Shown here: positions 1 through 64,000 of the stretch, in pieces | How positions within the stretch are numbered: position 1 is the first letter of the stretch | Layout of the letters: every line of letters begins with the position of its first letter | NCBI RefSeq assembly: GCF_003095655.1 | Contig: NZ_CP029151.1 | Coordinates: 3,533,001 to 3,597,000, forward strand | Length of the DNA stretch: 64,000 bases | Origin: Dokdonia sp. Dokd-P16 | GTDB taxonomy: Bacteria > Bacteroidota > Bacteroidia > Flavobacteriales > Flavobacteriaceae | Direction: 5' to 3' | Made by a program: the position numbers and the translations under genes | The notes under the pieces: model-generated | What the model was told of the DNA's origin: nothing | Database searches by the model: none | Seen by the model: the letters and a program-made list of their open reading frames with translations, nothing else

Positions 1-164
1 TGATATCCTACAGGTACAAAAATTTTGAGGTATGGACTCAAGCACTCAACATTTTTGATGATTTATATGCGGCTAGAGCCTCCTTCAACCAGTTTAGCGG
101 TGAGAACAGTTATACTATTGGAAACCCTAGAGCCTTTCACATAGGTGGTCGATTACATTTTTAA
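1..164 (+). CDS. TonB-dependent receptor, C-terminal end (partial)
   Basis: The reading frame is open from the window edge to a TAA at 162-164 and gives about 53 residues ending in GGRLHF. A terminal aromatic residue after alternating polar and hydrophobic residues is typical of the last strand of an outer-membrane beta-barrel. The motif NPRAFHIGGRLHF resembles the end of TonB-dependent siderophore receptors. The PepSY membrane gene directly downstream, a common partner of such receptors, supports an iron-uptake role. The rest of the gene lies outside the window, so the substrate cannot be judged. Confidence 0.7.
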   Translation, partial: ISYRYKNFEVWTQALNIFDDLYAARASFNQFSGENSYTIGNPRAFHIGGRLHF

Positions 165-218
165 TAATCTATAAACTGTATCTGTCACTTTACACAAGTG
201 GCAGATACATCAATATAT

Positions 219-1451
219 ATGAAAAATAAAAAAATAAATCAGTGGTTATGGAAATGGCACGTCATTGCAGGACTTATAGCCACTCCTTTTATAATACTCC
301 TAGCCATTACTGGAGGTATTTACTTATTTAAGGATAAGTATGAAAAGCCACATAAGGAGCGTATTACTGTAGTTACTCCTAGTAATTATCGCTATAGTTA
401 CGAAGAGCAACGCAAAACGGCAGATGCTATTTTAGGTAAACCACATAACGCTATGATAGTAACATCTAGTGACTCTCTAGCAACGGAATTTGTTTCTGGT
501 AGATTTGGTCATAAAAAAAGTGTTTTTATAAACCCTTATACCAATACACAAACTGGAATGATTGCTGCTAGTGATGGATTGATGTACAAGGTGCGCAAAC
601 TACACGGAGAGTTACTTATAGGAACTCCAGGCACACTTGCAATTGAGCTTATTGCAAGCTGGATGGTTGTTCTACTCATTACGGGTATTTTTATATGGTG
701 GCCTACTCGGGGATTTAAATTACAAGGTTTTTTCATCCCAAGATGGAAGCAAGGAAAACAAGTATTATTGAGAGATATACATGCTATTGTAGCCTTTTGG
801 ATCTCAGGACTTTTACTACTAGTATTGGCAGGTGCTTTTCCTTGGACAAATATTGTGGGGAAAAACTTCAAAACCATTCAAGAAATTACAGATACAGGAT
901 TTCCTACCTCTTGGCATGGTATAGGTGTGGGTAAACCTTCTAGTGATAAAACAATAGCACTTGATCTTATGGTAGAAAAAGCTGCTACGCTTCCACTGGA
1001 GGGTACTATAACCCTTGATTTCCCTAAAGGTCCTGCAGGTGTTTACAGTGTGGGTAATACTTATTATCAAGAGTTAGAAAAACAGCAGAAATTTCATTTT
1101 AATCAATATACAGGTGAAGAGCTCCTAGCGCAGCAATGGAGTGATGTGGGTATTTTAATGCGCGGCCGTATGTGGGTTATGGCTTTTCATCAAGGTCAAT
1201 TTGGACCATGGAATTGGTATTTAATGCTCGGTGTAGCGCTTTTTCTAATCGCTTCAAGTATCGCAGCTATACTATCCTATTTTTCAAAAAAACCTAAAAA
1301 CAAATGGATTTTGCCTAAAACACCTAAAAATTTCAACCCTTCTAGATTTGTCATAGGACTTATAATTCTTTTAGGGATATTATTTCCTTTATTTGGACTT
1401 TCAGTCCTATTAATACTGATTTTACAAAAAATCAAAGTAATTAGAAATTAA
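219..1451 (+). CDS. PepSY-associated transmembrane protein
   Basis: A 410-residue membrane protein of the PepSY_TM family. Four hydrophobic segments are visible: near residues 15-40 (GLIATPFIILLAITGGIYL), about 145-165, about 195-215, and a C-terminal group from about 335. The loops carry PepSY-like sequence (DGLMYKVRKLHGELLIGTPG). Conserved His residues in or near the membrane (WKWHVIAG, LHGELL, DIHAIVAFW, MAFHQGQF) fit the heme-binding or ferric-reductase-like role proposed for family members beside siderophore receptors. A GTG at 198 is in frame, but the ATG at 219 puts the conserved WLWKWHVIAGLI at the usual distance from the start. Probably co-transcribed with the receptor. Iron reduction is inferred. 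Confidence 0.8.
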   Translation: MKNKKINQWLWKWHVIAGLIATPFIILLAITGGIYLFKDKYEKPHKERITVVTPSNYRYSYEEQRKTADAILGKPHNAMIVTSSDSLATEFVSGRFGHKKSVFINPYTNTQTGMIAASDGLMYKVRKLHGELLIGTPGTLAIELIASWMVVLLITGIFIWWPTRGFKLQGFFIPRWKQGKQVLLRDIHAIVAFWISGLLLLVLAGAFPWTNIVGKNFKTIQEITDTGFPTSWHGIGVGKPSSDKTIALDLMVEKAATLPLEGTITLDFPKGPAGVYSVGNTYYQELEKQQKFHFNQYTGEELLAQQWSDVGILMRGRMWVMAFHQGQFGPWNWYLMLGVALFLIASSIAAILSYFSKKPKNKWILPKTPKNFNPSRFVIGLIILLGILFPLFGLSVLLILILQKIKVIRN

Positions 1452-1486
1452 AATAAATATATCTTCACAAGATATACTAGTAATCA

Positions 1487-1522
1487 AAAGGCTCTTTAAA
1501 CATATGGTTTATAGAGCCTTTT
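1487..1522 (+). terminator. Rho-independent terminator after the PepSY gene
   Basis: Inverted repeat AAAAGGCTCT / AGAGCCTTTT (10 bp stem, 16 nt loop) starting 36 bp after the stop codon and followed by an AT-rich run. Confidence 0.8.
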
Positions 1523-1761
1523 ATATATACTTTGCTATAGTTTTTTCATATTACAAACTTGCTTGTAAAGCTATTGAGCAAATGTTTTATCATAAATATA
1601 TTATCACCTTTTATCATGTACATTTATAGGTGTGCCTTTTAACTCTAGTACACATAAAAGAAGAAAGAAGTCATAAAGAAAATAATTATAGATTAAATTT
1701 TTATAGTTTGTTACCATATAACATTGTCTTATTCATTAATAAGACTACTATTTTTTTAGTA

Positions 1762-1777
1762 CGCTTTCGCGAAAGCG
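1762..1777. repeat. Palindrome CGCTTTCGCGAAAGCG, intergenic copy
   Basis: Perfect 16-bp palindrome, 85 bp before the hairpin at 1847. Not followed by a T-tract. Confidence 0.95.
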
Positions 1778-1846
1778 TGACTACCACAAGTAGTACTGTT
1801 TCACATAATAACTTAGAACTATTCTTATAAATCTTCATGATGCAAA

Positions 1847-1878
1847 AAATCCTCACTGTCTCATGACAATGAGGATTT
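1847..1878. terminator. Hairpin between convergent genes
   Basis: AAATCCTCACTGTC pairs with GACAATGAGGATTT (14 bp, one mismatch, 4 nt loop). Lying about 110 bp beyond the manA stop, it could end transcription from either side. The same stem sequence (AATCCTCAT) recurs in the terminator at 45932. Confidence 0.6.
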
Positions 1879-1986
1879 ATTATATAATCTATACGTAACC
1901 TTAGTATTGCTTCATCTAATAGAAGTAACAATAACAACAACGTACATCCTAGATTTACTAAGCGGTTTACGTACAGAATTAATTCA

Positions 1987-2955
1987 TTAATCAATATATA
2001 CTTCTAGAAATTGAGCATCTTTTGCAAAGAAAAAAGCTTCTTTAGTATTTGCTGGAAGTAAAACGGTCTCACCTTTAAATACAATTTCTGTCTTATTATT
2101 TACGGTTACAGAGGCACAACCCTCTACACACATAAGTATTACAAAAGAATCTAGATTTGCATAAGACTTTTCATAGGCTTTGTTAACTCTCAATACATTG
2201 GTTGTAAAGTAATCACAAGCAACAACATTTGACGAGGTATTACTATTTGCTTTACATTCTTTCTTACACTCCTCATAAAATTCTCTTGTTGCAGCCACAG
2301 ACTGGTCAAGGTGTAAATCTCTTTTTTGACCTTCTTTATCTTCGCGATCCCAGTCATATACTCTATATGTGATATCTGAGGTTTGCTGTATCTCTGCTGC
2401 GAGTACTCCTGCTCCTATAGCATGAATCTTTCCTGCTGGGATAAAATATGCATCACCTCTTGTTACTTTTTCTTTATTAAATACATCATATACGTTATCT
2501 CCTGTTACATCACGTAAGATTTCTGTATTTGCATTTTTATCTTTAAGGCCTAATATGATCTCTGCTTCTTCTTCGTGATCCATGATGTACCACATTTCGG
2601 TTTTACCGTATGAGTTATGATCCCTTTGTGCCATCTCATCATCTGGGTGTACTTGTACAGAGAGATTAGTTTTTGCATCTAGAAACTTTATAAGCAAAGG
2701 AAACTCATTTCCAAATCGTTCATAATTTGCAGCTCCTACAAACTCGCTTGTGTGGTTTTCTAAAAGAGAAACTAGTGATTCTCCTTCGTATAATCCATTT
2801 GCTACCTGTGATATATTTCCTTCTACTCCAGATATTTCCCAGCTCTCACCGGTCGTGTCGCTAGTACATTTCTTGTTAAGTACTGATTGTAGTTTAGATC
2901 CTCCCCAGATTTTTTCTTGAAGGATAGGCTCAAATTTTATAGGATAGATGTTCAT
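1987..2955 (-). CDS. manA: Mannose-6-phosphate isomerase, class I type
   Basis: 322 residues, the usual length for short bacterial type I phosphomannose isomerases, cupin fold. It interconverts fructose-6-P and mannose-6-P and so feeds GDP-mannose synthesis. Visible hallmarks are the N-terminal EKIWGG, the zinc-ligand motif QVHPDDE, the nearby GKTEMWY glutamate, and IPAGKIHAIG. It lies 57 bp downstream of the GT2 gene on the same strand, so both are probably transcribed from the promoter near 3860. That links sugar-precursor supply to EPS synthesis. Start chosen at MNIYPIKFEPILQEKIW, as in the family. Confidence 0.92.
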   Translation of the reverse strand: MNIYPIKFEPILQEKIWGGSKLQSVLNKKCTSDTTGESWEISGVEGNISQVANGLYEGESLVSLLENHTSEFVGAANYERFGNEFPLLIKFLDAKTNLSVQVHPDDEMAQRDHNSYGKTEMWYIMDHEEEAEIILGLKDKNANTEILRDVTGDNVYDVFNKEKVTRGDAYFIPAGKIHAIGAGVLAAEIQQTSDITYRVYDWDREDKEGQKRDLHLDQSVAATREFYEECKKECKANSNTSSNVVACDYFTTNVLRVNKAYEKSYANLDSFVILMCVEGCASVTVNNKTEIVFKGETVLLPANTKEAFFFAKDAQFLEVYID

Positions 2956-3012
2956 AATAGTAGATTTGATGTGGATAAATGATGTTTTATAGGGACTAGG
3001 AAACAGTAATTA

Positions 3013-3822
3013 TTATGCTGCTATAGAAAATTCTTGAGACATAGTATCTAATGCAAATTCTGTAGGGATTGCGCTGGCTGCTGTGTTGCTTTGAAAAGCA
3101 TAGTTCATCCAGATTTGTGTAAGATTCATTGGGATTTGTAAAGCATCTTTCATTCCTAACTTAGAATCATCTACATGTACCCATCTCATAAGTGGTTGCT
3201 CAAAGATGTTGTTCATTGTGTTTTCTTTTCCTAGGTAGCTCTTAAGACGTAAGAAGATCTCAACATCAAATAACCATCTGCTAGTAAAAGCATTGTCATA
3301 TACTACAGGCACGATACTTCTTGTAAATACTTTTGCTCCACACTGCGTGTCTCTTATAGGTAATCCTAAGATTAATAAGATAAACTGCTTCACAAATTTT
3401 GAAAACATGTTTCTCATAAAGTTACGTTCTATCGTACCGCTTCCTAAAGCGTTTCTAGAACCGAATACTACGAGCTTTCCCTCAGTCTTCAGAGTTTTAA
3501 CGAGGTCCTTAAAATCTCTGAAGTCTGTTGAGAGGTCTGCATCCATAAATCCTATCGTAGAGATAGTAGACTTGCTATATAAGAATCTAGCTCCTGCTCT
3601 TACAGCTGTTGCTTTTCCTGAGTTCTTTTTTACATCTACAATGCTTATTGCATTAGGCGCTTGTTCTTTCATACTATAAAGAACCTCTAGCGTTTTATCT
3701 TTACTTCCGTCGTTTACAAAGCATAAATGATAATCGCTGTTTTCTTTAATGAATGACACAAATGCGTTTGTGTTAAGTCTCTTTTCTTCGTTGTAGCAAG
3801 GGATGATTATTCCAGTTTTCAT
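3013..3822 (-). CDS. Glycosyltransferase family 2, dolichyl-phosphate-glucosyltransferase-like
   Basis: 269 residues with a GT-A fold. Visible are the nucleotide-binding start IIIPCYNEEKRL, VNDGSKDKT, the metal-binding DADLS (DXD-like) and the acceptor-site region RDTQCGAKVF. QFILLILGLPIRDTQCG is the segment seen in polyprenyl-phosphate sugar transferases (ALG5/DPM1 type). The likely product is a polyprenyl-phosphate-linked sugar made on the cytoplasmic face of the inner membrane. Its divergent neighbour, a large GT-C-like membrane protein, could use that donor. The donor sugar is unknown; adjacent manA suggests mannose or a derivative, as inference. Confidence 0.85.
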   Translation of the reverse strand: MKTGIIIPCYNEEKRLNTNAFVSFIKENSDYHLCFVNDGSKDKTLEVLYSMKEQAPNAISIVDVKKNSGKATAVRAGARFLYSKSTISTIGFMDADLSTDFRDFKDLVKTLKTEGKLVVFGSRNALGSGTIERNFMRNMFSKFVKQFILLILGLPIRDTQCGAKVFTRSIVPVVYDNAFTSRWLFDVEIFLRLKSYLGKENTMNNIFEQPLMRWVHVDDSKLGMKDALQIPMNLTQIWMNYAFQSNTAASAIPTEFALDTMSQEFSIAA

Positions 3823-3897
3823 AATGTGTGTTTTTGTGTGTTGTTATTGTTTTACAGTACAAACATACCTCGCTTTTCTCGTTGACAGCCAGTGTTT

Positions 3898-3929
3898 TCG
3901 ATGGCTAGCGGCTTACTATAGACGGTTAC
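3898..3929. promoter_or_regulatory. LytTR-type operator of the GT2-manA unit
   Basis: Two related 11-mers 21 bp apart: TCGATGGCTAG (3898) and TAGACGGTTAC (3919). A -7-like TAnnTTTG element for the minus strand (TATGTTTG, plus-strand 3860-3867) ends 59 bp from the start of the second 11-mer. The same 59-bp distance is seen before the genes starting at 11388 and 14097. Confidence 0.5.
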
Positions 3930-3958
3930 CACTCGTCGAAGGTTAAACCATTTATCGA
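3929..3958. promoter_or_regulatory. LytTR-type operator of the 4013 operon
   Basis: On the minus strand TCGATAAATGG (3958 to 3948) and TCGACGAGTGG (3939 to 3929) are 19 bp apart. Read toward the gene they are ACCACTCGT and ACCATTTAT; the second matches the published LytTR half-site pattern [TA][AC][CA]GTTN[AG][TG] at 8 of 9 positions. A TATCTTTT element at 3993-4000 could be the -7 box. The 19-bp period departs from the 21 bp of the other sites. Confidence 0.5.
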
Positions 3959-4012
3959 AAGAACTATCTTTGATTCAGAATATTAAAAAGGGTATCTTTT
4001 CACTCCCAAACA

Positions 4013-7000
4013 ATGCAGTCAAAAACAAACAAATACTTAGTAAGCGCCGTGCTCCTTGGAATGATTTTCCACGGGACGGCTATGTTCTTTACTGTAGAGC
4101 GCACATATGATGCGCTTATACACTTGTTTTTTGCAAATCATTATGCAACGAGCTGGTTTGAGCCGTGGAGTTATAGTTGGTATACCGGCTTTACCGTTAT
4201 GGGCTATCCGCCACTGGTACATCAAACCATTGGTGCCCTGTCTTATATAGGCGGACTCAAATTTGGGATGTTTACGGTTGCACTTACAGGCGTTGTGCTA
4301 TTTATTACTGGTGTCTATCGCTTTACCAAAGTCTTAATACCTAATAAAAAGGTTGCAGGATATGCTGCTTTAATGGCCGTTTTTAGTTCGTCCTTTGTAG
4401 AAACGCTTCACATTTTTGGGCAACTACCTAGTATTATAGGTATCTCCGTATTAATGCACTGTCTTCCCGAAATCTATCTATGGGTAAAGACAGCACGCAA
4501 ACGACACCTATTTAAAGCCCTTGCATTACTTTCGGTTACTGTTACTTCACATCACGTTACACCTATATTTGGGATGGTCTTTTTTATATTTCCCTTATTA
4601 GGTATGGTGGTAATGGATGCTGCGAGAGAAAAGGTGAATAGTACAAAGGAGGTTACTGTTATCGCTTTCGCGAAAGCGGTATGGACCCACTTAAGGCGTA
4701 TCGTTATATTTGGAGCTTGCTCGCTCGTACTTATCGTAGGTTGCATTTTTCCATATTGGGTAAACACAAAAAATAATCCCATCACACAGGTACCTATTCC
4801 GCATGGATCTAGAGATAATTTTCTTGAAGTGCTCTCCTCTGGTTTAGTATTCTTTGTGATTCCTTGGGGACTTTTGATGTTCTTACTTCCTTATTTTTTC
4901 TATAGGTACTACAGTAAGAGACTACTTTTTTTTGGGATATCATTTACCTTGTTATTGATTTTAGGAACCGGTGGAACTACTCCCGTGCCTCTAGCAATGC
5001 TGGGAGAAAATGCTTTTAATATATTAACCTTAGATCGCTTTACATTATGGGCATCTATCATGGCGTTGCCCGTTTTTGGAGAGTTCTGTTATCGCTTTGT
5101 AGAAGGTGATTACAAAGCCTACTTACAAGAAAAGTGGGGAACATTAGTACATAGAGCGTCTGGAGCATTCTTATCATTCCTCTTCATCTTTATTGCCATA
5201 TTCACGATAACCTTAGGAAAGTTTAGACCGAGCCAGCCAGATGCTATAAAAATGACGCCTATTGTAAACTTCTTAAATGAAGATGAGCATTATAAATGGA
5301 GATATTTACCTCTAGGTTTTGGAGACCAAATGGCATGGCTATCTGCGCAAACTAAGGCTACTACGGTAGATGGTGATTACCACTCTGCAAGAAGATTACC
5401 AGAGCTTACCACAAGAGCGGTGGAGCGTCTCGAAAACTCAAAATATAGAGGTATAGAGGGTATAGGATCGCTACAACAGTTTCTTACAGTACCAGAAAAA
5501 TACCATTTGAAGTATGTCTTTTCAAACGATAAGTTTTATGACCCTCTACTCTATTTTGCTGGTTGGCATAGATTGAGCCTACTAGAAAATGGTATCATGG
5601 TATGGGAAAAAGCAGGTATCGCTCCTTTGCCAAGTGTTTTGCCTAGAGAAGATGCTCCGCTAGTTTTAAAGCTCATGTGGGGAATTATACCATTTACCAC
5701 AGTGATCATTGCTTTTTTACTTCATTTGGGTTCGCTGTGGACACGCTCCTTTAAGAGAAAAAAAGAGCTGCCATTATACTTTGCCTTTGCTCCAGTTTAC
5801 AAGCGTGCACCGTCGCTATTGTATCGGGCATCTGTGGTGTGGACCATCATCTTACTGATTGTGATTGCCTTTGGCGGATATTTATTTTATGTAAAAAACA
5901 CCACCCAACTTTCGGCTAACAATGTGGTTACGGCATATTATGATGCGGTAGATTTTAAAGAATTTGAGCGAGCACATTCTTATCTAGATCCAGATAGTGA
6001 CAAGAAACTATCTCAATTTATGTTAGAAATTTCTGTCTCAGATGGTTTATTAAGTTCTTATGCAAAGTTGGATAGTCTATACATAGACATTATCCCTAAA
6101 ACAGATACCACTGCTTTAGGAATTGTAGATGCTACGTGGATTACACCACTTAAAGAAATTGAAACTCACGACGAGTTACAACTACTTAAAAAGAGAAGTA
6201 AATGGTATATCGTTCCTAAAACTGTAGATCCAGATATACCGCCAGAGCAGCTTCTCATACAGAGTGGAACTAGATTTTATAACCACGGAAAACGGGCTGT
6301 AACATCAGAGCAAACTTTTCATGAGGATGTACTCAAGCAACCAGTTGTAGAGGTGCTCTCTGCAAGACTGGTGCAACTAGATACAACCTATGCTATCGTA
6401 GGAGAAATTCAAAATGTAGATAATATCCCTGCAGATATTTCTGTGACGGGAGCAATCTACAATGAGAATAATGAAGAATTAGCCAGATTTAATGCTAAGG
6501 ATGTAGTTAAACATAAATTGTTACCTAAAGAGACTACACTTTACCGTATCAATTTTGAAGGTATTGCGTGGGCTTCTGCCACAGAAGAAAAACCGGCTAC
6601 CTATGAACCAGATGCTTTTACAGACGTTGATCTTACAGACATCCCTGTAAATTTTGAAGTACAAGTAAGCGCAAATGTTGCTACCACAGATTTATATCAA
6701 GCAGTAGATCTTTCTAAGGTGCAGCAAGAAGAAAATACACTTAATGGTTTCCTCTTCAATACAAGTATAGAAGAAGCGACCATACCACAACTGCTCATAG
6801 GCTACTATAACAAAGAAAAAGAATTGCTATGGGTAGAAAGTAGGTATATAGATGAGAGTGTGCGCCAGCAACGTAAAAGACCATTTTCTGAGCTATTATA
6901 CTCAGATATCTTACCTACAGAAGTAGCCTCTGGATTAAAAACAGCTTCTGTAAACGGACTACCTAACCAGAGTATATCTGATAAGGTGGTGCCACAAAGA

Positions 7001-7099
7001 AACGCATCTGGAAGTGAGCAATCATTTATACCTATCAAAAATATGCCGTATGCATATATTACAATTACCACTAACAACTATGTGGGTAATCCAAAATGA
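4013..7099 (+). CDS. Large polytopic membrane protein, GT-C-like, of the EPS locus
   Basis: 1028 residues. The first ~400 residues hold roughly ten or more hydrophobic segments, starting at YLVSAVLLGMIFHGTAMFF. A loop carries TYDALIHLFFANHYATSWF and GYPPLVHQ, reminiscent of the acidic first loop of GT-C transferases and of the membrane family annotated as 6-pyruvoyl-tetrahydropterin-synthase-related. Two more helices lie near 551-575 and 610-628. The last ~400 residues look extracytoplasmic, with an NTF2-like piece (VTAYYDAVDFKEFERAHSYL). It overlaps the next gene by 4 bp. I infer a role in polymerising or transferring EPS sugars. The palindrome at 4663 encodes AFAKA inside it. Confidence 0.6.
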   Translation: MQSKTNKYLVSAVLLGMIFHGTAMFFTVERTYDALIHLFFANHYATSWFEPWSYSWYTGFTVMGYPPLVHQTIGALSYIGGLKFGMFTVALTGVVLFITGVYRFTKVLIPNKKVAGYAALMAVFSSSFVETLHIFGQLPSIIGISVLMHCLPEIYLWVKTARKRHLFKALALLSVTVTSHHVTPIFGMVFFIFPLLGMVVMDAAREKVNSTKEVTVIAFAKAVWTHLRRIVIFGACSLVLIVGCIFPYWVNTKNNPITQVPIPHGSRDNFLEVLSSGLVFFVIPWGLLMFLLPYFFYRYYSKRLLFFGISFTLLLILGTGGTTPVPLAMLGENAFNILTLDRFTLWASIMALPVFGEFCYRFVEGDYKAYLQEKWGTLVHRASGAFLSFLFIFIAIFTITLGKFRPSQPDAIKMTPIVNFLNEDEHYKWRYLPLGFGDQMAWLSAQTKATTVDGDYHSARRLPELTTRAVERLENSKYRGIEGIGSLQQFLTVPEKYHLKYVFSNDKFYDPLLYFAGWHRLSLLENGIMVWEKAGIAPLPSVLPREDAPLVLKLMWGIIPFTTVIIAFLLHLGSLWTRSFKRKKELPLYFAFAPVYKRAPSLLYRASVVWTIILLIVIAFGGYLFYVKNTTQLSANNVVTAYYDAVDFKEFERAHSYLDPDSDKKLSQFMLEISVSDGLLSSYAKLDSLYIDIIPKTDTTALGIVDATWITPLKEIETHDELQLLKKRSKWYIVPKTVDPDIPPEQLLIQSGTRFYNHGKRAVTSEQTFHEDVLKQPVVEVLSARLVQLDTTYAIVGEIQNVDNIPADISVTGAIYNENNEELARFNAKDVVKHKLLPKETTLYRINFEGIAWASATEEKPATYEPDAFTDVDLTDIPVNFEVQVSANVATTDLYQAVDLSKVQQEENTLNGFLFNTSIEEATIPQLLIGYYNKEKELLWVESRYIDESVRQQRKRPFSELLYSDILPTEVASGLKTASVNGLPNQSISDKVVPQRNASGSEQSFIPIKNMPYAYITITTNNYVGNPK
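4663..4678. repeat. Palindrome CGCTTTCGCGAAAGCG inside the 4013 gene
   Basis: In frame as IAFAKAV, in a loop between two hydrophobic segments. Confidence 0.95.
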
Positions 7100-8331
7100 T
7101 AAAACGTAGCACATACATATCGTCCTTTGCTATCGTTGCACTATCGCTGCTCACAGTGTTCTGTTCTTGTGCAGATAAAGCTGCAGTAAAAACAGTGCAA
7201 CATACTGCCATAACTTTAGAGGATATAGGTAATCAAACAGTTACAGATAAGGGATTGTATATACCAATTATAACAGGCAGTGCACTAGATGAGCAAACTG
7301 TTTATCTAATTCTATCAAGTACCTACGCCACCATCGTTATTGAACCCGAAATACTAGATAATACAGAACAGTTTTACATCCCGCCTAGTTTTACTAAACG
7401 AAGCGGTGTCGTGAATTATAGCCTTTATAGTACTGAGAACATCACTCAAGAAGGTCAGTTCACCTTATTACCAGACACAAACCATTTAGGCACTATTGAG
7501 ACATATCTTGGTCCGCGTAGTATTGTTGCAAATGTGCGCGACTACACCATGCTGGTGAGTATCCCGACAGACACACTAGATAACACGCTACCGGACAATA
7601 CTCAGGTAGCACTTAAGTCACAATTTAAGTCAGCGGTTACTACTACTACGCATCCTATATCTTCTGGTTTTGTGTGGAAACGCATTTCTTCTCCGCTACG
7701 CACAGGGAGAGTGAGCACAGGGAGTACGCTTGAAAATATCTCGTCAAAAGAACTCGTAGCAGATGTGTTTCCAGATGTAGCTGAAAATTTTCAGATAGAA
7801 GCAAATAATAATCATAACTATGCAGATGGCAACGAGATCATCAGCTTTCAGAGTACGCAAATACGCGATGAGCATGGCAATGTGATGACAGATGGAACGC
7901 TCGTTACTTTTTATATGACAGATGCTACAGATGCCCACTGGCAGAATAAAGCGAGTACGGTTAATGGGTACGCTTTCGCGAAAGCGTTACACCCACAATC
8001 ACCCACCACATGGAATGTAAGAGCAGCCGTGACGGGTATTGCACAAAGCAACTCCATAACACAGCAATTTGAATCCATCATTACCTCCATCCCTACTCCA
8101 ACAATAACAGAAAGAAACTTGACCATAGGACCGCTTACAAGCTACTTAGGACAATTGGTACAAAACGGAATTGACGTATCTGTCACCATAGGAAATGAAA
8201 CCCGCAACGGACAAACGAAAAATGGTGAGGCTACCTTTTATCTAAAAGAAGAAGATTATCCTACTGGAACATATGACATTGTAGTTCGTTGTTTAGGACT
8301 AGAAAGTAACACCCAAATATCAATAGATTGA
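7096..8331 (+). CDS. Predicted lipoprotein of the EPS operon, Ig-like
   Basis: 411 residues. The N-terminus (positively charged, then SSFAIVALSLLTVFCSC) is a lipoprotein-type signal with Cys23/Cys25 as candidate lipidation sites. The rest is beta-rich. The segment around residue 240-300 (DGNEIISFQSTQIRDEHGNV, then DGTLVTFYMTD) resembles bacterial Ig-like (Big/invasin-type) domains with a DxxGN turn. It overlaps both neighbours by 4 bp, so translation is probably coupled. A periplasmic or outer-membrane structural role in EPS export is inferred from context only; no catalytic motif is visible. Confidence 0.6.
   Translation: MIKRSTYISSFAIVALSLLTVFCSCADKAAVKTVQHTAITLEDIGNQTVTDKGLYIPIITGSALDEQTVYLILSSTYATIVIEPEILDNTEQFYIPPSFTKRSGVVNYSLYSTENITQEGQFTLLPDTNHLGTIETYLGPRSIVANVRDYTMLVSIPTDTLDNTLPDNTQVALKSQFKSAVTTTTHPISSGFVWKRISSPLRTGRVSTGSTLENISSKELVADVFPDVAENFQIEANNNHNYADGNEIISFQSTQIRDEHGNVMTDGTLVTFYMTDATDAHWQNKASTVNGYAFAKALHPQSPTTWNVRAAVTGIAQSNSITQQFESIITSIPTPTITERNLTIGPLTSYLGQLVQNGIDVSVTIGNETRNGQTKNGEATFYLKEEDYPTGTYDIVVRCLGLESNTQISID
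7971..7986. repeat. Palindrome CGCTTTCGCGAAAGCG inside the lipoprotein gene
   Basis: In frame as YAFAKAL within the Ig-like part. Confidence 0.95.
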
Positions 8332-9839
8332 AAAGTAACAAAACCTTATATCGCATTTTGATTTTGGCTGGATTTATTCTCATAAATTCAGGTGTGCTCT
8401 ATGGCATCAGTCAGGTGATTGCTTTTTTAAACACGGGTGCAGATAGAAGTAAAATGCTACATCTGGATGAAACAAAAGACCGTCATTATGTGCCAGAAGT
8501 TACTTGGGAATCTATTGAAAACCCTGGACGACCTATGGAAGAAGCAAATCTAGCGAGTATAGAAGAAGACTATCTAGATGCTTGGTATGTAAAAAACAGG
8601 GCTTTTTACACAGGAGAAGATGCAGGGATTTTTGACCATTATACAGAACGCGCTCGAGGAAAAGTACTTGACTTACTAACACTTAATAATGAAACAAACA
8701 CCTACATAGAAAGTACTACACTTACTCATCACCTCTCTGTAGAATTTTATAGTGCAGATGGTACTCTAGTAGTGCTCACAGATCGCAATGTGACTGGTGT
8801 AGAGCGTGTTTTTAAAAATGAACAATTTCTCGTACAACGAGCTTTTAATAATGACTATAAAATTATACTGCTGCTAGAAGATGGCTTCTGGAGGGTACGT
8901 CATTTTGAAAAAGTAGCCTCACATCCTGCCGAAATTAAAAATGAAATTATCCCTCTAGATCTTGCTATGCTGGAAGGCATCAATTATTACCCACAAGGAA
9001 GTCCTTGGGACACCTTTGGCCCTACATTTAGTAAGGACACACTCGCTACAGATTTTAAAATTATTAATGATCTTAAACTTAATTCCATAAGAGTTTTTGT
9101 TGGTTTTCAAGATTTTGGAAAAGCAAGTGTTCCTAAAGAAAAGCTTGAGAAACTCACCTCACTTCTAGACGAAGCAGAAAAAGCAAAACTCAAGGTTGTG
9201 GTTACACTTTTTGACTTTTATGGAGATTATCGCATCCAAGACTGGACGATAACAAATGCACACCTTCATAGTATTGTATCACATGTAAAAGACCATCCTG
9301 CATTGCTAGGTTGGGATATTAAAAATGAACCTAATCTCGATTTTGAAAGTCGTGGGGAGCGCGAAGTATTATCGTGGCTGAGTCAAACGATAGATTATCT
9401 CAAGACTATAGATAATACACATGCAGTAACTATAGGCTGGTCTTCACCAGAGGCTGCGCTACATCTTGAAAAGCAAGTAGATATTGTCTCTTATCATTAT
9501 TATAAAGATCTTGAGGATCTTGCAGCAGCTCACAAAGTACTCACAGATGCAACTAGCAAACCTGTGGTTCTGCAAGAATTTGGTCTTGCAGCTTATCACG
9601 GATTATGGAATCCTCTAGGACCTGATGAGAAAGATCAAGCCGCATATTTTAAGGAGTTTTATATAACCCAGAAAAGAGATAGCTTACACTATCTCTCTTG
9701 GACACTTTACGACTTTAGGGACATACCGACTGAAGTGGCTGGTAGATTACCGTGGCGAAAGAACAAACAGGCTTTTTTTGGAATTGTGAATACACTTGGG
9801 GTGAAAGACGATGCCTATTTGATTATTAAGAACCGGTAA
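8328..9839 (+). CDS. Membrane-anchored glycoside hydrolase, GH5-like
   Basis: 503 residues starting at a TTG that overlaps the previous stop (TTGA). One N-terminal membrane anchor (residues ~8-30) is followed by a spacer domain to ~200, then a TIM-barrel glycosidase. Signature residues are visible: WDIKNEP, acid/base Glu334, and VVLQEFG, nucleophile Glu417, with GINYYPQGSPWDTFG near the barrel start. Such enzymes often trim or release the polymer in EPS operons, facing the periplasm. Its stop codon directly abuts the stop of the convergent GT4 gene, with no room for a terminator. The substrate is unknown. Confidence 0.75.
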   Translation: MKSNKTLYRILILAGFILINSGVLYGISQVIAFLNTGADRSKMLHLDETKDRHYVPEVTWESIENPGRPMEEANLASIEEDYLDAWYVKNRAFYTGEDAGIFDHYTERARGKVLDLLTLNNETNTYIESTTLTHHLSVEFYSADGTLVVLTDRNVTGVERVFKNEQFLVQRAFNNDYKIILLLEDGFWRVRHFEKVASHPAEIKNEIIPLDLAMLEGINYYPQGSPWDTFGPTFSKDTLATDFKIINDLKLNSIRVFVGFQDFGKASVPKEKLEKLTSLLDEAEKAKLKVVVTLFDFYGDYRIQDWTITNAHLHSIVSHVKDHPALLGWDIKNEPNLDFESRGEREVLSWLSQTIDYLKTIDNTHAVTIGWSSPEAALHLEKQVDIVSYHYYKDLEDLAAAHKVLTDATSKPVVLQEFGLAAYHGLWNPLGPDEKDQAAYFKEFYITQKRDSLHYLSWTLYDFRDIPTEVAGRLPWRKNKQAFFGIVNTLGVKDDAYLIIKNR

Positions 9840-11042
9840 TTATGCTACCTTCAATATTACTTCGTTATTATTAGTACTTCTTCCTGCAAAAACATCTAGG
9901 TACATCTGAGCGATACGGCTCATAGGTAATGCTGTTGCTGCTTTGTAATTAGCTTTTGCTATTTCTGTTCTATATGCTTCATTCATTACTAGGTTTTCTA
10001 TACCAGATGCAAGACTGTGCATACTTTCTGGATTAAAGAACTCACCTCTATACCCTTCTTCTTTTACTAAGATGCTTAAATCTCCCAGATCTGGCATTAC
10101 TACTGCTTTACCATAGCTTCCTGCTTGGTGCAACACTCCAGAACTTCCAGTAGTAGATGTGTATGGAAAAACTACCATCGCACTCTCTGAAAATATTACT
10201 GGTACATCTTCTTCTTCTACATAACCTGTAAAAGTAAGGTTAGGAACGTGCTTATATATCTCTTGTACTTCGGCTAGGTATCCCGGTGTGTTAGGGCTAT
10301 CTGTTCCCGCAATTACGATTTCAAGATCGCGTCCTGTGTTTTCTCTTACCTTTTGTACAGCTTCTATAAGTATTTCTACTTTTTTATAAGTTCCAAATTT
10401 TCCAAAAGTCATTATCTTAAGAGGACCCGGAGCAGCTTGGTAAGACGGTTCTAATGGAATTTCAAAAGTACCATGAGGGATGAGTACGCAATTTTTTGCG
10501 TTATATTTTTCTTCTAGGATAGTTACATACTTGCTTATGGTAAGTGCTACAGTATCTGCTTTAAGAACTACACGAGTAAGCATCTCTCCAATAAAGTTAT
10601 ACGCTTTAATTTTAAGTTTATTAGATGTAAATCCTGCGCTATCAAGATCTACAGTTTCCATAATATTATGAAGTAATACCGTTGTTTTTACTCCCATTAA
10701 CTTAGAAACCCAAGGAGAAAACAGGCCTAAAGCGGCCGCTACTTTTTTATCTCCAAACTTCATAAACTGTAGGTTATAAAGTACTGCATCTGGCTTTGTA
10801 GCTCTTACTGCCTTTGCAATAGATAGTACATTAGATAAGCTGTTAAATTTCCAGCACTGCTTTACTGTGATTGCACATCCATCTTCTTCAAAAGTGATAT
10901 CTGCTTGTTCTGGAGTTACATCTGTAAGAAGTACAAGTTCTGTTACTTCTTGGTTTTGACGAAAGTGCTTAACTAAATGATATGCATATTCGTTTAAAGT
11001 TACTTTGCTCGGTGGATAGGCCGTTACGATTGCTAATTTCAT
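9840..11042 (-). CDS. Glycosyltransferase family 4
   Basis: About 400 residues with a GT-B fold. The N-terminal MKLAIVTAYPPSKVTLNEYA is the usual acceptor-domain start, so I take the ATG at 11042. An in-frame upstream start at 11120 would only add a low-complexity Thr/Ser stretch. The C-terminal donor domain shows KIMTFGKFGTYKKVEILIEA, then FTGYVEEEDV and an E-x7-E-like region (FSESAMVVFPYTSTTGSSG). It lies 46 bp after the STAS-like gene, in one operon. Probably cytoplasmic and adding sugars to the growing EPS unit; specificity unknown. Confidence 0.85.
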   Translation of the reverse strand: MKLAIVTAYPPSKVTLNEYAYHLVKHFRQNQEVTELVLLTDVTPEQADITFEEDGCAITVKQCWKFNSLSNVLSIAKAVRATKPDAVLYNLQFMKFGDKKVAAALGLFSPWVSKLMGVKTTVLLHNIMETVDLDSAGFTSNKLKIKAYNFIGEMLTRVVLKADTVALTISKYVTILEEKYNAKNCVLIPHGTFEIPLEPSYQAAPGPLKIMTFGKFGTYKKVEILIEAVQKVRENTGRDLEIVIAGTDSPNTPGYLAEVQEIYKHVPNLTFTGYVEEEDVPVIFSESAMVVFPYTSTTGSSGVLHQAGSYGKAVVMPDLGDLSILVKEEGYRGEFFNPESMHSLASGIENLVMNEAYRTEIAKANYKAATALPMSRIAQMYLDVFAGRSTNNNEVILKVA

Positions 11043-11088
11043 GATATATAGATTTGATGTTGATGTTGATGTAGTAGTATTCTTTTTG

Positions 11089-11388
11089 TTATGCTGCTGC
11101 CTGGTAATAGTTGGCTTCATTATTAAGCTGTGCGTATAATTCTTTTACTGCTGGCTCTGGATAGCTAAAAAACTTAAGTGATTTTTCTTCAGAGATTTCA
11201 GCTCGTAAGTTTTCTAAAACTCTTACTAGCTTCTTAGTTCCCTTTTTCACCTCACATAGGTTGATGATTACATTATCTTGTATCGTAAGTAATGCTTTGA
11301 AGTAACCTTTTACTTCTTGAATGTGTGTGCTAGATACTTTTCCTTTGATACAAGTTACTCCGTAAATGTTGTTGATTTCTAAAGCCAT
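11089..11388 (-). CDS. STAS-like small protein
   Basis: 99 residues. The order of strands and helices (MALEINNIYGVTCIKGKV, then NVIINLCEVKKGTKKLVRVL) resembles STAS or SpoIIAA-like domains, which bind partner proteins rather than catalyse. The usual phospho-acceptor Ser in a DxSG motif is not obvious; the equivalent stretch reads INLCEVKKGT. It is the first gene of a two-gene unit with the GT4, so a role in regulating EPS assembly is plausible. The family assignment is by general pattern only. Confidence 0.5.
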   Translation of the reverse strand: MALEINNIYGVTCIKGKVSSTHIQEVKGYFKALLTIQDNVIINLCEVKKGTKKLVRVLENLRAEISEEKSLKFFSYPEPAVKELYAQLNNEANYYQAAA

Positions 11389-11441
11389 GATATTTATTTT
11401 TAAGTAGTTATGTTTTTTTGATAGTACAAATATGCGGCTTT

Positions 11442-11455
11442 GCTTTCGCGAAAGC
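11442..11455. repeat. Palindrome GCTTTCGCGAAAGC upstream of the STAS-like gene
   Basis: Perfect 14-mer (outermost base pair broken: T at the left, G at the right), between the predicted -7 element at 11427 and the LytTR-type boxes at 11486. Confidence 0.9.
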
Positions 11456-11485
11456 GGACGAAAAACGTTTACTCGACCATTAGTG

Positions 11486-11517
11486 TAGACGAATGGTATT
11501 TGACCTTCGATAAACGA
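11486..11517. promoter_or_regulatory. LytTR-type operator of the STAS-GT4 unit
   Basis: TAGACGAATGG (11486) and TCGATAAACGA (11507), exactly 21 bp apart. Read toward the gene they contain ACCATTCGT and ATCGTTTAT, each matching the LytTR half-site pattern at 8 of 9 positions. The -7-like element CATATTTG (minus strand, 11434-11427) ends 59 bp away. A third weak copy, TCGACCATTAG, lies at 11473. Confidence 0.6.
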
Positions 11518-11671
11518 TTTTTGAAAATGGGCGGATTATCACGTATTTGCACCAACAGCCTATATTACAGCACTTAAGAATGCTATCAAAAGTGTTCTTT
11601 TATCAATGTAGAATACATTAGAAGGACGACGCTGGACGGCTATTTTCAGTTTTATAAAGTATTGGTAAAAC

Positions 11672-11700
11672 AAAACCCTCCTATCAAAGCAATAGCTTAT
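11672..11700. repeat. Direct repeat, left copy (29 bp)
   Basis: Begins AAAACCCTCCTATC and matches 12660-12688 with one mismatch. The right copy is part of a functional-looking terminator; this copy has lost the second stem arm. The two bracket the cassette with the 165-residue ORF. Confidence 0.85.
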
Positions 11701-11845
11701 ACGAGTGCGACTCCAAGCAAAGGTATTTTCTTGGTAGATTCCTAAATGGATTAGGCCTTTCCGTTTCGGTTCTGGTTTCTTCCAGTGATGCAATATGCAG
11801 GAAAGCCTACACAATAAATACAACTTTACAAGATAACTTTACTTA

Positions 11846-11861
11846 CGCTTTCGCGAAAGCG
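11846..11861. repeat. Palindrome CGCTTTCGCGAAAGCG, intergenic copy
   Basis: Perfect 16-mer about 50 bp before the cassette 5' element. Confidence 0.95.
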
Positions 11862-11909
11862 TACTTCTTCAAATCAACTTTGAAACCACTACGCGCGGCG
11901 CACAACTCC

Positions 11910-12022
11910 AAAATTCATTGTATATTTAGATCAAACAAGCAAGACCATAAATTAAAGCAAATCAGGAATTCCGATAGCTATTGGAAGCGACACTCGCTTT
12001 ATGTTGTGGACTATTAGCAACT
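11910..12022 (+). repeat. Cassette 5' element, copy 1
   Basis: About 110 bp sharing with copies at 17985, 19970 and 21673 an ATTCATTGTATATTTAG start, an AAGACC block and a hairpin with arms AAAGC / GCTTT around an imperfect inner palindrome (TTCCGATAGCTATTGGAA here). It ends directly before the reading frame. TATATTTAG resembles a -7 promoter element. Confidence 0.7.
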
Positions 12023-12036
12023 ATAAAACCCAAATT

Positions 12037-12498
12037 ATGTCATATTACATTATAAAGTCAATAAAAAAATCTGAAAAATATATAATATCTAATTCTCAAG
12101 TTCTAGGAAATTACGACATAGACACAAATCTTATTGCCGAAGAAGATATATCAAAAACGCAAGAAATTTATGGGGGACTAAACTCAATATTTACAATTAG
12201 AGATGATAAATTTCGAGGAGATTATGGGTTTTATAATCTATCCGAGTTTGATTTTGTTGAACGAGCAGCATCTCATTCTACTGGAGATTTTATGAAATTA
12301 ATTAATGAAAAAAATATTCAATTAGCATTTTGCCCTAAAAAAGTACTGACAACAATAGAAAAATTGATGGGAGTAATTGACAATGTTGAAAATGAATATA
12401 TCAAAGAATATAACGAAAAAGAAAGCTTGAAAAATTTAATAAAATTGACGAAGGAATCAGTCGATAATGATGAAGTCCTATGGTGTTATTATGAATAA
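12037..12498 (+). CDS. Hypothetical protein of cassette 1
   Basis: About 153 residues from the ATG at 12037 (MSYYIIKSIKKSEKY); an earlier in-frame ATG at 12001 overlaps the hairpin arm of the 5' element and is less likely. Cytoplasmic, mixed helix and strand, no signal or membrane segment, and no motif I recognise. The DNA is clearly more AT-rich than the EPS genes on either side, with many AAA, AAT and ATA codons, suggesting transfer from outside. It sits alone between EPS genes. Confidence 0.6.
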   Translation: MSYYIIKSIKKSEKYIISNSQVLGNYDIDTNLIAEEDISKTQEIYGGLNSIFTIRDDKFRGDYGFYNLSEFDFVERAASHSTGDFMKLINEKNIQLAFCPKKVLTTIEKLMGVIDNVENEYIKEYNEKESLKNLIKLTKESVDNDEVLWCYYE

Positions 12499-12655
12499 TT
12501 TACAGATGCTCATAGAGTATGCGGCACTGCTAGCAACTAGCAACCTAACAGCATACTAATGGAACAAGGCGTAACCACTGCCCTTAGGGGACTCGCACTC
12601 TCTAATTAAATAAACTACTATTAATAAATAGTCTAAAGATGCCCATACTGGGCAC
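12499..12655. other. Gap downstream of the cassette 1 gene
   Basis: Contains a direct repeat CTAGCAACTAGCAAC (12530-12545 area) inside an inverted pair GTATGC (12518) / GCATAC (12551), a possible cassette 3' fold. No gene seen. Confidence 0.4.
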
Positions 12656-12699
12656 ACAAAAAACCCTCTTATCAAAGCAATAGCTTATATAAGAGGGCA
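12656..12699 (-). terminator. Terminator of the flippase gene
   Basis: Minus strand CCCTCTTAT / ATAAGAGGG (9 bp stem) followed by TTTTTTG, 23 bp beyond the flippase stop. Confidence 0.85.
12660..12688. repeat. Direct repeat, right copy (29 bp)
   Basis: Partner of 11672-11700, one mismatch. It covers the left stem arm and loop of the flippase terminator. Confidence 0.85.
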
Positions 12700-12721
12700 A
12701 ACTACAATCTGGGGGTATATT

Positions 12722-13960
12722 TTACTTTACTTGCATTTTCCAGAAGTAAAGTAGTTGTGCGATAAGTAAACCACCCATCGCTGCAACTTGGGCTAACACA
12801 ACTTCAAACAAGGAATCGTGGAATAATATGATTAATACTATTTGTAACACTCCAAAAATGGCCGCAATTACAATAGGCTTATAATGATCAAGGGATAAAT
12901 AGTAGTAGGCAAAAATATTAGATAGAGCAAAAAAAGAAGTAGCAAGAGCGTACCAGCCAAGTAAGGGAGCAATTGCCATATATTGATCTCCAAAGAGGAC
13001 CTGTACAGCAAATGATGGGAATAAAAACGTGAATATTACAATCGCACTTGCAAGGGCTGTGATGTATCCTACATACTTCATAAGTACTGGAACAGAGTTT
13101 TTACCCTCTTTACGCATGGTTACTACGGTAGGTAGTAATAACATCACAAACATCCAGGTCACAAAATATACAACACGGCCTATAAGAGCTAGTGAGGCAT
13201 ATAATCCTGCATCATAAGATGGAAAAAAGTGCTTTACTAATAATATGTCACTGTTATTACAAATGATTTGGGTAAGCTCGTAACATGCTGTAAGTACAAA
13301 AAACTGAGTTACTGCCTTACTTTCTTTTGAGGTAAGCGCTGTCTCTATCGCTTTTTTTGAAGTGAGCTTCTTAAAAGGAAACACTCCAGCGATAAAAGAA
13401 ATTGCTATTGCTGTAGATACTGCTACAGAGGATTCTATATTAAAAAACAGTAAGAAAGCAAAAGTAAGAGCGAGTCTACATACCATCTCTAGCTGATACG
13501 TGACAGAGAGTTCAATAAAAGATTTGCGTCCTTGCAGATTGCCACGATTTACACTCATAACAAAATAAAGTGGGACTGCTATTCCAAAAATGGTAAACAT
13601 TATAGGTGATGCCGTTTGAAAAAGTGACTGTAATGATGTTGCAAAAACTACAATCAACGCTCCGAGTATAATTCCAAAAGTCGTCGCCTGTTTATAAGCT
13701 CTTTTTACAAATGCTTCTTGTTTTGAAGCGTCAAACTCTGTAGTAAACTTTGCAACTGCGAGTTGGAAAGTCATCGCTACAAAAGATAATACTAGAAGTA
13801 ATGTTATCAATATAGCAGCATCTGCAAAAGCTCCAGGTCCTAGTACTCTACCTAAGCCTAAGTTATAGAGGTAATTTCCTCCATTTACTACAAAGGCACT
13901 GAGCATAAATATTTGCTCTGGTGAAAGTGCTTTTTTGATTTTTTGTTGGATTGCGATCAT
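12722..13960 (-). CDS. Polysaccharide flippase (MATE/MOP superfamily, Wzx-like)
   Basis: 412 residues with about twelve hydrophobic segments and short loops, typical of oligosaccharide flippases. The N-terminus (LSPEQIFMLSAFVVNGGNYLYNLGLGRVLGPGAFADAAIL) has the conserved LGRxLGPxxFG-like motif. NNSDILLVKHFFPSYDAGLYAS is the family's mid-protein signature. It would move lipid-linked sugar units across the inner membrane. It follows a 44-codon ORF by 2 bp, and the LytTR-type boxes at 14161 precede both. Confidence 0.85.
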   Translation of the reverse strand: MIAIQQKIKKALSPEQIFMLSAFVVNGGNYLYNLGLGRVLGPGAFADAAILITLLLVLSFVAMTFQLAVAKFTTEFDASKQEAFVKRAYKQATTFGIILGALIVVFATSLQSLFQTASPIMFTIFGIAVPLYFVMSVNRGNLQGRKSFIELSVTYQLEMVCRLALTFAFLLFFNIESSVAVSTAIAISFIAGVFPFKKLTSKKAIETALTSKESKAVTQFFVLTACYELTQIICNNSDILLVKHFFPSYDAGLYASLALIGRVVYFVTWMFVMLLLPTVVTMRKEGKNSVPVLMKYVGYITALASAIVIFTFLFPSFAVQVLFGDQYMAIAPLLGWYALATSFFALSNIFAYYYLSLDHYKPIVIAAIFGVLQIVLIILFHDSLFEVVLAQVAAMGGLLIAQLLYFWKMQVK

Positions 13961-13962
13961 GA

Positions 13963-14097
13963 TTAATAAGTCATTAGTTGGATAACTGGCTTATCAACCT
14001 TTCTATGCACTACATTTAATGTAGCTCCTGTTGACATAGTTCTTGCGTTGTGCACTATTCTTAATGTGCTTTTGTTGTTTATTACTGTAAGTCCCAT
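13963..14097 (-). CDS. Small ORF (44 aa) leading the flippase operon
   Basis: ATG at 14097-14095, TAA at 13965-13963, two bases before the flippase ATG. The product starts MGLTVINNKSTLRIVHNART and ends QLMTY. It is basic, with no membrane segment and no family I recognise. The tight coupling and a leading operator with a -7 element (CATCTTTG, minus strand 14130-14123) about 25 bp upstream suggest a real translated gene or leader peptide. Judged from reading only. Confidence 0.5.
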   Translation of the reverse strand: MGLTVINNKSTLRIVHNARTMSTGATLNVVHRKVDKPVIQLMTY

Positions 14098-14160
14098 AAT
14101 AGTTTGTTGTTTGATTCTGGTACAAAGATGCAAGCAATTAAGAGGCTTTCGGTTGAAATT

Positions 14161-14192
14161 TCGATGAGCACATTTTTACTATAGACGAGTGG
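14161..14192. promoter_or_regulatory. LytTR-type operator of the flippase unit
   Basis: TCGATGAGCAC (14161) and TAGACGAGTGG (14182), 21 bp apart. The second lies 59 bp from the end of the -7-like element at 14123-14130. Confidence 0.6.
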
Positions 14193-14229
14193 TAGGATTT
14201 CTTCTTTAAAGTAGCTTTTGTGGTTGAAT

Positions 14230-14243
14230 CGCTTTCGCGAAAG
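14230..14243. repeat. Truncated palindrome CGCTTTCGCGAAAG
   Basis: Fourteen bases of the 16-mer, followed by GT instead of CG; just upstream of the flippase operator. Confidence 0.8.
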
Positions 14244-14441
14244 GTTTACTTGTTACTATATAAGGAGTGGTTCTTAGATTGTTAGAGTTTACTTCATACT
14301 CATACGTGAAGCATCTTCTCCCAATCTTTATAGACTTCTGATTCGGGTGTAAAACATCTCCTCCCAGCCTTTCCCTTTTTCTTACTCAGATGTGAAACCT
14401 CTCCTCCTAGTTTTTGTGGACTTCGCACTCACACGCAAAAA

Positions 14442-14521
14442 ACATCTCCTCCCAGCCTCCTCTTCGAAGAGGAGGAGCAAAAAATGAAAGCCCCTCTTAG
14501 AAGAGGGGTTTGGGGAGATGT
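14442..14521. repeat. DUF559-flanking hairpin unit 1 (short)
   Basis: Eighty bp bounded by ACATCTCC and GGAGATGT, with inner stems CTCCTCTTCGAAGAGGAG and CCCCTCTTAGAAGAGGGG. It lacks the GTGCATTCCTCTCGGTC middle of the longer units. Confidence 0.85.
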
Positions 14522-14550
14522 CGGCAGCAAACTTCTCACTCACACGCAAA

Positions 14551-14664
14551 ACATCTCCTCCCAGCCTCTGTGCATTCCTCTCGGTCGTTCCTTCCTCGTC
14601 GGATGCAAGAAAGAGGAGGAGCAAATAGTGAAGCCCCTCTTCGAAGAGGGGTTTGGGGAGATGT
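14551..14664. repeat. DUF559-flanking hairpin unit 2
   Basis: 114 bp, ACATCTCC to GGAGATGT. Almost identical to the units at 15228 and 15371, including CCCCTCTTCGAAGAGGGG. Followed by CAGTAAGAATTTATCAA, also found after unit 4. Confidence 0.9.
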
Positions 14665-14786
14665 TCGCAACAGTAAGAATTTATCAAACCTTATAATAAA
14701 TGGTAGGCACATTTGAGAAGATGTTAGCTGCCTAATATATTAAAAAACCTATTTTATTGATTTACATATATTTACAATAAAAATTA

Positions 14787-15146
14787 ATGCAAAGATTGAT
14801 TCCATACCGTAGAGACTTAAAAGAGCGAGCTAGGGAACTGAGAAAGAATATGACGCTAGCTGAATTAACTTTGTGGGATAAAATTAGAAGAAAAGCAACC
14901 GGTGCAGAATTTCATAGACAAGTGCCTCTATTGGATTACATCGTTGATTTCTATTGTCATGAAATAGGTCTTGCCATTGAATTGGATGGTGTCATACACG
15001 ATAATCAAGTTATGCAAGACGGACTGCGTCAAGGTCGTCTGGAAGAAAAAGGTGTGCATTTCTTAAGATTTACAAATGAGGAAGTATTTAAAAATATAGA
15101 TGCCGTTCTTATTGCAATAGAAGACAGCGTGCAGGAATGTTTGTAA
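14787..15146 (+). CDS. DUF559 endonuclease-like protein
   Basis: 119 residues, full length for the family. It shows the DUF559 signature: an N-terminal Arg/Lys-rich helix, LTLWDKIR, the catalytic-type core YIVDFYCHEIGLAIELDG (restriction-enzyme-like D and E-x-D), and LRFTNEEVFKNI at the end. The fold is related to Vsr and PD-(D/E)xK nucleases. No methylase is near. Near-identical hairpin units flank it (one long unit upstream, two downstream), so gene and repeats may form one mobile or self-maintaining unit. Nuclease activity has not been shown from sequence. Confidence 0.8.
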   Translation: MQRLIPYRRDLKERARELRKNMTLAELTLWDKIRRKATGAEFHRQVPLLDYIVDFYCHEIGLAIELDGVIHDNQVMQDGLRQGRLEEKGVHFLRFTNEEVFKNIDAVLIAIEDSVQECL

Positions 15147-15227
15147 TTGACTTAGTTGATGCTTTTCTTACTCGCACGCAAAACATCTCCTCTCAGCCTT
15201 TCTCTATTTTTTACTCAGACGCAAAAA

Positions 15228-15341
15228 ACATCTCCTCCTAGCCTCTGTGCATTCCTCTCGGTCGTTCCTTCCTCGTCGGATGCAAGAAAGAGGAGGAGCA
15301 AATAGTGAAGCCCCTCTTCGAAGAGGGGTTTGGGGAGATGT
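15228..15341. repeat. DUF559-flanking hairpin unit 3
   Basis: 114 bp, same boundaries and middle as unit 2. A partial unit beginning ACATCTCCTCTCAGCC lies at 15183. Confidence 0.9.
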
Positions 15342-15370
15342 TGGCAGCAAACTTCTCACTCAAACGCAAA

Positions 15371-15485
15371 ACATCTCCTCCCAGCCTCTGTGCATTCCTC
15401 TCGGTCGTTCCTTCCTCGTCGGATGCAAGAAAGAGGAGGAGCAAAAAAGTGAAGCCCCTCTTGGAAAAGGGGTTTGGGGAGATGT
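15371..15485. repeat. DUF559-flanking hairpin unit 4
   Basis: 115 bp. Inner stem altered to CCCCTCTTGGAAAAGGGG. A degenerate right end (CATTTGGGGAGATGTCG) recurs at 15532. Confidence 0.9.
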
Positions 15486-15842
15486 CGGCAACAGTAAGAA
15501 TTTATCAAGCCTTAGAATGAATGGAAGGCACATTTGGGGAGATGTCGACAACAAGTACTTCAAGAATGAAAGGAAGAAACAACTTAATAGATATTGTCAT
15601 CATAACTACCCAAGACTCATCACTACCTTATTTATACCGTCCAATCTAAAAAACATCATAAAAGCCTAAAAATTAGATGGTTCTTGACTTAATATTGAAT
15701 ATTTTTATTACCTATAAACTCAAAACTACCCTTTACCAGATCTTAACCTCCACCAGTCGACGATAAGTGTCGATGAGTTGCAATTATCTTCAGATTGAAA
15801 TCTTGATATATGACCATAACTTGCAACTGTAAAACAAATGTA
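15486..15842. other. Gap between the repeats and the TPR outer-membrane gene
   Basis: No gene seen. Contains the degenerate repeat end at 15532 and a weak LytTR-type site at 15749-15780. Confidence 0.5.
15749..15780. promoter_or_regulatory. Possible LytTR-type operator of the TPR outer-membrane gene
   Basis: TCGATGAGTTG (15770) with a weak partner TCCACCAGTCG 21 bp upstream. On the other strand TCGTCGACTGG (15763 to 15753) matches 8 of 11 positions of TAGACGAATGG. Orientation is unclear and no good -7 element is visible at the expected distance, so this is the weakest site of the set. Confidence 0.35.
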
Positions 15843-17864
15843 ATGAGAATAGCAACATTAATTATCGTCTTCCTTTTAAGTGCAACAGCATACGCTCAAG
15901 ATATGTCTGCAGGTTTCACTTTATTAGAAACTGGAAAATATGAGGAGGCAAAAGCTTTTTTTGGAGAAGTACTTAATGACTACCCAGATAATAAGACTGC
16001 AAGACTTTGTTACGGTCGTGCTTTAGGACTAAGCGGCGATAGCGCAGAAGCTAGATCATTATTTACAACGCTAAAAGCAGATTACCCAACAGATTTTGAA
16101 GTGGGTTTAAACTATGCAGAATCTCTTTTATGGGATAGCGATTTTGGCGCAGCAAAGGACTTTTATGAAACCCTCGTTGCCAAAGACAGCACGAGCTTCT
16201 CTGCCCTACTCGGCTATGCAAACACGCTTTCTAACCTTAAAGAATATGACGCGGCAATCGCTTATGTAAACAAGGCACTTACCGTACAACCTGGCAATGC
16301 CAATGCTGCAGTGTCAAAAAAGTTTATGCGTTTAGGTAAGGCAAACCAACTCACAACTGCCTTTCAATATGATGCTGCAATACAGTTGCTTAAAAATGCT
16401 CTTGAGGATATGCCTAACGATGAGCAAATCATAAGCGCACTTGCAAATACGTATATCGCAAAGAAGGATTATGAGAATGCAAACACGATGTACAGCAAGC
16501 TGTCAGACACCTTAACTTCTCAGGTAGGAAAGTCATTAGTTGCTCACTTACAGAAGGACGACAAGCTTGCTTTATCACTAGCTCAGGAGAGTATCGCTTT
16601 CGCGAAAGCGGACACTACAAAAATCATTACCGCAAACGAGCGCTACATCCAGGCACTCATATGGAACGGAAAATACGCCACGGCAAGAACTGCCATTGCC
16701 GATCTAAAAACGACATTCCCTACAAACCAGCGCGTTGCAGCACTCAAAGCTACGCTAGGGATGTACACTGGGACTTTCAAGAAAAGTATTGAGGTATATA
16801 ACGATATTCTTGAGAAGGATAGCGCGTCTTTTGATGGAAATCTAGGGATTGCAAATGCGTACCGTGCGCAGGGGAATCTGGATGAGGCTTACGCTTTCGC
16901 GAAAAATACCTTAACCTTCTACCCTAATCAGAAAGATGCTACTGGGTTAATGAAAACTATAGAAAGTAGCCTTGCTCCCGTGATCGAAACACGAGCTGCC
17001 TATACTTCTGATAATGGCGATAACCAAGCTTATTCTGCTGGAATGACAGCTACCCTACCATTTACAAGTAGATTTAAAACGGTGTTCTCATATAACTATA
17101 GAACTACTGAAAATATGACTACAAATACAATGGCATATAATACAGATGCATCTATAGGTGCTCATTATAGAGTGATTAATAATACGTGGTTAGAAGGTAC
17201 CCTAGGGTTTGTAAAAGCAAATGCAAGTGAAAATGAATACACCGATGTAAATGGATCTGTTTTTGTAAAATCGAGACCATTGCCACTGCAATATTTAGAG
17301 ATAGGATACAGCAGAACGTTACAAGATTTTAACGCAGCGCTACTAGACGAGAAGATATTTATGAATAACTACTCCCTTAACTACAATATGGGAACAAACA
17401 TTAATTTAGGTTGGTATTCTGGTCTTATGCATACGCAGCAAACGGATGGCAACTCTCGTAACTTACTATTCACTTCTTTATACTACAACTTTACAAAAAA
17501 CCCAACGCTTAAAGGTGGTATCAATTACCAGTATGTAGGTTTTAAAGATCAAGTACCTACGCTTTACTTTAGCCCATCAAAATACCAAGCAGTTGAGTTG
17601 TTTTTAGATCTTACTGGCCAGGCAGGGAAGTGGAGCTATGCAGCAAACGCTGCTGGAGGTTTACAAGTAGTAGAAGATGATGAGGCTACTACCCTATTTC
17701 GCTTAGAAGCAAGACTTCAATATGCAATATCTAACCGTTTTCAAGTAGGTGCTTATGGTAAGTACAGTAACATCGCCTCTGCAACCGCAGCAGGATTTGA
17801 GTTTATGGAAGTAGGCTTAAAACTGAGATGGCAAGTGCTTAAAGGTGGCGTTGTGAAGATGTAA
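15843..17864 (+). CDS. TPR plus beta-barrel outer-membrane protein (YaiO/PgaA-like), EPS export
   Basis: 673 residues from MRIATLIIVFLLSATAYAQ, a clear signal peptide; an in-frame start at 15810 would spoil it. Residues ~20-370 form about ten TPR-like repeats (for example GKYEEAKAFFGEVLNDYPDN and ALLGYANTLSNLKEYDAAI). Residues ~380-673 are a beta-barrel ending in LRWQVLKGGVVKM, with alternating strands as in YaiO-type porins. TPR followed by barrel is the plan of synthase-dependent EPS exporters (PgaA, BcsC). It would thread the polymer through the outer membrane. Two copies of the genome-wide palindrome are read as AFAKA and AFAKN within the TPR helices. Confidence 0.75.
   Translation: MRIATLIIVFLLSATAYAQDMSAGFTLLETGKYEEAKAFFGEVLNDYPDNKTARLCYGRALGLSGDSAEARSLFTTLKADYPTDFEVGLNYAESLLWDSDFGAAKDFYETLVAKDSTSFSALLGYANTLSNLKEYDAAIAYVNKALTVQPGNANAAVSKKFMRLGKANQLTTAFQYDAAIQLLKNALEDMPNDEQIISALANTYIAKKDYENANTMYSKLSDTLTSQVGKSLVAHLQKDDKLALSLAQESIAFAKADTTKIITANERYIQALIWNGKYATARTAIADLKTTFPTNQRVAALKATLGMYTGTFKKSIEVYNDILEKDSASFDGNLGIANAYRAQGNLDEAYAFAKNTLTFYPNQKDATGLMKTIESSLAPVIETRAAYTSDNGDNQAYSAGMTATLPFTSRFKTVFSYNYRTTENMTTNTMAYNTDASIGAHYRVINNTWLEGTLGFVKANASENEYTDVNGSVFVKSRPLPLQYLEIGYSRTLQDFNAALLDEKIFMNNYSLNYNMGTNINLGWYSGLMHTQQTDGNSRNLLFTSLYYNFTKNPTLKGGINYQYVGFKDQVPTLYFSPSKYQAVELFLDLTGQAGKWSYAANAAGGLQVVEDDEATTLFRLEARLQYAISNRFQVGAYGKYSNIASATAAGFEFMEVGLKLRWQVLKGGVVKM
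16595..16610. repeat. Palindrome CGCTTTCGCGAAAGCG inside the TPR gene
   Basis: In frame as SIAFAKAD in a TPR helix. Confidence 0.95.
16892..16904. repeat. Partial palindrome CGCTTTCGCGAAA inside the TPR gene
   Basis: In frame as YAFAKN; the right arm has decayed to AAATACC. Confidence 0.8.
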
Positions 17865-17897
17865 TCTTGAAGACTATCCACTACTAGTGTAAATATT

Positions 17898-17924
17898 TAA
17901 AAACGCCTTTTGGGGCGTTTTTTG
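17898..17924 (+). terminator. Terminator of the TPR outer-membrane gene
   Basis: AAACGCC / GGCGTTT with loop TTTTGG, then TTTTTG, 37 bp after the stop. Confidence 0.85.
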
Positions 17925-17984
17925 TTGTTATAATACTCATTCATATTACAAGCATAATGTTTGTTTTGAGAAACATAGAACTAC

Positions 17985-18097
17985 AATATTCATTGTATAT
18001 TTAGTGTAAACAAACTAGACCGCAAAGTAAAGCAACGAAGCAATTCCGATAATTATCGGGAGTCGTCCTTGCTTTATGGGATGGTCTACTGGCAACA
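17985..18097 (+). repeat. Cassette 5' element, copy 2
   Basis: AATATTCATTGTATATTTAG start, then CTAGACCGC and arms AAAGCAA / TTGCTTT around CAATTCCGATAATTATCGGG. Ends in CTGGCAACAAT, just before the S41 peptidase ATG. Confidence 0.75.
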
Positions 18098-18099
18098 AT

Positions 18100-19725
18100 A
18101 TGAAAAAAACATCTGTAATTCTAATTTTGACCATTTTCAGTTTAAACTTATTGACTGCTCAACAGACAATTTCGGAAATTGAAAAGTTAGCTTCAATTGG
18201 AAAAATTTACGGGTTTCTAAAATATTATCATCCCGAGGTTGGAAAAGGAATTTACAACTGGGACGATGAATTTATCAAATATCTTCCAAAAGTTTTAAAA
18301 GCAGCTGATAAGAACGACCTATCAGCAATTTACATAGACTGGATTAACAACTTGGGTAACATAGACGTTTGTAAAAAATGTAGCTCTGAAAAAAATTACT
18401 TCGATAAAAACTTTGACTTATCCTGGTTACAAAACGAAAATCTTTTTAATGATAAGCTTTCGTCAAAATTAAAATTCATTGAAAATAACAGAATTCAGAA
18501 GGAAAACTTTTATGTAGAAATACAACCTGTCGGCAACATAAAAGTTACTAACGAACCACAATACAAAAATTTTGAATTTCCTAACGAAGAATATAGATTA
18601 TTGGGTTTGTTTAAATATTGGAATATAATAGAATATTTTTATCCATATAAATACATGACCGACCAAAATTGGGATTCTGTTTTAAGACAAATGATACCGA
18701 AAATTAAAAACGCTAAAAATCAAAGTGACTACCAAAATAAGATTAAAGAACTTGTCGCAAAACTAGATGATACACACGCTTGGATAAGTTTCTCTGACGA
18801 AAGACCTATGTACCTTCCTGCAAAGATTTCCCATATTGAAAATAAAGCGGTTGTTTCAGGTTTTTATAACGATTCCATTGCTAATCTCAACAACTTGCAA
18901 ATAGGAGACATTATTTTGAAGATTAATGATTTAGATGTTAGAACAGAAAAAGACAAAAACCTAAAGTATGTCGCAGGTTCCAATAAAAACATTAAAACTA
19001 AAAACACTTACACTAAAATTTTCAGCGGTTCAGAAAAGGAAATAAACCTAACCATAGACAGACAAGGGGAAGTTAAAAAAATCAAAGTAAACAGATACGA
19101 TTTTAATGATTTTAACTATTGGGATAATTCTAAAGCAATTAAATCAAAATTGGTCACTGACGAAGTTGGCTATATAAATATGGCAAGCGTTAAAGGCAGA
19201 GATATTGAAGATATTTTTAAATCATTTGACACTAAAAAATCTATAATAATAGATTTAAGAAATTATCCCGCCTTTATTTATTATAGATTTTCTAGATATT
19301 TAAATACAGAAAAAAAGGATTTTAGTAAAATTTATAGTCCGAACATTAATTACCCTTCAAGATTTAGCTACACAGATAATCTACGAACAAACAGTAGTAA
19401 AAAGGCTTTTAAGGGAAGAATTATATTGTTAGTAAATGAAGAGTCTTTGAGTAGGTCTGAATTTACGGCTATGGCTTTTCAAACAGCTGACAATATAATT
19501 ACAGTTGGAAACCAAACTGCAGGAGCTGATGGAGATGTTGTTGTGTTTGAATATTTAGGAGGTTACAGAACGGCAATTTCAGGAAATGGGATTCTTTATC
19601 CTGACGGTTCGGAAACACAACGAAATGGAATAAGAATAGATGTAGAAGTTAAATCGACAATTAACGGATTAATTAATGGTCGTGATGAAGTTTTGGAGAA
19701 AGCAATCGAATTAGCCTCTGAATGA
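18100..19725 (+). CDS. S41 family peptidase, secreted (cassette 2)
   Basis: 541 residues starting at MKKTSVILILTIFSLNLLTAQ, a signal peptide; the in-frame GTG/ATG forms upstream fall in the repeat. A family-specific N-terminal domain with KIYGFLKYYHPEVGKG is followed by a PDZ-like segment near 240-320 (KAVVSGFYNDSIANLNNLQIGD). The C-terminal-processing-protease core carries the nucleophile region NEESLSRSEFTAMAF and GADGDVVVFEYLGG. DDTHAW at ~225-235 is also typical. The gene is AT-rich with codon use unlike the EPS genes and stands alone between 5' and 3' cassette elements. Target proteins unknown. Confidence 0.8.
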   Translation: MKKTSVILILTIFSLNLLTAQQTISEIEKLASIGKIYGFLKYYHPEVGKGIYNWDDEFIKYLPKVLKAADKNDLSAIYIDWINNLGNIDVCKKCSSEKNYFDKNFDLSWLQNENLFNDKLSSKLKFIENNRIQKENFYVEIQPVGNIKVTNEPQYKNFEFPNEEYRLLGLFKYWNIIEYFYPYKYMTDQNWDSVLRQMIPKIKNAKNQSDYQNKIKELVAKLDDTHAWISFSDERPMYLPAKISHIENKAVVSGFYNDSIANLNNLQIGDIILKINDLDVRTEKDKNLKYVAGSNKNIKTKNTYTKIFSGSEKEINLTIDRQGEVKKIKVNRYDFNDFNYWDNSKAIKSKLVTDEVGYINMASVKGRDIEDIFKSFDTKKSIIIDLRNYPAFIYYRFSRYLNTEKKDFSKIYSPNINYPSRFSYTDNLRTNSSKKAFKGRIILLVNEESLSRSEFTAMAFQTADNIITVGNQTAGADGDVVVFEYLGGYRTAISGNGILYPDGSETQRNGIRIDVEVKSTINGLINGRDEVLEKAIELASE

Positions 19726-19740
19726 AAAACTGTTGCCAAC

Positions 19741-19906
19741 AAAATAACTGAGTTAAAAGTTGACCTCCGCTTCCCTCAATAAATACCTCTAAAGTAATCT
19801 TTATTTTCATCATAAGCTCTTCCTACATTTATTATGGCAAAAGCTTGTTTTAGGAGCTTATTTGCGATTGAGATAAGAGCTTTTTACTTCTCGTATTCTC
19901 GTTATT
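19741..19906 (+). repeat. Cassette 3' element, copy a
   Basis: Starts AACTGAGTTAAAA, continues CCCTCAATAA and CCTCTAAAGTAATCTT, and ends near TTTTTACTTCTCGTATTCTCG. It aligns along its length with 22846-22998, which follows another cassette gene, and at its start with 20770-20822. Confidence 0.55.
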
Positions 19907-19969
19907 CTTTCTAGAAATCGCACTAATCACTATCAACGTTAGAAAGAGCTCCTCGCAATACGTAACTTC

Positions 19970-20076
19970 AAAATTGATTAGATTTTTAGATCAAACTAAC
20001 AAGACCGTAAATTAAATGAATTCAGCATCCCTGGTGGCTATTGCGAGCCGCCCTCGCTTTATGCAGTGCCTGTTGT
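19970..20076 (+). repeat. Cassette 5' element, copy 3
   Basis: More divergent: AAAATTGATTAGATTTTTAG, then CAAGACCGTAAATTAAA, and CCTCGCTTTATG at the hairpin end. Precedes the toxin-antitoxin pair by about 90 bp. Confidence 0.6.
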
Positions 20077-20169
20077 TTCGAATTAAAACTCATTCCACAG
20101 AAAACTTAATTCGAACGAAATTTATTGAAATATATTTAATAAATTTGTATCCAAGTAGATACAGTATTT

Positions 20170-20469
20170 ATGTTCTTTATTGAAAAAACATCTGAATTTG
20201 ACAAGTGGCTGAGAAAGCTAAAAGATTTTAAGGCTAAGGCTAAAATTATATTCAGAGTTCAAAAATTAGAAACTAATGAACATTTTGGTGACTGTAAACC
20301 AGTTGGCGATGGAATTCGAGAAATGCGGATTAATTTTTCGAAGGGTTATCGTGTTTATTTCAAAGAAAAAGATGGAAAAGTAATAGTGCTTTTAATTGGC
20401 GGAGATAAATCTACTCAACAAAATGACATTGCGAAGGCGAAAAGTATTTGGAAAAAATTAAATAAATAA
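20170..20469 (+). CDS. Type II toxin, RelE/HigB-like (addiction module killer protein)
   Basis: 99 residues of the phage-derived Gp49-like/HigB branch of the RelE superfamily. Visible are FDKWLRKLKD at the N-terminus, the core REMRINFSKGYRVYF and the C-terminal LLIGGDKSTQQNDI-KA. Basic residues of the core (Arg, Lys, Tyr) are those expected for a ribosome-dependent mRNA interferase. The toxin gene precedes its antitoxin with a 3-bp gap, the order typical of HigBA. It is carried in a cassette-like unit, where such modules stabilise accessory DNA. Confidence 0.88.
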   Translation: MFFIEKTSEFDKWLRKLKDFKAKAKIIFRVQKLETNEHFGDCKPVGDGIREMRINFSKGYRVYFKEKDGKVIVLLIGGDKSTQQNDIAKAKSIWKKLNK

Positions 20470-20472
20470 AAA

Positions 20473-20757
20473 ATGGGAACTTCAAAATTTGAAATAGCTG
20501 ACTATTTGGAAAGCAAAGAAATGATTGCGGAATATCTAAATACGGTTTTAGAAGAAGGAGACAATGCAGATATAATAAATGCAATTGGGCACATAGCAAA
20601 AGCAATCGGAATGACAAAAATTGCGGAAGAAACTGGTTTGAGCAGACCGAGTTTGTATAAAGCACTATCTGATGGAGCTAAGCCTCAATTTGCGACAATT
20701 ATGAAAGTATTAAAAGCAATCGGAGGACAAATTCAAGTGAACCCGATGTCAGTATGA
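20473..20757 (+). CDS. Antitoxin of the HigB-like toxin (addiction module antidote, HTH)
   Basis: 94 residues with the signature of the putative addiction-module antidote family. The N-terminal FEIADYLESKEMIAEYLN is followed by the Xre-type helix-turn-helix MTKIAEETGLSRPSLYKALS and the end FATIMKVLKAIGGQIQV. It should bind and neutralise the upstream toxin and repress their shared promoter. Confidence 0.88.
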   Translation: MGTSKFEIADYLESKEMIAEYLNTVLEEGDNADIINAIGHIAKAIGMTKIAEETGLSRPSLYKALSDGAKPQFATIMKVLKAIGGQIQVNPMSV

Positions 20758-20769
20758 AAAAATAATGAC

Positions 20770-20822
20770 CACAACAGAGAACTGAGTTAAACCAAGTCTC
20801 CTTCAAATTCGCTCAATACAAG
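20770..20822 (+). repeat. Cassette 3' element, partial copy b
   Basis: AACTGAGTTAAA then CTCCTTCAAATTCGCTCAATA after the antitoxin gene, matching the first part of copy a. Confidence 0.45.
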
Positions 20823-20916
20823 CTATTAAGCTACTGTTGATCTTTCATTCGCGGTATCGTGTCTTCCTGATTTTATGACAGAAAAACCTCATTCATTATT
20901 AATAATAACTATTATT

Positions 20917-21468
20917 TTAAGTATTAAATCTTTTTAGTTCATTGTCAATCCAGTTTTCATACCAATCGATAAATATTATTCTGTCTCGATTTTCATTGTA
21001 AGGGTTAGGATAAATTCCTTGTTCGTTACATCTATCATCAACCCATAAATTACCATATTCTTTTTCATTGACTACCAAGTTCATGGAAACTCCGCAACCC
21101 AAATTTGAAACTCTCAAAATACCATTCACCCATTTATTTTGATAATACTCTTCATCTTTTTGCTCCAAATATTCATCTTCGTTTTCCTCAGTCACTTCTC
21201 CAAAATCTAGATTCCAATGTTCTGTATGAGGAAAAGGTTTGGATAAGTCATTTAAGTCACTCTTGTGTTTATAATCAAGATCAGAAAAAAGTCCGTTTTC
21301 AATAGGTTCCAATCCATAATACGGTCCAGCTCCACCATTTCCAATTTCCAGCAAAAATCCTCTATAATCAATAGGTAATTTTATTTTGTTGCGCTTCTCA
21401 AAATCGATTACCTCATTTTCTGATTTTGTTTTATTAAACAAGTACTTATGTTGTTTAGAACCAAACAC
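20917..21468 (-). CDS. SMI1/KNR4 (SUKH) family protein
   Basis: 183 residues. The SUKH core is visible: VIDFEKRNKIKLPIDYRGFLLEIGNGGAG at the N-terminus and an aromatic GNLWVDDR and FIDWYENWID at the end. SUKH proteins often act as immunity proteins against polymorphic or contact-dependent toxins. No toxin gene adjoins it here. The only gene of the cassette region on the minus strand; AT-rich like its neighbours. Confidence 0.82.
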   Translation of the reverse strand: MFGSKQHKYLFNKTKSENEVIDFEKRNKIKLPIDYRGFLLEIGNGGAGPYYGLEPIENGLFSDLDYKHKSDLNDLSKPFPHTEHWNLDFGEVTEENEDEYLEQKDEEYYQNKWVNGILRVSNLGCGVSMNLVVNEKEYGNLWVDDRCNEQGIYPNPYNENRDRIIFIDWYENWIDNELKRFNT

Positions 21469-21799
21469 CTCAAAATTCTTGTCAAACAGTTTTAATTGAT
21501 TAAATTTTACCTTTATGCGATTTATTTGATCTTTTATTGAGAAATTCTATTCAATTACTGACAACTTGTAGGTTCAAAGACTTAAATCTAAGTTTTTTTT
21601 ATTGTTAGACTACAGAGAAATACTCTCAGTCATAGCATAGCTCAGAAGTTCTTTTAAAGACATGAGGCTTGTAATATTCATTGTATATTTAGATTATAGA
21701 AACTAGACAGCAAATTAAAGCAAACTAGCAATCCCAATAGTTATTAAGAGCCGTAATTGCTTTGTGTAGCGGTTCTTGGGTAAAAATTATTATAAAGAT
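21469..21799. other. Gap with cassette 5' element copy 4
   Basis: No gene. The divergent region between the SUKH gene and the cassette 4 gene holds the repeat at 21673-21780. Confidence 0.6.
21673..21780 (+). repeat. Cassette 5' element, copy 4
   Basis: AATATTCATTGTATATTTAG, CTAGACAGC, and arms AAAGCAA / TTGCTTT around AATCCCAATAGTTATTAAGAG. Inner bases differ from copy 2 while the arms are kept. Confidence 0.75.
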
Positions 21800-22843
21800 A
21801 TGTTGAGAATATTAAGCGAAAATAAAATACGTGGAATAACTAATATCTTAAATGGACTTGAAAACCAAATTATTGGATATGGGCAAGGTCTATTTTTATT
21901 AGAAGATGGAAATTTCACTGAGATAGACGAAAATATAATATGGTATGCTATTAAATATAAGGACTTTTTACTTTATCAATTCGAAAATGGAGCGAATATA
22001 AATTACTTCAATCTAAAAAATAAATCTAAAGGCTTAATAGAAGCGCAGAATACATTTTTATTTAAAAATATTTTATTTGATAATCAATTATTAATTAGTG
22101 CTAGACCTAAGAATCTTATTCTAAGAGAAAACTTAGAATTACAGGTATCTGAAATCATTGGAAGGATTCCTAAAATTATTTATAAACAATACAGCTTAAA
22201 AGTTTCCTCTTTTATTGAGTTAATTGATAATTCAAATAATAGTTCTGTATGGAAAACAGAATTTAGTGATTTACTAAAAAATATAAATGCTAAAACATAC
22301 GGTCCAACACAATTAATAGGTAATAATTTTTTTTTCTTCTTATACGATAGTAGTAGAAAATCTTTAGATAAAAGTACTTATTGCTTAAATATTGATAATG
22401 GAGAATTAATTTGGAAAAACAATAAATTCGGTGGTTGGCTCTGTAATTTTAATTCTAAATTATATACAATTGTAGATAATGTACTTCAAGTCCTAGATTC
22501 AAATAATTTTAAATTAGAAACTATAAATCTTATTAATTGTTTGTCTCAACTTGATGTAAAATTTGATGGATGGAAGAAAACATTTTTTGTAAGTAATACT
22601 AAATTTATAGTTGAAAAGGGGTATTTATACTTCACAGAAGAAAGAGGGGATAGATTTGGAATTATTAATCTTAAAGAAAAAAAACTAATCTCATTTGCTA
22701 AATTAGAAATTGAGAATAATGAAGAGACATTTATAGGAAAAATAATGATTGATAATAAAAGAATGTACATCACAGATTCAAATAACACTCTTCACGTATT
22801 TAAAAAACCAGAGGTTACATTTTCTAACAAACAACTCTATTAA
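21800..22843 (+). CDS. Hypothetical protein with beta-propeller-like repeats (cassette 4)
   Basis: 347 residues from the ATG at 21800 (MLRILSENKIRGITNIL); a TTG at 21776 is in frame but lies at the edge of the repeat. Recurring short strands with aromatic and NIDNGELIWKN- or NLKEKKLISF-type turns look like PQQ-type propeller blades. No signal peptide or membrane segment. Very AT-rich. Function unknown. It follows a cassette 5' element and is followed by a 3' element. Confidence 0.55.
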   Translation: MLRILSENKIRGITNILNGLENQIIGYGQGLFLLEDGNFTEIDENIIWYAIKYKDFLLYQFENGANINYFNLKNKSKGLIEAQNTFLFKNILFDNQLLISARPKNLILRENLELQVSEIIGRIPKIIYKQYSLKVSSFIELIDNSNNSSVWKTEFSDLLKNINAKTYGPTQLIGNNFFFFLYDSSRKSLDKSTYCLNIDNGELIWKNNKFGGWLCNFNSKLYTIVDNVLQVLDSNNFKLETINLINCLSQLDVKFDGWKKTFFVSNTKFIVEKGYLYFTEERGDRFGIINLKEKKLISFAKLEIENNEETFIGKIMIDNKRMYITDSNNTLHVFKKPEVTFSNKQLY

Positions 22844-22845
22844 AA

Positions 22846-22998
22846 CACAAGCCTAGCTCAACTCCCCTCAGTAAGCACTTCTAAGCTAATCTTAACCTAT
22901 AATTTTCGCCATTTGATCTTACTGCTTCGTTGAAGGTAATGGCTTATTTTGAGAGCTTACTTATCACTGCGATGAAATCTTTTTATTTCTCTTACTTG
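22846..22998 (+). repeat. Cassette 3' element, copy c
   Basis: Contains CTCAACTCCCCTCAGTAAGCACTTCTAAG... type sequence and TCTTTTTATTTCTCTTACTTGAG, aligning with copy a. Ends just before a palindrome copy at 23005. Confidence 0.55.
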
Positions 22999-23004
22999 AG
23001 GTAT

Positions 23005-23018
23005 GCTTTCGCGAAAGC
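23005..23018. repeat. Palindrome GCTTTCGCGAAAGC after cassette 4
   Basis: Perfect 14-mer at the junction between the last cassette and the T9SS gene terminator. Confidence 0.9.
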
Positions 23019-23070
23019 GTACTAAGTAATGTAGTATTATCGCGCAGAAATACATTTTACCCCACCCCAC

Positions 23071-23101
23071 AAAAAAAGCCACCACCGTCCCCGGTGATGG
23101 C
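23071..23101 (-). terminator. Terminator of the T9SS protein gene
   Basis: Minus strand GCCATCACCG / CGGTGGTGGC followed by TTTTTTT, 33 bp beyond the stop. Confidence 0.85.
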
Positions 23102-23133
23102 TAAACATCAATCAAATCAAATCAAAAAACTAC

Positions 23134-25734
23134 TTATCTTTTTATGACAAACTTGCCACTGTGTTGTTGTGAGGCACTATCTATTATTTTATAAGTGTAG
23201 ATACCTGTTTGTAAATTTGGAGCATTATAAGCTGCTGTTAAGCCTCCGTTATTCGTTGTTATTTCTTGTGCATCTACTATGCGCCCTAGCATATCTACTA
23301 CTGTGATTTGTACTGTTGCACTTGCTTGTGGTAAACGTATTGTAGTCTGCGATATAAATGGGTTAGGGTAATTTATTAATGCATCTGCTACCACTATATT
23401 TTCGTCTGTTGAAAGTACTTCTGAGTTTGCAAATTGTATATCATTAAGCTCCATTTCTTTTGTAACCATCGTTCCATCTTGAGATACCATGGTAAATACT
23501 ACTGTTACTAGATCATTAAGTAATAGCGGTACTCCCGATGTACTTGTAAAATTCTCAAATGAGATGTCAAAATCTTGATTGCTTTCTGTAAGTACTATCG
23601 TTGCTTTATACTGGTCTTCCCAGATTTCTATGCTTTCCTTTACAAAGGTAATTTCTAAGTTTCCTGTTCCCTTTGCTGTCATCTGTAGTGCATTAAATAT
23701 ACTTACGTCTACTGCTTGAAATCGTGCTGTAAGTGCTCTATATGCCGCAACATAACTATTTGTAGTTGCTGTGAGCGACAGGTTACGTTCTATAGCATAA
23801 GTATCATCTGCATATGTTTGTTCGTTTTCTGAAATTTCATAGATTACTACATCTGTCCCTTCTTGAGATGCATCTACTCCCCATGGTCCGTCAGATAAGA
23901 ATAAATCATCTGGAGTATTAATCCCGTCGCCTATTCTAAAGCCTATGTCAAATAAGTATCCAGTATCTATGGTTACTTGTGTGATGTAATTTTCGCCAAG
24001 TGAGATGCTAGAGGTTGTTGTTACAATCTCGCTTGTTTCTGTTGCTCTTATTCCTGCGTCAAAGATTACACTTTCGGTTGCGTTTGTATTGATAATTTCT
24101 AGTTGTAAAGCTCCGTTGTTATAGTTTCCTTTTTTTACAAAAACCGTAGGTGGTGCTGAGGTACTATATGCTGTTACTGGCTTTTGTACTTCTAGAAGAT
24201 TCAAAACTTGTTGTCCTAGCTTGTGTAAATCATCAATCGAGTTTGCCCATATTTGGAAGTTGTAAAATGTCACATCATCTTCATAACTATCCAGATTCCA
24301 GTGGCTTTCTACAGCAAACTCAGTCTCGTTGTTTACCATTTTCGCCGAAAGGCTTAAAACAAATTCTACACTACCATCTATATTTTTAATAAGTGACTTA
24401 ATAAATTGTTGATCATTAATTGCTATCGTAGATACAGATATAAGCTCTGCTCCTAGTAAACGATCACAGATATATTTCGTGTGCTCATACACGCCATTTT
24501 CTGTCTTAAGTGCAAGAATAGATGCGGTTGAGAGTTCGCCTTTTATGTAATCTACAGCATAAACATCTGTTGCATTTGTGATACCTACTAGATCTGTAGG
24601 TGTAGACTCTACTACATAATCCTCATCAATCTCCTCTAGTGGGATAAGATCTGCAAGCGTAAATGCTTGCGCAGTTCTTACGGCGTAAGTGTCTTTCTTA
24701 TCTACTAGCGGTGCAAGGTCTTTATTAAACTCATAACTCTCCTTTGCACGATTAAAATTACGTTTTGCGATGGCGTTAGAGAGTCTATTATTACTTTCTA
24801 ATCCTCCTTTATTTCCTGTAGATGCTTCTGGGTCTATAGTTGCACACATCCCGTATCCTGAGCATGATGGATCTTCACAATCTATGAGCCCGTCACCGTC
24901 ATCATCAATGCCGTTATCACAAATTTCTTGTAACACCGGTGCTGTAGGGCAACGTGCGCCATCATTACTTGCACTAGATGGTCCAAAGGCAAAAAGATTT
25001 GAATCTATAACTCCTATCCCATCAAGGTCTTGAACACTTTGTATTACATAAATAGTCCCTGTTTGATTTGCAGATACGTAGAAACGTCCTGATGCATCAA
25101 AATAAACGGCTCCATAGGTGTAGTTAAGTCCTGATAAGATAGGTACAATACCTAAAGGTTGCACTTGTCCATTTTCTGGGTTAATTCTATATAATATGTT
25201 CGTTCCTTTCTCTACAGCATACAACTGATTATCTACTGCATTAAATGCCCAGTCGTGTATATTTAAACTTTGTGATAATGAAGCCGTAGAAGTAAGCTCT
25301 GTGTATGTTTCTGACGCTGGATCAAGGTCTACAGTGTAGTATGTACTCCCGCCAGATTTAAAATAATATTGTCCTGTAGCGCTTATGTCACCTACATATT
25401 TATTGCCAGAAGGTAATGCATCTATAGTGATAGTAGTAGTCTCAAAGTTCTTACCTATTTTGACAATGGATTTTGATGGGCTTGATAAATATCCCCAGAT
25501 GTACCCATCTGCTGGATTGTATGCCGCTGCGTTTATCTTTCCTGCTGTGATATCTTTTGCTGCTAAAAAAGAATTTCCAGAAGCAAGGTCAATAGCGTAC
25601 ACATCATTGTATTGAAATAAGTATGCACTATAATCACAATTAAAAGGGACATCTTGTGAGCTAGCTGTAAATGAATACAGCAGGCAACTTAGTGCGATTA
25701 ATTGTCTTGTAAGAGAGTAGAAATTTGCTTTCAT
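23134..25734 (-). CDS. Secreted protein with T9SS C-terminal sorting domain
   Basis: 866 residues. Signal peptide (LIALSCLLYSFTASSQ), then a propeller-like region (~30-270) with repeated YxxDLxxG turns (DUF6923-like). A calcium-type motif CDNGIDDDGDGLIDCEDPSC follows near 270-290, then a long beta-rich middle. The end is a type A sorting domain (NYPNPFISQTTIRL, then TGIYTYKIID and GKFVIKR). Probably exported by the type IX system and anchored to, or released from, the surface. LytTR-type boxes upstream suggest co-regulation with EPS, so an adhesin or matrix protein is plausible. Confidence 0.82.
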   Translation of the reverse strand: MKANFYSLTRQLIALSCLLYSFTASSQDVPFNCDYSAYLFQYNDVYAIDLASGNSFLAAKDITAGKINAAAYNPADGYIWGYLSSPSKSIVKIGKNFETTTITIDALPSGNKYVGDISATGQYYFKSGGSTYYTVDLDPASETYTELTSTASLSQSLNIHDWAFNAVDNQLYAVEKGTNILYRINPENGQVQPLGIVPILSGLNYTYGAVYFDASGRFYVSANQTGTIYVIQSVQDLDGIGVIDSNLFAFGPSSASNDGARCPTAPVLQEICDNGIDDDGDGLIDCEDPSCSGYGMCATIDPEASTGNKGGLESNNRLSNAIAKRNFNRAKESYEFNKDLAPLVDKKDTYAVRTAQAFTLADLIPLEEIDEDYVVESTPTDLVGITNATDVYAVDYIKGELSTASILALKTENGVYEHTKYICDRLLGAELISVSTIAINDQQFIKSLIKNIDGSVEFVLSLSAKMVNNETEFAVESHWNLDSYEDDVTFYNFQIWANSIDDLHKLGQQVLNLLEVQKPVTAYSTSAPPTVFVKKGNYNNGALQLEIINTNATESVIFDAGIRATETSEIVTTTSSISLGENYITQVTIDTGYLFDIGFRIGDGINTPDDLFLSDGPWGVDASQEGTDVVIYEISENEQTYADDTYAIERNLSLTATTNSYVAAYRALTARFQAVDVSIFNALQMTAKGTGNLEITFVKESIEIWEDQYKATIVLTESNQDFDISFENFTSTSGVPLLLNDLVTVVFTMVSQDGTMVTKEMELNDIQFANSEVLSTDENIVVADALINYPNPFISQTTIRLPQASATVQITVVDMLGRIVDAQEITTNNGGLTAAYNAPNLQTGIYTYKIIDSASQQHSGKFVIKR

Positions 25735-25799
25735 ATTGCTTCTATTGATGTGATTATAGAAACAAAATTAGGCAGTTTATACCCTGATTTTCAATTTAT

Positions 25800-25852
25800 T
25801 CGACCGTACTGGTCTATGTATCGTTGAGTGGTAATTTACTGTAGACGAATGG
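25800..25852. promoter_or_regulatory. LytTR-type operator of the T9SS protein gene, triple box
   Basis: TCGACCGTACT (25800), TCGTTGAGTGG (25821) and TAGACGAATGG (25842): three boxes on a 21-bp period. A perfect -7 element TAATTTTG (minus strand, 25770-25763) ends 58 bp from the middle box. Confidence 0.6.
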
Positions 25853-25863
25853 AATTTATTGTT

Positions 25864-26586
25864 TTACAGCAAGTTAAGTCGCTTCATAAGTTCAGGTCTG
25901 TTAGAACGACTTATTGGGATTACATCTCTAGCTATCAAAACGCTATTATCTTCAATATCAACTATTTTCTTAATGTTAATAATGTAAGAGCGATGTATTT
26001 TTAAGAAAAGACTATCTGGTAGTTTTTCCTCTATTTTCTTAAGTGTAGAATGTACAGTATAATTTTTTCCTTCAGTTTTAATAAGTACGTAGTCACCTTT
26101 TGCTTCTACGAGAAATATTTTTTCAAACTCAATCTTTATAAGACGTCTATCTATGTTTACATACATCTCCTTTTCTGAGGTCTCTTCTTGCTTTGATTCT
26201 TGAGGAGCCACAATATTTTGTACTACTGGAGATTTAAAGCTTTCAACTTTTTGCATCGCCTTAAGAAATCTAGGTAGGGTTATAGGTTTTACTAGATAAT
26301 CTACAATACAATCATACTCAAAAGCTTCTATCGCAAAGTCACGATCTGAGGTAGTAAGTACAATTTTAGGCGGATTTTTAAGCGAGTCTATAAAGTCAAA
26401 ACCTGTAAAATCTGGCATGTGTATATCTAAGAATATGAGGTCAATCTCGTTCTTATTTAAAAATTTGATTGCCTGCATCGCGTTAGGAAACTCATCAATT
26501 ACATTGAGTTCGTCTACCTGGCTACATAAGTGCGATACGATAGTACGTGCCGCAGTTTCATCATCTACAATAATACAGTTCAACAT
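25864..26586 (-). CDS. LytTR-family response regulator
   Basis: 241 residues from MLNCIIVDDETAAR; an upstream in-frame start at 26613 precedes the conserved beginning and is unlikely. The receiver domain has acidic Asp8/Asp9, phosphorylation site Asp54 (LIFLDIHMP) and YLVKP. The C-terminal LytTR domain (YVNIDRRLIKIEFEKIFLVEAKGDYVLIKTE, abbreviated here) ends with FLKIHRSYIINIKKI. This is the last gene of the H-NOX/FIST operon, following the Hpt gene by 35 bp. It is therefore the likely output that binds the 21-bp-period repeats in this window. Confidence 0.93.
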   Translation of the reverse strand: MLNCIIVDDETAARTIVSHLCSQVDELNVIDEFPNAMQAIKFLNKNEIDLIFLDIHMPDFTGFDFIDSLKNPPKIVLTTSDRDFAIEAFEYDCIVDYLVKPITLPRFLKAMQKVESFKSPVVQNIVAPQESKQEETSEKEMYVNIDRRLIKIEFEKIFLVEAKGDYVLIKTEGKNYTVHSTLKKIEEKLPDSLFLKIHRSYIINIKKIVDIEDNSVLIARDVIPISRSNRPELMKRLNLL

Positions 26587-26621
26587 ATAGATATTTTGTG
26601 ATTTAATATGCAATTTACAGA

Positions 26622-26939
26622 TTATAAATCTTTTATAAAATGGATTACAGCGGTTAGAATGCTTTCAAATTCTTCTTTTAAGGTTGATTTTCCTTCTTTA
26701 AGCTCATCTTCATAAGCAATGGCGAGTTCGTACCCTTTTTCTAATCCTACGATACCTAGTTTGTGTTTAATCTTATGTACATTTTCGGCCGCTTTCGCGA
26801 AAGCGGAATCCTTCATATTACCTTCATACTCGGCAATTTCTTGAGGTAATTCTGCTTGTACAACGCCTATAAGTTTTTTTTCAAAACCTGCGTCTCCACC
26901 TGAAAGTTCTTTGATATAATTGAGATTGGGCTGTTCCAT
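26622..26939 (-). CDS. Histidine phosphotransfer (Hpt) domain protein
   Basis: 105 residues from MEQPNLNYIKELSGGD, whose ATG lies one base after the kinase stop. The four-helix Hpt fold is recognisable by ENVHKIKHKLGIVGL, with His55 as the likely phospho-acceptor, and by a C-terminal helix pair. It would relay phosphate between a kinase/receiver step and the LytTR regulator. The palindrome at 26790 encodes AFAKA (residues 46-50) directly before the active helix segment. Confidence 0.85.
   Translation of the reverse strand: MEQPNLNYIKELSGGDAGFEKKLIGVVQAELPQEIAEYEGNMKDSAFAKAAENVHKIKHKLGIVGLEKGYELAIAYEDELKEGKSTLKEEFESILTAVIHFIKDL
26790..26805. repeat. Palindrome CGCTTTCGCGAAAGCG inside the Hpt gene
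   Basis: Read on the minus strand as SAFAKAA, five residues before the acceptor His. Confidence 0.95.
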
Positions 26940-26940
26940 A

Positions 26941-27984
26941 TCATGTAGTTTGAGGTAACGTAAAATAAAATGTAGTTCCCACACCTTCTGTGCTATCTAA
27001 CCATATTTTACCATCATAGAAGTGTACGATTTTCTTAACAATAGATAATCCAATTCCCGTACTTTCAGAATCATTCTCTAGCTTTTGAAACACTTGAAAA
27101 ATCTTGTGGAAGTATGCTGGATTAATTCCTTTACCATTATCCTTGATTTCAAACTGGAAATTATCATCAAGGTTTCTTGCTATTACTTCTATAAGTCCTT
27201 TAGGCTTATCTATACTGCTTACAGCATTACCTATCAAATTTTGAAATAACTGCTGGATTTTAAAACGGTCTGCAAGAATAGTAGGTAGCTTATGTATTTT
27301 AATAGTAATATGCTCTGGTAGATGCATGAGATCTACGGTTTCTTTTACCAGAACATTAAGGTCTATCTGTCGTTCTGTGCGTACTTCCTTGTCAATAGAA
27401 GAGTAATTTAAAATACCTGTAATAAGGGCATCCATTTTTTCTAAATGGGTTACTATAAGACCAATTTGAGTTTTTCCCTCCTCGCCTATGGCGTCTCCAT
27501 AATCTTCTTTGAGCCAACTTACTAATGCTTCAATACTGCGCAATGGTGATTTGAGATCATGAGATACAATGTGTGCATAATCATTGAGCTCTTGGTTTTG
27601 CAATGCTAGTTCTTTTACTAGTAATTCTTGATCTCTATTTACTAGGATAAGTTGCTCTGCTTGCTGGCTTATATATTCGGCTAGGTTTGCGTCGCCTATA
27701 TCAATACCTTCATCATCATCTTCACCAAAGGGTTGTACTGCATTTATAACAGACTGCAAGCGTATCAATAATCCTTGCTGTCTTTGTGACTCTTCTCTAA
27801 GTTGTTTATTTGCTTCAAATAGCTCATCTGAGCTTAGTTTCATGGCTAGTTGTGTCAACTTAAACTGATTGTCAAAATTATCATATGATCCTCCCACGGC
27901 ATCAAAAAAGACCTGCATATCCTCACGATCTTTAAGATCGTCAGGAAGATATTTACGTATTTGTCTTTTTAAGAGTGGGTTCAT
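26941..27984 (-). CDS. Soluble histidine kinase paired with the FIST protein
   Basis: 347 residues, no membrane segment. The N-terminal ~120 residues (LKRQIRKYLP, then FFDAVGGSYDNFD and KLSSDELFEANKQLREE) form a coiled-coil module found in kinases and cyclases linked to FIST sensors. The HisKA domain has YAHIVSHDLKSPLRSI and the ATPase domain has NLIGNAVSSI, DNGKGI and STGIGLSIVKKIV. Its start directly abuts the FIST stop, and the Hpt start is one base after its own stop. It probably receives its signal from the FIST protein by contact. Confidence 0.9.
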   Translation of the reverse strand: MNPLLKRQIRKYLPDDLKDREDMQVFFDAVGGSYDNFDNQFKLTQLAMKLSSDELFEANKQLREESQRQQGLLIRLQSVINAVQPFGEDDDEGIDIGDANLAEYISQQAEQLILVNRDQELLVKELALQNQELNDYAHIVSHDLKSPLRSIEALVSWLKEDYGDAIGEEGKTQIGLIVTHLEKMDALITGILNYSSIDKEVRTERQIDLNVLVKETVDLMHLPEHITIKIHKLPTILADRFKIQQLFQNLIGNAVSSIDKPKGLIEVIARNLDDNFQFEIKDNGKGINPAYFHKIFQVFQKLENDSESTGIGLSIVKKIVHFYDGKIWLDSTEGVGTTFYFTLPQTT

Positions 27985-29115
27985 CTATTCGCTTATTAAA
28001 GTGATAGTCATCGTTTGATTATGCAATTTGCAACTACGTTCTCCGTAAAATGGTGCAATCTCTCCATAAGAGTACATACCACTTATCACTACATCATCCC
28101 CTATCACACTCATCACTTCCTCGACCTCTTCTTCAATGCGTTGATCTAGTACTAATTTACGTCCTATACAGCTTATAAGCAATGCTAATTGTGGCGGATT
28201 ATTCCTTCCCTCCATAGCCCTCAATGCTGCGGTTTCTGATGCCGAAGCGATACTATCCATATTTGTCATCATAAGTTGTACCTTAGATTGCTCTGGCACA
28301 TCTCCTGCTAGAATCATCGCGTTTTTATCTTCATCTATATTTAAAATCGTACGTACAAATGACTGGTCATTTTCTGCACTTTTTACATTGAGCGGATAAA
28401 TAAGCGCAGATCCTGGTAAATCTTGTGCTTTATCACCTAGGTAGGTTTTGTATAAATCTAATGCTGGTTTACCATCTATCTCGTATAAGATATTACCATC
28501 AGATTTTGTGATCAACCTTTCTGGTCCAAAAGGTGTCCACCCACCATAAATAGAAAATGACGCTTCAAAGGTTTCTCCATAAAAACCTATGACTACAATC
28601 TCGCCTTCCTTTGGTGCTTCATTATAAGAGGCAAGTGTTTTTTCAAAACGTGCATCATCTCCACAAAGTCCGCCAGTAATTAAAACATTAGGCAATGCTC
28701 CTTGCATTCCCTTGGTGAGGGCAGATCCATTTACAAAACTCCCCTCAGATAATACAAATACATGCTTAAGGCCTTCTACAGTTAACTTCTTTATTATTGT
28801 AGATCCCGCTTTTTCACTATCGTCTCCTACTTCATGAATATTAAATGTTTGAATCTCAAAGGAAGACTTTTCAAACTCTATTGCGGTTATTGTAATATGT
28901 TCATCATTTACTGCACCAGCTACAATCTCACCACTAGAAGATCCAAAAACTAAATGCCCCGAAGGAAATAAGTCTCTTACTTCCTCAAAAACACCTTCCT
29001 TTTCTAGAAGGAAACGATTTCCTAGAATAAGCACCAGCGGATTACTAAGTGTTATGGATTCACTTAAATAGTGCCATGAACCAGACGAGTCGCGTTGTAG
29101 TTGTACTGTTCTCAT
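27985..29115 (-). CDS. FIST domain sensor protein (NosP-like)
   Basis: 376 residues. The FIST_N part (NPLVLILGNRFLLEKEGVFEEV, then GSSSGEIVAGAVNDEHITI) and FIST_C part (YKTYLGDKAQDLPGSALIYPL, then ALLISCIGRKLVLDQRIEEE and GMYSYGEIAPF) are both present, full length. In Pseudomonas and Vibrio, FIST proteins named NosP bind heme and sense nitric oxide, working with an adjacent kinase. Here the kinase gene follows immediately. Small-molecule or amino-acid sensing is the alternative. Heme binding cannot be read from sequence alone. Confidence 0.82.
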   Translation of the reverse strand: MRTVQLQRDSSGSWHYLSESITLSNPLVLILGNRFLLEKEGVFEEVRDLFPSGHLVFGSSSGEIVAGAVNDEHITITAIEFEKSSFEIQTFNIHEVGDDSEKAGSTIIKKLTVEGLKHVFVLSEGSFVNGSALTKGMQGALPNVLITGGLCGDDARFEKTLASYNEAPKEGEIVVIGFYGETFEASFSIYGGWTPFGPERLITKSDGNILYEIDGKPALDLYKTYLGDKAQDLPGSALIYPLNVKSAENDQSFVRTILNIDEDKNAMILAGDVPEQSKVQLMMTNMDSIASASETAALRAMEGRNNPPQLALLISCIGRKLVLDQRIEEEVEEVMSVIGDDVVISGMYSYGEIAPFYGERSCKLHNQTMTITLISE

Positions 29116-29119
29116 TATA

Positions 29120-31096
29120 TTATTTTTGTAATGTAAAAAAGAAAGTAGTTCCCTCTCCTACGTTGCTCTCTAACCATATACTTCCTTTATAAAGGTCTAC
29201 TATTTTCTTAACAATAGAAAGTCCTATACCCGTCGAGTCTTTATGGTTATTGAGTGACTGAAAAATTTTAAATATTTTATCATGGTATTCCTTAGGAATC
29301 CCGATTCCATTATCCTTAACCGTAAAGGTATAATGTGTTTTGTTTTCTGTGTATCCTACTTCTATGTGACCTTCTTCTTTATCACAATAACGTATAGCAT
29401 TACTCATCAAATTCTGAAATAACTGTTGTAACTTGACTTTATCTCCATTTACCGTAGGTAAATCTGGATGAATATACAATGTTATATGTTCTGGACAGTG
29501 AAGTAAAGTTTCTATATCTGCTAGTACTTCTTGTAAATTTACTTTTTCTCGAGGGGCATTTTCAGATCCTACACTGGAGTATTCAAGAACATCAGATATA
29601 AGCTGTTCCATCTTTTCTAAAGTGGTGTCTATCATCGCAAGATGACTCATTGTTTCCTCTGTAAGCACACCTTCATTATCATCCTTAATCCAATTTACAA
29701 GTGCATTTATACTCCTAAGCGGACTTTTAAGATCATGAGAAACTACATGTGCATACTCCTGCAGCTCATCATTACTTTTTTCAAGCTTCTTTAAAAGATT
29801 TTCCTTTTGTATCTCTAAACTTTTGAGCTCTGTTATATCGAGGTGTATTCCTATAGAGCCTATGACTTTGCCATTTAAATTATAGTTTGGAGCACCACTT
29901 ATTAACCAGTGTTTAAATTCACCACTCTTAGTTATAGCCTGCACTTCGTATGAATTTGACGCTCCGCTCAACCTATCATTATTCTCTTGAGTAAGCCTTT
30001 CTTGAGATGCTGGTGTAAGTAGTATTTCCTTTGCATTTTTCCCAAGTATTTCCTCTTCCGTATATCCAGATAATAGTTCAAAACTATTATTAACCATCAA
30101 AATTTCATTATCAAGATTTACCTCAGTAAGACCCAAGTTCATATTTGCAATAATGTCACTATATTTTTGACGTTCTGCTTCTATGCTTTCGCGAAACTTT
30201 CTTCTCAAGGTAACATCTCTATACGTCCAAAGGTGACCTTTATAAATACCTTCTTCATAAATAGGAATAAAATCTCTCTCCAAGATACGACCATCAACTA
30301 ATTTAAGCTCATCAGATAGCGCTTGTTCTTTTTTTCGTGTAAGCGTATTAATTCTTGATACAAATTCTTCTGGATCCTTAAAAAGATGTTTGCTTTCTGT
30401 TGCTGCATTCTCACAGTTTACTCCGATGAGTTGTTCTGGAGTAGCAGTAATATTAAAAAAATCGCAAAAGCGATTATTTGTGATTACAATATTTCTGTGC
30501 TCATCTTCTAAAAGTATACCACTTTCTAGGTTTAAGATAAGCGCAGATAATCTATTTTCTGAATCTACGAGACGTTGCTCTGCAGCTTTTTCTTCAGTAA
30601 TATCTCTTACAATACCTTGCGCTGCTATAGGTTGTCCATCTGCATTAAATACAATACTTGCATTAATATGAACCAACTTAATAGCTCCTGAAGCAATAAT
30701 AATTTTTATTTGAAAATCTGTTATTGCTCCTTTAGAGGTTAGGATTTCAAAACCCTCGACAACTTTATCATTTTCGTCTGGGTGGACAATATCCCAAAGA
30801 TTGAAGTTATCTTCTAGGCTATACCCTAGAAGTTTTATGGCAGCATCATTCATCTTGATAACATTGCCAGATAACTCCATAACCACGTAAGCATCCACAA
30901 TGTTTTCAAACACTCCTTCAAGTTCAGAAGTGCGTTCTTTTACAATATCTTCCAGTTTTGAGTTTGAAACTCTCAACTCCTCAGATTTGTGATATAATTC
31001 TAATGACTTTTCCTCAAGAATACGCTCGGCTTCTTTTCTAGCGGCCTTTTCACGCGCTAGTGCTCTTTCATACATCTTGATTTTGGGGTCACTCAT
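29120..31096 (-). CDS. PAS-domain histidine kinase next to H-NOX
   Basis: 658 residues, cytoplasmic. A coiled-coil N-terminus (YERALAREKAARKEAERILEE) is followed by three PAS domains (about 58-170, 178-300 and 303-425; GYTEEEILGKNAKEI in the third). Then come HisKA with YAHVVSHDLKSPLRSI and an ATPase domain with NLMSNAIRY, DNGIGIP and STGIGLSIVKKIV. It overlaps the H-NOX gene by 8 bp, so it is the likely H-NOX partner kinase. Its HisKA and ATPase parts resemble those of the second kinase at 26941, suggesting duplication or cross-talk. A partial palindrome (30185) lies inside. Confidence 0.92.
   Translation of the reverse strand: MSDPKIKMYERALAREKAARKEAERILEEKSLELYHKSEELRVSNSKLEDIVKERTSELEGVFENIVDAYVVMELSGNVIKMNDAAIKLLGYSLEDNFNLWDIVHPDENDKVVEGFEILTSKGAITDFQIKIIIASGAIKLVHINASIVFNADGQPIAAQGIVRDITEEKAAEQRLVDSENRLSALILNLESGILLEDEHRNIVITNNRFCDFFNITATPEQLIGVNCENAATESKHLFKDPEEFVSRINTLTRKKEQALSDELKLVDGRILERDFIPIYEEGIYKGHLWTYRDVTLRRKFRESIEAERQKYSDIIANMNLGLTEVNLDNEILMVNNSFELLSGYTEEEILGKNAKEILLTPASQERLTQENNDRLSGASNSYEVQAITKSGEFKHWLISGAPNYNLNGKVIGSIGIHLDITELKSLEIQKENLLKKLEKSNDELQEYAHVVSHDLKSPLRSINALVNWIKDDNEGVLTEETMSHLAMIDTTLEKMEQLISDVLEYSSVGSENAPREKVNLQEVLADIETLLHCPEHITLYIHPDLPTVNGDKVKLQQLFQNLMSNAIRYCDKEEGHIEVGYTENKTHYTFTVKDNGIGIPKEYHDKIFKIFQSLNNHKDSTGIGLSIVKKIVDLYKGSIWLESNVGEGTTFFFTLQK
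30185..30196. repeat. Partial palindrome GCTTTCGCGAAA inside the PAS kinase gene
   Basis: Minus-strand frame reads KFRESIE; right arm decayed. Confidence 0.75.
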
Positions 31097-31631
31097 ATGT
31101 TGCTATGCTGAATTTTACTTCGGTTCCGTTTTCTTTTAATTTTTCAACTAAGATAGTAGCTTTTGTATTAAAAAACTCAAAAGTTTTATTCATTAGTCCT
31201 CGACCAAAGGCATGCATGGCTCTGCTTGACTTATAGATCATTACGAGACTTTCCGGAGTCTTCTCTTCTATGGTAAAAGTAGGCAACTCTGCATCTGGAT
31301 AAATCTTTCTAACCTCTACATGTATGTGGTTTTCTATAGATGAAAGCATCTCTATTGGATCTGTATATTGCTTTAAAAAAGATGGATAACTTTTTTCTAC
31401 TACCGTAAAAAAATGCTCTCCATAAACCAGTAATAAATCATCAATTACAAGTCCCGTTTCCTTACTTAAATTAGTAAGTAGGCTCACCATCTCTGTAAAG
31501 CTATAGGTTCCTACTGCTGTATAAACACCATTAGAAGGTAACTCAGATTCATTAAGAATGGTGTCAACCATTTCTAAACCAAATTTTGTTTCAACAAGAT
31601 CTAAAAACTCTGTAAATACAATTCCTTTCAT
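31089..31631 (-). CDS. H-NOX (HNOB) heme-based gas sensor
   Basis: 180 residues, the standard length of a stand-alone bacterial H-NOX. Visible: MKGIVFTEFLDLVETKFG at the start, proximal heme ligand His104 (NHIHVEVRKIYPDAELPTF), the following Pro117 (H-x12-P) and Tyr133-x-Ser135-x-Arg137 (YKSSR), which binds the heme propionates. All diagnostic heme-pocket residues are therefore kept. Stand-alone H-NOX proteins of facultative bacteria bind NO selectively and inhibit or tune a partner kinase, here the gene overlapping its 3' end. It is the second gene of the operon. Confidence 0.94.
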   Translation of the reverse strand: MKGIVFTEFLDLVETKFGLEMVDTILNESELPSNGVYTAVGTYSFTEMVSLLTNLSKETGLVIDDLLLVYGEHFFTVVEKSYPSFLKQYTDPIEMLSSIENHIHVEVRKIYPDAELPTFTIEEKTPESLVMIYKSSRAMHAFGRGLMNKTFEFFNTKATILVEKLKENGTEVKFSIATYE

Positions 31632-32080
31632 TATGCTTTGATTAATTCATTCATACTCCAGTACTCTAAAGCCGATTTTATTTTTTCAACGTAGTGATCG
31701 TATTTTAAAGGTTTAATAATATAACCTGCCACTCCTGTATCATAACAGGCTAGTATATCCTTGCGGTTGCTTGACGTCGTGAGCATTACTGTGGGTAAAA
31801 ATCGTAAAATTTCGTCTTTTTTCAAAATCTTCAAGAACTCTATTCCGTTGATTTTTGGCATATTGAGATCTAAAAATATTACATCTGGCAATACCGTGTG
31901 ATCTTTAAGTATCTCAAGTGCTTCCTCACCATTTTTTGCTTCTATGAGCTCATGGTTCATTTCTAGCTTTGCTATGGCTCTCTTGAGTTTCATTACCTCA
32001 ATGGCATCGTCCTCTATGAGCAGTATTCGTAATTTTTTTGTCCCCAAAGTATTGATCTTTATGTTTCCAAAGTTGGTCAA
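31631..32080 (-). CDS. Single-domain response regulator (Rcp1-like)
   Basis: 149 residues: a receiver only, with Asp24/Asp25, phospho-acceptor Asp71 (FLDLNMPKINGIEFL), TTSSN and IIKPLKYDHY. No output domain, so it works as a phosphate relay or sink or by protein contact. First gene of the seven-gene operon, ending one base into the H-NOX start. The start is TTG at 32080: a stop codon lies immediately upstream in frame and no ATG precedes the receiver, so the weak start seems genuine. Confidence 0.85.
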   Translation of the reverse strand: MTNFGNIKINTLGTKKLRILLIEDDAIEVMKLKRAIAKLEMNHELIEAKNGEEALEILKDHTVLPDVIFLDLNMPKINGIEFLKILKKDEILRFLPTVMLTTSSNRKDILACYDTGVAGYIIKPLKYDHYVEKIKSALEYWSMNELIKA

Positions 32081-32127
32081 TTAAAGTCAATATTCTTCAA
32101 TAATTAAGTCTAACGAGTCCTTTACTG

Positions 32128-32159
32128 TAGACGGACGACGTTTAAGTGTCGACGAGTGG
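32128..32159. promoter_or_regulatory. LytTR-type operator of the H-NOX/FIST operon
   Basis: TAGACGGACGA (32128) and TCGACGAGTGG (32149), 21 bp apart, 48 bp upstream of the first gene. The predicted -7 element is weak (GAATATTG, minus strand, ending 61 bp from the second box). This would make the relay autoregulated. Confidence 0.55.
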
Positions 32160-32231
32160 TAATTTACATGTATAATTTATTATTTATTAATGAACTACTA
32201 TCTCCGTCCATATATAGTGTTTTCTCAAAAG

Positions 32232-32246
32232 CTGATATTCATCATA
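32232..32246 (+). promoter_or_regulatory. Crp/Fnr-type site of hemN
   Basis: CTGATATTCATCATA, reverse complement of TATGATGAATATCAG. -7 element TAATTTTG at 32268-32275, ending 36 bp from the site centre; the ATG is 53 bp from the centre. Confidence 0.75.
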
Positions 32247-32291
32247 TTCTCTGTTTTTACCATATAGTAATTTTGAAAAAACTCAAAATCA

Positions 32292-33653
32292 ATGTGTACC
32301 CTTATATCAAAGTACAATGTGGCAGGACCACGATATACAAGTTACCCTACTGTTCCTTATTGGGATCAAGATAACTTTTCACTCACCCAGTGGAAGAATA
32401 CCTTACAAGAAAGCTTTCGCGAAAGCAATACTTCACAAGGAATAAGTCTCTACATACATCTACCTTATTGTGAGAGTATGTGTACTTTTTGTGGATGTAA
32501 CAAGCGTATTACAAAGAATCATGATGTTGAGATTCCTTATATACAATCTGTACTTAAGGAACTTGCGATGTACGTAACTTTACTAGGAGATAAGCCGGTA
32601 ATTAAACAACTACACTTAGGTGGAGGAACTCCTACATTTTTCTCACCAGCACATCTAGAACGTCTTATGGACGGGATTTTTGCGCTTACTAAAAAGGCTA
32701 GCGCTTTTGAACTCAGCTTTGAAGGGCATCCTAATAATACCACAAAAGAACACCTTGAAGCACTGTACAATAAAGGATTTACCAGAGTATGTTATGGAGT
32801 TCAAGATTACAATACAACGGTACAAAGAGCAATAAATCGTGTGCAACCTTATGCACACGTGCAAAACGCTACAGAAAACGCTCGTGCAACAGGTTATGAA
32901 TCTGTAGGGCACGATATAATATATGGGCTACCGTTTCAAACCCAAGATGATGTTATAAATACCATAAATAAAACCATCTCTCTTGAGCCAGATCGTATCG
33001 CTTTTTATAGCTATGCTCACGTGCCATGGATAAAAGGTAACGGACAACGCGGATTTAAGGATGGAGATTTACCTAGTGCAGACCAAAAGAGAATGCAATA
33101 TGAAATAGGAAAAAAAATGCTCATTAAAGCAGGATACGTTGAGATAGGTATGGATCACTTTGCGCTTAAAACAGATGCTTTATTTGAAGCCCAGCAAGCG
33201 GGAACTATACATCGTAATTTTATGGGATATAACGCTAGTAAGACACAAGTTATGATAGGCTTAGGAGTATCTGCCATAAGTGATAGCTGGTATAGTTTTG
33301 CTCAGAATGTAAAAAATATAGAAGAGTATCAACAACTTATAGAAGATGGGATTTTACCTATTTTTAGAGGTCATATCCTCACTGAAGAAGACCTTATCAT
33401 CAGACAACATATTCTTAATTTGATGTGTTCTTTTGAGACTTCCTGGGACGATCATCAAGGGAACTTTGCTGAGCTTCCAGATGTACTGATAAAATTAAAG
33501 GAATTAGAAAGCGACGGACTTCTAAAAATACATGCAAGAAAATTAATTGTTACAGAAAAGGGACGTCCATTTGTGAGAAATATATGCCTTCCGTTTGACA
33601 TGCGATTACAACGTAATAAACCGGAAACTCAGCTCTTTTCTATGACGGTTTAA
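32292..33653 (+). CDS. hemN: Oxygen-independent coproporphyrinogen III dehydrogenase
   Basis: 453 residues, the HemN length (shorter HemW-like paralogs are about 380). The radical-SAM cluster motif CESMCTFCGC follows YIHLPY. The N-terminal GPRYTSYPT and LHLGGGTPTFF with FSFEGHPN-type strands are HemN hallmarks. It makes protoporphyrinogen IX for heme under low oxygen, which fits the neighbouring cbb3 oxidase, H-NOX and FixL-like heme proteins. A Crp/Fnr-type site precedes it and a strong terminator follows. The palindrome copy at 32413 is read in the frame SFRES rather than AFAKA. Confidence 0.93.
   Translation: MCTLISKYNVAGPRYTSYPTVPYWDQDNFSLTQWKNTLQESFRESNTSQGISLYIHLPYCESMCTFCGCNKRITKNHDVEIPYIQSVLKELAMYVTLLGDKPVIKQLHLGGGTPTFFSPAHLERLMDGIFALTKKASAFELSFEGHPNNTTKEHLEALYNKGFTRVCYGVQDYNTTVQRAINRVQPYAHVQNATENARATGYESVGHDIIYGLPFQTQDDVINTINKTISLEPDRIAFYSYAHVPWIKGNGQRGFKDGDLPSADQKRMQYEIGKKMLIKAGYVEIGMDHFALKTDALFEAQQAGTIHRNFMGYNASKTQVMIGLGVSAISDSWYSFAQNVKNIEEYQQLIEDGILPIFRGHILTEEDLIIRQHILNLMCSFETSWDDHQGNFAELPDVLIKLKELESDGLLKIHARKLIVTEKGRPFVRNICLPFDMRLQRNKPETQLFSMTV
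32413..32426. repeat. Palindrome GCTTTCGCGAAAGC inside hemN
   Basis: Perfect 14-mer flanked by AA on both sides, in frame as ESFRESN. Confidence 0.9.
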
Positions 33654-33672
33654 AAATACCTCAACATATACT

Positions 33673-33706
33673 AAAAAAGGGAAGCATTACTGCTTCCCTT
33701 TTTTTA
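33673..33706 (+). terminator. Terminator of hemN
   Basis: AAAAAAGGGAAGCA / TGCTTCCCTTTTTTT with loop TTAC, 20 bp after the stop; also usable from the other side. Confidence 0.9.
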
Positions 33707-33873
33707 TGCTCTTGACGATTAGTAGACCTCAGCAAGTTCATGATTATCTATGCGAACTAATACGATCTTTCTGGTAGGTAAAAAGCCATTGTAAGGATAT
33801 AAATAGGTCGAGACCTTTAAAGACTAAACTGTTTAATAAAGTACTTGTATACTCTCTTATGATTTGTAATCCT

Positions 33874-34020
33874 TTACTTTTCATCAGTTTTAGATTTTTT
33901 TGAGTCTCCCTTTATCATGTTGAGTACGATAAGTACAAGGGTGATACATACTAGCGCAAATACTCCTATGAGTAGTGCTCCCATTCCCCAGTCTACGAGA
34001 AGTATTAAAAAATGTTCCAT
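33874..34020 (-). CDS. Small single-span membrane protein (48 aa) ending the cbb3 region
   Basis: ATG at 34020-34018, TAA at 33876-33874. Product starts MEHFLILLVDWGMGALLIGV, continues with a hydrophobic span and ends in the charged tail KGDSKKSKTDEK. One transmembrane helix with a cytoplasmic tail is predicted. It follows the SafE-like gene by 22 bp on the same strand. No named family recognised; a small assembly or stability factor for the oxidase or copper import is an inference. Confidence 0.6.
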   Translation of the reverse strand: MEHFLILLVDWGMGALLIGVFALVCITLVLIVLNMIKGDSKKSKTDEK

Positions 34021-34042
34021 AATTATAAATGTTTGGTTGTTA

Positions 34043-34750
34043 TTAATGACAAGAATGTTGTGCAGCGACCTTTTCTACACTTACCATCTTTGATGGTGAT
34101 ACGTACGGTATACCAAGGCCAAGACCGCGTACTATAAATAAGACTCCTACAATGACTACAAAAACAGGAATCATCTTAACGATGCGCTGCTTTGCTTTTC
34201 CTTTTAAAAAATTACCTAAATAAATAGCAGTGGTCATTAATGGAATGGTACCTAATCCAAAAACTGCCATATACAATCCTCCTTCCCAAGCACCACCAGA
34301 AGCAAGTGCTCCAAAAATTGCCATATATACAAGTCCGCAAGGCAACAGCCCGTTGAGGTATCCTATAGTAAAAAACGTACCTGGATCTTTTTTCTTAAGA
34401 GCGGTTCCCATGGAGCTCTTTACTTTACCAACTGCCTTATATAATGGCCGTGAGAAGTTGTATTTATTAAAAATTTTAGTGGGTATGAGAATAACTACAA
34501 TCATAAGTACACCTATGATTATAGATAGTTGCTGCTGGATGCCAAAGAGATTAAAACTTTTACCTACAATCCCAAATACTAAGCCTAGAACACTGTAGGT
34601 GAGTATACGACCCGCGTGATAACTCATCAATTGGAAAGCTCTTTTTACAGGATTTTTACGATCTACAGGTAACATAAATGCAATGGGGCCACACATTCCC
34701 ACACAGTGGAAACTGCCCAAAAGACCAAATATAAGTGCAGACCACAACAT
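34043..34750 (-). CDS. SafE/TauE-like membrane protein of the cbb3 assembly region
   Basis: 235 residues with about six hydrophobic segments. The N-terminal GSFHCVGMCGPIAF and the mid-protein YLNGLLPCGLVYMAIFGAL are the two Cys-containing motifs of the sulfite-exporter-like proteins found beside ccoGH in Bacteroidetes and Proteobacteria. The Cys motifs resemble DsbD/CcdA-type and copper-binding proteins, so a role in copper delivery or thiol chemistry for the oxidase is more likely than sulfite export. It ends in CH. Start overlaps the ccoH stop by one base. Confidence 0.8.
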   Translation of the reverse strand: MLWSALIFGLLGSFHCVGMCGPIAFMLPVDRKNPVKRAFQLMSYHAGRILTYSVLGLVFGIVGKSFNLFGIQQQLSIIIGVLMIVVILIPTKIFNKYNFSRPLYKAVGKVKSSMGTALKKKDPGTFFTIGYLNGLLPCGLVYMAIFGALASGGAWEGGLYMAVFGLGTIPLMTTAIYLGNFLKGKAKQRIVKMIPVFVVIVGVLFIVRGLGLGIPYVSPSKMVSVEKVAAQHSCH

Positions 34751-35196
34751 TAGTAAACGATTGACTTTTTATACATGTATTCCTCTTCACCGTCTGTCCA
34801 CGCTATGATAATGTTCCATCGACCGTCTATCAGCTGATTGTCAGGTATGAGCAAATTAGATCCTGAAATAGCCATAGGCACTTCAAAATCAAGTTGCTGA
34901 TTAGACGGTCTGTATAGAAACACTGTTCCTTTATTTGTACTTTCTGAAATAGACGATGGGAAGGTGAGTAACCATCCCTCTGGCGTGCGTTTTCCGCTAA
35001 TCTTTCCTACGAGATTACGCGCATTAGTCTCTGCATCTATTTCGGTTTGATATGCCATTTCCTTAGCATAATACTCTTCTGTCACAAGATCATGGCTATA
35101 ATTATCGTCTGTACTCATGGTGATTACCATGTACAGGATAAAGCCCATAAAACAAGCCATCGCCACTACAATTCCCTTTCCCCAGTTCCATTTCAT
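34750..35196 (-). CDS. ccoH: CcoH/FixH, cbb3 oxidase assembly protein
   Basis: 148 residues. One N-terminal membrane anchor (WGKGIVVAMACFMGFILYMVI), then a FixH-type periplasmic domain with HDLVTEEYYAKEMAYQTEID and a final beta domain containing DGRWNIIIAWTDGEEEY. Needed for maturation and stability of the oxidase, acting with the CcoI copper pump and CcoG. Start ATGA overlaps the stop of the small Cys-rich ORF. Confidence 0.9.
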   Translation of the reverse strand: MKWNWGKGIVVAMACFMGFILYMVITMSTDDNYSHDLVTEEYYAKEMAYQTEIDAETNARNLVGKISGKRTPEGWLLTFPSSISESTNKGTVFLYRPSNQQLDFEVPMAISGSNLLIPDNQLIDGRWNIIIAWTDGEEEYMYKKSIVY

Positions 35197-35327
35197 AACT
35201 CTTGTCTTTTAGTGATTTCTTGATTATTCTTCAGCGCTTCGATCATCAACTTTGCACTGCATGCTTCGTTAGTTCCTGGCTGTCCTTTTTTACAACCATC
35301 ACAACATTTTTTATGCTCTGTACTCAT
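35193..35327 (-). CDS. Small Cys-rich ORF (44 aa) between ccoG and ccoH
   Basis: ATG at 35327-35325; its TGA overlaps the ccoH ATG (ATGA). The product begins MSTEHKKCCDGCKKG, includes a fourth Cys (NEACSAK) and ends in TKRQEL. No membrane span. The CCxGC cluster and the position among copper and Fe-S assembly genes suggest a metal-binding accessory protein, as inference. Translational coupling supports expression. Confidence 0.6.
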   Translation of the reverse strand: MSTEHKKCCDGCKKGQPGTNEACSAKLMIEALKNNQEITKRQEL

Positions 35328-35340
35328 CGTTTATTTGTTT

Positions 35341-35356
35341 TGCTTTCGCGAAAGCG
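35341..35356. repeat. Palindrome (T)GCTTTCGCGAAAGC(G) between ccoG and the Cys-rich ORF
   Basis: Perfect 14-mer at 35342-35355 in a 34-bp gap inside the operon, 6 bp past the ccoG stop and 14 bp before the next ATG. Confidence 0.9.
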
Positions 35357-35361
35357 TACTC

Positions 35362-36783
35362 TTACTTATAACTTCTAGGTCCCAGAAATGCCGTTGTTGT
35401 CGTCTCAATAAGTTGATCGCCGCTGTACACTTCTATTTCCAAACGTTCTTTATCACTTTTAATACCGCTTGCATTGATTTCAATAAATAGCGTTCCCTCT
35501 GCTAGTCCCTGCGCATCTACACGGAAACTATTACCCGAAACTACTTCTATAGTCCCATTATGAGAGCGTAGTTCAAAATGTACATCTTCTATCTCATCTA
35601 CCGTTTTATTAACCAGCTTAAAGGTGTAGACATTACTAATCATGTTATTGTCTTTGTGCTCATAAAGTTGGCCTGGTAATCTGAGAATGCGAGCTTCTAC
35701 ATCATTACGTAAAAACAACATACCAATGAGTACCGCAGTAAGTATACCTAGTACGGCAACATACCCCTTAAGGCGAGGCGTAAACTTAAATGGTGCCTTC
35801 TTTTCAATATTATCTTCACTGGCGTAACGTATAAGACCTTTAGGGAGATCTACTGCTTCCATCATATGGTCGCAAGCATCTATACAAGCGGTGCAGTTTA
35901 CACATTCTAGCTGTGTACCGTTACGTATATCTATACCGGTAGGACATACATGCACACAGGCAAAGCAATCTATACAATCTCCTTTTCCGGTAGATGGTCT
36001 GTCTTCATTTTTCTTAAACTTCGCTCTTCCTTCTTCCTTCTCTCCACGTTTATGATCATAAGCAACGATAATAGATTTATTATCTAGCAACACTCCTTGT
36101 AACCTTCCGTAAGGGCAGGCTATGATGCACACCTGCTCTCTAAACCATGCAAATATGAAATAGAAAACTCCAGTAAATATGAGTAGTGATATTAGCGTAC
36201 TAACGTGCTTAGATGGTCCGTCTGTGATGTACCTAATAAGCTGATCGCTACCTATGAGATACGCAAGAAATACATTTGCAATTAGAAATGAGATAATAAA
36301 AAAGATAGTCCATTTTAAAACTCTCTTTTTAATTTTCTCCTTATTCCACGGCATTTTCTTAAGACGTATTTGTTTACCACGATCACCGTCTATCCAGTAC
36401 TCAATACGACGAAACACCATCTCCATAAAAATAGTTTGCGGACAAATCCAACCACAAAATATTCTACCAAATGCTACCGTAAATAGGATGACAAATACCA
36501 CCCCAATAATCATCATAATTACAAAGAGATGAAAATCTTGAGGCCAGAATGGATACCCAAAAATATTAAATCTACGCTCCAGCACATTAAACATGAACAG
36601 CTGGTTCCCTCCTACTTTTATAAATGGTGAGCTAAGTAAAATAGCAAGCAATACATAGCTTACGTACTTGCGGTACTCATACCATTTCCCACTCGGCTTC
36701 TTAGGAAATACCCATGCGCGCTTCCCTTCCTTATCAAGGGTCCCCATGGTATCTCTAAAGTTATCTTTTCCTTGCTCTGCCAT
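35362..36783 (-). CDS. ccoG: CcoG/RdxA, Fe-S cupric reductase for cbb3 assembly
   Basis: 473 residues. Membrane segments near 40-60, 85-110, 155-175, 195-215 and 335-355. Two ferredoxin clusters, CIDCFACVHVCP and CVNCTACIDACD, plus CGWICPQ and CIIACPYGR motifs of the family. The C-terminal periplasmic part is Ig-like (IDVEDVHFELRSH-type strands). It reduces copper before insertion into the oxidase. It follows the small cupin-like gene by 6 bp. Confidence 0.94.
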   Translation of the reverse strand: MAEQGKDNFRDTMGTLDKEGKRAWVFPKKPSGKWYEYRKYVSYVLLAILLSSPFIKVGGNQLFMFNVLERRFNIFGYPFWPQDFHLFVIMMIIGVVFVILFTVAFGRIFCGWICPQTIFMEMVFRRIEYWIDGDRGKQIRLKKMPWNKEKIKKRVLKWTIFFIISFLIANVFLAYLIGSDQLIRYITDGPSKHVSTLISLLIFTGVFYFIFAWFREQVCIIACPYGRLQGVLLDNKSIIVAYDHKRGEKEEGRAKFKKNEDRPSTGKGDCIDCFACVHVCPTGIDIRNGTQLECVNCTACIDACDHMMEAVDLPKGLIRYASEDNIEKKAPFKFTPRLKGYVAVLGILTAVLIGMLFLRNDVEARILRLPGQLYEHKDNNMISNVYTFKLVNKTVDEIEDVHFELRSHNGTIEVVSGNSFRVDAQGLAEGTLFIEINASGIKSDKERLEIEVYSGDQLIETTTTAFLGPRSYK

Positions 36784-36789
36784 TATATA

Positions 36790-37086
36790 TTACTTAGATA
36801 AGATTAACAGAAAAATACTGTCTGTATCACCTATAATCTCATGGGCTACCTCTAATGGTATTTCAAAAGTCTCATAGGTGTCTATAGATTTTGAGAAAGT
36901 CGCTGTTCTAAAAGTGACCGCTCCTTGTATAATCAAGATTTGCGCTTTGCTAGGTGCTGTATGTTTTTCTAGTACAACATCCTTTTTAAGTCCTATTGCT
37001 ATAATTTTAGTCTTATCATTTTCATAATAAGGCTTCATTATTGGAGCAGTACTTGAACTTAATGCAATCGCTATATCTTGAATCAT
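36790..37086 (-). CDS. Small cupin-like protein between ccoP and ccoG
   Basis: 98 residues with a single cupin-like barrel: KKDVVLEKHTAPSKAQILII, then IPLEVAHEIIGDTDSIFLL. His residues at KHTAP and AHEI could bind a metal, but the canonical cupin HxH...E motif is incomplete. No signal peptide. Tightly placed (11 bp after ccoP, 6 bp before ccoG). Similar short cupins occur in flavobacterial cbb3 operons; function unknown. Confidence 0.6.
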   Translation of the reverse strand: MIQDIAIALSSSTAPIMKPYYENDKTKIIAIGLKKDVVLEKHTAPSKAQILIIQGAVTFRTATFSKSIDTYETFEIPLEVAHEIIGDTDSIFLLILSK

Positions 37087-37097
37087 CCTTCTATTAT

Positions 37098-38042
37098 TTA
37101 GTTACTCGTTAATTGCACTGCTGTGCTATCTGTAACAACATCCTTTACTGGTGCTGCTGGTGCATCTGGATTTACCCATAACTCACCTTCTGCTTCCTTA
37201 GGCTCTGCAGGCATGGTGCCTTGTAAGCTTAACACGAAGCTAGCTACCTGTGCCATCTCTGCTGCTTTAAGTTCGGACTTCCAAGAAATCATACCCTTAC
37301 CATCACGACCACCTTCTGAGATAGTTTTAAAGACATTTTTAATTCCTCCACCTAGAATCCAGTGTTGGTCTGTGAGGTTAGGTCCTATACCTCCACCACC
37401 GTCTGCTTTGTGACAAGCAATACAGTTATTTGTAAAAATGGCTTTACCGGCATTAATATCACTAGCATCTGTGAGTAGTGTTACCGTGTTTACATCTACG
37501 AGATCTTTAGCTGTTTTTTTCCATTCTTCTATTTCTGCCTTTGCTTCTGCTACAGCAACTTCATATTCTTCGGCCTGGTTATAATCGTCTAGTAGTTCAA
37601 AACGTACTAGATAAATTACCGCAAAGACTATAGATGCGTAGAACATATATACCCACCATGGCGGCAAGTTGTTATCAAGTTCTTGTATACCGTCATAGTT
37701 ATGATCCAGTATAATCTCATGCTCTTGAGCTATCTCTTTACTTCCTAGAGATGCTTTATACTTCTCTTTAATCCACTTAAACTGATTTGCTTCTGCAAGT
37801 GCTTGCTCCTCATCAAACTTTGCTTGTGCTTGTGGCTTAAGCGTATTGTAAAGGACATTGCGCAGCGCAGCCATGCTCACTTCTCCTGCTGTATAAAAAA
37901 GCATGATTACGCCTAGTATAGCCCAGACCCATGGTTGCTCTAGAAATACAGAAGTCTCCCCTGTAGTCCCTACGTAATCTATGAGGAAATATCCTAATAG
38001 TGAAAAGCCTAGTATTCTCAAAAATGATGCTGTCGTTCTCAT
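37098..38042 (-). CDS. ccoP: CcoP, cbb3 oxidase subunit III (monoheme)
   Basis: 314 residues: two N-terminal hydrophobic segments, a linker, a third membrane segment near 130-150 (PPWWVYMFYASIVFAVIYL), then one cytochrome c domain with CIACH (around residue 208) and a distal Met (GMISW). Proteobacterial CcoP has two heme domains; only one is present here, as usual in Bacteroidetes. The tail is rich in Ala, Pro and Glu. Its start overlaps the ccoQ stop by 4 bp. Confidence 0.92.
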   Translation of the reverse strand: MRTTASFLRILGFSLLGYFLIDYVGTTGETSVFLEQPWVWAILGVIMLFYTAGEVSMAALRNVLYNTLKPQAQAKFDEEQALAEANQFKWIKEKYKASLGSKEIAQEHEIILDHNYDGIQELDNNLPPWWVYMFYASIVFAVIYLVRFELLDDYNQAEEYEVAVAEAKAEIEEWKKTAKDLVDVNTVTLLTDASDINAGKAIFTNNCIACHKADGGGGIGPNLTDQHWILGGGIKNVFKTISEGGRDGKGMISWKSELKAAEMAQVASFVLSLQGTMPAEPKEAEGELWVNPDAPAAPVKDVVTDSTAVQLTSN

Positions 38043-38236
38043 TCTTCTATAGTATTTACGTTGAGTGTATCATCATTAAGCGGGATGTTACTTACCTCTG
38101 TGATGTGTGCTTTTTTGGCTGTAAATACCCAAAAGAATAGTGCAGCAAAAAAGATGAAAAATATGAGTAATGACACTATAGGATAGATCTCCACTCCATC
38201 TATATTTTCTAAGTTTCCTTTTATAAATTTAAACAT
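38039..38236 (-). CDS. ccoQ: CcoQ-like small subunit
   Basis: 65 residues with one membrane helix (IYPIVSLLIFFIFFAALFFWVF) and a short acidic tail (NIPLNDDTLNVNTIEE). Size, topology and position between ccoNO and ccoP identify it as the CcoQ-like component that stabilises the complex. It starts 4 bp after ccoNO. Confidence 0.8.
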   Translation of the reverse strand: MFKFIKGNLENIDGVEIYPIVSLLIFFIFFAALFFWVFTAKKAHITEVSNIPLNDDTLNVNTIEE

Positions 38237-38240
38237 GGTG

Positions 38241-40445
38241 CTAGTCGTTTAAGATGGTTGATGTTCCATCTGCGTTTTTAACTTTAATATCTGTTCCTAG
38301 TCGTTGTATGTAAGCTATAAGAGCTACCACCTCACGGTTGCGCATCTCTACAAAGTCTTCACCGTTTTCTTCGGCATACTTTTTATCTGCCTCATAAGTT
38401 TTTGCAAAGTCTGGATCTGAGTAGAGGTTTTTCTCTATTGCTATTCCTTGCGCCGTCATAGACTCTTGCGCATTTGCAATATCTTCTGGAGTGTACGGGA
38501 CACCTAAGGTTACCATCGCTTCCATCTTTGTCTCTGTAAGATCTTTATCTAGCTCTCTACGCAATAACCATTTATAAGATGGCATAATAGAACCAGACGA
38601 AGTACTCTGCGGATCATAGAAGTGATTCAAGTGCCAGTTATCACTGTACTTTCCTCCTACACGCATAAGGTCTGGACCCGTACGCTTACTTCCCCATAAA
38701 AATGGGTGATCATAAACATATTCTCCTGCTTTTGAGTATTCTCCATAGCGCTCTACCTCGCTTCTAAATGGTCGTACCATTTGAGAGTGACACCCTACAC
38801 ATCCTTCTCGTATATAAATATCTCTACCCTGCAGTTCTAGTGGTGAATATGGCTTCACACTGGATATCACTGGGATATAATCATCTACAATAAGTGATGG
38901 TATAATTTGCACCATACCTCCAATAAGAATAGCGATAGTTGCAAAAATGGTAAGCTTTACCGGGCGTCTTTCTAACCATGTATGGTAACCTTCTTTTGAG
39001 GTACGTTTCTTAGTTACTTTAGGTAAAGGAGCAGCCTCTGCAAGTTCATCTGTAACGTTGCTCCCTGCACGAGCAGTCATAATCATATTATAAACACCTA
39101 TAAGGGCTCCTACTATAAACATACTACCACCTATAGCACGCATCCAGTACATAGGGATAATCTCACTTACTGTTTCTAAGAAATTACCGTAGGTAAGCGT
39201 TCCATCTGGATTAAATTGTTTCCACATAAAGGCTTGTACAAAACCTGCAACATACATAGGTAATGCATAGAGTATAATCCCTAACGTTCCTATCCAGAAG
39301 TGGAAGTTAGCTAGTTTAGTAGACCATAATTTTGTCTTGAATAATTTTGGAACCATCCAGTATACCATACCAAATGTGAAGAAACCGTTCCAGGCAAGTG
39401 CTCCTACGTGTACGTGAGCAATAATCCAATCACTAAAGTGAGCGATTGCATTTACATTTTTAAGCGAGAGCATAGGCCCTTCAAAGGTTGCCATACCATA
39501 ACCAGTAATCGCAACAACCATAAATTTAAGAACAGGATCTGTACGTACTTTATCCCACGCTCCACGGAGTGTAAGTAGTCCGTTTATCATTCCTCCCCAT
39601 GAAGGTGCAAGAAGCATGATGGAGAATGCTACACCAAGATTCTGTGCCCAGTCTGGCAATGCAGAATATAATAAGTGGTGAGGCCCCGCCCAGATATAGA
39701 TAAATATAAGTGACCAGAAGTGTACAATAGAAAGTCTGTAAGAATACACAGGTCTATTTGCCGCCTTAGGTACAAAGTAGTACATCAACCCTAAGAAAGG
39801 AGTGGTTAAGAAAAATGCAACCGCATTGTGACCGTACCACCATTGTACTAGCGCATCTTGCACTCCAGCATATATAGAGTAACTTTTAAGAGCACTCACT
39901 GGCAGCTCCATACTGTTTACAATATGCAATACCGCTACGGTTACAAAGGTTGCTAGATAAAACCAGATAGCAACATACAAGTGACGCTGTCTTCTTTTAA
40001 GGATTGTACCTATCAAGTTGGCTCCAAAAGCTACCCATATAAGAGCAATCGCAATATCAAATGGCCATTCTAGCTCTGCATATTCTTTTGATGTGGTAAA
40101 CCCTAGCGGAAGTGTAATTGCAGCTCCCACAATGATAGCTTGCCATCCCCAGAAGTTTACATTACTCAGCCAGTCTTTCCACATACGAGCCTTAAGCAAA
40201 CGCTGCGAAGAATAATATACCCCTGCAAAAATAGCATTACCTACAAAGGCAAAGATGACTGCATTAGTGTGTAACGGACGTAAACGCCCAAAACTCAACC
40301 ACGAGATGCCGTCTGTTACATTAGGGAATAAAAACATAAAGGCTAGAAGTAGCCCTATACTCATTCCCACAATGCCCCAAAACATCGTAGCCACTATAAA
40401 TTTTCGTACGATTTTATTATCGTAATAGAATTGTTGTACTTCCAT
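38241..40445 (-). CDS. ccoNO: CcoNO, fused subunits I and II of cbb3 cytochrome c oxidase
   Basis: 734 residues. The first ~480 are CcoN with about twelve helices and the heme/copper ligand motifs (LHTNAVIFAF, WWYGHNAVAFFLT, HHLLY, HVHVGALAWN). After a linker the CcoO part has one anchor and one heme c (EGCVGCHSQMVRPF near residue 548). Subunits N and O are separate in Proteobacteria; the fusion is characteristic of Bacteroidetes. High-affinity terminal oxidase of the inner membrane, used at low oxygen. Confidence 0.96.
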   Translation of the reverse strand: MEVQQFYYDNKIVRKFIVATMFWGIVGMSIGLLLAFMFLFPNVTDGISWLSFGRLRPLHTNAVIFAFVGNAIFAGVYYSSQRLLKARMWKDWLSNVNFWGWQAIIVGAAITLPLGFTTSKEYAELEWPFDIAIALIWVAFGANLIGTILKRRQRHLYVAIWFYLATFVTVAVLHIVNSMELPVSALKSYSIYAGVQDALVQWWYGHNAVAFFLTTPFLGLMYYFVPKAANRPVYSYRLSIVHFWSLIFIYIWAGPHHLLYSALPDWAQNLGVAFSIMLLAPSWGGMINGLLTLRGAWDKVRTDPVLKFMVVAITGYGMATFEGPMLSLKNVNAIAHFSDWIIAHVHVGALAWNGFFTFGMVYWMVPKLFKTKLWSTKLANFHFWIGTLGIILYALPMYVAGFVQAFMWKQFNPDGTLTYGNFLETVSEIIPMYWMRAIGGSMFIVGALIGVYNMIMTARAGSNVTDELAEAAPLPKVTKKRTSKEGYHTWLERRPVKLTIFATIAILIGGMVQIIPSLIVDDYIPVISSVKPYSPLELQGRDIYIREGCVGCHSQMVRPFRSEVERYGEYSKAGEYVYDHPFLWGSKRTGPDLMRVGGKYSDNWHLNHFYDPQSTSSGSIMPSYKWLLRRELDKDLTETKMEAMVTLGVPYTPEDIANAQESMTAQGIAIEKNLYSDPDFAKTYEADKKYAEENGEDFVEMRNREVVALIAYIQRLGTDIKVKNADGTSTILND

Positions 40446-40456
40446 AGTTTGATTAG

Positions 40457-40663
40457 TTACTCTTTTATTTGGATGGATTTTTCAATTGGCTCAGGAGTTG
40501 TTGGAGCACTTTTTTCTTTTACTAACTCATCGTCAAAAAGCATACGCACAGATGGCGTATAGGTGTCATCATATTGCCCTTTTCTTACAGACACAATAAA
40601 TGCGGCAAAAAAGACGAGAGCAACAACAACGCTGATTGCGAGAAGCATATAAATAATACTCAT
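40457..40663 (-). CDS. ccoS: CcoS, cbb3 oxidase assembly protein
   Basis: 68 residues: one membrane helix (MSIIYMLLAISVVVALVFFAAFIVSV), the conserved RKGQYDD that follows it and TPSVRMLFDDE. Required in other bacteria for cofactor insertion into CcoN. First gene of the ccoS-NO-Q-P unit, with a Crp/Fnr-type site 56 bp before its ATG. Confidence 0.88.
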   Translation of the reverse strand: MSIIYMLLAISVVVALVFFAAFIVSVRKGQYDDTYTPSVRMLFDDELVKEKSAPTTPEPIEKSIQIKE

Positions 40664-40711
40664 ACCTACCTGAATTATGATGTAAAATTAAGATTGAAGT
40701 TGTTTTTGAAT

Positions 40712-40726
40712 TATGACAATTGTCAG
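40712..40726 (-). promoter_or_regulatory. Crp/Fnr-type site of ccoS-ccoNOQP
   Basis: TATGACAATTGTCAG; -7 element TAATTTTA (minus strand, 40690-40683) ends 36 bp from the centre. Confidence 0.75.
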
Positions 40727-40839
40727 TTTTAGATAAATTGTTTTGGATATGCTTACGCGAAAAACTGCTACTCTTCTACCGTATCCGTTTCTTTAAAAAG
40801 CAATTATTATATATCGACTTGTCATCATGAGCGCGGCAC

Positions 40840-41229
40840 TTACACTTCCACATATAACAATGCCACCTGCGCACTTTGTGATATTTTTTTAAGCCTATTA
40901 AGTATAGGACTTGCACTAGTGGCGGCGCATGGACAACTCATCATGAACTGTTGTTCAAAACGAGTAATTACTCTTATATACATATGTAGCCTAGCAGCAA
41001 TAGTCAGACTTACCGTACTACAAGCGGAAGATGCCCCTTTAGAGTCATTCTGTAAACTGTAGATTCGTTTTTCAGTATCTCGCACCCAAGTATCAAAAAC
41101 CGTTTGGTCTGCCTTTTTATGTGCAGATTTATGAAACAGCCCCATAAGATCACGCTCGGTGTAAGATGGTTTTTCAAATGCTATTTGAGCTAGTTGATAT
41201 GTATCCTGTATACTAATAACACTGTTCAT
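40840..41229 (-). CDS. Uncharacterised protein following ccoI
   Basis: 129 residues from MNSVISIQDTYQLAQIAFEK; the ATG is one base after the ccoI stop (TAATATG), so it is probably translated by coupling. A longer in-frame start would overlap ccoI. No membrane span. The C-terminal third holds Cys residues (SSACSTVS and MMSCPCAATSAS). No family recognised. Either a cbb3-associated accessory protein or a remnant; the coupling favours a gene. Confidence 0.5.
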   Translation of the reverse strand: MNSVISIQDTYQLAQIAFEKPSYTERDLMGLFHKSAHKKADQTVFDTWVRDTEKRIYSLQNDSKGASSACSTVSLTIAARLHMYIRVITRFEQQFMMSCPCAATSASPILNRLKKISQSAQVALLYVEV

Positions 41230-41230
41230 A

Positions 41231-43651
41231 TTAATGTTTTTTTGAAGTGAGATTTCCTCCCATAAAATGGGTGGCAATGGTTGTAAATAAGACAATACTG
41301 ATAGAGCTAAGCGGCATCAAAATAGCTGCCACTACAGGAGCAAGATTACCTGTAACAGCAAATCCCAAGCCTATGAGATTATAAAATAATGAGAATATAA
41401 AAGCATACTTGATGATGCGCACTCCTTTGTGTGAGAGTCTTAAAAAAGTAGCTATATCTGTAAATCTTGAAGCGTCTAGAATCCCATCACAAGCTGGCGA
41501 AAAAACATTTACATTCTCTGAGATAGAAATCCCTACATGACTCTGCGCTAGCGCACCAGCGTCATTAAGTCCATCACCCACCATTAAGACATTCTTTCCT
41601 TGCTCTTGCAAGCCTTTTATAAAGTCTAATTTATCTCCAGGTTTCTGGTTGAAAAGTAGTGTCGCATTCTCTGGCAGTATCTGTGATAGAAAAATACGTT
41701 CTCCAGCATTATCTCCAGAAAGAATAATAATCTCGTAGTTACTTTTTAATTCACTAAAAAGTGACTGTACACCTTCCCTGTACTCATTATAAAAAAGGTA
41801 GCATCCTTTATACTCATTATCTGTACTTATGTGAACAGCAGTACGCCCTGCCCCTGCCGAAGAAAGAGATCCTTGTGTAGTTGCTACAAACCCGTAAGAA
41901 CCTACTTTAATCGTATGATTATTATGCGTTCCTATAATGCCTTGTCCTATCTCTTCGGTAAAGGAGTCAAGTGTTTTTATATCATGAGATTCTAGTAAGT
42001 CATAAAGCGATCTACTCAAGGGATGGTTTGAAGCTCTCAGTGTGCTAGTTAATAGCGATTCTTCTTCTGGTGTAAGCGCTACACCTTCATAAGAGATTAC
42101 ACTTTTTGCACTCGTGGTAAGTGTTCCCGTTTTATCAAAGACTATCGTATCTATGTGAGCAAGCTGCTCAATAACACCGCTGTTTTTTAGATACAGTTTA
42201 TGTCTCCCAAAAATGCGTAGTATATTTCCTAAGGTGAATGGTGCTGCTAGCGCGATAGCGCAAGGGCAAGCCACAATGAGAACTGCAGTAAATACTTGCA
42301 GCGCCTTTGATGCATCTATAAATAGCCAGTAAGCCGTTGCAATGGCAGCAATAATGAGCAAACTCACTGTAAAACGCCTACTTATACTATCTGTGAGGGT
42401 TTCAAAAACAGTCTGTCTTCCTTTTGAGAATATTTCGTTAGACCATAATTGTGTGAGGTAACTTTGCGCCACTGGCTTCAACACTTCTACTTCTATGGAT
42501 CCTGCTTGTTGTCTCCCTCCAGCAAATAACTGATCACCAGATTTTTTGGCTACTGGTTCTGCTTCTCCTGTGACAAAGCTGTAATCTATAAGTGCATTTC
42601 CAGTAATTAAAACGCCATCTACGGGTAATAATTCGCTGTTCCGTATTAAAATTCGGTCACCTTTCTTGAGATCATATACTTGTGTTTGCTCTTCTTTTCT
42701 TGAAGGTTGCGCTTTCGCGAAAGCGTTATCATCCTTATATAATCGTGTTACAGCAATAGGAAAATACGACTTATAGTCGCGCTCAAAAGAGAGGTATGCA
42801 TAGGTCTTTTGCTGAAAGTACTTGCCCAGCAATAAGAAGAATACAAGTCCCGCCATACTGTCAAAAAATCCCGAACCCCAATCCATCAAAACCTCTACGG
42901 TAGATCTTATAAATAGTACAGAAATACCAATGGCGATAGGCACATCGATATTAAGTATATTAGACCGCAAGCCTTTATATGCAGACACAAAATAGTCACG
43001 GCCAGAATAAAAGGCAACCGGAATGGCAAACAAGAGCATTAACCCTCTAAAAACATATTTATACTTATCTAGCCAAAACTCACTTACCTCAAAATACTCA
43101 GGAAATGATAAAAACATAATATTTCCAAAAGCAAACCCAGCCACGCCTAGCTTATACGTCAAGCTCCTATCTACCGTCTTTTTCTTCTTTGTGGTATCAT
43201 CTAGTGAAATGTAAGGCTCGTAGCCTATCCTTGCCAGAAGGATCACCAGATTTTGTAGTGACAACTCCTGAGATGAGTATGTGATTCTTATGGTTTTCTT
43301 AGGGAAGTCTACTTGTGCGGTTTTGACCGCAGGATTCAATTTGTTTAGATTTTCTAGTACCCAAATGCAAGAGCTACAGTGTATGGTAGGAATTAATAAG
43401 GATACAACTTGTGTTCCTTGCTCATCAAACTCTAAAAGTTTGGCAACGACCTGTTCATTTTCTAAAAAGTCAAATTTACCTTCTTGAAGTAGCGGAGAGG
43501 TACCTGGCGTATTCTCAAGGTCGTAATAATACGACATATCGTTATCGCTCAAGATATCATACACCGTCTTGCAACCGTGACAACAAAAGGATTTTTCTTG
43601 ATGGTGTATCACCGTTGTACAGGGATCACCACAATGGAAACAATTATCCAT
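41231..43651 (-). CDS. ccoI: CcoI/FixI copper-transporting P1B-type ATPase
   Basis: 806 residues. N-terminal Cys-rich segment (CFHCG, FCCHGCK), a heavy-metal domain with CSSC (TIHCSSCIWVLENL), eight predicted helices, the membrane copper motif CPCAIALA, phosphorylation site DKTGTLT, HP motif (SNHPLSRSL) and hinge GDGLNDAGAL. The Cys-rich N-terminus with this ATPase identifies the CcoI type that supplies copper to cbb3 oxidase. Preceded by its own Crp/Fnr-type site. The palindrome at 42710 lies in a cytoplasmic loop as AFAKA. Confidence 0.95.
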   Translation of the reverse strand: MDNCFHCGDPCTTVIHHQEKSFCCHGCKTVYDILSDNDMSYYYDLENTPGTSPLLQEGKFDFLENEQVVAKLLEFDEQGTQVVSLLIPTIHCSSCIWVLENLNKLNPAVKTAQVDFPKKTIRITYSSQELSLQNLVILLARIGYEPYISLDDTTKKKKTVDRSLTYKLGVAGFAFGNIMFLSFPEYFEVSEFWLDKYKYVFRGLMLLFAIPVAFYSGRDYFVSAYKGLRSNILNIDVPIAIGISVLFIRSTVEVLMDWGSGFFDSMAGLVFFLLLGKYFQQKTYAYLSFERDYKSYFPIAVTRLYKDDNAFAKAQPSRKEEQTQVYDLKKGDRILIRNSELLPVDGVLITGNALIDYSFVTGEAEPVAKKSGDQLFAGGRQQAGSIEVEVLKPVAQSYLTQLWSNEIFSKGRQTVFETLTDSISRRFTVSLLIIAAIATAYWLFIDASKALQVFTAVLIVACPCAIALAAPFTLGNILRIFGRHKLYLKNSGVIEQLAHIDTIVFDKTGTLTTSAKSVISYEGVALTPEEESLLTSTLRASNHPLSRSLYDLLESHDIKTLDSFTEEIGQGIIGTHNNHTIKVGSYGFVATTQGSLSSAGAGRTAVHISTDNEYKGCYLFYNEYREGVQSLFSELKSNYEIIILSGDNAGERIFLSQILPENATLLFNQKPGDKLDFIKGLQEQGKNVLMVGDGLNDAGALAQSHVGISISENVNVFSPACDGILDASRFTDIATFLRLSHKGVRIIKYAFIFSLFYNLIGLGFAVTGNLAPVVAAILMPLSSISIVLFTTIATHFMGGNLTSKKH
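42710..42725. repeat. Palindrome CGCTTTCGCGAAAGCG inside ccoI
   Basis: Read as NAFAKAQ in the actuator-domain loop, where family members vary in length. Confidence 0.95.
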
Positions 43652-43725
43652 AATTTTAATTTGCTCAGACTTATAAAAAGTCCATTATACCTACAGCAAA
43701 TTTGAGATTATGTTGGTTTTTAAAT

Positions 43726-43740
43726 TATGATAAATATCAG
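43726..43740 (-). promoter_or_regulatory. Crp/Fnr-type site of ccoI
   Basis: TATGATAAATATCAG; the -7 position carries CAAATTTG (one mismatch from TAnnTTTG) ending 36 bp from the centre. The leader to the ATG is longer (82 bp) than at the other sites. Confidence 0.7.
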
Positions 43741-43814
43741 CTTTAGGTAAATTTTTAAGTGAACGCTTGTGTTTGTATAAGCTTTGAAATTGATTCTTCC
43801 ATTTATGTGCAAAG

Positions 43815-43829
43815 CTGATTTATATCATC
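43815..43829 (+). promoter_or_regulatory. Crp/Fnr-type site of the CBS protein gene
   Basis: CTGATTTATATCATC; perfect -7 element TATTTTTG at 43851-43858 ending 36 bp from the centre. About 90 bp from the divergent ccoI site. Confidence 0.75.
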
Positions 43830-43881
43830 TTTTACACATCAAGATTCGGTTATTTTTGAGCTATAATTAAACTAAACAACA

Positions 43882-44301
43882 ATGAAAAAGCGCACTCCTA
43901 TTTCTAGCATAATGACCACAAATCTGGTTACTTTAAAAACAACAGATTCCTTAGAGCATGCAGAGCAACTCTTTAAGGAACATCAAATAAGACACATTCC
44001 CGTAGTAGAAGGAAATCATATCATTGGGATGTTAAGCTATACAGATCTACTAAGAATAAGCTTTGCAGATGCAATAAATGAAGATGAGCAAGAGGTAGAT
44101 ACTGTAGTTTATAATATGTTTACCGTAGAGCAAGTAATGGCAAAAAAACTTGTAAGTGTTGCTCCAGAAACTACAATCAAAGAAGTAGCACAAATTCTAG
44201 CAAATAAAGAATTTCACGCGCTTCCTGTTCTTCAGGAAGGTACGCTAGTAGGTATCGTAACTACTACAGATTTAATTCAGTTTTTACTCGAGCAATTTTA
44301 G
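43882..44301 (+). CDS. CBS-domain pair protein
   Basis: 139 residues forming two CBS motifs (PISSIMTTNLVTLKTTDSLEHAEQLF, shortened here; then VEQVMAKKLVSVAPETTIKEVAQIL). The end is VGIVTTTDLIQFLLEQF. Stand-alone CBS pairs bind adenine nucleotides and sense energy or redox state. Divergent from ccoI with its own Crp/Fnr-type site, so expressed under the same low-oxygen or stress control. Partner unknown. Confidence 0.88.
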   Translation: MKKRTPISSIMTTNLVTLKTTDSLEHAEQLFKEHQIRHIPVVEGNHIIGMLSYTDLLRISFADAINEDEQEVDTVVYNMFTVEQVMAKKLVSVAPETTIKEVAQILANKEFHALPVLQEGTLVGIVTTTDLIQFLLEQF

Positions 44302-44320
44302 AACATAGCTCTATAAAATC

Positions 44321-44358
44321 AAAAAGAGGATATTGCTGTGTGCGATTATCCTCTTTTT
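44321..44358 (+). terminator. Terminator of the CBS protein gene
   Basis: AAAAAGAGGATA / TATCCTCTTTTT, 14 nt loop, 19 bp after the stop. Confidence 0.85.
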
Positions 44359-44414
44359 CTGTGCTCACTTTTAAATAGTTACAAAAATTATTATCTTTAG
44401 TAGAAAAGATAATT

Positions 44415-44639
44415 ATGAAAATTACAGCGATGCATTGGGTAGCGATCACTACCCTACTTTTGATTACAGTCACCATTTTTGCCACAATGAATCTAGCTTT
44501 TAACTGGGTGTTTTATATCACCATGCTAGGTCAAGCGTCTGTGGTTGTAATAGTTTACAAAGTTCTTAAAGACAATTATGTTACAGATAAAACCTTTGAG
44601 GATAGATATGAAGACTTCCCGCAACGAGGACGCTCTTAA
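44415..44639 (+). CDS. Small two-span membrane protein
   Basis: 74 residues with two hydrophobic stretches (WVAITTLLLITVTIFATM and WVFYITMLGQASVVVIVYKVL) and the charged tail KTFEDRYEDFPQRGRS. Family unknown. No Crp/Fnr-type site is visible upstream; a promoter-like TTATCTTTAG lies at 44391. Confidence 0.65.
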   Translation: MKITAMHWVAITTLLLITVTIFATMNLAFNWVFYITMLGQASVVVIVYKVLKDNYVTDKTFEDRYEDFPQRGRS

Positions 44640-44662
44640 AATTTAATAGTTTTATAAAAATT

Positions 44663-44704
44663 ACGCTAGCATCTTGTGGTATTAAGATCACAGGTTGCTA
44701 GCGT
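44663..44704. terminator. Hairpin between convergent genes
   Basis: ACGCTAGCA / TGCTAGCGT, 9 bp perfect stem with a 24 nt loop that itself contains ATCTTGTGG...GATCACAGG-type pairing. Between the small membrane gene and the DUF4136-like lipoprotein gene. Confidence 0.6.
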
Positions 44705-44721
44705 TCTGTATTATACTCTTA

Positions 44722-45372
44722 CTAATCTACAGGTCCTATTATTAATAATTCTTGCTCTTCAAGCGCCCATACTAACATGCTTATATAATCTTTGATTGCC
44801 TTGCGATCATTATCTGGCTCTGTAACATCTATAGATCCTTTCCAGATTACCTCTCGTTCTTTTGTAGGACAAATACAATATAGTGCGCTCTCAGCGTGAT
44901 ATACAGTATATTTTTGCATTTCCTCATCCTCTACATATAGCTCTTGACTTGCGTAATAATCATCTTCAAAACCATTGAAACTCTTATCCCAACTACGATA
45001 CGACTGTACTAGTGTTACTTTATCCTCTGCCCCTAACACTTTTGAAATTAAAATGGCGTCAAATCCTTCTGAGAGCATTGCTCTTTCTAGATCTCCTAGC
45101 TCTTCTTCTGTGCGTGGACGGGATGTAAATTCTGGATTAAAAAAAGTTTCACTATTTACAGCATTAACTCCTTTTTCTTGAAGCTGGTCTACGAGTCTTT
45201 TTTCAAAAAGCTTTCGGTTTTTTATATCGCTGGTCATTGCGAGCACAAGCACTTTTTCTGCTTGAAAAACATCGATTTCAGGATTTTTCCAGTTTTCAAT
45301 AAGTTCAGAACTATTACAACTTTGTAATAAGCTTATTAGACAAATACTTACACATAGTACTAGGGTTCTCAT
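44722..45372 (-). CDS. Lipoprotein, DUF4136-like
   Basis: 216 residues from MRTLVLCVSICLISLLQSC, a lipoprotein signal with Cys19; an in-frame start at 45414 would hide the signal behind a charged stretch. The body (VFQAEKVLVLAMTSDIKNRKLFEKRLVDQL, shortened; NSETFFNPEF; GFDAILISKV) matches the pattern of DUF4136 outer-membrane lipoproteins, with a two-Cys loop CICP. It begins 11 bp after the coiled-coil gene and is probably co-transcribed with it. Confidence 0.7.
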   Translation of the reverse strand: MRTLVLCVSICLISLLQSCNSSELIENWKNPEIDVFQAEKVLVLAMTSDIKNRKLFEKRLVDQLQEKGVNAVNSETFFNPEFTSRPRTEEELGDLERAMLSEGFDAILISKVLGAEDKVTLVQSYRSWDKSFNGFEDDYYASQELYVEDEEMQKYTVYHAESALYCICPTKEREVIWKGSIDVTEPDNDRKAIKDYISMLVWALEEQELLIIGPVD

Positions 45373-45382
45373 AATCTTTATT

Positions 45383-45832
45383 TTAGTTGATTTGTTGGTG
45401 TTTACTCTTTGCAAAAACAGTTTTCATTGTCGTAAACACTTCTTCCTTGAGAAGATTATATTTATCTACATAGCTCTCAATTTTCATTTCAAGTAATAGG
45501 TGTGCATCTTGAAATGTACGCTCTGCTTGAAAATCATCTTTCCCATCAGTAAGTACTTTGATCTCGTTGAGATGTGTGGAAATTCGATCTTGTAGTTTAA
45601 CTATTTCTTTTTCTAAGTTATCAAGTGCTACAGCAAGGTGCTTTGCATGTTCATACCCAGTTTCGGCAAGTAAAGTGAGTGTATGTTCTGTAAGTAATTC
45701 TCCAAGGAATGCTTGTTCAACATGTATGAATTCGATTTGTGATTTCCACTGTAAAGTTACCTCGTGAATCACTTGAGCATCATTCCACTCAAGATATTTG
45801 AACTTATATTGGTTAAAGAATGAATGTTTCAT
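45383..45832 (-). CDS. Helical protein, paralog of the next gene
   Basis: 149 residues from MKHSFFNQYKFKYLEWNDAQ. A longer in-frame version to 45940 would run through a palindrome copy and a hairpin, giving a nonsense-like N-terminus, so I reject it. Almost entirely helical, with heptads (ALDNLEKEIVKLQDRISTHL). Same layout as the 136-residue protein upstream (E-WK at the start, a second helix pair, Y-D/K-YNL/NKTK near the end). Function unknown; location among stress genes suggests the same response. Confidence 0.6.
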   Translation of the reverse strand: MKHSFFNQYKFKYLEWNDAQVIHEVTLQWKSQIEFIHVEQAFLGELLTEHTLTLLAETGYEHAKHLAVALDNLEKEIVKLQDRISTHLNEIKVLTDGKDDFQAERTFQDAHLLLEMKIESYVDKYNLLKEEVFTTMKTVFAKSKHQQIN

Positions 45833-45864
45833 AATAGGCTGGGATTTTAGTAAAAGAGAAAATA

Positions 45865-45880
45865 CGCTTTCGCGAAAGCG
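45865..45880. repeat. Palindrome CGCTTTCGCGAAAGCG between the two helical-protein genes
   Basis: Perfect 16-mer, 32 bp upstream of the ATG at 45832. Confidence 0.95.
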
Positions 45881-45931
45881 TAAAAAAACCACTCCTGATT
45901 CCCCTCTAACCAGGAGATGGCTCTTCAAAAC

Positions 45932-45954
45932 AATCCTCATTCATAATGAGGATT
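45932..45954 (-). terminator. Terminator of the 136-residue gene
   Basis: AATCCTCATT / AATGAGGATT, perfect 10 bp stem with a 3 nt loop, 11 bp beyond the stop. Confidence 0.8.
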
Positions 45955-45964
45955 TATTTTATTG

Positions 45965-46375
45965 TTACGTTATTTCTTTTTTTGTCTTAAGAATATTACC
46001 GCAATAGTTAAAAATCTCACTCTTAGTTTTATTATAAGAATCAATAAATTGTCTGTATTGTTCTTTGATTGTCAAGTGCTTTTCTTGAAAAAAAACATCA
46101 CAAGAAACGGTATCGCACTCTAGCATCCCGCTTAACTCTGCATCATGTTTTACAAGTAGAACATCAATACTCTTGAGTAATACTTTAATCTTAGAAACCT
46201 CTGTTTTATAATGCTCTAAACGCTCAAAGAGATTAGGTGTACTAGGCTCAAAAATGTAAGAATGTGTTAGATTTTCTATAAATTGAATTTCGTCGCTTGC
46301 AAGTGCAACATTAGATTTCCAGACTTTTACATCTTGATGAAACTGGTCTATTGTGAGTGGCAGTGTCGTTTCCAT
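45965..46375 (-). CDS. Helical protein under the Crp/Fnr-type site
   Basis: 136 residues, METTLPLTIDQFHQDVKVWK start. Long amphipathic helices (LFERLEHYKTEVSKIKVLLKSIDVLL, shortened). Two Cys in ECDTVSCD. It resembles the following 149-residue protein in layout, so the pair is probably a duplication. No enzymatic motif. The site at 46434 places it in the same regulon as the Usp genes. Confidence 0.6.
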   Translation of the reverse strand: METTLPLTIDQFHQDVKVWKSNVALASDEIQFIENLTHSYIFEPSTPNLFERLEHYKTEVSKIKVLLKSIDVLLVKHDAELSGMLECDTVSCDVFFQEKHLTIKEQYRQFIDSYNKTKSEIFNYCGNILKTKKEIT

Positions 46376-46433
46376 ACTTAAAGAGTTTTACGTGTTAACT
46401 AGTTTAAAAGTAGCGCACTACAGCTACTTAAAC

Positions 46434-46448
46434 TATGACATTTATCAG
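46434..46448 (-). promoter_or_regulatory. Crp/Fnr-type site of the helical-protein gene
   Basis: TATGACATTTATCAG; -7 element TACTTTTA (46412-46405, minus strand) ending 36 bp from the centre. Confidence 0.75.
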
Positions 46449-46459
46449 CTATAAAGCTG

Positions 46460-47299
46460 TTACTCATTTACATTACACAGAAACTGTATGTCTTTCAATA
46501 TTTTTGACTTTCTAGTTTCTGAAATGCCTAAATGGTCGAGGTAAAAACTATCTCCTAGTAATTGTTTACAGAGCACAATATCTCTACCAAGTAAAAAGTT
46601 TTTTTCTCGCTTTGTAAGAAGTGTAGAAACGGTGATAGGATATAACCCTAAAGTGTCTATGCGATCCTTAAGCCCGTTATTTTTAGGGTAATCCCAGCTC
46701 AATAAAGTAAGACCTGCGCAGGTTCCATAATCTATAGCATCTTTTGTAAACCTGGTATTTGTCACTACCCATCCTTCGGTACTTATGCTTGTACTATTTT
46801 TTAATGTGTCTATAATATCATTATATCTAGCATGTATGTACAGTAGGATTTTTACATTGCAATTATTTCCTTCTTCACCGTGAAATTTACACTCTACGTA
46901 AAGCGTTCGGTTGTCTTTACTCGCCACAACATCCACTTCATGCTGTACACATTTTCCATCCACAAGAACTCCTACTTCGGTATCATAGCCGCTATGCTTT
47001 AACACCTGCCCTATAAATTTTTCAAATGGAAAGCCTGTAGGTCCAAATTCATAAATGGCTTTCTTTAATTTATATTTTGAGGCAAAAACAGATTTCTTCT
47101 TTTTGAGCAATGCAAAGGCTTTATTGTAAATTTCTTTAGTAGATATGCCTTGATAAAGCTCATCGCGAACTATATTAAGAATGTGACTTACGTCATTTTC
47201 TCCAGCACCGCTGCGATGTAATGAAGCTTTTAGTTTATCTAGTGAAAAATCTACTTTTTCACCAGAGGACTTCTTAACTTGGATAGACTTTTTAATCAC
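46460..47299 (-). CDS. ATP-cone and restriction-endonuclease-like (Mrr-type) fusion
   Basis: 279 residues. Residues ~1-90 are an ATP-cone (VKKSSGEKVDFSLDKLKASL, then KSVFASKYKLKKAIYEFGPTGFPFEKFI), the regulatory module of ribonucleotide reductases and NrdR. Residues ~95-230 are a PD-(D/E)xK nuclease of the Mrr group: YDTEVGVLVDGKCVQHEVDVVA with the catalytic Asp and LYVECKF with Glu-x-Lys. The C-terminus is helical. It probably cuts nucleic acid in response to nucleotide levels, as inference. It ends 12 bp before the Crp/Fnr site of the next gene. No site seen upstream of it. Confidence 0.8.
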   Translation of the reverse strand: MIKKSIQVKKSSGEKVDFSLDKLKASLHRSGAGENDVSHILNIVRDELYQGISTKEIYNKAFALLKKKKSVFASKYKLKKAIYEFGPTGFPFEKFIGQVLKHSGYDTEVGVLVDGKCVQHEVDVVASKDNRTLYVECKFHGEEGNNCNVKILLYIHARYNDIIDTLKNSTSISTEGWVVTNTRFTKDAIDYGTCAGLTLLSWDYPKNNGLKDRIDTLGLYPITVSTLLTKREKNFLLGRDIVLCKQLLGDSFYLDHLGISETRKSKILKDIQFLCNVNE

Positions 47300-47366
47300 G
47301 AGTAAAGCTGGGTTTATGTTATCAATTTATTTTGCAGCGACTTAGATTTTTTAAATAGTGCAATTA

Positions 47367-47382
47367 CGCTTTCGCGAAAGCG
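47367..47382. repeat. Palindrome CGCTTTCGCGAAAGCG upstream of the ATP-cone nuclease gene
   Basis: Perfect 16-mer, 15 bp past the stop of the Usp gene at 47397. Confidence 0.95.
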
Positions 47383-47396
47383 TAACAATCACATCA

Positions 47397-48248
47397 TTAA
47401 TTGCGTAAATCATGCATCACTAATAATGGCACTTTGCTGAACATACCGAGCTCCTTGATCATGGGTGTGGTAAACACACTTCCAAAGAAAGCGTGCTTTC
47501 TATTAATAATTGCAACCATATCACTGTCACGGCTTTCTACAAAGTTTCTCACACCAATAGTAGCATCTACTCCACTCAGATGATGAAAACTAAACGATGC
47601 ATCCTCAAGACACTCTGCAAGCAACTCTTTATTTGCTTCTTGCTGTTTACTCAGATTTTCATCTGGATTTACATAAAGTACACAGATATTTGCCTCTTGC
47701 AGATTTGCAATAGCAGTGAGATTACTAAGCTCTTTACGCTTATAATGAGTTTTATATCCTGTAGGCATTACAATCTCTTTGAGACTGGCTACTCGTACAT
47801 CTAGAGGTACTCCCATCACAGGGCAATTGCGTAGTTTTTCCATCGCGAGAATGGTACTTGTACCAAAAAGAGCTCCCCTACTATTACTTGCTCCTTTAGT
47901 ACCCATCACCACTAACTCTATGTCTCGTTGCTCAATTATAGCTTCCATCACCTCCATAAGACCACCAAACTTTGTGATGATTTCATACTCATGCTTAGGG
48001 TTAGTATCCCTAAATTCTATCATACTCACCAGCTTATCCATGTGCTTCTCTGATGATGTTTTTGCACTCTCATAAGACGGTGTTCCAGGTTCTGGAACCA
48101 TCAAATCACCTAAGTTGTAACCCTTAGTTCTATAAGTATTGAGAACAATGAAAGAACACTCTTCATGCTTAAAAAGATCTGCTGCATAGGTGAGCGCGTT
48201 CCAAGCATTTTTTGAGAAATCTGTAGGTATTAGAATCTTCTTTTTCAT
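47397..48248 (-). CDS. Double-domain universal stress protein 1
   Basis: 283 residues, two Usp domains (MKKKILIPTDFSKNAWNALTYA; second from ~145). The first carries the ATP-binding pattern G-x2-G-x9-G-S/T (MGTKGASNSRGALFGTST); the second (IINRKHAFFGSVFTTPMI) has lost it. Typical of Bacteroidetes tandem Usp proteins, cytoplasmic, bound to ATP under stress or low oxygen. Own Crp/Fnr-type site at 48301. Confidence 0.9.
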   Translation of the reverse strand: MKKKILIPTDFSKNAWNALTYAADLFKHEECSFIVLNTYRTKGYNLGDLMVPEPGTPSYESAKTSSEKHMDKLVSMIEFRDTNPKHEYEIITKFGGLMEVMEAIIEQRDIELVVMGTKGASNSRGALFGTSTILAMEKLRNCPVMGVPLDVRVASLKEIVMPTGYKTHYKRKELSNLTAIANLQEANICVLYVNPDENLSKQQEANKELLAECLEDASFSFHHLSGVDATIGVRNFVESRDSDMVAIINRKHAFFGSVFTTPMIKELGMFSKVPLLVMHDLRN

Positions 48249-48300
48249 CTTGTAAGTGTTTGATTATTAATTAAAAATACAGGAGTACAACTTTAAAAAC

Positions 48301-48315
48301 TATGATATATATCAG
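48301..48315 (-). promoter_or_regulatory. Crp/Fnr-type site of Usp 1
   Basis: TATGATATATATCAG; -7 TATTTTTA (48279-48272, minus) ends 36 bp from the centre. Confidence 0.75.
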
Positions 48316-49160
48316 AATGATTCTGGTAATATAAGTAAGGGTATTTCTGAGTGAAAACTAACCTTATCTACAAATGATTTATTAAAGAGTTTCTTTAAAA
48401 ACCCGCTTTTATGATACATCAATACTAGTAAATTGATATCATGTTCCTTAATAAAAACGCCTAGTGCATCTTCCATCTTAGTCGTACTAGACAACCAGTG
48501 CGTAGTGTAAGAAACGTCTTCTAGTTTGTGCTTAAGTTTTCTATAGTTAGTCTCTACAGTCTCTCCAGGACTCATTTGATTATAAATATGAGTGATGTAA
48601 AGATTGGATTTATGAAGTCTTACTAATTCCTTAATGATTTCTAGTGGATACTGAGCATAGTCAATTTTGAGATCTGTAGCATAAGCTATATCTGTAGGCG
48701 TAGCGTAAGTTGCATATTGTGGCACAACCACTACTGGAATAGGTTTTACCTTATTTATAAGCTTTACAGTTTGTGTACCCAAGAAAACTTCTTTTACTCC
48801 AGAAGTACCTTTTGTACCCATTACAACTACATTTATAGTATCATTTATGATACATTTATTTACCATTTTGTATAATGGTTGTGCTCCAGTCATCAGGTTT
48901 ACAACGAGCGATATACCATCGCTATCTAAGATGATTTTATTTTTTAAAGTGTCAAGCTTCTTTAGACTATCGGCTTCTAGTTCGTTGTATAATTGCTCAT
49001 TTCTACCTATATCTATACGACTCGTATTTGTAGAAAATAGGTGTTCAAATGAGTGTAAGAGTGTTATTATGCATTCCTCATTAGGATACAATCTAGTTGC
49101 ATAAAATAATGCGTTGTAAGCGTTTTCAGAAAAATCTGTTGGTACGAGTATATGTGCCAT
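48312..49160 (-). CDS. Double-domain universal stress protein 2
   Basis: 282 residues (MAHILVPTDFSENAYNALFYA). First domain motif MGTKGTSGVKEVFLGTQT intact; second domain degenerate (LMYHKSGFLKKLFNKSF). The stop codon region overlaps the Crp/Fnr-type site of Usp 1 by four bases, showing very tight packing. Own site at 49208. Confidence 0.9.
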   Translation of the reverse strand: MAHILVPTDFSENAYNALFYATRLYPNEECIITLLHSFEHLFSTNTSRIDIGRNEQLYNELEADSLKKLDTLKNKIILDSDGISLVVNLMTGAQPLYKMVNKCIINDTINVVVMGTKGTSGVKEVFLGTQTVKLINKVKPIPVVVVPQYATYATPTDIAYATDLKIDYAQYPLEIIKELVRLHKSNLYITHIYNQMSPGETVETNYRKLKHKLEDVSYTTHWLSSTTKMEDALGVFIKEHDINLLVLMYHKSGFLKKLFNKSFVDKVSFHSEIPLLILPESF

Positions 49161-49207
49161 AGTATTAGTTTTATAGGTCTAAACTAATACCGAAATTGCT
49201 CTTATTC

Positions 49208-49222
49208 TATGATAAAAATCAG
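49208..49222 (-). promoter_or_regulatory. Crp/Fnr-type site of Usp 2
   Basis: TATGATAAAAATCAG; -7 TAGTTTAG (49186-49179, minus) ends 36 bp from the centre. Overlaps the end of the Usp 3 gene. Confidence 0.75.
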
Positions 49223-50064
49223 TTTTGGGCTGGCAATATTAAAAACGGTAAAGTGGTATGAAAAGACATTTTCTTTATTATGGGCTCACGCATCAAACTA
49301 TCAAAAAATGTTTTAGGATAATCAATCATCACCAGTAAATCAATGTCTAATTCGTTATCAAATACATTAATGCAGTTTTCAAGTGATGAGAATTCTGGGA
49401 CTACGTGAAATCTATAATCTACCTCAGCTAGTAAATCTTCTAGATCTTGTAAATGTTCTTTTTTATTAGCAGACAGTACATCTTTTTTATACACCTCCAC
49501 CATTCGTATGGTAGCCTTCCATAGCTTAGTTAATGTTATAAGTGGCTGTAACTCTTCTTTACTATAGCCTCTCTTAAAATCTGTAGCAAACCCAATACTT
49601 CCTGGATTTACAAAAGCAGCTTGCTCTGGAATTATGAGTAAAGGTATTCTTTGTCTCATGGAAACAATATCATACGTAGTACTTCCCATAAAAATCTCCT
49701 TGAAACCGGTAGCTCCTTTTGTACCCATCACTATAAAATCATAAGCTTGACTATCAAGAGATGCAATACCTTCCTTAAGGTGCCCCGAGTAGCTTATGGT
49801 TTTATAATAGAACGTTGTACTCTTATCTCTACTTAAAATCTCTGACCGAAATACCGATAATCGCCCTTCAGAGTCGTCTTTTAAATCCCTGTAAATTTTA
49901 GAAAGTGCCAGCGGACTTTTATTACCTAACAATTGTAAAGCAGAAGGCTCGTAGCTATTAAATAATGTAAACGTTGTTTCTTCTCCCTTAAATAAATACT
50001 GTGCGTACGTAAGAGCATTAAGTGCGTTATCTGAAAAATCTGTAGGTATTAAGATATGTCGCAT
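49219..50064 (-). CDS. Double-domain universal stress protein 3
   Basis: 281 residues (MRHILIPTDFSDNALNALTYA). Motif MGTKGATGFKEIFMGSTT intact in domain 1; domain 2 (VMIDYPKTFFDSLMREPII) lacks it. Start overlaps the Usp 4 stop, so it is the last gene of a three-Usp operon. Confidence 0.9.
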   Translation of the reverse strand: MRHILIPTDFSDNALNALTYAQYLFKGEETTFTLFNSYEPSALQLLGNKSPLALSKIYRDLKDDSEGRLSVFRSEILSRDKSTTFYYKTISYSGHLKEGIASLDSQAYDFIVMGTKGATGFKEIFMGSTTYDIVSMRQRIPLLIIPEQAAFVNPGSIGFATDFKRGYSKEELQPLITLTKLWKATIRMVEVYKKDVLSANKKEHLQDLEDLLAEVDYRFHVVPEFSSLENCINVFDNELDIDLLVMIDYPKTFFDSLMREPIIKKMSFHTTLPFLILPAQN

Positions 50065-50921
50065 TATAGTGTAGTTTTAAAAGGAGGTAAAATCATAAAA
50101 GGCACAGAGGCATGGTGCACAATATTGCGCACGACTGGTGTAAACAAGAGATTTTCAAAAAAGCTATGCTTATTGTGCACCAGCACTAGTAAATCTATGT
50201 TGTGTTTAGACTGAAAGTCTGCTACAGCTTCCAGTACATCCATTCCATCTGCAACTTCGTTAAGGTGTGCATCTCTCTCAAAGTACTCATCGAGCAACGC
50301 TTTATTTTCTAGTTGCTCATGATCTAATTCAATTCCGTAGTAGGCATTTAAAAAGATGAGTCTAGATATATGCTTTCTACACAATCCTTCTAGTAGTGAG
50401 AGTCCTACTTGATTAGTTCCCGTGCGATAGTCTGTTGTAAATAAAACATCTTTAAGAGCCCTAAATCTATAGGTATCTGGTACTCCTATCACGGGTACTT
50501 TTGCATCCTTGACAACCTGCATAGTTTGAGATCCTACAAAAACTTCTTTGAGACCAGACGCTCCGCTAGTTCCCATAATAATAGCATCTATCTCTGAGGT
50601 GGCAACTATCTCATTTAATTCTAATGTGAGTACGTTATAACTTGAAATGGCCGTAAATGTGTGCTTACTATTAGGGTATGCATCTGTTACTCTTAAAATA
50701 ATCTTATTAAGATTCTCAAGAGATGCTTTTTTATAAATCTCTCCTAAATCCATATTAAGAACTGTATGACTATCATAAATGGTAGTCGTATATAATGCTA
50801 CAGGCGTATACGTGTTTAACACATAAAAAGTACAAGGTTCATTTATAAATAACTGCACCGCATACTCAAGTGCATTATAGGATGCTTCAGAGAAATCTGT
50901 TGGTATAAGGATACGTTTCAT
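50064..50921 (-). CDS. Double-domain universal stress protein 4
   Basis: 285 residues (MKRILIPTDFSEASYNALEYA). Motif MGTSGASGLKEVFVGSQT intact in domain 1; domain 2 (LVHNKHSFFENLLFTPVV) degenerate. Lies 11 bp after Usp 5 with no site of its own, so it is the middle gene of the operon. Confidence 0.9.
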   Translation of the reverse strand: MKRILIPTDFSEASYNALEYAVQLFINEPCTFYVLNTYTPVALYTTTIYDSHTVLNMDLGEIYKKASLENLNKIILRVTDAYPNSKHTFTAISSYNVLTLELNEIVATSEIDAIIMGTSGASGLKEVFVGSQTMQVVKDAKVPVIGVPDTYRFRALKDVLFTTDYRTGTNQVGLSLLEGLCRKHISRLIFLNAYYGIELDHEQLENKALLDEYFERDAHLNEVADGMDVLEAVADFQSKHNIDLLVLVHNKHSFFENLLFTPVVRNIVHHASVPFMILPPFKTTL

Positions 50922-50932
50922 AAGTCGAAAGT

Positions 50933-51778
50933 TTAGCGTGATAAATTCTGTAAGATTAAAAATGGAATTTTAGTATTAAGACCTACTTTATTAATAGTAG
51001 ATGTATGTAATAATGTTTCCATATAAGTATGCTTTGAGTTTACTAGCACCACCATGTCAATCTTGTTGCTACTTATGTGCTCATTTATAATTTGAGCTAT
51101 ATCTCCTTCGTCATGGCGTGTGTAGGTTTGTTCGCTTTCGCGAAAGCGGTATTCCCAACCACTCTTTACATCTTCTTGTCTAAGGGATAATCTATCAAAG
51201 TTTGATATGTATAGTAAGTGCAACTCAGAACGAAAACTCTTTGCCATACAGCTTACGAGCTTTAACTCTCTATTTTTATAAGGAATCAATAATTCTGAAG
51301 GAAACAAAATACGCTCTGGTCGCTCATAATTGTACCCTAACGGAATCCCTAGCACGGGGCATTTGACATATTTTACTACTTGAAGGGTGTTACTGCCGTA
51401 CGTGATATTACGATTTGCCGTCTTGCCTTGAGAACCCATTATGACTAGATCTGCATTTTCACTATTTACAAGACTATTGACCTCATCTACTAAGGTTCCA
51501 AATATCGCAAGTGATTCCACCTCATGTCTAGGATTAGGCTCTAAAGCCATAGCTTGTTCTAAAACTAAGGCAAGAGATACTTCTGTCTCCTTATGTTTAA
51601 CTGCCTTATATTCTTCTAGAATATCTCTTGAGAGAACCTCTTTATTCTCATAAACTTCATCTGCATACGTATGAACTAAAATGAATTTACTTTTTTCATA
51701 TTTAAAATACTGTTGCGCACAACAAAGTGCATTAAAAGCATTTTTTGAAAAATCTGTAGGTACGATAATAACTCTCAT
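50933..51778 (-). CDS. Double-domain universal stress protein 5
   Basis: 281 residues (MRVIIVPTDFSKNAFNALCCA). The ATP motif is slightly altered (MGSQGKTANRNITYGSNT) but keeps the glycines. Domain 2 degenerate (LVNSKHTYMETLLHTSTI). First gene of the Usp 5-4-3 operon, with a Crp/Fnr-type site 60 bp upstream. The palindrome at 51133 is read as YRFRESE, one of the few copies in that frame. Confidence 0.9.
   Translation of the reverse strand: MRVIIVPTDFSKNAFNALCCAQQYFKYEKSKFILVHTYADEVYENKEVLSRDILEEYKAVKHKETEVSLALVLEQAMALEPNPRHEVESLAIFGTLVDEVNSLVNSENADLVIMGSQGKTANRNITYGSNTLQVVKYVKCPVLGIPLGYNYERPERILFPSELLIPYKNRELKLVSCMAKSFRSELHLLYISNFDRLSLRQEDVKSGWEYRFRESEQTYTRHDEGDIAQIINEHISSNKIDMVVLVNSKHTYMETLLHTSTINKVGLNTKIPFLILQNLSR
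51133..51148. repeat. Palindrome CGCTTTCGCGAAAGCG inside Usp 5
   Basis: Read on the minus strand as EYRFRESEQ, in a loop of the second domain. Confidence 0.95.
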
Positions 51779-51830
51779 AGTAGTAAGTGTTTATTGATAC
51801 TCAAAACTAGAAACTTAACACTCCGTAAAC

Positions 51831-51845
51831 TATGACTTTTATCAG
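51831..51845 (-). promoter_or_regulatory. Crp/Fnr-type site of the Usp 5-4-3 operon
   Basis: TATGACTTTTATCAG; perfect -7 TAGTTTTG (51809-51802, minus) ends 36 bp from the centre. Confidence 0.8.
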
Positions 51846-51853
51846 CTCACTAG

Positions 51854-52660
51854 TTACTCGTGTACTATTAGAAACGGAATATTTTTGTGATAATCTTTCT
51901 CTTCTGAAAGGGCTGGAGAAAAAAGTACATTCTCAGAAAGATTTATATTTTTTGCAAATAAAACCACTAAGTCTACCTGCTGTACATCTACAAAAAATTG
52001 CAAAGCTTCATCCATTGTTCTTTCCATTATAAAATGAAAACTATGTGGTATGTTGTGAAAAGAAGTCTGTAGGAAGGTTTTATTAGTTTGCTGTGTTTCA
52101 CTAAGCGCATTACCTGTTTTCGATAATTGTAGAATATTGAGGTGTGCACTTGTGCGCTTTATAAAATTATTAATCACAGAAGTGGGCTCTGCCCTATGAT
52201 TAAAGTTATAATCTGTAATTAAAACTACCTGCTCTGGACTTTTACAATGAAACTCTCTGGGAACAATAAGTACAGGGCATTTTAAACGCGTGATTACTTC
52301 TCGCACATGACTTCCTTTGAGTACATCGCAAAATATATTTGGGTAGCTAGTACTCATCACAATGAGATCTATGTGATTATCTGCAACTGCTTTACGCATA
52401 CCACCTATAAAATCACTTTTCCATCTGAGCGGTTCAATAGTTTGTCCTCCAGCTATTACTTTGTCTAATTTCTTTATCCAAGAAGTAAGTTGCTGTGTGG
52501 GAGGTTCGCAAATAGTTGCCTCTCTATCTGTGCTGTAATCAAGCTCTTCAGAAAAGAAAAGATAAAAGCGAACCCTCGGACTTTTATATAAGTTTATTGC
52601 ACATAAGGCTGTGTTCCATGACTGGCTTGAAAAATCTACAGGTATAAGAATATGCTTCAT
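51854..52660 (-). CDS. Double-domain universal stress protein 6 (ATP motif lost)
   Basis: 268 residues from MKHILIPVDFSSQSWNTALCA; the in-frame start at 52681 is upstream of the conserved beginning and overlaps the -7 element. The usual G-x2-G is replaced: MSTSYPNIFCDVLKGSH has no first glycine pair, although GS at the end is kept. Domain 2 (LFAKNINLSENVLFSPAL) also lacks it. This member probably does not bind ATP. Own Crp/Fnr-type site at 52710. Confidence 0.85.
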   Translation of the reverse strand: MKHILIPVDFSSQSWNTALCAINLYKSPRVRFYLFFSEELDYSTDREATICEPPTQQLTSWIKKLDKVIAGGQTIEPLRWKSDFIGGMRKAVADNHIDLIVMSTSYPNIFCDVLKGSHVREVITRLKCPVLIVPREFHCKSPEQVVLITDYNFNHRAEPTSVINNFIKRTSAHLNILQLSKTGNALSETQQTNKTFLQTSFHNIPHSFHFIMERTMDEALQFFVDVQQVDLVVLFAKNINLSENVLFSPALSEEKDYHKNIPFLIVHE

Positions 52661-52709
52661 GAGTACTATATATAATAGCACAAATGTATTTTACTCTTGA
52701 GCCATAAAA

Positions 52710-52724
52710 TATGACAAAAGTCAG
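52710..52724 (-). promoter_or_regulatory. Crp/Fnr-type site of Usp 6
   Basis: TATGACAAAAGTCAG; perfect -7 TACATTTG (52688-52681, minus) ends 36 bp from the centre. Confidence 0.8.
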
Positions 52725-52734
52725 TTTACACGAT

Positions 52735-53781
52735 TTAGTCTATCATCTCAAGTCCTTCTACATCAATCAACCTGATGTTGCGACCTTCTATTTCAATAAG
52801 ACCTTCTTTTTTAAAACCAGATAGTGTTCTTATTAAACTCTCTGTAGCGATACCAGCAACACTAGCAAGATCATTGCGAGCTATTCTTATTCCTTCTTCT
52901 GGTTTTTTATTAAGAATGGCAGCAAATTGCAAGATAGTTTGTGCTGTCTTTTTACGCACAGAGCTGTATGCCATTTGTAATAATTGCCCCTTTATCTCTG
53001 CAAGGTTGTCTGTAAGAAGTTCCATTAACTCTAAGGATACATTCTTACTTTTCTCAAGTACTTCTTTTAGTTCGTTTTTACTCACTCCCACAACAATGGT
53101 ATCGTCTATAGCCGTAGCAGACTCGAGGTAAGCTATATTTTCAATAAATGAGGTAAAACCAAGAAAATCATCTGCTTTTAAAAGACCGGTGATAAGCTCC
53201 TTTCCACTTTCATCCATCTTATGAGTTTTTACCACACCTTTGAGGATGAGGTAAATCATGTTAGAATGTTCTCCTTCCTTATAGATTAATGCACCTTTAT
53301 TAAAGCTTAACTCTCCACCCTCGTCATCAAAAAAGTTTTTAAGCTCATTGAGACTCCGCAGTGAGTCTTCCTCCTTTACTGTTGGTTCTTCTTTTAATAT
53401 GTTATTAAGTATGGTTGCCTTTGCGATTCTACTTTCTATGGCACTTATAAGTTCTTCTTCTTCAAAAGGTTTTGTGAGATAATCATCTGCTCCCATATCC
53501 ATTCCTTTTCTAATTTCCTTATGCTCTGTCTTAGCAGAAAGAAAAATAAATGGAATATGGCTCGTGCTTGAGTTACTAGATAGTGCTTCTAGTACTCCAT
53601 AACCGTCTACCTCAGGCATCATGATATCACAAACTACTATTTGTGGTGGATTTGCTATAGCCAGATCAATACCTATACGACCATTAGGAGCCGTCGTAAC
53701 TTCATAGTTAGAAAGCTCTAAGAGTTCTGCAGTATTCTCACGCAGCGCCATATCATCCTCTATTAAAAGTACTTTTTTCAT
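52735..53781 (-). CDS. Response regulator fused to a Crp/Fnr DNA-binding module
   Basis: 348 residues. Residues 1-120 are a receiver (Asp9/Asp10, DIMMPEVDGYG, FLSAKTE, DDYLTKPF). From ~150 comes a cyclic-nucleotide-binding-like fold (GALIYKEGEHSNMIYLILKG), then a Crp-type helix-turn-helix (ARNDLASVAGIATESLIRTLSGFKKEGLIE). The recognition helix has E-S-L-I-R, comparable to E-x2-S-R of FNR, fitting the TGA core of the sites. No FNR-type N-terminal Cys cluster, so oxygen or redox would reach it by phosphorylation. It starts 3 bp after the FixL-like kinase. It looks like FixJ and FixK merged. Confidence 0.92.
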   Translation of the reverse strand: MKKVLLIEDDMALRENTAELLELSNYEVTTAPNGRIGIDLAIANPPQIVVCDIMMPEVDGYGVLEALSSNSSTSHIPFIFLSAKTEHKEIRKGMDMGADDYLTKPFEEEELISAIESRIAKATILNNILKEEPTVKEEDSLRSLNELKNFFDDEGGELSFNKGALIYKEGEHSNMIYLILKGVVKTHKMDESGKELITGLLKADDFLGFTSFIENIAYLESATAIDDTIVVGVSKNELKEVLEKSKNVSLELMELLTDNLAEIKGQLLQMAYSSVRKKTAQTILQFAAILNKKPEEGIRIARNDLASVAGIATESLIRTLSGFKKEGLIEIEGRNIRLIDVEGLEMID

Positions 53782-53784
53782 AAT

Positions 53785-55296
53785 TTATGAGATTGGTATT
53801 AGTACTGTAAATGTAGAACCTTTATCTAACTCGCTTATAAAACTAATGGAAGCTCCTAGATTTTCTAAGTGAGTTTTTACAATATTAAGTCCTATACCTG
53901 TACCTGCATTTAAGAGCGCATTTTCTGCTCTAAAATATCGATTAAAGATAAATTTTTGCTCGTGTTCTGGTATCCCTATTCCTTGATCAATGATCTTAAT
54001 CTCGAGACCGCTAGATTGCTTTGTGAGTTGTATATCTACAATAGTTCCTTCAGATGAGTATTTGATGGCGTTATATAATAAATTACTAAGCACAAGTTCC
54101 ATGATTTTTTCATCAAAATTTATGATGTACTCATCTGCATCTGTTGGGTACTTAATATGCTGTCCATCCTTGAGATGCATATTTGCATCATAAATCACCT
54201 CATTAAGCACTTTACTCAGAGGGAAAGTTGTGTATGAATAATTAGTCTTTCCAGTCTCAAGTCTTTCTATAGAAAGAAAATCATCTATAATCGTATTTAA
54301 GTATTTTACTTTGTTCTGTATGGTCGTTAAGTGTTTTACTCTTTTCTCTTGTTGATCTTCCTTAGTATATTTTCCAGCTAGCGTTGCAGATGTTAAGATA
54401 CCACTCAATGGTGTTTTAAACTCATGAGAGACAAGAGACAAAAACTTTGTTTTGAGTTCGTTGAGTTCTTTTTCTGTTTGTAAAGCTTCCTCAAGCTGGT
54501 GTGTACGTTCTATTACAGTTCTTTCTAGCTTGTCGGTATAATTTACGCGTTCTGTTATGTCAAGAATAATAGCGACAAGTGTATTTGTATCATCAGCATT
54601 AGATGGTTGCAAGTGTATTTCTACTGGATAATGACTACCATCCTTGCGTTCATGTTTTGTTTTAAATATCAACTTCTTTTCATCTCCCTTAAGTAGTGGA
54701 GCGATATACTCACGAAACTGTGTTTCTGTAAATTCTGGTTTAATATCTACTGGAGTCATTGATGTGAGCTCATCGAGTGTATATCCTATATTTTCTTGAG
54801 CTCCTACATTTGCATTGATAAAGCGCAGGCTAGTTGCATCAAATATAAAAATCTCATTAAGTGACTCGTTAAAAATATTTGCCCACTGTCTAAGTTCTTT
54901 TTCAGCATTTTTACGCACAGTAATATCTGTTACAAGTGCCATTACATAGTGCTTATTATGTAATACAAAAGGATTAAGACCCGCTTCTACAGGGACCTGC
55001 CTTCCATCTTTGCACTGGCCATATAAATCACGCCCCATTCCCATCTCACGCTTGTCACTATGATTCATAAATTTATCAAAGTGCCCTTCATGCTTTTTAT
55101 GAAAACGCATAGGTATTAAGGTATCTAAAGGCTTGCCTTCTAATTCCTTTTTATCGTACCCAAAAATGTCCCGTGCAGACTGATTTGTAGCCACAATCAT
55201 TTGTGCTGCGTTTACCACTACGATACCTTCCGACGCTCCTTCAAAGAGAATCATAAAAGCTTCTTCAATACTTTCTTCAAAAAATTCCATACCCAT
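53785..55296 (-). CDS. FixL-like heme-PAS histidine kinase
   Basis: 503 residues, no membrane span. PAS 1 (~12-130) follows the FixL pattern: SEGIVVVNAAQMIVATNQSA, IPMRFHKKHEGHF with His69 at the heme-ligand position, then MGMGRDLYGQCKDGR with Arg89. The 20-residue distance equals His200-Arg220 of Bradyrhizobium FixL. PAS 2 (~135-260) follows, then HisKA (LVSHEFKTPLSGI) and the ATPase domain (NLLYNAIKYSS, DQGIGIP, GTGIGLNIVKTHL). Probably an oxygen sensor driving the adjacent regulator. Many PAS domains resemble this motif without heme, so the His and Arg are the key evidence. Confidence 0.85.
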   Translation of the reverse strand: MGMEFFEESIEEAFMILFEGASEGIVVVNAAQMIVATNQSARDIFGYDKKELEGKPLDTLIPMRFHKKHEGHFDKFMNHSDKREMGMGRDLYGQCKDGRQVPVEAGLNPFVLHNKHYVMALVTDITVRKNAEKELRQWANIFNESLNEIFIFDATSLRFINANVGAQENIGYTLDELTSMTPVDIKPEFTETQFREYIAPLLKGDEKKLIFKTKHERKDGSHYPVEIHLQPSNADDTNTLVAIILDITERVNYTDKLERTVIERTHQLEEALQTEKELNELKTKFLSLVSHEFKTPLSGILTSATLAGKYTKEDQQEKRVKHLTTIQNKVKYLNTIIDDFLSIERLETGKTNYSYTTFPLSKVLNEVIYDANMHLKDGQHIKYPTDADEYIINFDEKIMELVLSNLLYNAIKYSSEGTIVDIQLTKQSSGLEIKIIDQGIGIPEHEQKFIFNRYFRAENALLNAGTGIGLNIVKTHLENLGASISFISELDKGSTFTVLIPIS

Positions 55297-55508
55297 AAAA
55301 GTACAAGAATAATGAAGTATGAAGTAATGAAACTAAAAATTAATAAGTACCAATTAAAAAGTTTGATTTACGGACTATTAAGAAACTTGCACACGCCCTT
55401 TTAAAAGCACTTTCGTTGATTACTCAAAGAGCTCCTTTATGATTTTTACGCTTTCGCGAAAGCGTACCAGAAATATTTCCAGATATACTATTCTTTCAAA
55501 TTAGAAAA
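55297..55508. other. Divergent promoter region
   Basis: Between the FixL-like kinase and the DUF3298 lipoprotein gene. Holds a palindrome copy at 55449; no gene. Confidence 0.5.
55449..55464. repeat. Palindrome CGCTTTCGCGAAAGCG, intergenic
   Basis: Perfect 16-mer, 45 bp upstream of the Crp/Fnr-type site at 55509. Confidence 0.95.
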
Positions 55509-55523
55509 CTGATGAATATCATA
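55509..55523 (+). promoter_or_regulatory. Crp/Fnr-type site of the DUF3298 lipoprotein gene
   Basis: CTGATGAATATCATA; -7 TACATTTA at 55545-55552 ends 36 bp from the centre; ATG 54 bp from the centre. Confidence 0.75.
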
Positions 55524-55569
55524 GTAAACCAAGGATGCCAAAACTACATTTACTTCATAAAAAAAACAT

Positions 55570-56469
55570 ATGAAAATATACCTCGTTGTCATAACACTCT
55601 TATTTATTTCGGGTTGCAAAGAACCTACAGATAAACTGAAGAAAACACCATTAAATACCGAATCTCAAAAGGAAGCCGGATTACTCGATCCAGACTCTGC
55701 AGATTCTCTCTATCTCACAGATAAAGACATTATGGAAATACAGGCTAAAAGTCAGCTTTCAAAAAAAGAAGCGTTGATTAAAATACCAGATGATCGCACG
55801 ATTTTAAAAGCCGTTGTAGAGTCAAAAAAACTATATAAAGAGGCAGACGATTATCTTCTAGATTACACCTATCCTTATCTTAACGAGACTGTAAACCCTA
55901 AATACAAGGCGTTTAATGAGTATATGGCAGAGAGCTACTCAAATGTAGAGCGCACTGTAAATGAGATTCTTGAAGACAAAGAACTACTATGCGACACTTT
56001 AAGTATTAAACGTTTTAGAGATAAGCGCATTATAGATTTTAAGCTACATGCAAATGAGAGAAATCTTGTAAGCATACTGCTCTATAAAGAAAATTATTAC
56101 TCAGGAATGTTGCACTCTACTTACATGTTTGATTGTCTTAATTACAATGTAGATAAAGAGGAATTCATTTATTTTGACGACTTTTTTATCGCTGGAGCAG
56201 AGAAGAAAGTATTTGATTTAATTAATCAAACCATTTACGATCAAATTCACTCTGGCGAAATGTTTTATGACTGCTGGGAAATATCTGATACCGATTTTAA
56301 GGCTTATAAAAATAACTTTGTAATTAACGATAACGCTATTGAGTTTTACTTTGATGACTGCATCATTTGCCCTTCATACACCGGCCAGTATAGCGTTGTA
56401 ATACCGCTTATAGAAATTATGCATCTTATAGAACGCTATCAACAACCTTTGTTGCTAGCTTCAAGATAA
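55570..56469 (+). CDS. Lipoprotein with DUF3298 (RsiV-like) domain
   Basis: 299 residues. Signal MKIYLVVITLLFISGC with lipidation at Cys16. The C-terminal half has the RsiV/DUF3298 pattern (LHSTYMFDCLNYNVD, then EFIYFDDFF, AGAEKKVFDLINQTI and IEFYFDDCIICPSYTG), with a pair of Cys in place of part of the usual loop. RsiV-type domains bind lysozyme in Bacillus; here the role is unknown. Member of the Crp/Fnr-type regulon. Confidence 0.78.
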   Translation: MKIYLVVITLLFISGCKEPTDKLKKTPLNTESQKEAGLLDPDSADSLYLTDKDIMEIQAKSQLSKKEALIKIPDDRTILKAVVESKKLYKEADDYLLDYTYPYLNETVNPKYKAFNEYMAESYSNVERTVNEILEDKELLCDTLSIKRFRDKRIIDFKLHANERNLVSILLYKENYYSGMLHSTYMFDCLNYNVDKEEFIYFDDFFIAGAEKKVFDLINQTIYDQIHSGEMFYDCWEISDTDFKAYKNNFVINDNAIEFYFDDCIICPSYTGQYSVVIPLIEIMHLIERYQQPLLLASR

Positions 56470-56489
56470 TCCATCTTAAAGCCAAGCAT

Positions 56490-56527
56490 AAAAAAGGGTG
56501 AGTTTCTCAAGAAACTCACCCTTTTTT
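56490..56527. terminator. Bidirectional terminator
   Basis: AAAAAAGGGTGAGTTTCT / AAACTCACCCTTTTTT with loop CAAG; serves the DUF3298 gene and the convergent Usp gene. Confidence 0.92.
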
Positions 56528-56540
56528 ATTGGAAGTTGTG

Positions 56541-57377
56541 TTACATTTTGAAAGTAAACACTGGTAGTGTTGAGTGATTTGCTATATTCTCTGCGACGCT
56601 CCCAGCAAAGAAATGTGCTAGACCTTTACGACCATGCGTAGGCATTGCAAGTGCATCTGCTCTTACTTTTTCCGCATATTCATAAAGTCCGCTTTCTATG
56701 GTATAACCGTTTACAATCACAAGATCTTCTTGATGTAATTCTGTCCCAAACTCTGCAGCACGCATAAAGGCTGCCATAGTTTCTTCTATCTCCTTTGAGC
56801 TTTTAAAACGATCTGTAGGGAGATTCACATATACAAGATGGATACGAGCCTCCATTTCTTCAAATAGCGGAATAGCATCTCTATATGCCTTGATATTTTC
56901 TAATTTAAAGTCACAAGCAATAACAACATTCTTAGGTATAAAAGAGGTCATTTTTTCTTTAACTACTAGCACGGGAATTGTAGAACTACGTACCACTTTC
57001 TCAGTATTTGACCCTACAAACTCTTCGCGCATTCCTTTTACTCCGTGAGATCCCATAATTATAAGGTCTACTTCCTGCTTAGATGCCAGCTCGTTAATAT
57101 CCTGAAAAATGGTATGATTTTGCACTTCTTCAGTGACTGTGATTCCTTTCATATAAGGTTTGTCTCTAAACTCTTTAAACTGCTTTTCGGCAAGTTTCAT
57201 ATGGAAGACAGCTTGGTTTACTCCTTCGCTTTCATCCCTAGGAAGAAGACTATCTGATAAGCCTAACATATGGAGCAATATAATCTCTGCGTTGTGCGCT
57301 TTCGCGAAAGCGGAAGCCGTCTCAAGTGCATATTCTGAATGTGTCGAAAAGTCTACAGGTACTAATATCTTTTTCAT
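56541..57377 (-). CDS. Double-domain universal stress protein 7
   Basis: 278 residues (MKKILVPVDFSTHSEYALETA). Unlike the other six, both ATP motifs are intact: MGSHGVKGMREEFVGSNT and MPTHGRKGLAHFFAGSVAENI. It lies 28 bp after the hibernation factor gene and shares its promoter. The palindrome at 57297 encodes SAFAKAHN in the first helix region. Confidence 0.92.
   Translation of the reverse strand: MKKILVPVDFSTHSEYALETASAFAKAHNAEIILLHMLGLSDSLLPRDESEGVNQAVFHMKLAEKQFKEFRDKPYMKGITVTEEVQNHTIFQDINELASKQEVDLIIMGSHGVKGMREEFVGSNTEKVVRSSTIPVLVVKEKMTSFIPKNVVIACDFKLENIKAYRDAIPLFEEMEARIHLVYVNLPTDRFKSSKEIEETMAAFMRAAEFGTELHQEDLVIVNGYTIESGLYEYAEKVRADALAMPTHGRKGLAHFFAGSVAENIANHSTLPVFTFKM
57297..57312. repeat. 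Palindrome CGCTTTCGCGAAAGCG inside Usp 7
   Basis: Read on the minus strand as ASAFAKAHNAEI, where other Usp proteins have a variable helix end. Confidence 0.95.
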
Positions 57378-57405
57378 AACAATTGGTTTAGTGTGTGTTT
57401 AATAT

Positions 57406-57687
57406 TCATTTGCGCTTACTGAGTTGTTTATCTAGGTCTGAGATGGTTTCTTTCATGGCCGTTTCAAAATGTACTGCTGTTGTAGTGGCAAATAATCTAG
57501 GCCCAGGAGCACTTATTTCTATCTCACATATTTGATGCGCAGCTGCAGAAGTATTCTCCACTTTAAAGTATACCTGAGCTTTTATAAGTTGTGGATACTT
57601 TTTATTGAGTTTATTGAGATGCTCTACCGTAGCAGCACTTAATGTATCACTCTCTTGAATTTTTATGTATTGAAATGTAATTGTCAT
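57406..57687 (-). CDS. hpf: Ribosome hibernation promoting factor (HPF/RaiA family)
   Basis: 93 residues, the short HPF form. MTITFQYIKIQESDTLSAATVEHL start, then QVYFKVENTS and CEIEISAPGPRLFATTTAVHFETAM with the final DLDKQLSKRK. It inactivates ribosomes by binding the decoding region when growth stops. First gene of a unit with Usp 7 under a Crp/Fnr-type site, linking translation shut-down to the same signal as the cbb3 oxidase. Confidence 0.88.
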   Translation of the reverse strand: MTITFQYIKIQESDTLSAATVEHLNKLNKKYPQLIKAQVYFKVENTSAAAHQICEIEISAPGPRLFATTTAVHFETAMKETISDLDKQLSKRK

Positions 57688-57734
57688 AATATGTAGTGTT
57701 TACAGTAAATCTAGAAAGAAAGAGCAATGCATAC

Positions 57735-57749
57735 TATGATAATTATCAG
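57735..57749 (-). promoter_or_regulatory. Crp/Fnr-type site of the hpf-Usp 7 unit
   Basis: TATGATAATTATCAG; -7 TAGATTTA (57713-57706, minus) ends 36 bp from the centre. Confidence 0.8.
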
Positions 57750-57785
57750 CTACTGTATACTTACTTTTTATCATCATTAATCCTA

Positions 57786-58355
57786 TTAAAAACTTCTTCT
57801 CAATGCTGCTGTAATTGAGATATTACCAAAGGATACATATCGATATTCTCCTGCTTCTTGAAATCTATGTGAAGAGTTTCCATAGCGCACCTCTGGAAGC
57901 ACATGCCAGTTCCCTAAACTTATAATTTTCATCCCTAGACCTAGATGAGTACCAATTGCGGGATCTGTTTTAATAATAAAATTTCCTTCTGTACGCTCTG
58001 TATCTACCGTCATAAGCGTTAACCCTGCTCGTACATAAAAAGGATTTCTCTGTGTTTCTATAATTGAAAATGACACCATTCCTCCAAAGAGGAAGCCTTT
58101 TTGTATAAATTCTATATCAGATTCTTCAAAACCTTCATCCGTGTCAAAACGATTCCAGATAAGACCGCCGTATACATCTGTACGCTTACCTATAGATAAT
58201 ACTCCTGTTACTTCTAGTCCATTCCCTATACGTAACGGTTGATTCAATACTTCCCGAGTAGGAATATGTAAAGTAGGGCGTAGCTCTACACTCCATACTT
58301 GAGCATAACTAGAGACTGTAATCAATAATAAAATGAGTAGTATTATATTTTTCAT
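57786..58355 (-). CDS. Outer-membrane beta-barrel protein
   Basis: 189 residues. Signal peptide MKNIILLILLLITVSSYAQ, then about eight amphipathic strands ending in SITAALRRSF with a terminal Phe. Small eight-stranded barrel of the OmpW/OmpA type. Site at 58416 places it in the low-oxygen or stress regulon, which recalls OmpW induction by FNR in enterobacteria (analogy only). Confidence 0.72.
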   Translation of the reverse strand: MKNIILLILLLITVSSYAQVWSVELRPTLHIPTREVLNQPLRIGNGLEVTGVLSIGKRTDVYGGLIWNRFDTDEGFEESDIEFIQKGFLFGGMVSFSIIETQRNPFYVRAGLTLMTVDTERTEGNFIIKTDPAIGTHLGLGMKIISLGNWHVLPEVRYGNSSHRFQEAGEYRYVSFGNISITAALRRSF

Positions 58356-58415
58356 ATCTCTTAGTTATTTGATAGTTATCACTACTCAAAGCTATTGTGT
58401 ATGAATATTGCAAAC

Positions 58416-58430
58416 TATGACAATAATCAT
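58416..58430 (-). promoter_or_regulatory. Crp/Fnr-type site of the beta-barrel gene
   Basis: TATGACAATAATCAT (last base off consensus); perfect -7 TAGCTTTG (58394-58387, minus) ends 36 bp from the centre. Confidence 0.7.
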
Positions 58431-58513
58431 ATTACACAGCTTGCGACAGCATTATATTTATCATGTACTAACCTAGTAGGTGCGCAATCATCACTTCTAT
58501 AAAAACTGTGCCT

Positions 58514-59014
58514 ATGGAACTTCCTAATGATATTGTTTTAAGACCACGTTTTACGCTTGAGTATGATGTGCTTCCAGAAACGATGCTATGTGCTTATGAA
58601 GATGTAGGGGCAATCTCAAAAGACTTTGTAGTATATCGAGCAGATGATCATATTTTTATAAGTATCCAAAAAAAAAAACAGCATTTCTGGTCTCCACAAC
58701 TACATCTTGAAATCTATAAAATAGAGTCGCAACCTACCGTAATTAAAGGGGTTTATGGACCTAGCCCTACGGTATGGACGCTATTTATGTTTTTTCATTT
58801 TCTAGTTTTCATTTTATTTATGGCAAGTGGAGTATGGTTGTACACAAACGTCACTCTGCAATTATCTTATGCATTTCCATTATTAGGTATGATACTTCTT
58901 TTTCTTGCTTGGATTGGTCTTTATATTGCAGGTCGAATAGGAAGAAAAAAAGGGAAAAGAGAAATGTATCGTTTACAATCATTCATGTATGCAACACTGA
59001 ATAATACGTTGTGA
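58514..59014 (+). CDS. Membrane protein of unknown function
   Basis: 166 residues from the ATG at 58514 (a GTG at 58508 is also in frame). N-terminal soluble part of ~85 residues, then two helices (LFMFFHFLVFILFMASGVWLY and YAFPLLGMILLFLAWIGLYIAG) and the basic tail GRKKGKREMYRL. No family recognised. A run of ten A residues lies inside the gene near 58670. Confidence 0.6.
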   Translation: MELPNDIVLRPRFTLEYDVLPETMLCAYEDVGAISKDFVVYRADDHIFISIQKKKQHFWSPQLHLEIYKIESQPTVIKGVYGPSPTVWTLFMFFHFLVFILFMASGVWLYTNVTLQLSYAFPLLGMILLFLAWIGLYIAGRIGRKKGKREMYRLQSFMYATLNNTL

Positions 59015-59056
59015 CATTACTATTCTTTATCTTTATATCTCATAAAAAATCTCAAC

Positions 59057-59710
59057 ATGCATATACACGATTACTCTAAAGATCATTCTATCCTTAACCA
59101 GTTTATTTATGAGTTGAGAGACCATGATATTCAAAAAGATGCAATGCGTTTTAGAAAAAACATTGAACGTGTAGGAGAAATTCTAGCTTATGAAATGAGT
59201 AAATCATTAACGTTTGAAACTAAGAAAGTTCAAACTCCTTTAGGTGAAAAGGAAATGGGTTTACCACAACAAGACATTGTGTTGTGCTCTATATTACGAG
59301 CGGGATTACCATTACATCAAGGTCTACTCAATTATTTTGACGGAGCAGAAAATGCATTTATATCTGCCTATAGAAATCACCCTAATGATGATGACGAATT
59401 TGAGGTTATTGTAAAATATCTAGCGGCTCCATCACTTGAGGGTAAGACGTTAATCCTTACAGACCCTATGCTTGCAACGGGTAAGACGCTCAAAAATGTG
59501 CTAGATGCATTAAAACCTCATGGCACACCAGCACAAATACACATTATCTCTGTAATAGGATCTCAACAAGGAGTAGATTATGTTGAAAAGGAATTTCCAG
59601 AGAGTACCCATTTGTGGATTTCGGCTATTGATGATGAGCTTAGTTCTAAGGGATATATCATACCAGGTCTAGGAGATGCTGGAGATTTAAGTTATGGTGT
59701 GAAGTTGTAA
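59057..59710 (+). CDS. upp: Uracil phosphoribosyltransferase
   Basis: 217 residues. PRPP-binding loop ILTDPMLATGKTL, LRAGLPLHQGLL near the middle, and the C-terminal uracil-binding YIIPGLGDAGDLSYGV. Converts uracil and PRPP to UMP in pyrimidine salvage. Full length; single gene. Confidence 0.95.
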   Translation: MHIHDYSKDHSILNQFIYELRDHDIQKDAMRFRKNIERVGEILAYEMSKSLTFETKKVQTPLGEKEMGLPQQDIVLCSILRAGLPLHQGLLNYFDGAENAFISAYRNHPNDDDEFEVIVKYLAAPSLEGKTLILTDPMLATGKTLKNVLDALKPHGTPAQIHIISVIGSQQGVDYVEKEFPESTHLWISAIDDELSSKGYIIPGLGDAGDLSYGVKL

Positions 59711-59769
59711 GTAAATCTTAAGATATCCCATTACACGGTTTGCTATCTTAGCATTATAATAAATCAATC

Positions 59770-60531
59770 ATGAATATAGGTCTTTCCTTTTCTGGAGGCG
59801 GTATCAAAGGTGTGGCTCATCTGGGCGTACTCAAAGCATTATCAGAACATAATATTAAACCTACACATATTTCTGGCACTAGTGCGGGAGCGATTGTGGG
59901 CGCATTATATGCTGCTGGTCACGACTGGGAAGTGATCTATGATTTTTTTAAAATAACACCTGTTTTCTCCATAAAAAGATTTGCTAGAAGGAAACCTGGC
60001 TTTTTAGATTCCTTGTTATTTCACAAAGATCTATCGGCATATTTCTCAGAAGATAGTTTTGAGTCGCTACAACTTCCTTTATCCATTACAGCCACTACGG
60101 TGATTACTGGCCAACTGCGCACCTTTGAATCTGGTCCTTTAATTAATCCAGTTATCGCATCTGCTTCTTTTCCAGGGATTTTTACTCCCATAGAGATTGA
60201 CGGTGTTCATTACTTTGACGGCGGTGTGATAGATGACTTTCCTATAGAACCACTTGTACCCAAATGTGACCTTATTATCGGAAGTTATGTAAATCCGTTG
60301 AGTGCTATTGAAATAGGAGATTTAAAATACTCATATCAAGTACTTAACAGAGCTTATGAAATCAACTTACATCAAAAAGGGCTTAACAAGTTTAAAGACT
60401 GTGATTTATTAATATGCCCAGAAAAGTTAGCCAAATTTGGCACTTTCAGCATGCGCAGTATTCCAGCTATTTTTGAGATTGGTTATGAAGAGGCTTGTAA
60501 GCAACTGGAAAATTCTGATCTTTTTAAATAG
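59770..60531 (+). CDS. Patatin-like phospholipase
   Basis: 253 residues. Oxyanion loop SGGGIKGVAHLG, nucleophile elbow GTSAG (Ser near residue 40) and catalytic Asp in FDGGVIDDFP. Ser-Asp dyad hydrolase of the RssA/NTE type, probably acting on membrane lipids. No signal peptide. Directly downstream of upp by 59 bp. Confidence 0.9.
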   Translation: MNIGLSFSGGGIKGVAHLGVLKALSEHNIKPTHISGTSAGAIVGALYAAGHDWEVIYDFFKITPVFSIKRFARRKPGFLDSLLFHKDLSAYFSEDSFESLQLPLSITATTVITGQLRTFESGPLINPVIASASFPGIFTPIEIDGVHYFDGGVIDDFPIEPLVPKCDLIIGSYVNPLSAIEIGDLKYSYQVLNRAYEINLHQKGLNKFKDCDLLICPEKLAKFGTFSMRSIPAIFEIGYEEACKQLENSDLFK

Positions 60532-60560
60532 ATTTTCAAGATTTTTTATAGTTTTTATAA

Positions 60561-60576
60561 CGCTTTCGCGAAAGCG
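60561..60576. repeat. Palindrome CGCTTTCGCGAAAGCG between convergent genes
   Basis: Perfect 16-mer midway between the patatin and DUF421 stops; no T-tract after it. Confidence 0.95.
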
Positions 60577-60599
60577 ATACATCAACACCCATTACTTTT

Positions 60600-61124
60600 T
60601 TAAGAAATCCTCACTCCTTCTAACAGTTGGTCATTTAGTTTGTTATCTCCGTCGTCATGAAGTACAGACATGTCTCCAGTACTTTCTAGTACAACGGCTC
60701 GTACCTCATTGTAATCAAGTACATTTGCCTCCCTTAGTTTTGCAATGAGATCTCCTTCACCTACGTTTGATTTTTCTAAGTTTTTATAAAGAATCTTTCC
60801 GTCCTTCATTAACAACAGCGGATCATTAGTAGCAAGGTTTTTAAAGAATACACTCTTCCTTACTAATAATGCAAATAAGGTTTGAAAAGCAATAATACCT
60901 CCTAGTGCGATTCCTCCTTTAAGAAGTGACTGATCTGGGTTGAGAATAATGGATGCAAGCACAGAACCTACGGCAATGGTTGATGCAAAGTCAAAGCTTG
61001 ACATCTTTGCAAATGTGCGTAAACCAGAAATTCTCGTGATAATAATCATCACTGTAAATATGGCTATAATTGATATTAATACTTTACCTAAAATGGGCAT
61101 TGATGCGGTGATCCAGTTTTCCAT
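60600..61124 (-). CDS. DUF421/YetF family membrane protein
   Basis: 174 residues. Three N-terminal helices (VLISIIAIFTVMIIITRI onward) with the family motifs GLRTFAKMSSFDFASTIAVGS and DPLLLMKDGKILYKNLEKSNV, then a small cytoplasmic beta domain with EVRAVVLESTGDMSVL. Function unknown in general; YetF-type proteins are linked to sporulation and envelope in Bacillus. Confidence 0.85.
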   Translation of the reverse strand: MENWITASMPILGKVLISIIAIFTVMIIITRISGLRTFAKMSSFDFASTIAVGSVLASIILNPDQSLLKGGIALGGIIAFQTLFALLVRKSVFFKNLATNDPLLLMKDGKILYKNLEKSNVGEGDLIAKLREANVLDYNEVRAVVLESTGDMSVLHDDGDNKLNDQLLEGVRIS

Positions 61125-61144
61125 TAATTTATATTTTTAAGATT

Positions 61145-61167
61145 AAAAAAGCCCTCTTGTGAGGGCA
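61145..61167 (-). terminator. Terminator of the VOC protein gene
   Basis: Minus strand GCCCTC / GAGGGC with loop ACAA, followed by TTTTTT. Confidence 0.85.
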
Positions 61168-61189
61168 TAATTTAGTGTTTACTGTGGTT

Positions 61190-61588
61190 TTACTTTGCGT
61201 TTACCATCCACTCTACTCCAAACTGATCTGTACAACGACCATAATGAGCATTCCAGCTAGTTTCTTGAAATGGTGAATTTACTTTTCCTTGCGCGCTTAA
61301 TGCCTCAAATGCAGATTGAGCCTCTGCGGTATCGCTATAATCTAGACTCATACACACCTTATTACCTGAAGTAAGTGGTGTATCTGGTGCTGCATCATAT
61401 GCCATAAAGTGAAATCCTTTTCCTTTAAGTTCGGCATGTTGTAACTTGTTGCGATAATGCTCTGGGATATCTGTTTGTTTTCCTTCCCAAGTCTCGCGGT
61501 TTACAACCTCTCCTCCTAGAATTCCTTTATAAAAATTTAATGCCTCTTGGCAATTTCCGTCAAATGATAAATATGCTTGTGCTTTCAT
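61190..61588 (-). CDS. PhnB-like VOC (glyoxalase-fold) protein
   Basis: 132 residues. Starts MKAQAYLSFDGNCQEALNFYK, with LGGEVVNRETWEG and the C-terminal GRCTDQFGVEWMVN typical of the PhnB/3-demethylubiquinone-like branch. Metal ligands are not all evident. Cytoplasmic; substrate unknown. Confidence 0.85.
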   Translation of the reverse strand: MKAQAYLSFDGNCQEALNFYKGILGGEVVNRETWEGKQTDIPEHYRNKLQHAELKGKGFHFMAYDAAPDTPLTSGNKVCMSLDYSDTAEAQSAFEALSAQGKVNSPFQETSWNAHYGRCTDQFGVEWMVNAK

Positions 61589-61761
61589 AATAATTGGTTT
61601 TATATAAATTTAAAAACATAAAACCGTGTCTCAATACACATTATAAAAACCTAAAGAATATTTTAACGGGAAGCGTGAGAATTGTTAAGGGTGGCCGCAG
61701 TAATTAACGTTAGATTAAAGGTAATATCTGTTTTAAATTATAATCCCAGCAACACATACTT

Positions 61762-62217
61762 TCATGCTAGCCTTGCAGACAGCGCCATAGAATTGAGAAT
61801 ACCTACAACATTTGCTTCAAAAGGATGGTTTGCTGTAATTGAGAGATATTTATTTATCTCGTTAATCTCATCACTCCCTAAGCCTACTCTAAAAGAACTA
61901 TTGTACGATGAGAAAAATGGACGATCAATCGTGGTATTAAACAGCTTTATAATATTTGTATGGCGGTCATCTGCTTGTATTCTTTCAAACAGCTCATTGA
62001 TTTCATTTTCCTCTCCTTCTAGTATTTGAAAAAATCGATTTGATGCACTTATTAGAACACCATTTACACTGTGGTTAATATTGTAATTTTGAGATTTTTT
62101 TAGAAGTATACTTAATTTCGGATGAGTCAAATTTGATGTATGCTCACTGATATAACAAACCGTTTTAAACCTCTTTGGGCTGCGTCTAATCCATTTAAAA
62201 AGTTCGCCTAGTATCAT
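61762..62217 (-). CDS. Short BLUF-domain blue-light photoreceptor
   Basis: 151 residues from MILGELFKWIRRSPKRF (a TTG at 62229 is also in frame). The BLUF fold is visible: TVCYISEHTS with Tyr22, NYNINHSVNGVL with Asn46 and FFQILEGEE with Gln64. These are exactly one position beyond Tyr21, Asn45 and Gln63 of AppA, so the flavin-binding triad is complete. No output domain; it would signal by protein contact. The gene starts just below the terminator of the PA2169 gene. Confidence 0.85.
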   Translation of the reverse strand: MILGELFKWIRRSPKRFKTVCYISEHTSNLTHPKLSILLKKSQNYNINHSVNGVLISASNRFFQILEGEENEINELFERIQADDRHTNIIKLFNTTIDRPFFSSYNSSFRVGLGSDEINEINKYLSITANHPFEANVVGILNSMALSARLA

Positions 62218-62232
62218 ATTGCTACCCAAGGT

Positions 62233-62268
62233 AGCAAAAAAAAAGCCACCCGAGGGTGGCTTTTTTCT
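62233..62268 (-). terminator. Terminator of the PA2169-family gene
   Basis: Minus strand AAGCCACCC / GGGTGGCTT with TTTTTTTTT after it. Confidence 0.9.
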
Positions 62269-62281
62269 TGCTTGATAAGGT

Positions 62282-62758
62282 CTAGAATAAATCTTCTATC
62301 TTCTTAATATCATTTACAGATTTTTTTACCTGTAGTAATTGATTTGTGAGCACGCTTGTAATTTCAACTGGAAACGCTTGGTTTTCCATCACTTCGTTGT
62401 ACTCATCTATACTCGCTTTATCTCCACGTATGCACTCTTCAAGGATTCCCTCGTCTGAGTTTGAGCTAAAGGCATCTTTAATACTCATCCATGTTCTATG
62501 GATACTTCCTTTAGTGCTTCCAGATGCTTTTGGAGTTTCATTGAGCTTTAAAATAATGTCACTTATCTCCGTGGCAAATGTTGCTCTTGTTGCTGCCTTG
62601 TTCTTGAGGTAGTCTTTTAAGTAACTATTTTCTGCCTTGAGCATTGCTTCTTTATATCCTTCCTCTGCATCGTAATTCTTTTCTAGAATTCCTTGTAAGT
62701 TATTTACGATATCTATGTGAGATTGTTCTCTTGCTGCTTCTGCTGTTGTCTGTTTCAT
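62282..62758 (-). CDS. PA2169 family four-helix-bundle protein (DUF2383)
   Basis: 158 residues. Family pattern: NNLQGILEKNYDAEEGYKEA, then FATEISDIILKLNETP, the loop SGSTKGSIHRTWMSIK and ILEECIRGDKASIDEYNEVM. Ferritin-like helical bundle, mostly linked with stress. Single gene with its own terminator. No Crp/Fnr-type site upstream. Confidence 0.88.
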   Translation of the reverse strand: MKQTTAEAAREQSHIDIVNNLQGILEKNYDAEEGYKEAMLKAENSYLKDYLKNKAATRATFATEISDIILKLNETPKASGSTKGSIHRTWMSIKDAFSSNSDEGILEECIRGDKASIDEYNEVMENQAFPVEITSVLTNQLLQVKKSVNDIKKIEDLF

Positions 62759-62851
62759 AATTCTTAGTTTTAAAAGTGTCTCTTAGTAGAAACACATGAT
62801 TAGTTAAAATATGTACGTTATCGGTACATCGTAGCAATATTATAAATGCTA

Positions 62852-62971
62852 CTATTCTTCGTTTTGATTAAGATCTCTGGATGATGGTTTATCTCTTCCA
62901 CCATAACCTAATCCGTTAGGACGCTCGTTTGTATCCTTTATATCTGTCTTCGTTATTTTATCCTTTTCCAT
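62852..62971 (-). CDS. Small hydrophilic ORF (39 aa)
   Basis: ATG at 62971-62969, TAG at 62854-62852. Product MEKDKITKTDIKDTNERPNG followed by LGYGGRDKPSSRDLNQNEE. Very hydrophilic, possibly disordered. A polypurine run just before the ATG (minus strand, AAAAAAAAAGATGG) could act as a Bacteroidetes-type translation start. No family recognised. Confidence 0.5.
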   Translation of the reverse strand: MEKDKITKTDIKDTNERPNGLGYGGRDKPSSRDLNQNEE

Positions 62972-63239
62972 CTTTTTTTTTATAAAATTACGAGTGATTC
63001 TTAATTTTAAAATGACTTTTAATCTTATTTAACTCCATGTGTTAGAGCACTCTTAAAATGACAGAAGCTGAAATAGGCAATAATCTGCCACGTAAAAATG
63101 GTATAAATATCTCAAAGAAAATCCAACCGTAAATAGCTCGCACCTTCTATATACAAGAAGATACATGAGATAATAAAAAATGTCATTTAGCAAAGCTAAA
63201 AACAGTAAAAAGGCAGTAAAAGTTGGAAATTGAAGCGTG
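62972..63239. other. Intergenic, nothing identified
   Basis: AT-rich region between the 39-residue ORF and the GIY-YIG gene end; no repeat or hairpin of note. Confidence 0.4.
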
Positions 63240-64000
63240 TTATCTTAAGAAATTTTTAATAACTCCGCGTTTTTTAAGGTGTGTGAGGATACTTCTGCTG
63301 GTGTAATAGGTGTGTTCTTGAGGAATAAGATACGCCTCAAGGTCTTCTATGGAATTTACCGTCTCTTGATTTGTAATATATCCATATCCCATATAAATCC
63401 CATCAACCACAAGCACAAATGAGCGCTCATTACTAGTTCTCCCTATGAGATCTAGGTAATACGTTTCTTCTTTACTATTTAAGGTTTCTAAAGCCTTGTA
63501 TACTCTTGCGTTGTATATTTCTTTTGGCTCTTCTCCCCTACATACACCCTTACAAGCTTTACTAGAGCATGAACCAGCAGTGCGCTCTACACCCATAAAT
63601 CTTGGACATAGCGCGTGCATTATTTGTAATAGTTTGAGTTGCTGGATTACAGAATCTCTATTGAATGAAACCGTGTGGCAGGAGTCTGTATAGCTCTTTT
63701 CTGTAGGTACAATTCTCAATATTCCTTTGGCATCTATTTTAGATTCCACAATCCATGGGTTGTTGGTCTCTATTTGTTGCGAATTATAAATCGGTGCAAG
63801 CTGTTTAATCTCTGCCGACTCTTTGAGTAAAGCGATTAACTCGTTTCCGGTTTCAACATATTCTACAGCGACGGTTTCTTTGCACAGGGTCTTTTCAAAA
63901 ACTAACCTGCTCTTAAAATGTGAAATCACACGCTTTTTTAAGTCGACTGCTTTTCCTACGTAAATCACTTCGTCGGCGGCGTTTCTAAAGTAGTACACGC
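63240..64000 (-). CDS. GIY-YIG nuclease domain protein, probably exonuclease-GIY-YIG fusion (partial)
   Basis: The frame is open to the window edge. GVYYFRNAADEVIYVGKAVDLKKRVISHF is the GIY-YIG core (Y-Y...Y-V-G-K, then Arg), followed by a UvrC-like Cys cluster region (RTAGSCSSKACKGVC). In Flavobacteriia this module usually follows a DNA polymerase III epsilon-type exonuclease domain in one ~450-residue protein, so the start is probably beyond the window. The GTG at 63998 sits inside the GIY motif and is not the real start. Confidence 0.82.
   Translation of the reverse strand, partial: VYYFRNAADEVIYVGKAVDLKKRVISHFKSRLVFEKTLCKETVAVEYVETGNELIALLKESAEIKQLAPIYNSQQIETNNPWIVESKIDAKGILRIVPTEKSYTDSCHTVSFNRDSVIQQLKLLQIMHALCPRFMGVERTAGSCSSKACKGVCRGEEPKEIYNARVYKALETLNSKEETYYLDLIGRTSNERSFVLVVDGIYMGYGYITNQETVNSIEDLEAYLIPQEHTYYTSRSILTHLKKRGVIKNFLR

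Follow-up and report, generated by a model that had tools for sequence, protein, structure and literature searches.

In the literature that we compared, bacterial nitric oxide (NO) signalling has been worked out in Proteobacteria, mainly via c-di-GMP or quorum sensing. In Shewanella a partner kinase is controlled by H-NOX (HnoX-HnoK-HnoB/HnoD), and the output is a c-di-GMP phosphodiesterase (PMC8846402). Legionella NosP-NahK-NarR and Burkholderia nosRPK are operons of a FIST gene, a kinase and a response regulator with a c-di-GMP-type output domain, a degenerate HD-GYP in Burkholderia (PMC11237717, PMC12570481). In the Vibrio LuxU systems, the hybrid kinases of H-NOX/HqsK (V. harveyi, V. parahaemolyticus) and NosP/VpsS (V. 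cholerae) feed the Hpt protein LuxU and the transcription factor LuxO; the H-NOX and NosP inputs to LuxU are described in separate species, and the output is quorum sensing (PMC6769237). Further, V. fischeri HnoX-HahK acts through SypF/LuxU on SypG and the syp polysaccharide (PMC12369376).

The Dokdonia locus described here resembles each of these in part. Like that of V. fischeri, it combines an H-NOX-controlled kinase, an Hpt step, a DNA-binding regulator and a polysaccharide output, all of them predicted here; however, HahK has its own receiver, the operon described there is hnoX-hahK only, and SypG stands where we find a LytTR regulator (PMC12369376). It differs from the Legionella and Burkholderia systems in its FIST protein, which fails the NosP model, and in its LytTR output, and from Shewanella in that the Dokdonia genome has no GGDEF or EAL match. 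FIST genes near hnox are already listed among H-NOX group 1 neighbourhoods in a 2022 review (PMC8738867), where section 10, which covers these neighbourhoods, has no account of a flavobacterial operon or of LytTR, Hpt or an operator. The original prediction knew of no described system joining these two sensors to such an output; this was overstated, given the review and the Vibrio kinases, which feed Hpt proteins and DNA-binding regulators (PMC6769237, PMC12369376).

The window, the whole 64-kb stretch of DNA that was analysed, holds seven genes on the minus strand at 25864-32080:

31631..32080, minus strand: stand-alone receiver (REC); Pfam Response_reg 80 bits; probable start 32047
31089..31631, minus strand: H-NOX sensor; Pfam HNOB 141 bits against a cut-off of 25.5
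29120..31096, minus strand: HK1, three-PAS histidine kinase, presumed H-NOX partner; Pfam PAS repeats, HisKA and HATPase
27985..29115, minus strand: FIST_N/FIST_C protein of type A, presumed HK2 sensor; Pfam FIST_N 142 bits, FIST_C 123 bits
26941..27984, minus strand: HK2, second histidine kinase; Pfam HisKA and HATPase, no PAS domain found
26622..26939, minus strand: Hpt phosphotransfer protein; open frame from 26984; Pfam Hpt 27.5 against 24.6 bits
25864..26580, minus strand: REC-LytTR response regulator; Pfam LytTR 76 bits, Response_reg 65 bits

For the receiver, 32047 is a more probable start than 32080, since the orthologue median is 137 aa, and for Hpt the probable start is 26939, since its orthologue median is 105 aa; the LytTR regulator probably starts with the ATG at 26580. 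In every gene the domain (REC, H-NOX, three-PAS kinase, FIST, kinase, Hpt, LytTR) exceeds the curated Pfam cut-off, in agreement with the tight seven-gene operon that had been proposed. The gene hemN lies divergent to the operon within the window.

The reading that we favour, with a probability of about 0.6, is a two-input phosphorelay in which H-NOX/HK1 and FIST/HK2 act through REC, Hpt and LytTR on a direct repeat and on surface genes, with no c-di-GMP step. NO would control HK1 via H-NOX, while FIST would control HK2 through the N-terminal half of that kinase; both kinases would phosphorylate the stand-alone receiver, from which the phosphate would pass to Hpt and then to the LytTR regulator. 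This regulator would bind the direct repeat CCATTCGTCKACACT, with copies 21 bp apart, and NO would alter the cell coat by direct transcription, independently of c-di-GMP. Searched with an E-value of 0.001, the whole genome (99.95% complete) gave 0 matches each for GGDEF and EAL. The absence of both domains predicted for the window thus holds genome-wide, the GGDEF/EAL output of the H-NOX/NosP c-di-GMP networks is missing, and a c-di-GMP output is rejected.

To place the operon in its family we use 140 scored H-NOX loci, the window included. One locus (L166) was left out as no H-NOX frame was called, and another (L064) was set to the seven-gene class by hand, as a gap of more than 300 bases had split it; H-NOX places outside the locus set are G197, G228, G167, G066, G140:C28, G057, G112, G327 and G076:C2. 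The full order is uninterrupted in 67 of the 140 loci, which rules out chance clustering; conservation across Flavobacteriaceae, a check suggested with the original prediction, is thereby found, with the exact order also in 47/80 named loci. It should be noted that totals over both locus sets (211, 214, 104, 127) hold near-duplicates, since the sets share 20 H-NOX sequences, and that the Fisher tests ignore kinship. No H-NOX match was found in a same-genus genome (G206), nor any operon holding FIST and H-NOX together in six plasmid regions.

The haem-pocket residues that had been claimed are well conserved: His104, Pro117, Tyr133 and Ser135 occur in 140/140 aligned H-NOX proteins; at position 137, Arg (136 proteins) is replaced by Lys in the other 4. 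Sensing of O2 was considered and rejected: going by the offset from the His ligand, Phe142 is expected where O2 sensors have Tyr140. Among solved structures, the window protein matches 6BDE (280 bits) and 6BDD (277 bits). The latter is identical across 179 residues to the H-NOX of Kordia algicida OT-1, whose locus holds all seven genes in the order of the window, and simulation work on this orthologue reports that the distal pocket prefers NO (PMC7356049). We infer that the window H-NOX binds haem and NO.

The residues for a four-step phosphorelay (kinase His, REC Asp, Hpt His, LytTR Asp) are all present and conserved. The phospho-His is kept in 136/137 HK1 rows and 77/77 HK2 rows, and REC Asp24, Asp71, Ser103 and Lys123 in 135/135 rows (Thr102 in 134); in long-frame numbering, Hpt His70 is found in 132/132 rows and Asp63 of the LytTR regulator, which joins REC (65 bits) to LytTR (76 bits), in 126/126. 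HK1 orthologues share the N-terminal pattern R[EQ]..[AS]R..AE..LE in 133 of 139 cases; a stricter pattern, tried first, matched 6. In Pfam, no receiver domain was matched in HK1 or HK2, so that Hpt would require the stand-alone REC. The phosphate would then run from kinase to REC, Hpt and LytTR, and the receiver is likely the middle step, which the original prediction had missed.

The FIST-HK2 pair varies within the family. Both genes are present, in one slot, in 77 of the 140 H-NOX loci and both absent from 57, which include one cut by a contig end (L112) and one of odd order (L150); six further loci (L061, L069, L073, L099, L107, L154) fall outside this split. REC, H-NOX, HK1, Hpt and LytTR are contiguous without HK2 in 55/140 loci; the five-gene form is widespread. 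On a tree that omits L061, L073, L150 and loci of unclear state, presence of the pair requires 17 changes, at least 11 of them forced, against a mean of 42 after shuffling. Two Tenacibaculum loci keep HK2 but lack FIST, and one Polaribacter locus has no visible Hpt frame, so the association of the parts is not absolute.

FIST and HK2 also vary together. In 69 loci the FIST distances correlate better with HK2 (r 0.70) than with the other five proteins (0.33-0.48), although HK2 itself is tied more closely to the relay proteins (0.75-0.83) than it is to FIST. Two FIST types, A and B, occupy the slot and are about 20% identical. FIST and the HK2 input half are of matching type in 112 + 7 loci by pattern, and by eye in 5 + 2 more (A + B); L168, in which HK2 has no visible input half, stands outside this pairing. 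In samples, HK2 proteins of types A and B share 27% identity in the input half against 51% in the core, compared with 49% and 54% within type A. The HK2 core is 51% identical to the HK1 core (next genome match 40%), and among 27 other matches it is the closest that the HK1 core has in the genome.

Given the shared slot, the changes on the tree, the matched input half and the alike cores, the FIST-HK2 pair resembles, as judged from sequence, a cartridge: a sensor unit that can be exchanged on a single REC-Hpt-LytTR relay. The earlier claim that two sensor-kinase units feed one Hpt and a DNA-binding output gains support from that slot and those similar cores, from mostly joint gain and loss, and from the tracking of the kinase input half by FIST type. 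Further, the natural exchange of FIST with the input half, the core being kept, is a ready-made experiment on how a kinase reads an accessory sensor.

What FIST senses is a separate matter, and this arm bears on the question of what FIST domains sense in general. The protein has FIST_N and FIST_C domains (142 and 123 bits) and is directly followed by HK2, as expected of a NosP next to its kinase. However, it scores 56.8 bits on the NCBIfam NosP equivalog model, against a cut-off of 450, so that filing it as NosP is rejected and the NosP-like NO sensor is not supported as it was proposed. No His is invariant in a 28-row alignment spanning types A and B; His365 is found in 73/77 rows of another alignment set. 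A sequence search for a solved relative gave chance-level matches only; in the fold search it resembled human FBXO22 and Toblerone-fold enzymes, which place no haem.

LytTR regulators bind direct repeats with a spacing of about 21 bp. The window holds predicted sites of this type, built as the repeat above and scored with a matrix from 126 promoters, in which the copies lie 21 bp apart:

32121..32160, minus strand: LytTR-type direct-repeat site before the operon; PWM 47.9
25814..25853, minus strand: direct-repeat site before the secreted-protein gene; PWM 41.3
14154..14193, minus strand: direct-repeat site before the flippase gene; PWM 23.5
11458..11518, minus strand: direct-repeat site before the small gene and the glycosyltransferase; PWM 17.0 and, overlapping, 10.0
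15742..15781, minus strand: weak, oppositely oriented site 5' of the exporter-like gene; PWM 12.4, a score that simulated windows also reach

In 30 simulated 64-kb windows the best score was 14.6, and at the threshold used 3 of them held a match. The site lies upstream of the operon in 195/214 loci, a count that is partly circular since operon promoters served to train the matrix. Counts for other genes escape this circularity, although it was ahead of the secreted-protein gene that the motif first came to notice. The pattern occurs in 143/211 promoters, with 0 on the other strand and 0.1 in shuffles. Within the Dokdonia genome, 3/3 exact and 1/2 one-mismatch sites fall in the window. Among genomes with the exact site 73/81 have H-NOX and 8 do not, and the reversed site is present in 2/397 genomes; the exact 18-base site is absent from 73/146 H-NOX genomes. 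We infer that the LytTR protein of the operon recognizes these repeats. Another regulator could bind them, since the genome has nine LytTR matches. The accessible part of a flavobacterial transcriptome paper (PMC9723704) has no mention of LytTR.

The genes next to these sites are the candidate targets:

23134..25734, minus strand: secreted protein, probable target; DUF6923, acidic disulfide repeat, T9SS sorting tail
12722..13960, minus strand: polysaccharide flippase-type protein, probable target; Pfam Polysacc_synt_3 37.4 bits
11089..11388, minus strand: small protein with weak similarity to a STAS-like family and no direct family match
9840..11120, minus strand: group 1 glycosyltransferase, probable target; Pfam Glycos_transf_1; probable start 11042
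15810..17864, plus strand: TPR/beta-barrel protein, possible polysaccharide export; Pfam TPR, BCSC_C 24.7 bits; weakly PgaA/BcsC-like

Relatives of the secreted-protein gene are preceded by a site in 86/104 loci. Among loci holding the gene, the numbers are 14/30 for the glycosyltransferase and only 8/43 (above threshold) for the flippase. The exporter-like gene has an above-threshold site in 5/89 loci, all in opposite orientation, and its protein reaches 57.4 bits on NCBIfam PgaA against 366.65; two other polysaccharide-region genes of the window type have such sites in 0/16 and 0/3. A tandem-repeat search of 14000-16000 found none. The original prediction mentioned neither operators nor polysaccharide genes as targets.

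Three other explanations need to be weighed. The two arms may have separate partners: the receiver would be the sole, CheY-like output of H-NOX/HK1, while FIST/HK2 would act on Hpt and LytTR. Hpt does directly follow HK2 in seven-gene loci, the receiver comes first and adjoins H-NOX, and Legionella Hnox2 is described alongside a kinase and a CheY-like regulator whose output is not known. We consider this unlikely: the 55 loci without HK2 keep Hpt and LytTR together with REC, H-NOX and HK1, the two kinase cores are close, and Hpt depends on the stand-alone receiver. Further, in L061, a locus with a sigma-54-type regulator, FIST and H-NOX, the kinase is fused to REC and a weak, below-threshold Hpt match (21.7 against 24.6 bits). 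A stronger contender, tentative but clearly short of even odds, gives FIST haem, or something else other than NO, as its ligand, so that the operon would join NO to a different metabolic input. The low NosP score, the divergent hemN and the sharing of one slot by two dissimilar FIST types fit this, as does the report that V. cholerae CdpA may detect haem via its FIST domains (PMC8846402). Against it, NosP is described in just this setting, as a FIST protein beside a kinase, and a response to NO is reported for the NosP proteins of V. cholerae, B. pseudomallei and L. pneumophila (PMC6769237, PMC11237717, PMC12570481).

The last explanation concerns the targets: closeness to the polysaccharide and secreted-protein genes could reflect ordinary conserved gene order, that is shared ancestry and not regulation. 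The five-gene form is indeed widespread, and upstream genes of unrelated type are likewise conserved, in 33-35 loci. Nevertheless, we find it improbable, more so than separate partners, as one direct repeat precedes both operon and candidate targets, 12 of the 122 exact sites sit on another contig of an H-NOX genome, and H-NOX is present in 84/91 genomes matching the middle part of the secreted protein (kinship uncorrected).

Returning to the two-input relay, the repeat precedes its own operon, the adjacent secreted-protein gene and polysaccharide genes, so NO would change the cell coat transcriptionally. One relay is apparently fed by a haem-type NO sensor and a second, exchangeable sensor, and appears to control surface-polysaccharide genes directly, seemingly without the customary second messenger. 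A broader reading, for Flavobacteriaceae, we regard as evenly balanced: they would use a c-di-GMP-free NO relay with a fixed REC-Hpt-LytTR bus and a plug-in FIST-HK2 cartridge, which can be lost, or in which FIST and the kinase input half can be swapped jointly while the bus-facing core is kept. Such a relay would combine NO with another signal, detected by FIST, and would switch polysaccharide and T9SS surface genes directly via a family-wide operator. Since its operator and its cell-coat targets are predicted, this conserved circuit of marine flavobacteria is testable at once.

Two minor observations concern the candidate targets. The small protein has no NCBIfam match; it is 35% identical over 31 residues to a protein of locus L122, itself at 21.3 against 22.6 bits for STAS. 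The secreted-protein model is of moderate quality (mean pLDDT 70.8), and beside long poor alignments its fold search gave local propeller-like and CBM11-like matches, which are suggestive only.

The seven open frames of the operon lie on the minus strand (window 25864-32080) with gaps of a few bases, and Pfam gives them the names that the original prediction had given: stand-alone receiver, H-NOX, three-PAS kinase (HK1), FIST, second kinase (HK2), Hpt and LytTR regulator. Median orthologue lengths suggest the shorter frames for the receiver (start at 32047) and Hpt (start at 26939), while LytTR probably starts at 26580. The genome, a single contig of 3.62 Mb, has one H-NOX match and one FIST match, and the best named match of the H-NOX is from an uncultured Dokdonia (99%). 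The haem-pocket residues read from the window are found throughout: His104, Pro117, Tyr133 and Ser135 are present in 140 of 140 rows. The closest solved structures are 6BDE (280 bits) and 6BDD (277 bits). A molecular-dynamics study treats 6BDD as Kordia algicida H-NOX (PMC7356049), and over 179 residues 6BDD does not differ from the H-NOX encoded at the named K. algicida OT-1 locus (L232). As this locus has the same seven-gene order, one H-NOX of known structure comes from an operon of this type.

In the family, H-NOX matches are found in 146 of 397 genomes, FIST matches in 116 and both together in 93; no H-NOX match was obtained in G206, a genome of the same genus, and in a sample of the phylum 27 of 395 genomes have one. 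We scored 140 loci, i.e. 139 of 140 fetched H-NOX loci and the window. FIST and HK2 lie between HK1 and Hpt in 77 of these, whereas 57 lack the pair but have Hpt or LytTR (55 hold the receiver, H-NOX, HK1, Hpt and LytTR), and the remaining six are of other types, incomplete or cut. Among 80 named loci, 51 have the seven-gene form, 24 the five-gene form and 5 another. The exact, uninterrupted order occurs in 67 of the 140 scored and 47 of the 80 named loci, which supports conservation of the operon across Flavobacteriaceae.

The operon encodes a single stand-alone receiver and a single Hpt, and their catalytic residues are conserved (receiver Asp in 135 of 135 rows, Hpt His in 132 of 132). Pfam finds no receiver match in HK1 or HK2. 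The core of HK1 has 27 matches in its own genome besides itself, of which HK2 is the closest (51%), followed by one at 40%. At a divergent locus, L061 (genome G253, 5467-12198), a sigma-54-type regulator, FIST and an H-NOX of only 20% identity adjoin one kinase, a single chain that carries HNOBA, a receiver and an Hpt match below threshold. In the same order, the split relay would run from kinase to receiver, then to Hpt and on to the DNA-binding regulator. No Hpt frame was seen at the Polaribacter locus L250.

FIST and HK2 come and go together to a large degree. On an unrooted tree built from the remaining five proteins of 132 loci (77 carry the pair, 55 do not), on which gain is not distinguishable from loss, their presence switches 17 times, and well-supported branches force at least 11 of these switches; shuffles give 42. 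Exceptions are two Tenacibaculum loci (L239, L273) that keep HK2 without FIST; their HK2 has an altered kinase motif after the phospho-His. Across 69 loci of the seven-gene form, the distances of FIST follow those of HK2 most closely (correlation 0.70, against 0.33-0.48 for the other five proteins), while HK2 correlates with those five at 0.75-0.83, above its value with FIST. Further, a second FIST type (B), about 20% identical, occurs in nine loci of the two locus sets, and there the N-terminal half of HK2 differs (seven by pattern, two by eye). At type A loci the usual half is found in 112 by pattern and five by eye, and L168 has no visible N-terminal half. In samples of rows, HK2 of types A and B share 27% identity in the input halves and 51% in the cores; within type A the values are 49% and 54%, within type B 51% and 57%. 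In a kinase-core tree HK1 forms one group, and the two HK2 types are not cleanly split in two.

The FIST protein had been called NosP-like, but it reaches 56.8 bits with the NosP equivalog model against a cut-off of 450, and was therefore not filed as NosP. Its predicted fold (window 27985-29115; pLDDT averaging 92) is closest in the PDB to human FBXO22 and to Toblerone-fold hydrolases. Outside the operon, the gene beside FIST matches a kinase weakly (27-63 bits) at 18 of the 30 short FIST loci (among L031-L055), a second FIST group that lies away from H-NOX operons. FIST is thus present elsewhere in the family too.

A candidate operator first showed as a recurring motif in the stretch that separates LytTR from the following gene. 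The motif CAYTCRTCKRY is present on the coding strand in 143 of 211 operon promoters (other strand 0, shuffles 0.1) and after LytTR in 41 of 202 (other strand 3, shuffles 0.1). A 40-bp matrix, built from 126 promoters with the window and its nearest relative excluded, holds two copies 21 bp apart.

Predicted sites in the window, with matrix score
Before the operon: 47.9
Before the secreted-protein gene (23134-25734, minus strand): 41.3
Before the flippase gene: 23.5
Before a small STAS-like gene, then a glycosyltransferase: 17.0

Two further window scores, 12.4 and 10.0, do not exceed what simulated windows give (14.6 for the best of 30). Among relatives, the window not counted, 195 of 214 loci have a site before the operon; the corresponding counts are 86 of 104 for the secreted-protein gene, 14 of 30 for the glycosyltransferase gene and 8 of 43 for the flippase gene. 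For an exporter-like gene the count is 5 of 89, every one oppositely oriented, and two further genes of the window's polysaccharide region have a site at none of 16 and none of 3 loci. Altogether there are 462 matrix hits in 201 loci, and 111 precede genes beyond the reference set; among these are members of a STAS-like family in 37 loci and of an unnamed 104-residue family in 20, as well as UDP-sugar dehydrogenase (10) and CAP protein (10). The small gene of the window is weakly linked to the STAS-like family (35% over 31 residues).

In the window's own genome, three of three exact sites and one of two one-mismatch sites fall inside the window; with up to two mismatches there are 12 sites against 11 for the reversed control, and six of the 12 are in the window. 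Of 397 genomes, 81 contain an exact copy of an 18-base pattern, 73 with H-NOX and 8 without, and 2 contain its reversed control; no exact copy is present in 73 of the 146 H-NOX genomes. The distance to hnox is at most 1.5 kb for 46 of 122 exact sites and 1.5-30 kb for another 54. From adjacency and conservation we infer that the operon's LytTR would recognize these predicted sites, and put it no more strongly because the genome has nine LytTR matches.

The secreted protein carries a T9SS sorting tail. Of the 397 genomes, 91 match its middle part, and 84 of these also have H-NOX; this co-occurrence holds also where the gene is not near hnox. Together with the flippase, the glycosyltransferase and a weakly PgaA/BcsC-like protein of the polysaccharide region, the secreted protein points to the cell coat as output. 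GGDEF and EAL, noted as absent from the window, have no match in the whole genome.

The claim that no such system is described was overstated. Vibrio has H-NOX or NosP kinases joined to Hpt and transcription factors (PMC6769237), in V. fischeri an H-NOX pathway of this kind leads to polysaccharide (PMC12369376), and a 2022 review already names FIST among genes close to hnox (PMC8738867). The two-sensor LytTR relay is a version of systems already known. Since no flavobacterial or LytTR version was identified among the matches listed, in a search that left most subscription papers outside, both sensors joined to a LytTR relay with a predicted operator are, as far as could be seen, undescribed.

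Several neighbours in the window are of note. Between the flippase and exporter-like genes a small ORF (14787-15146) is flanked by near-repeated short frames, and by eye the region (14382-15669) looks like an inserted element. The operon is adjoined by hemN and a cbb3 oxidase cluster (32292-43651) with fused CcoN/CcoO, CcoP, CcoG and an E1-E2 ATPase with a metal-binding domain. Further on, six ORFs in a run are universal stress protein-like by eye (47397-52681), with a receiver-Crp regulator and a PAS kinase after them, and a BLUF blue-light sensor domain protein is encoded at 61762-62229.
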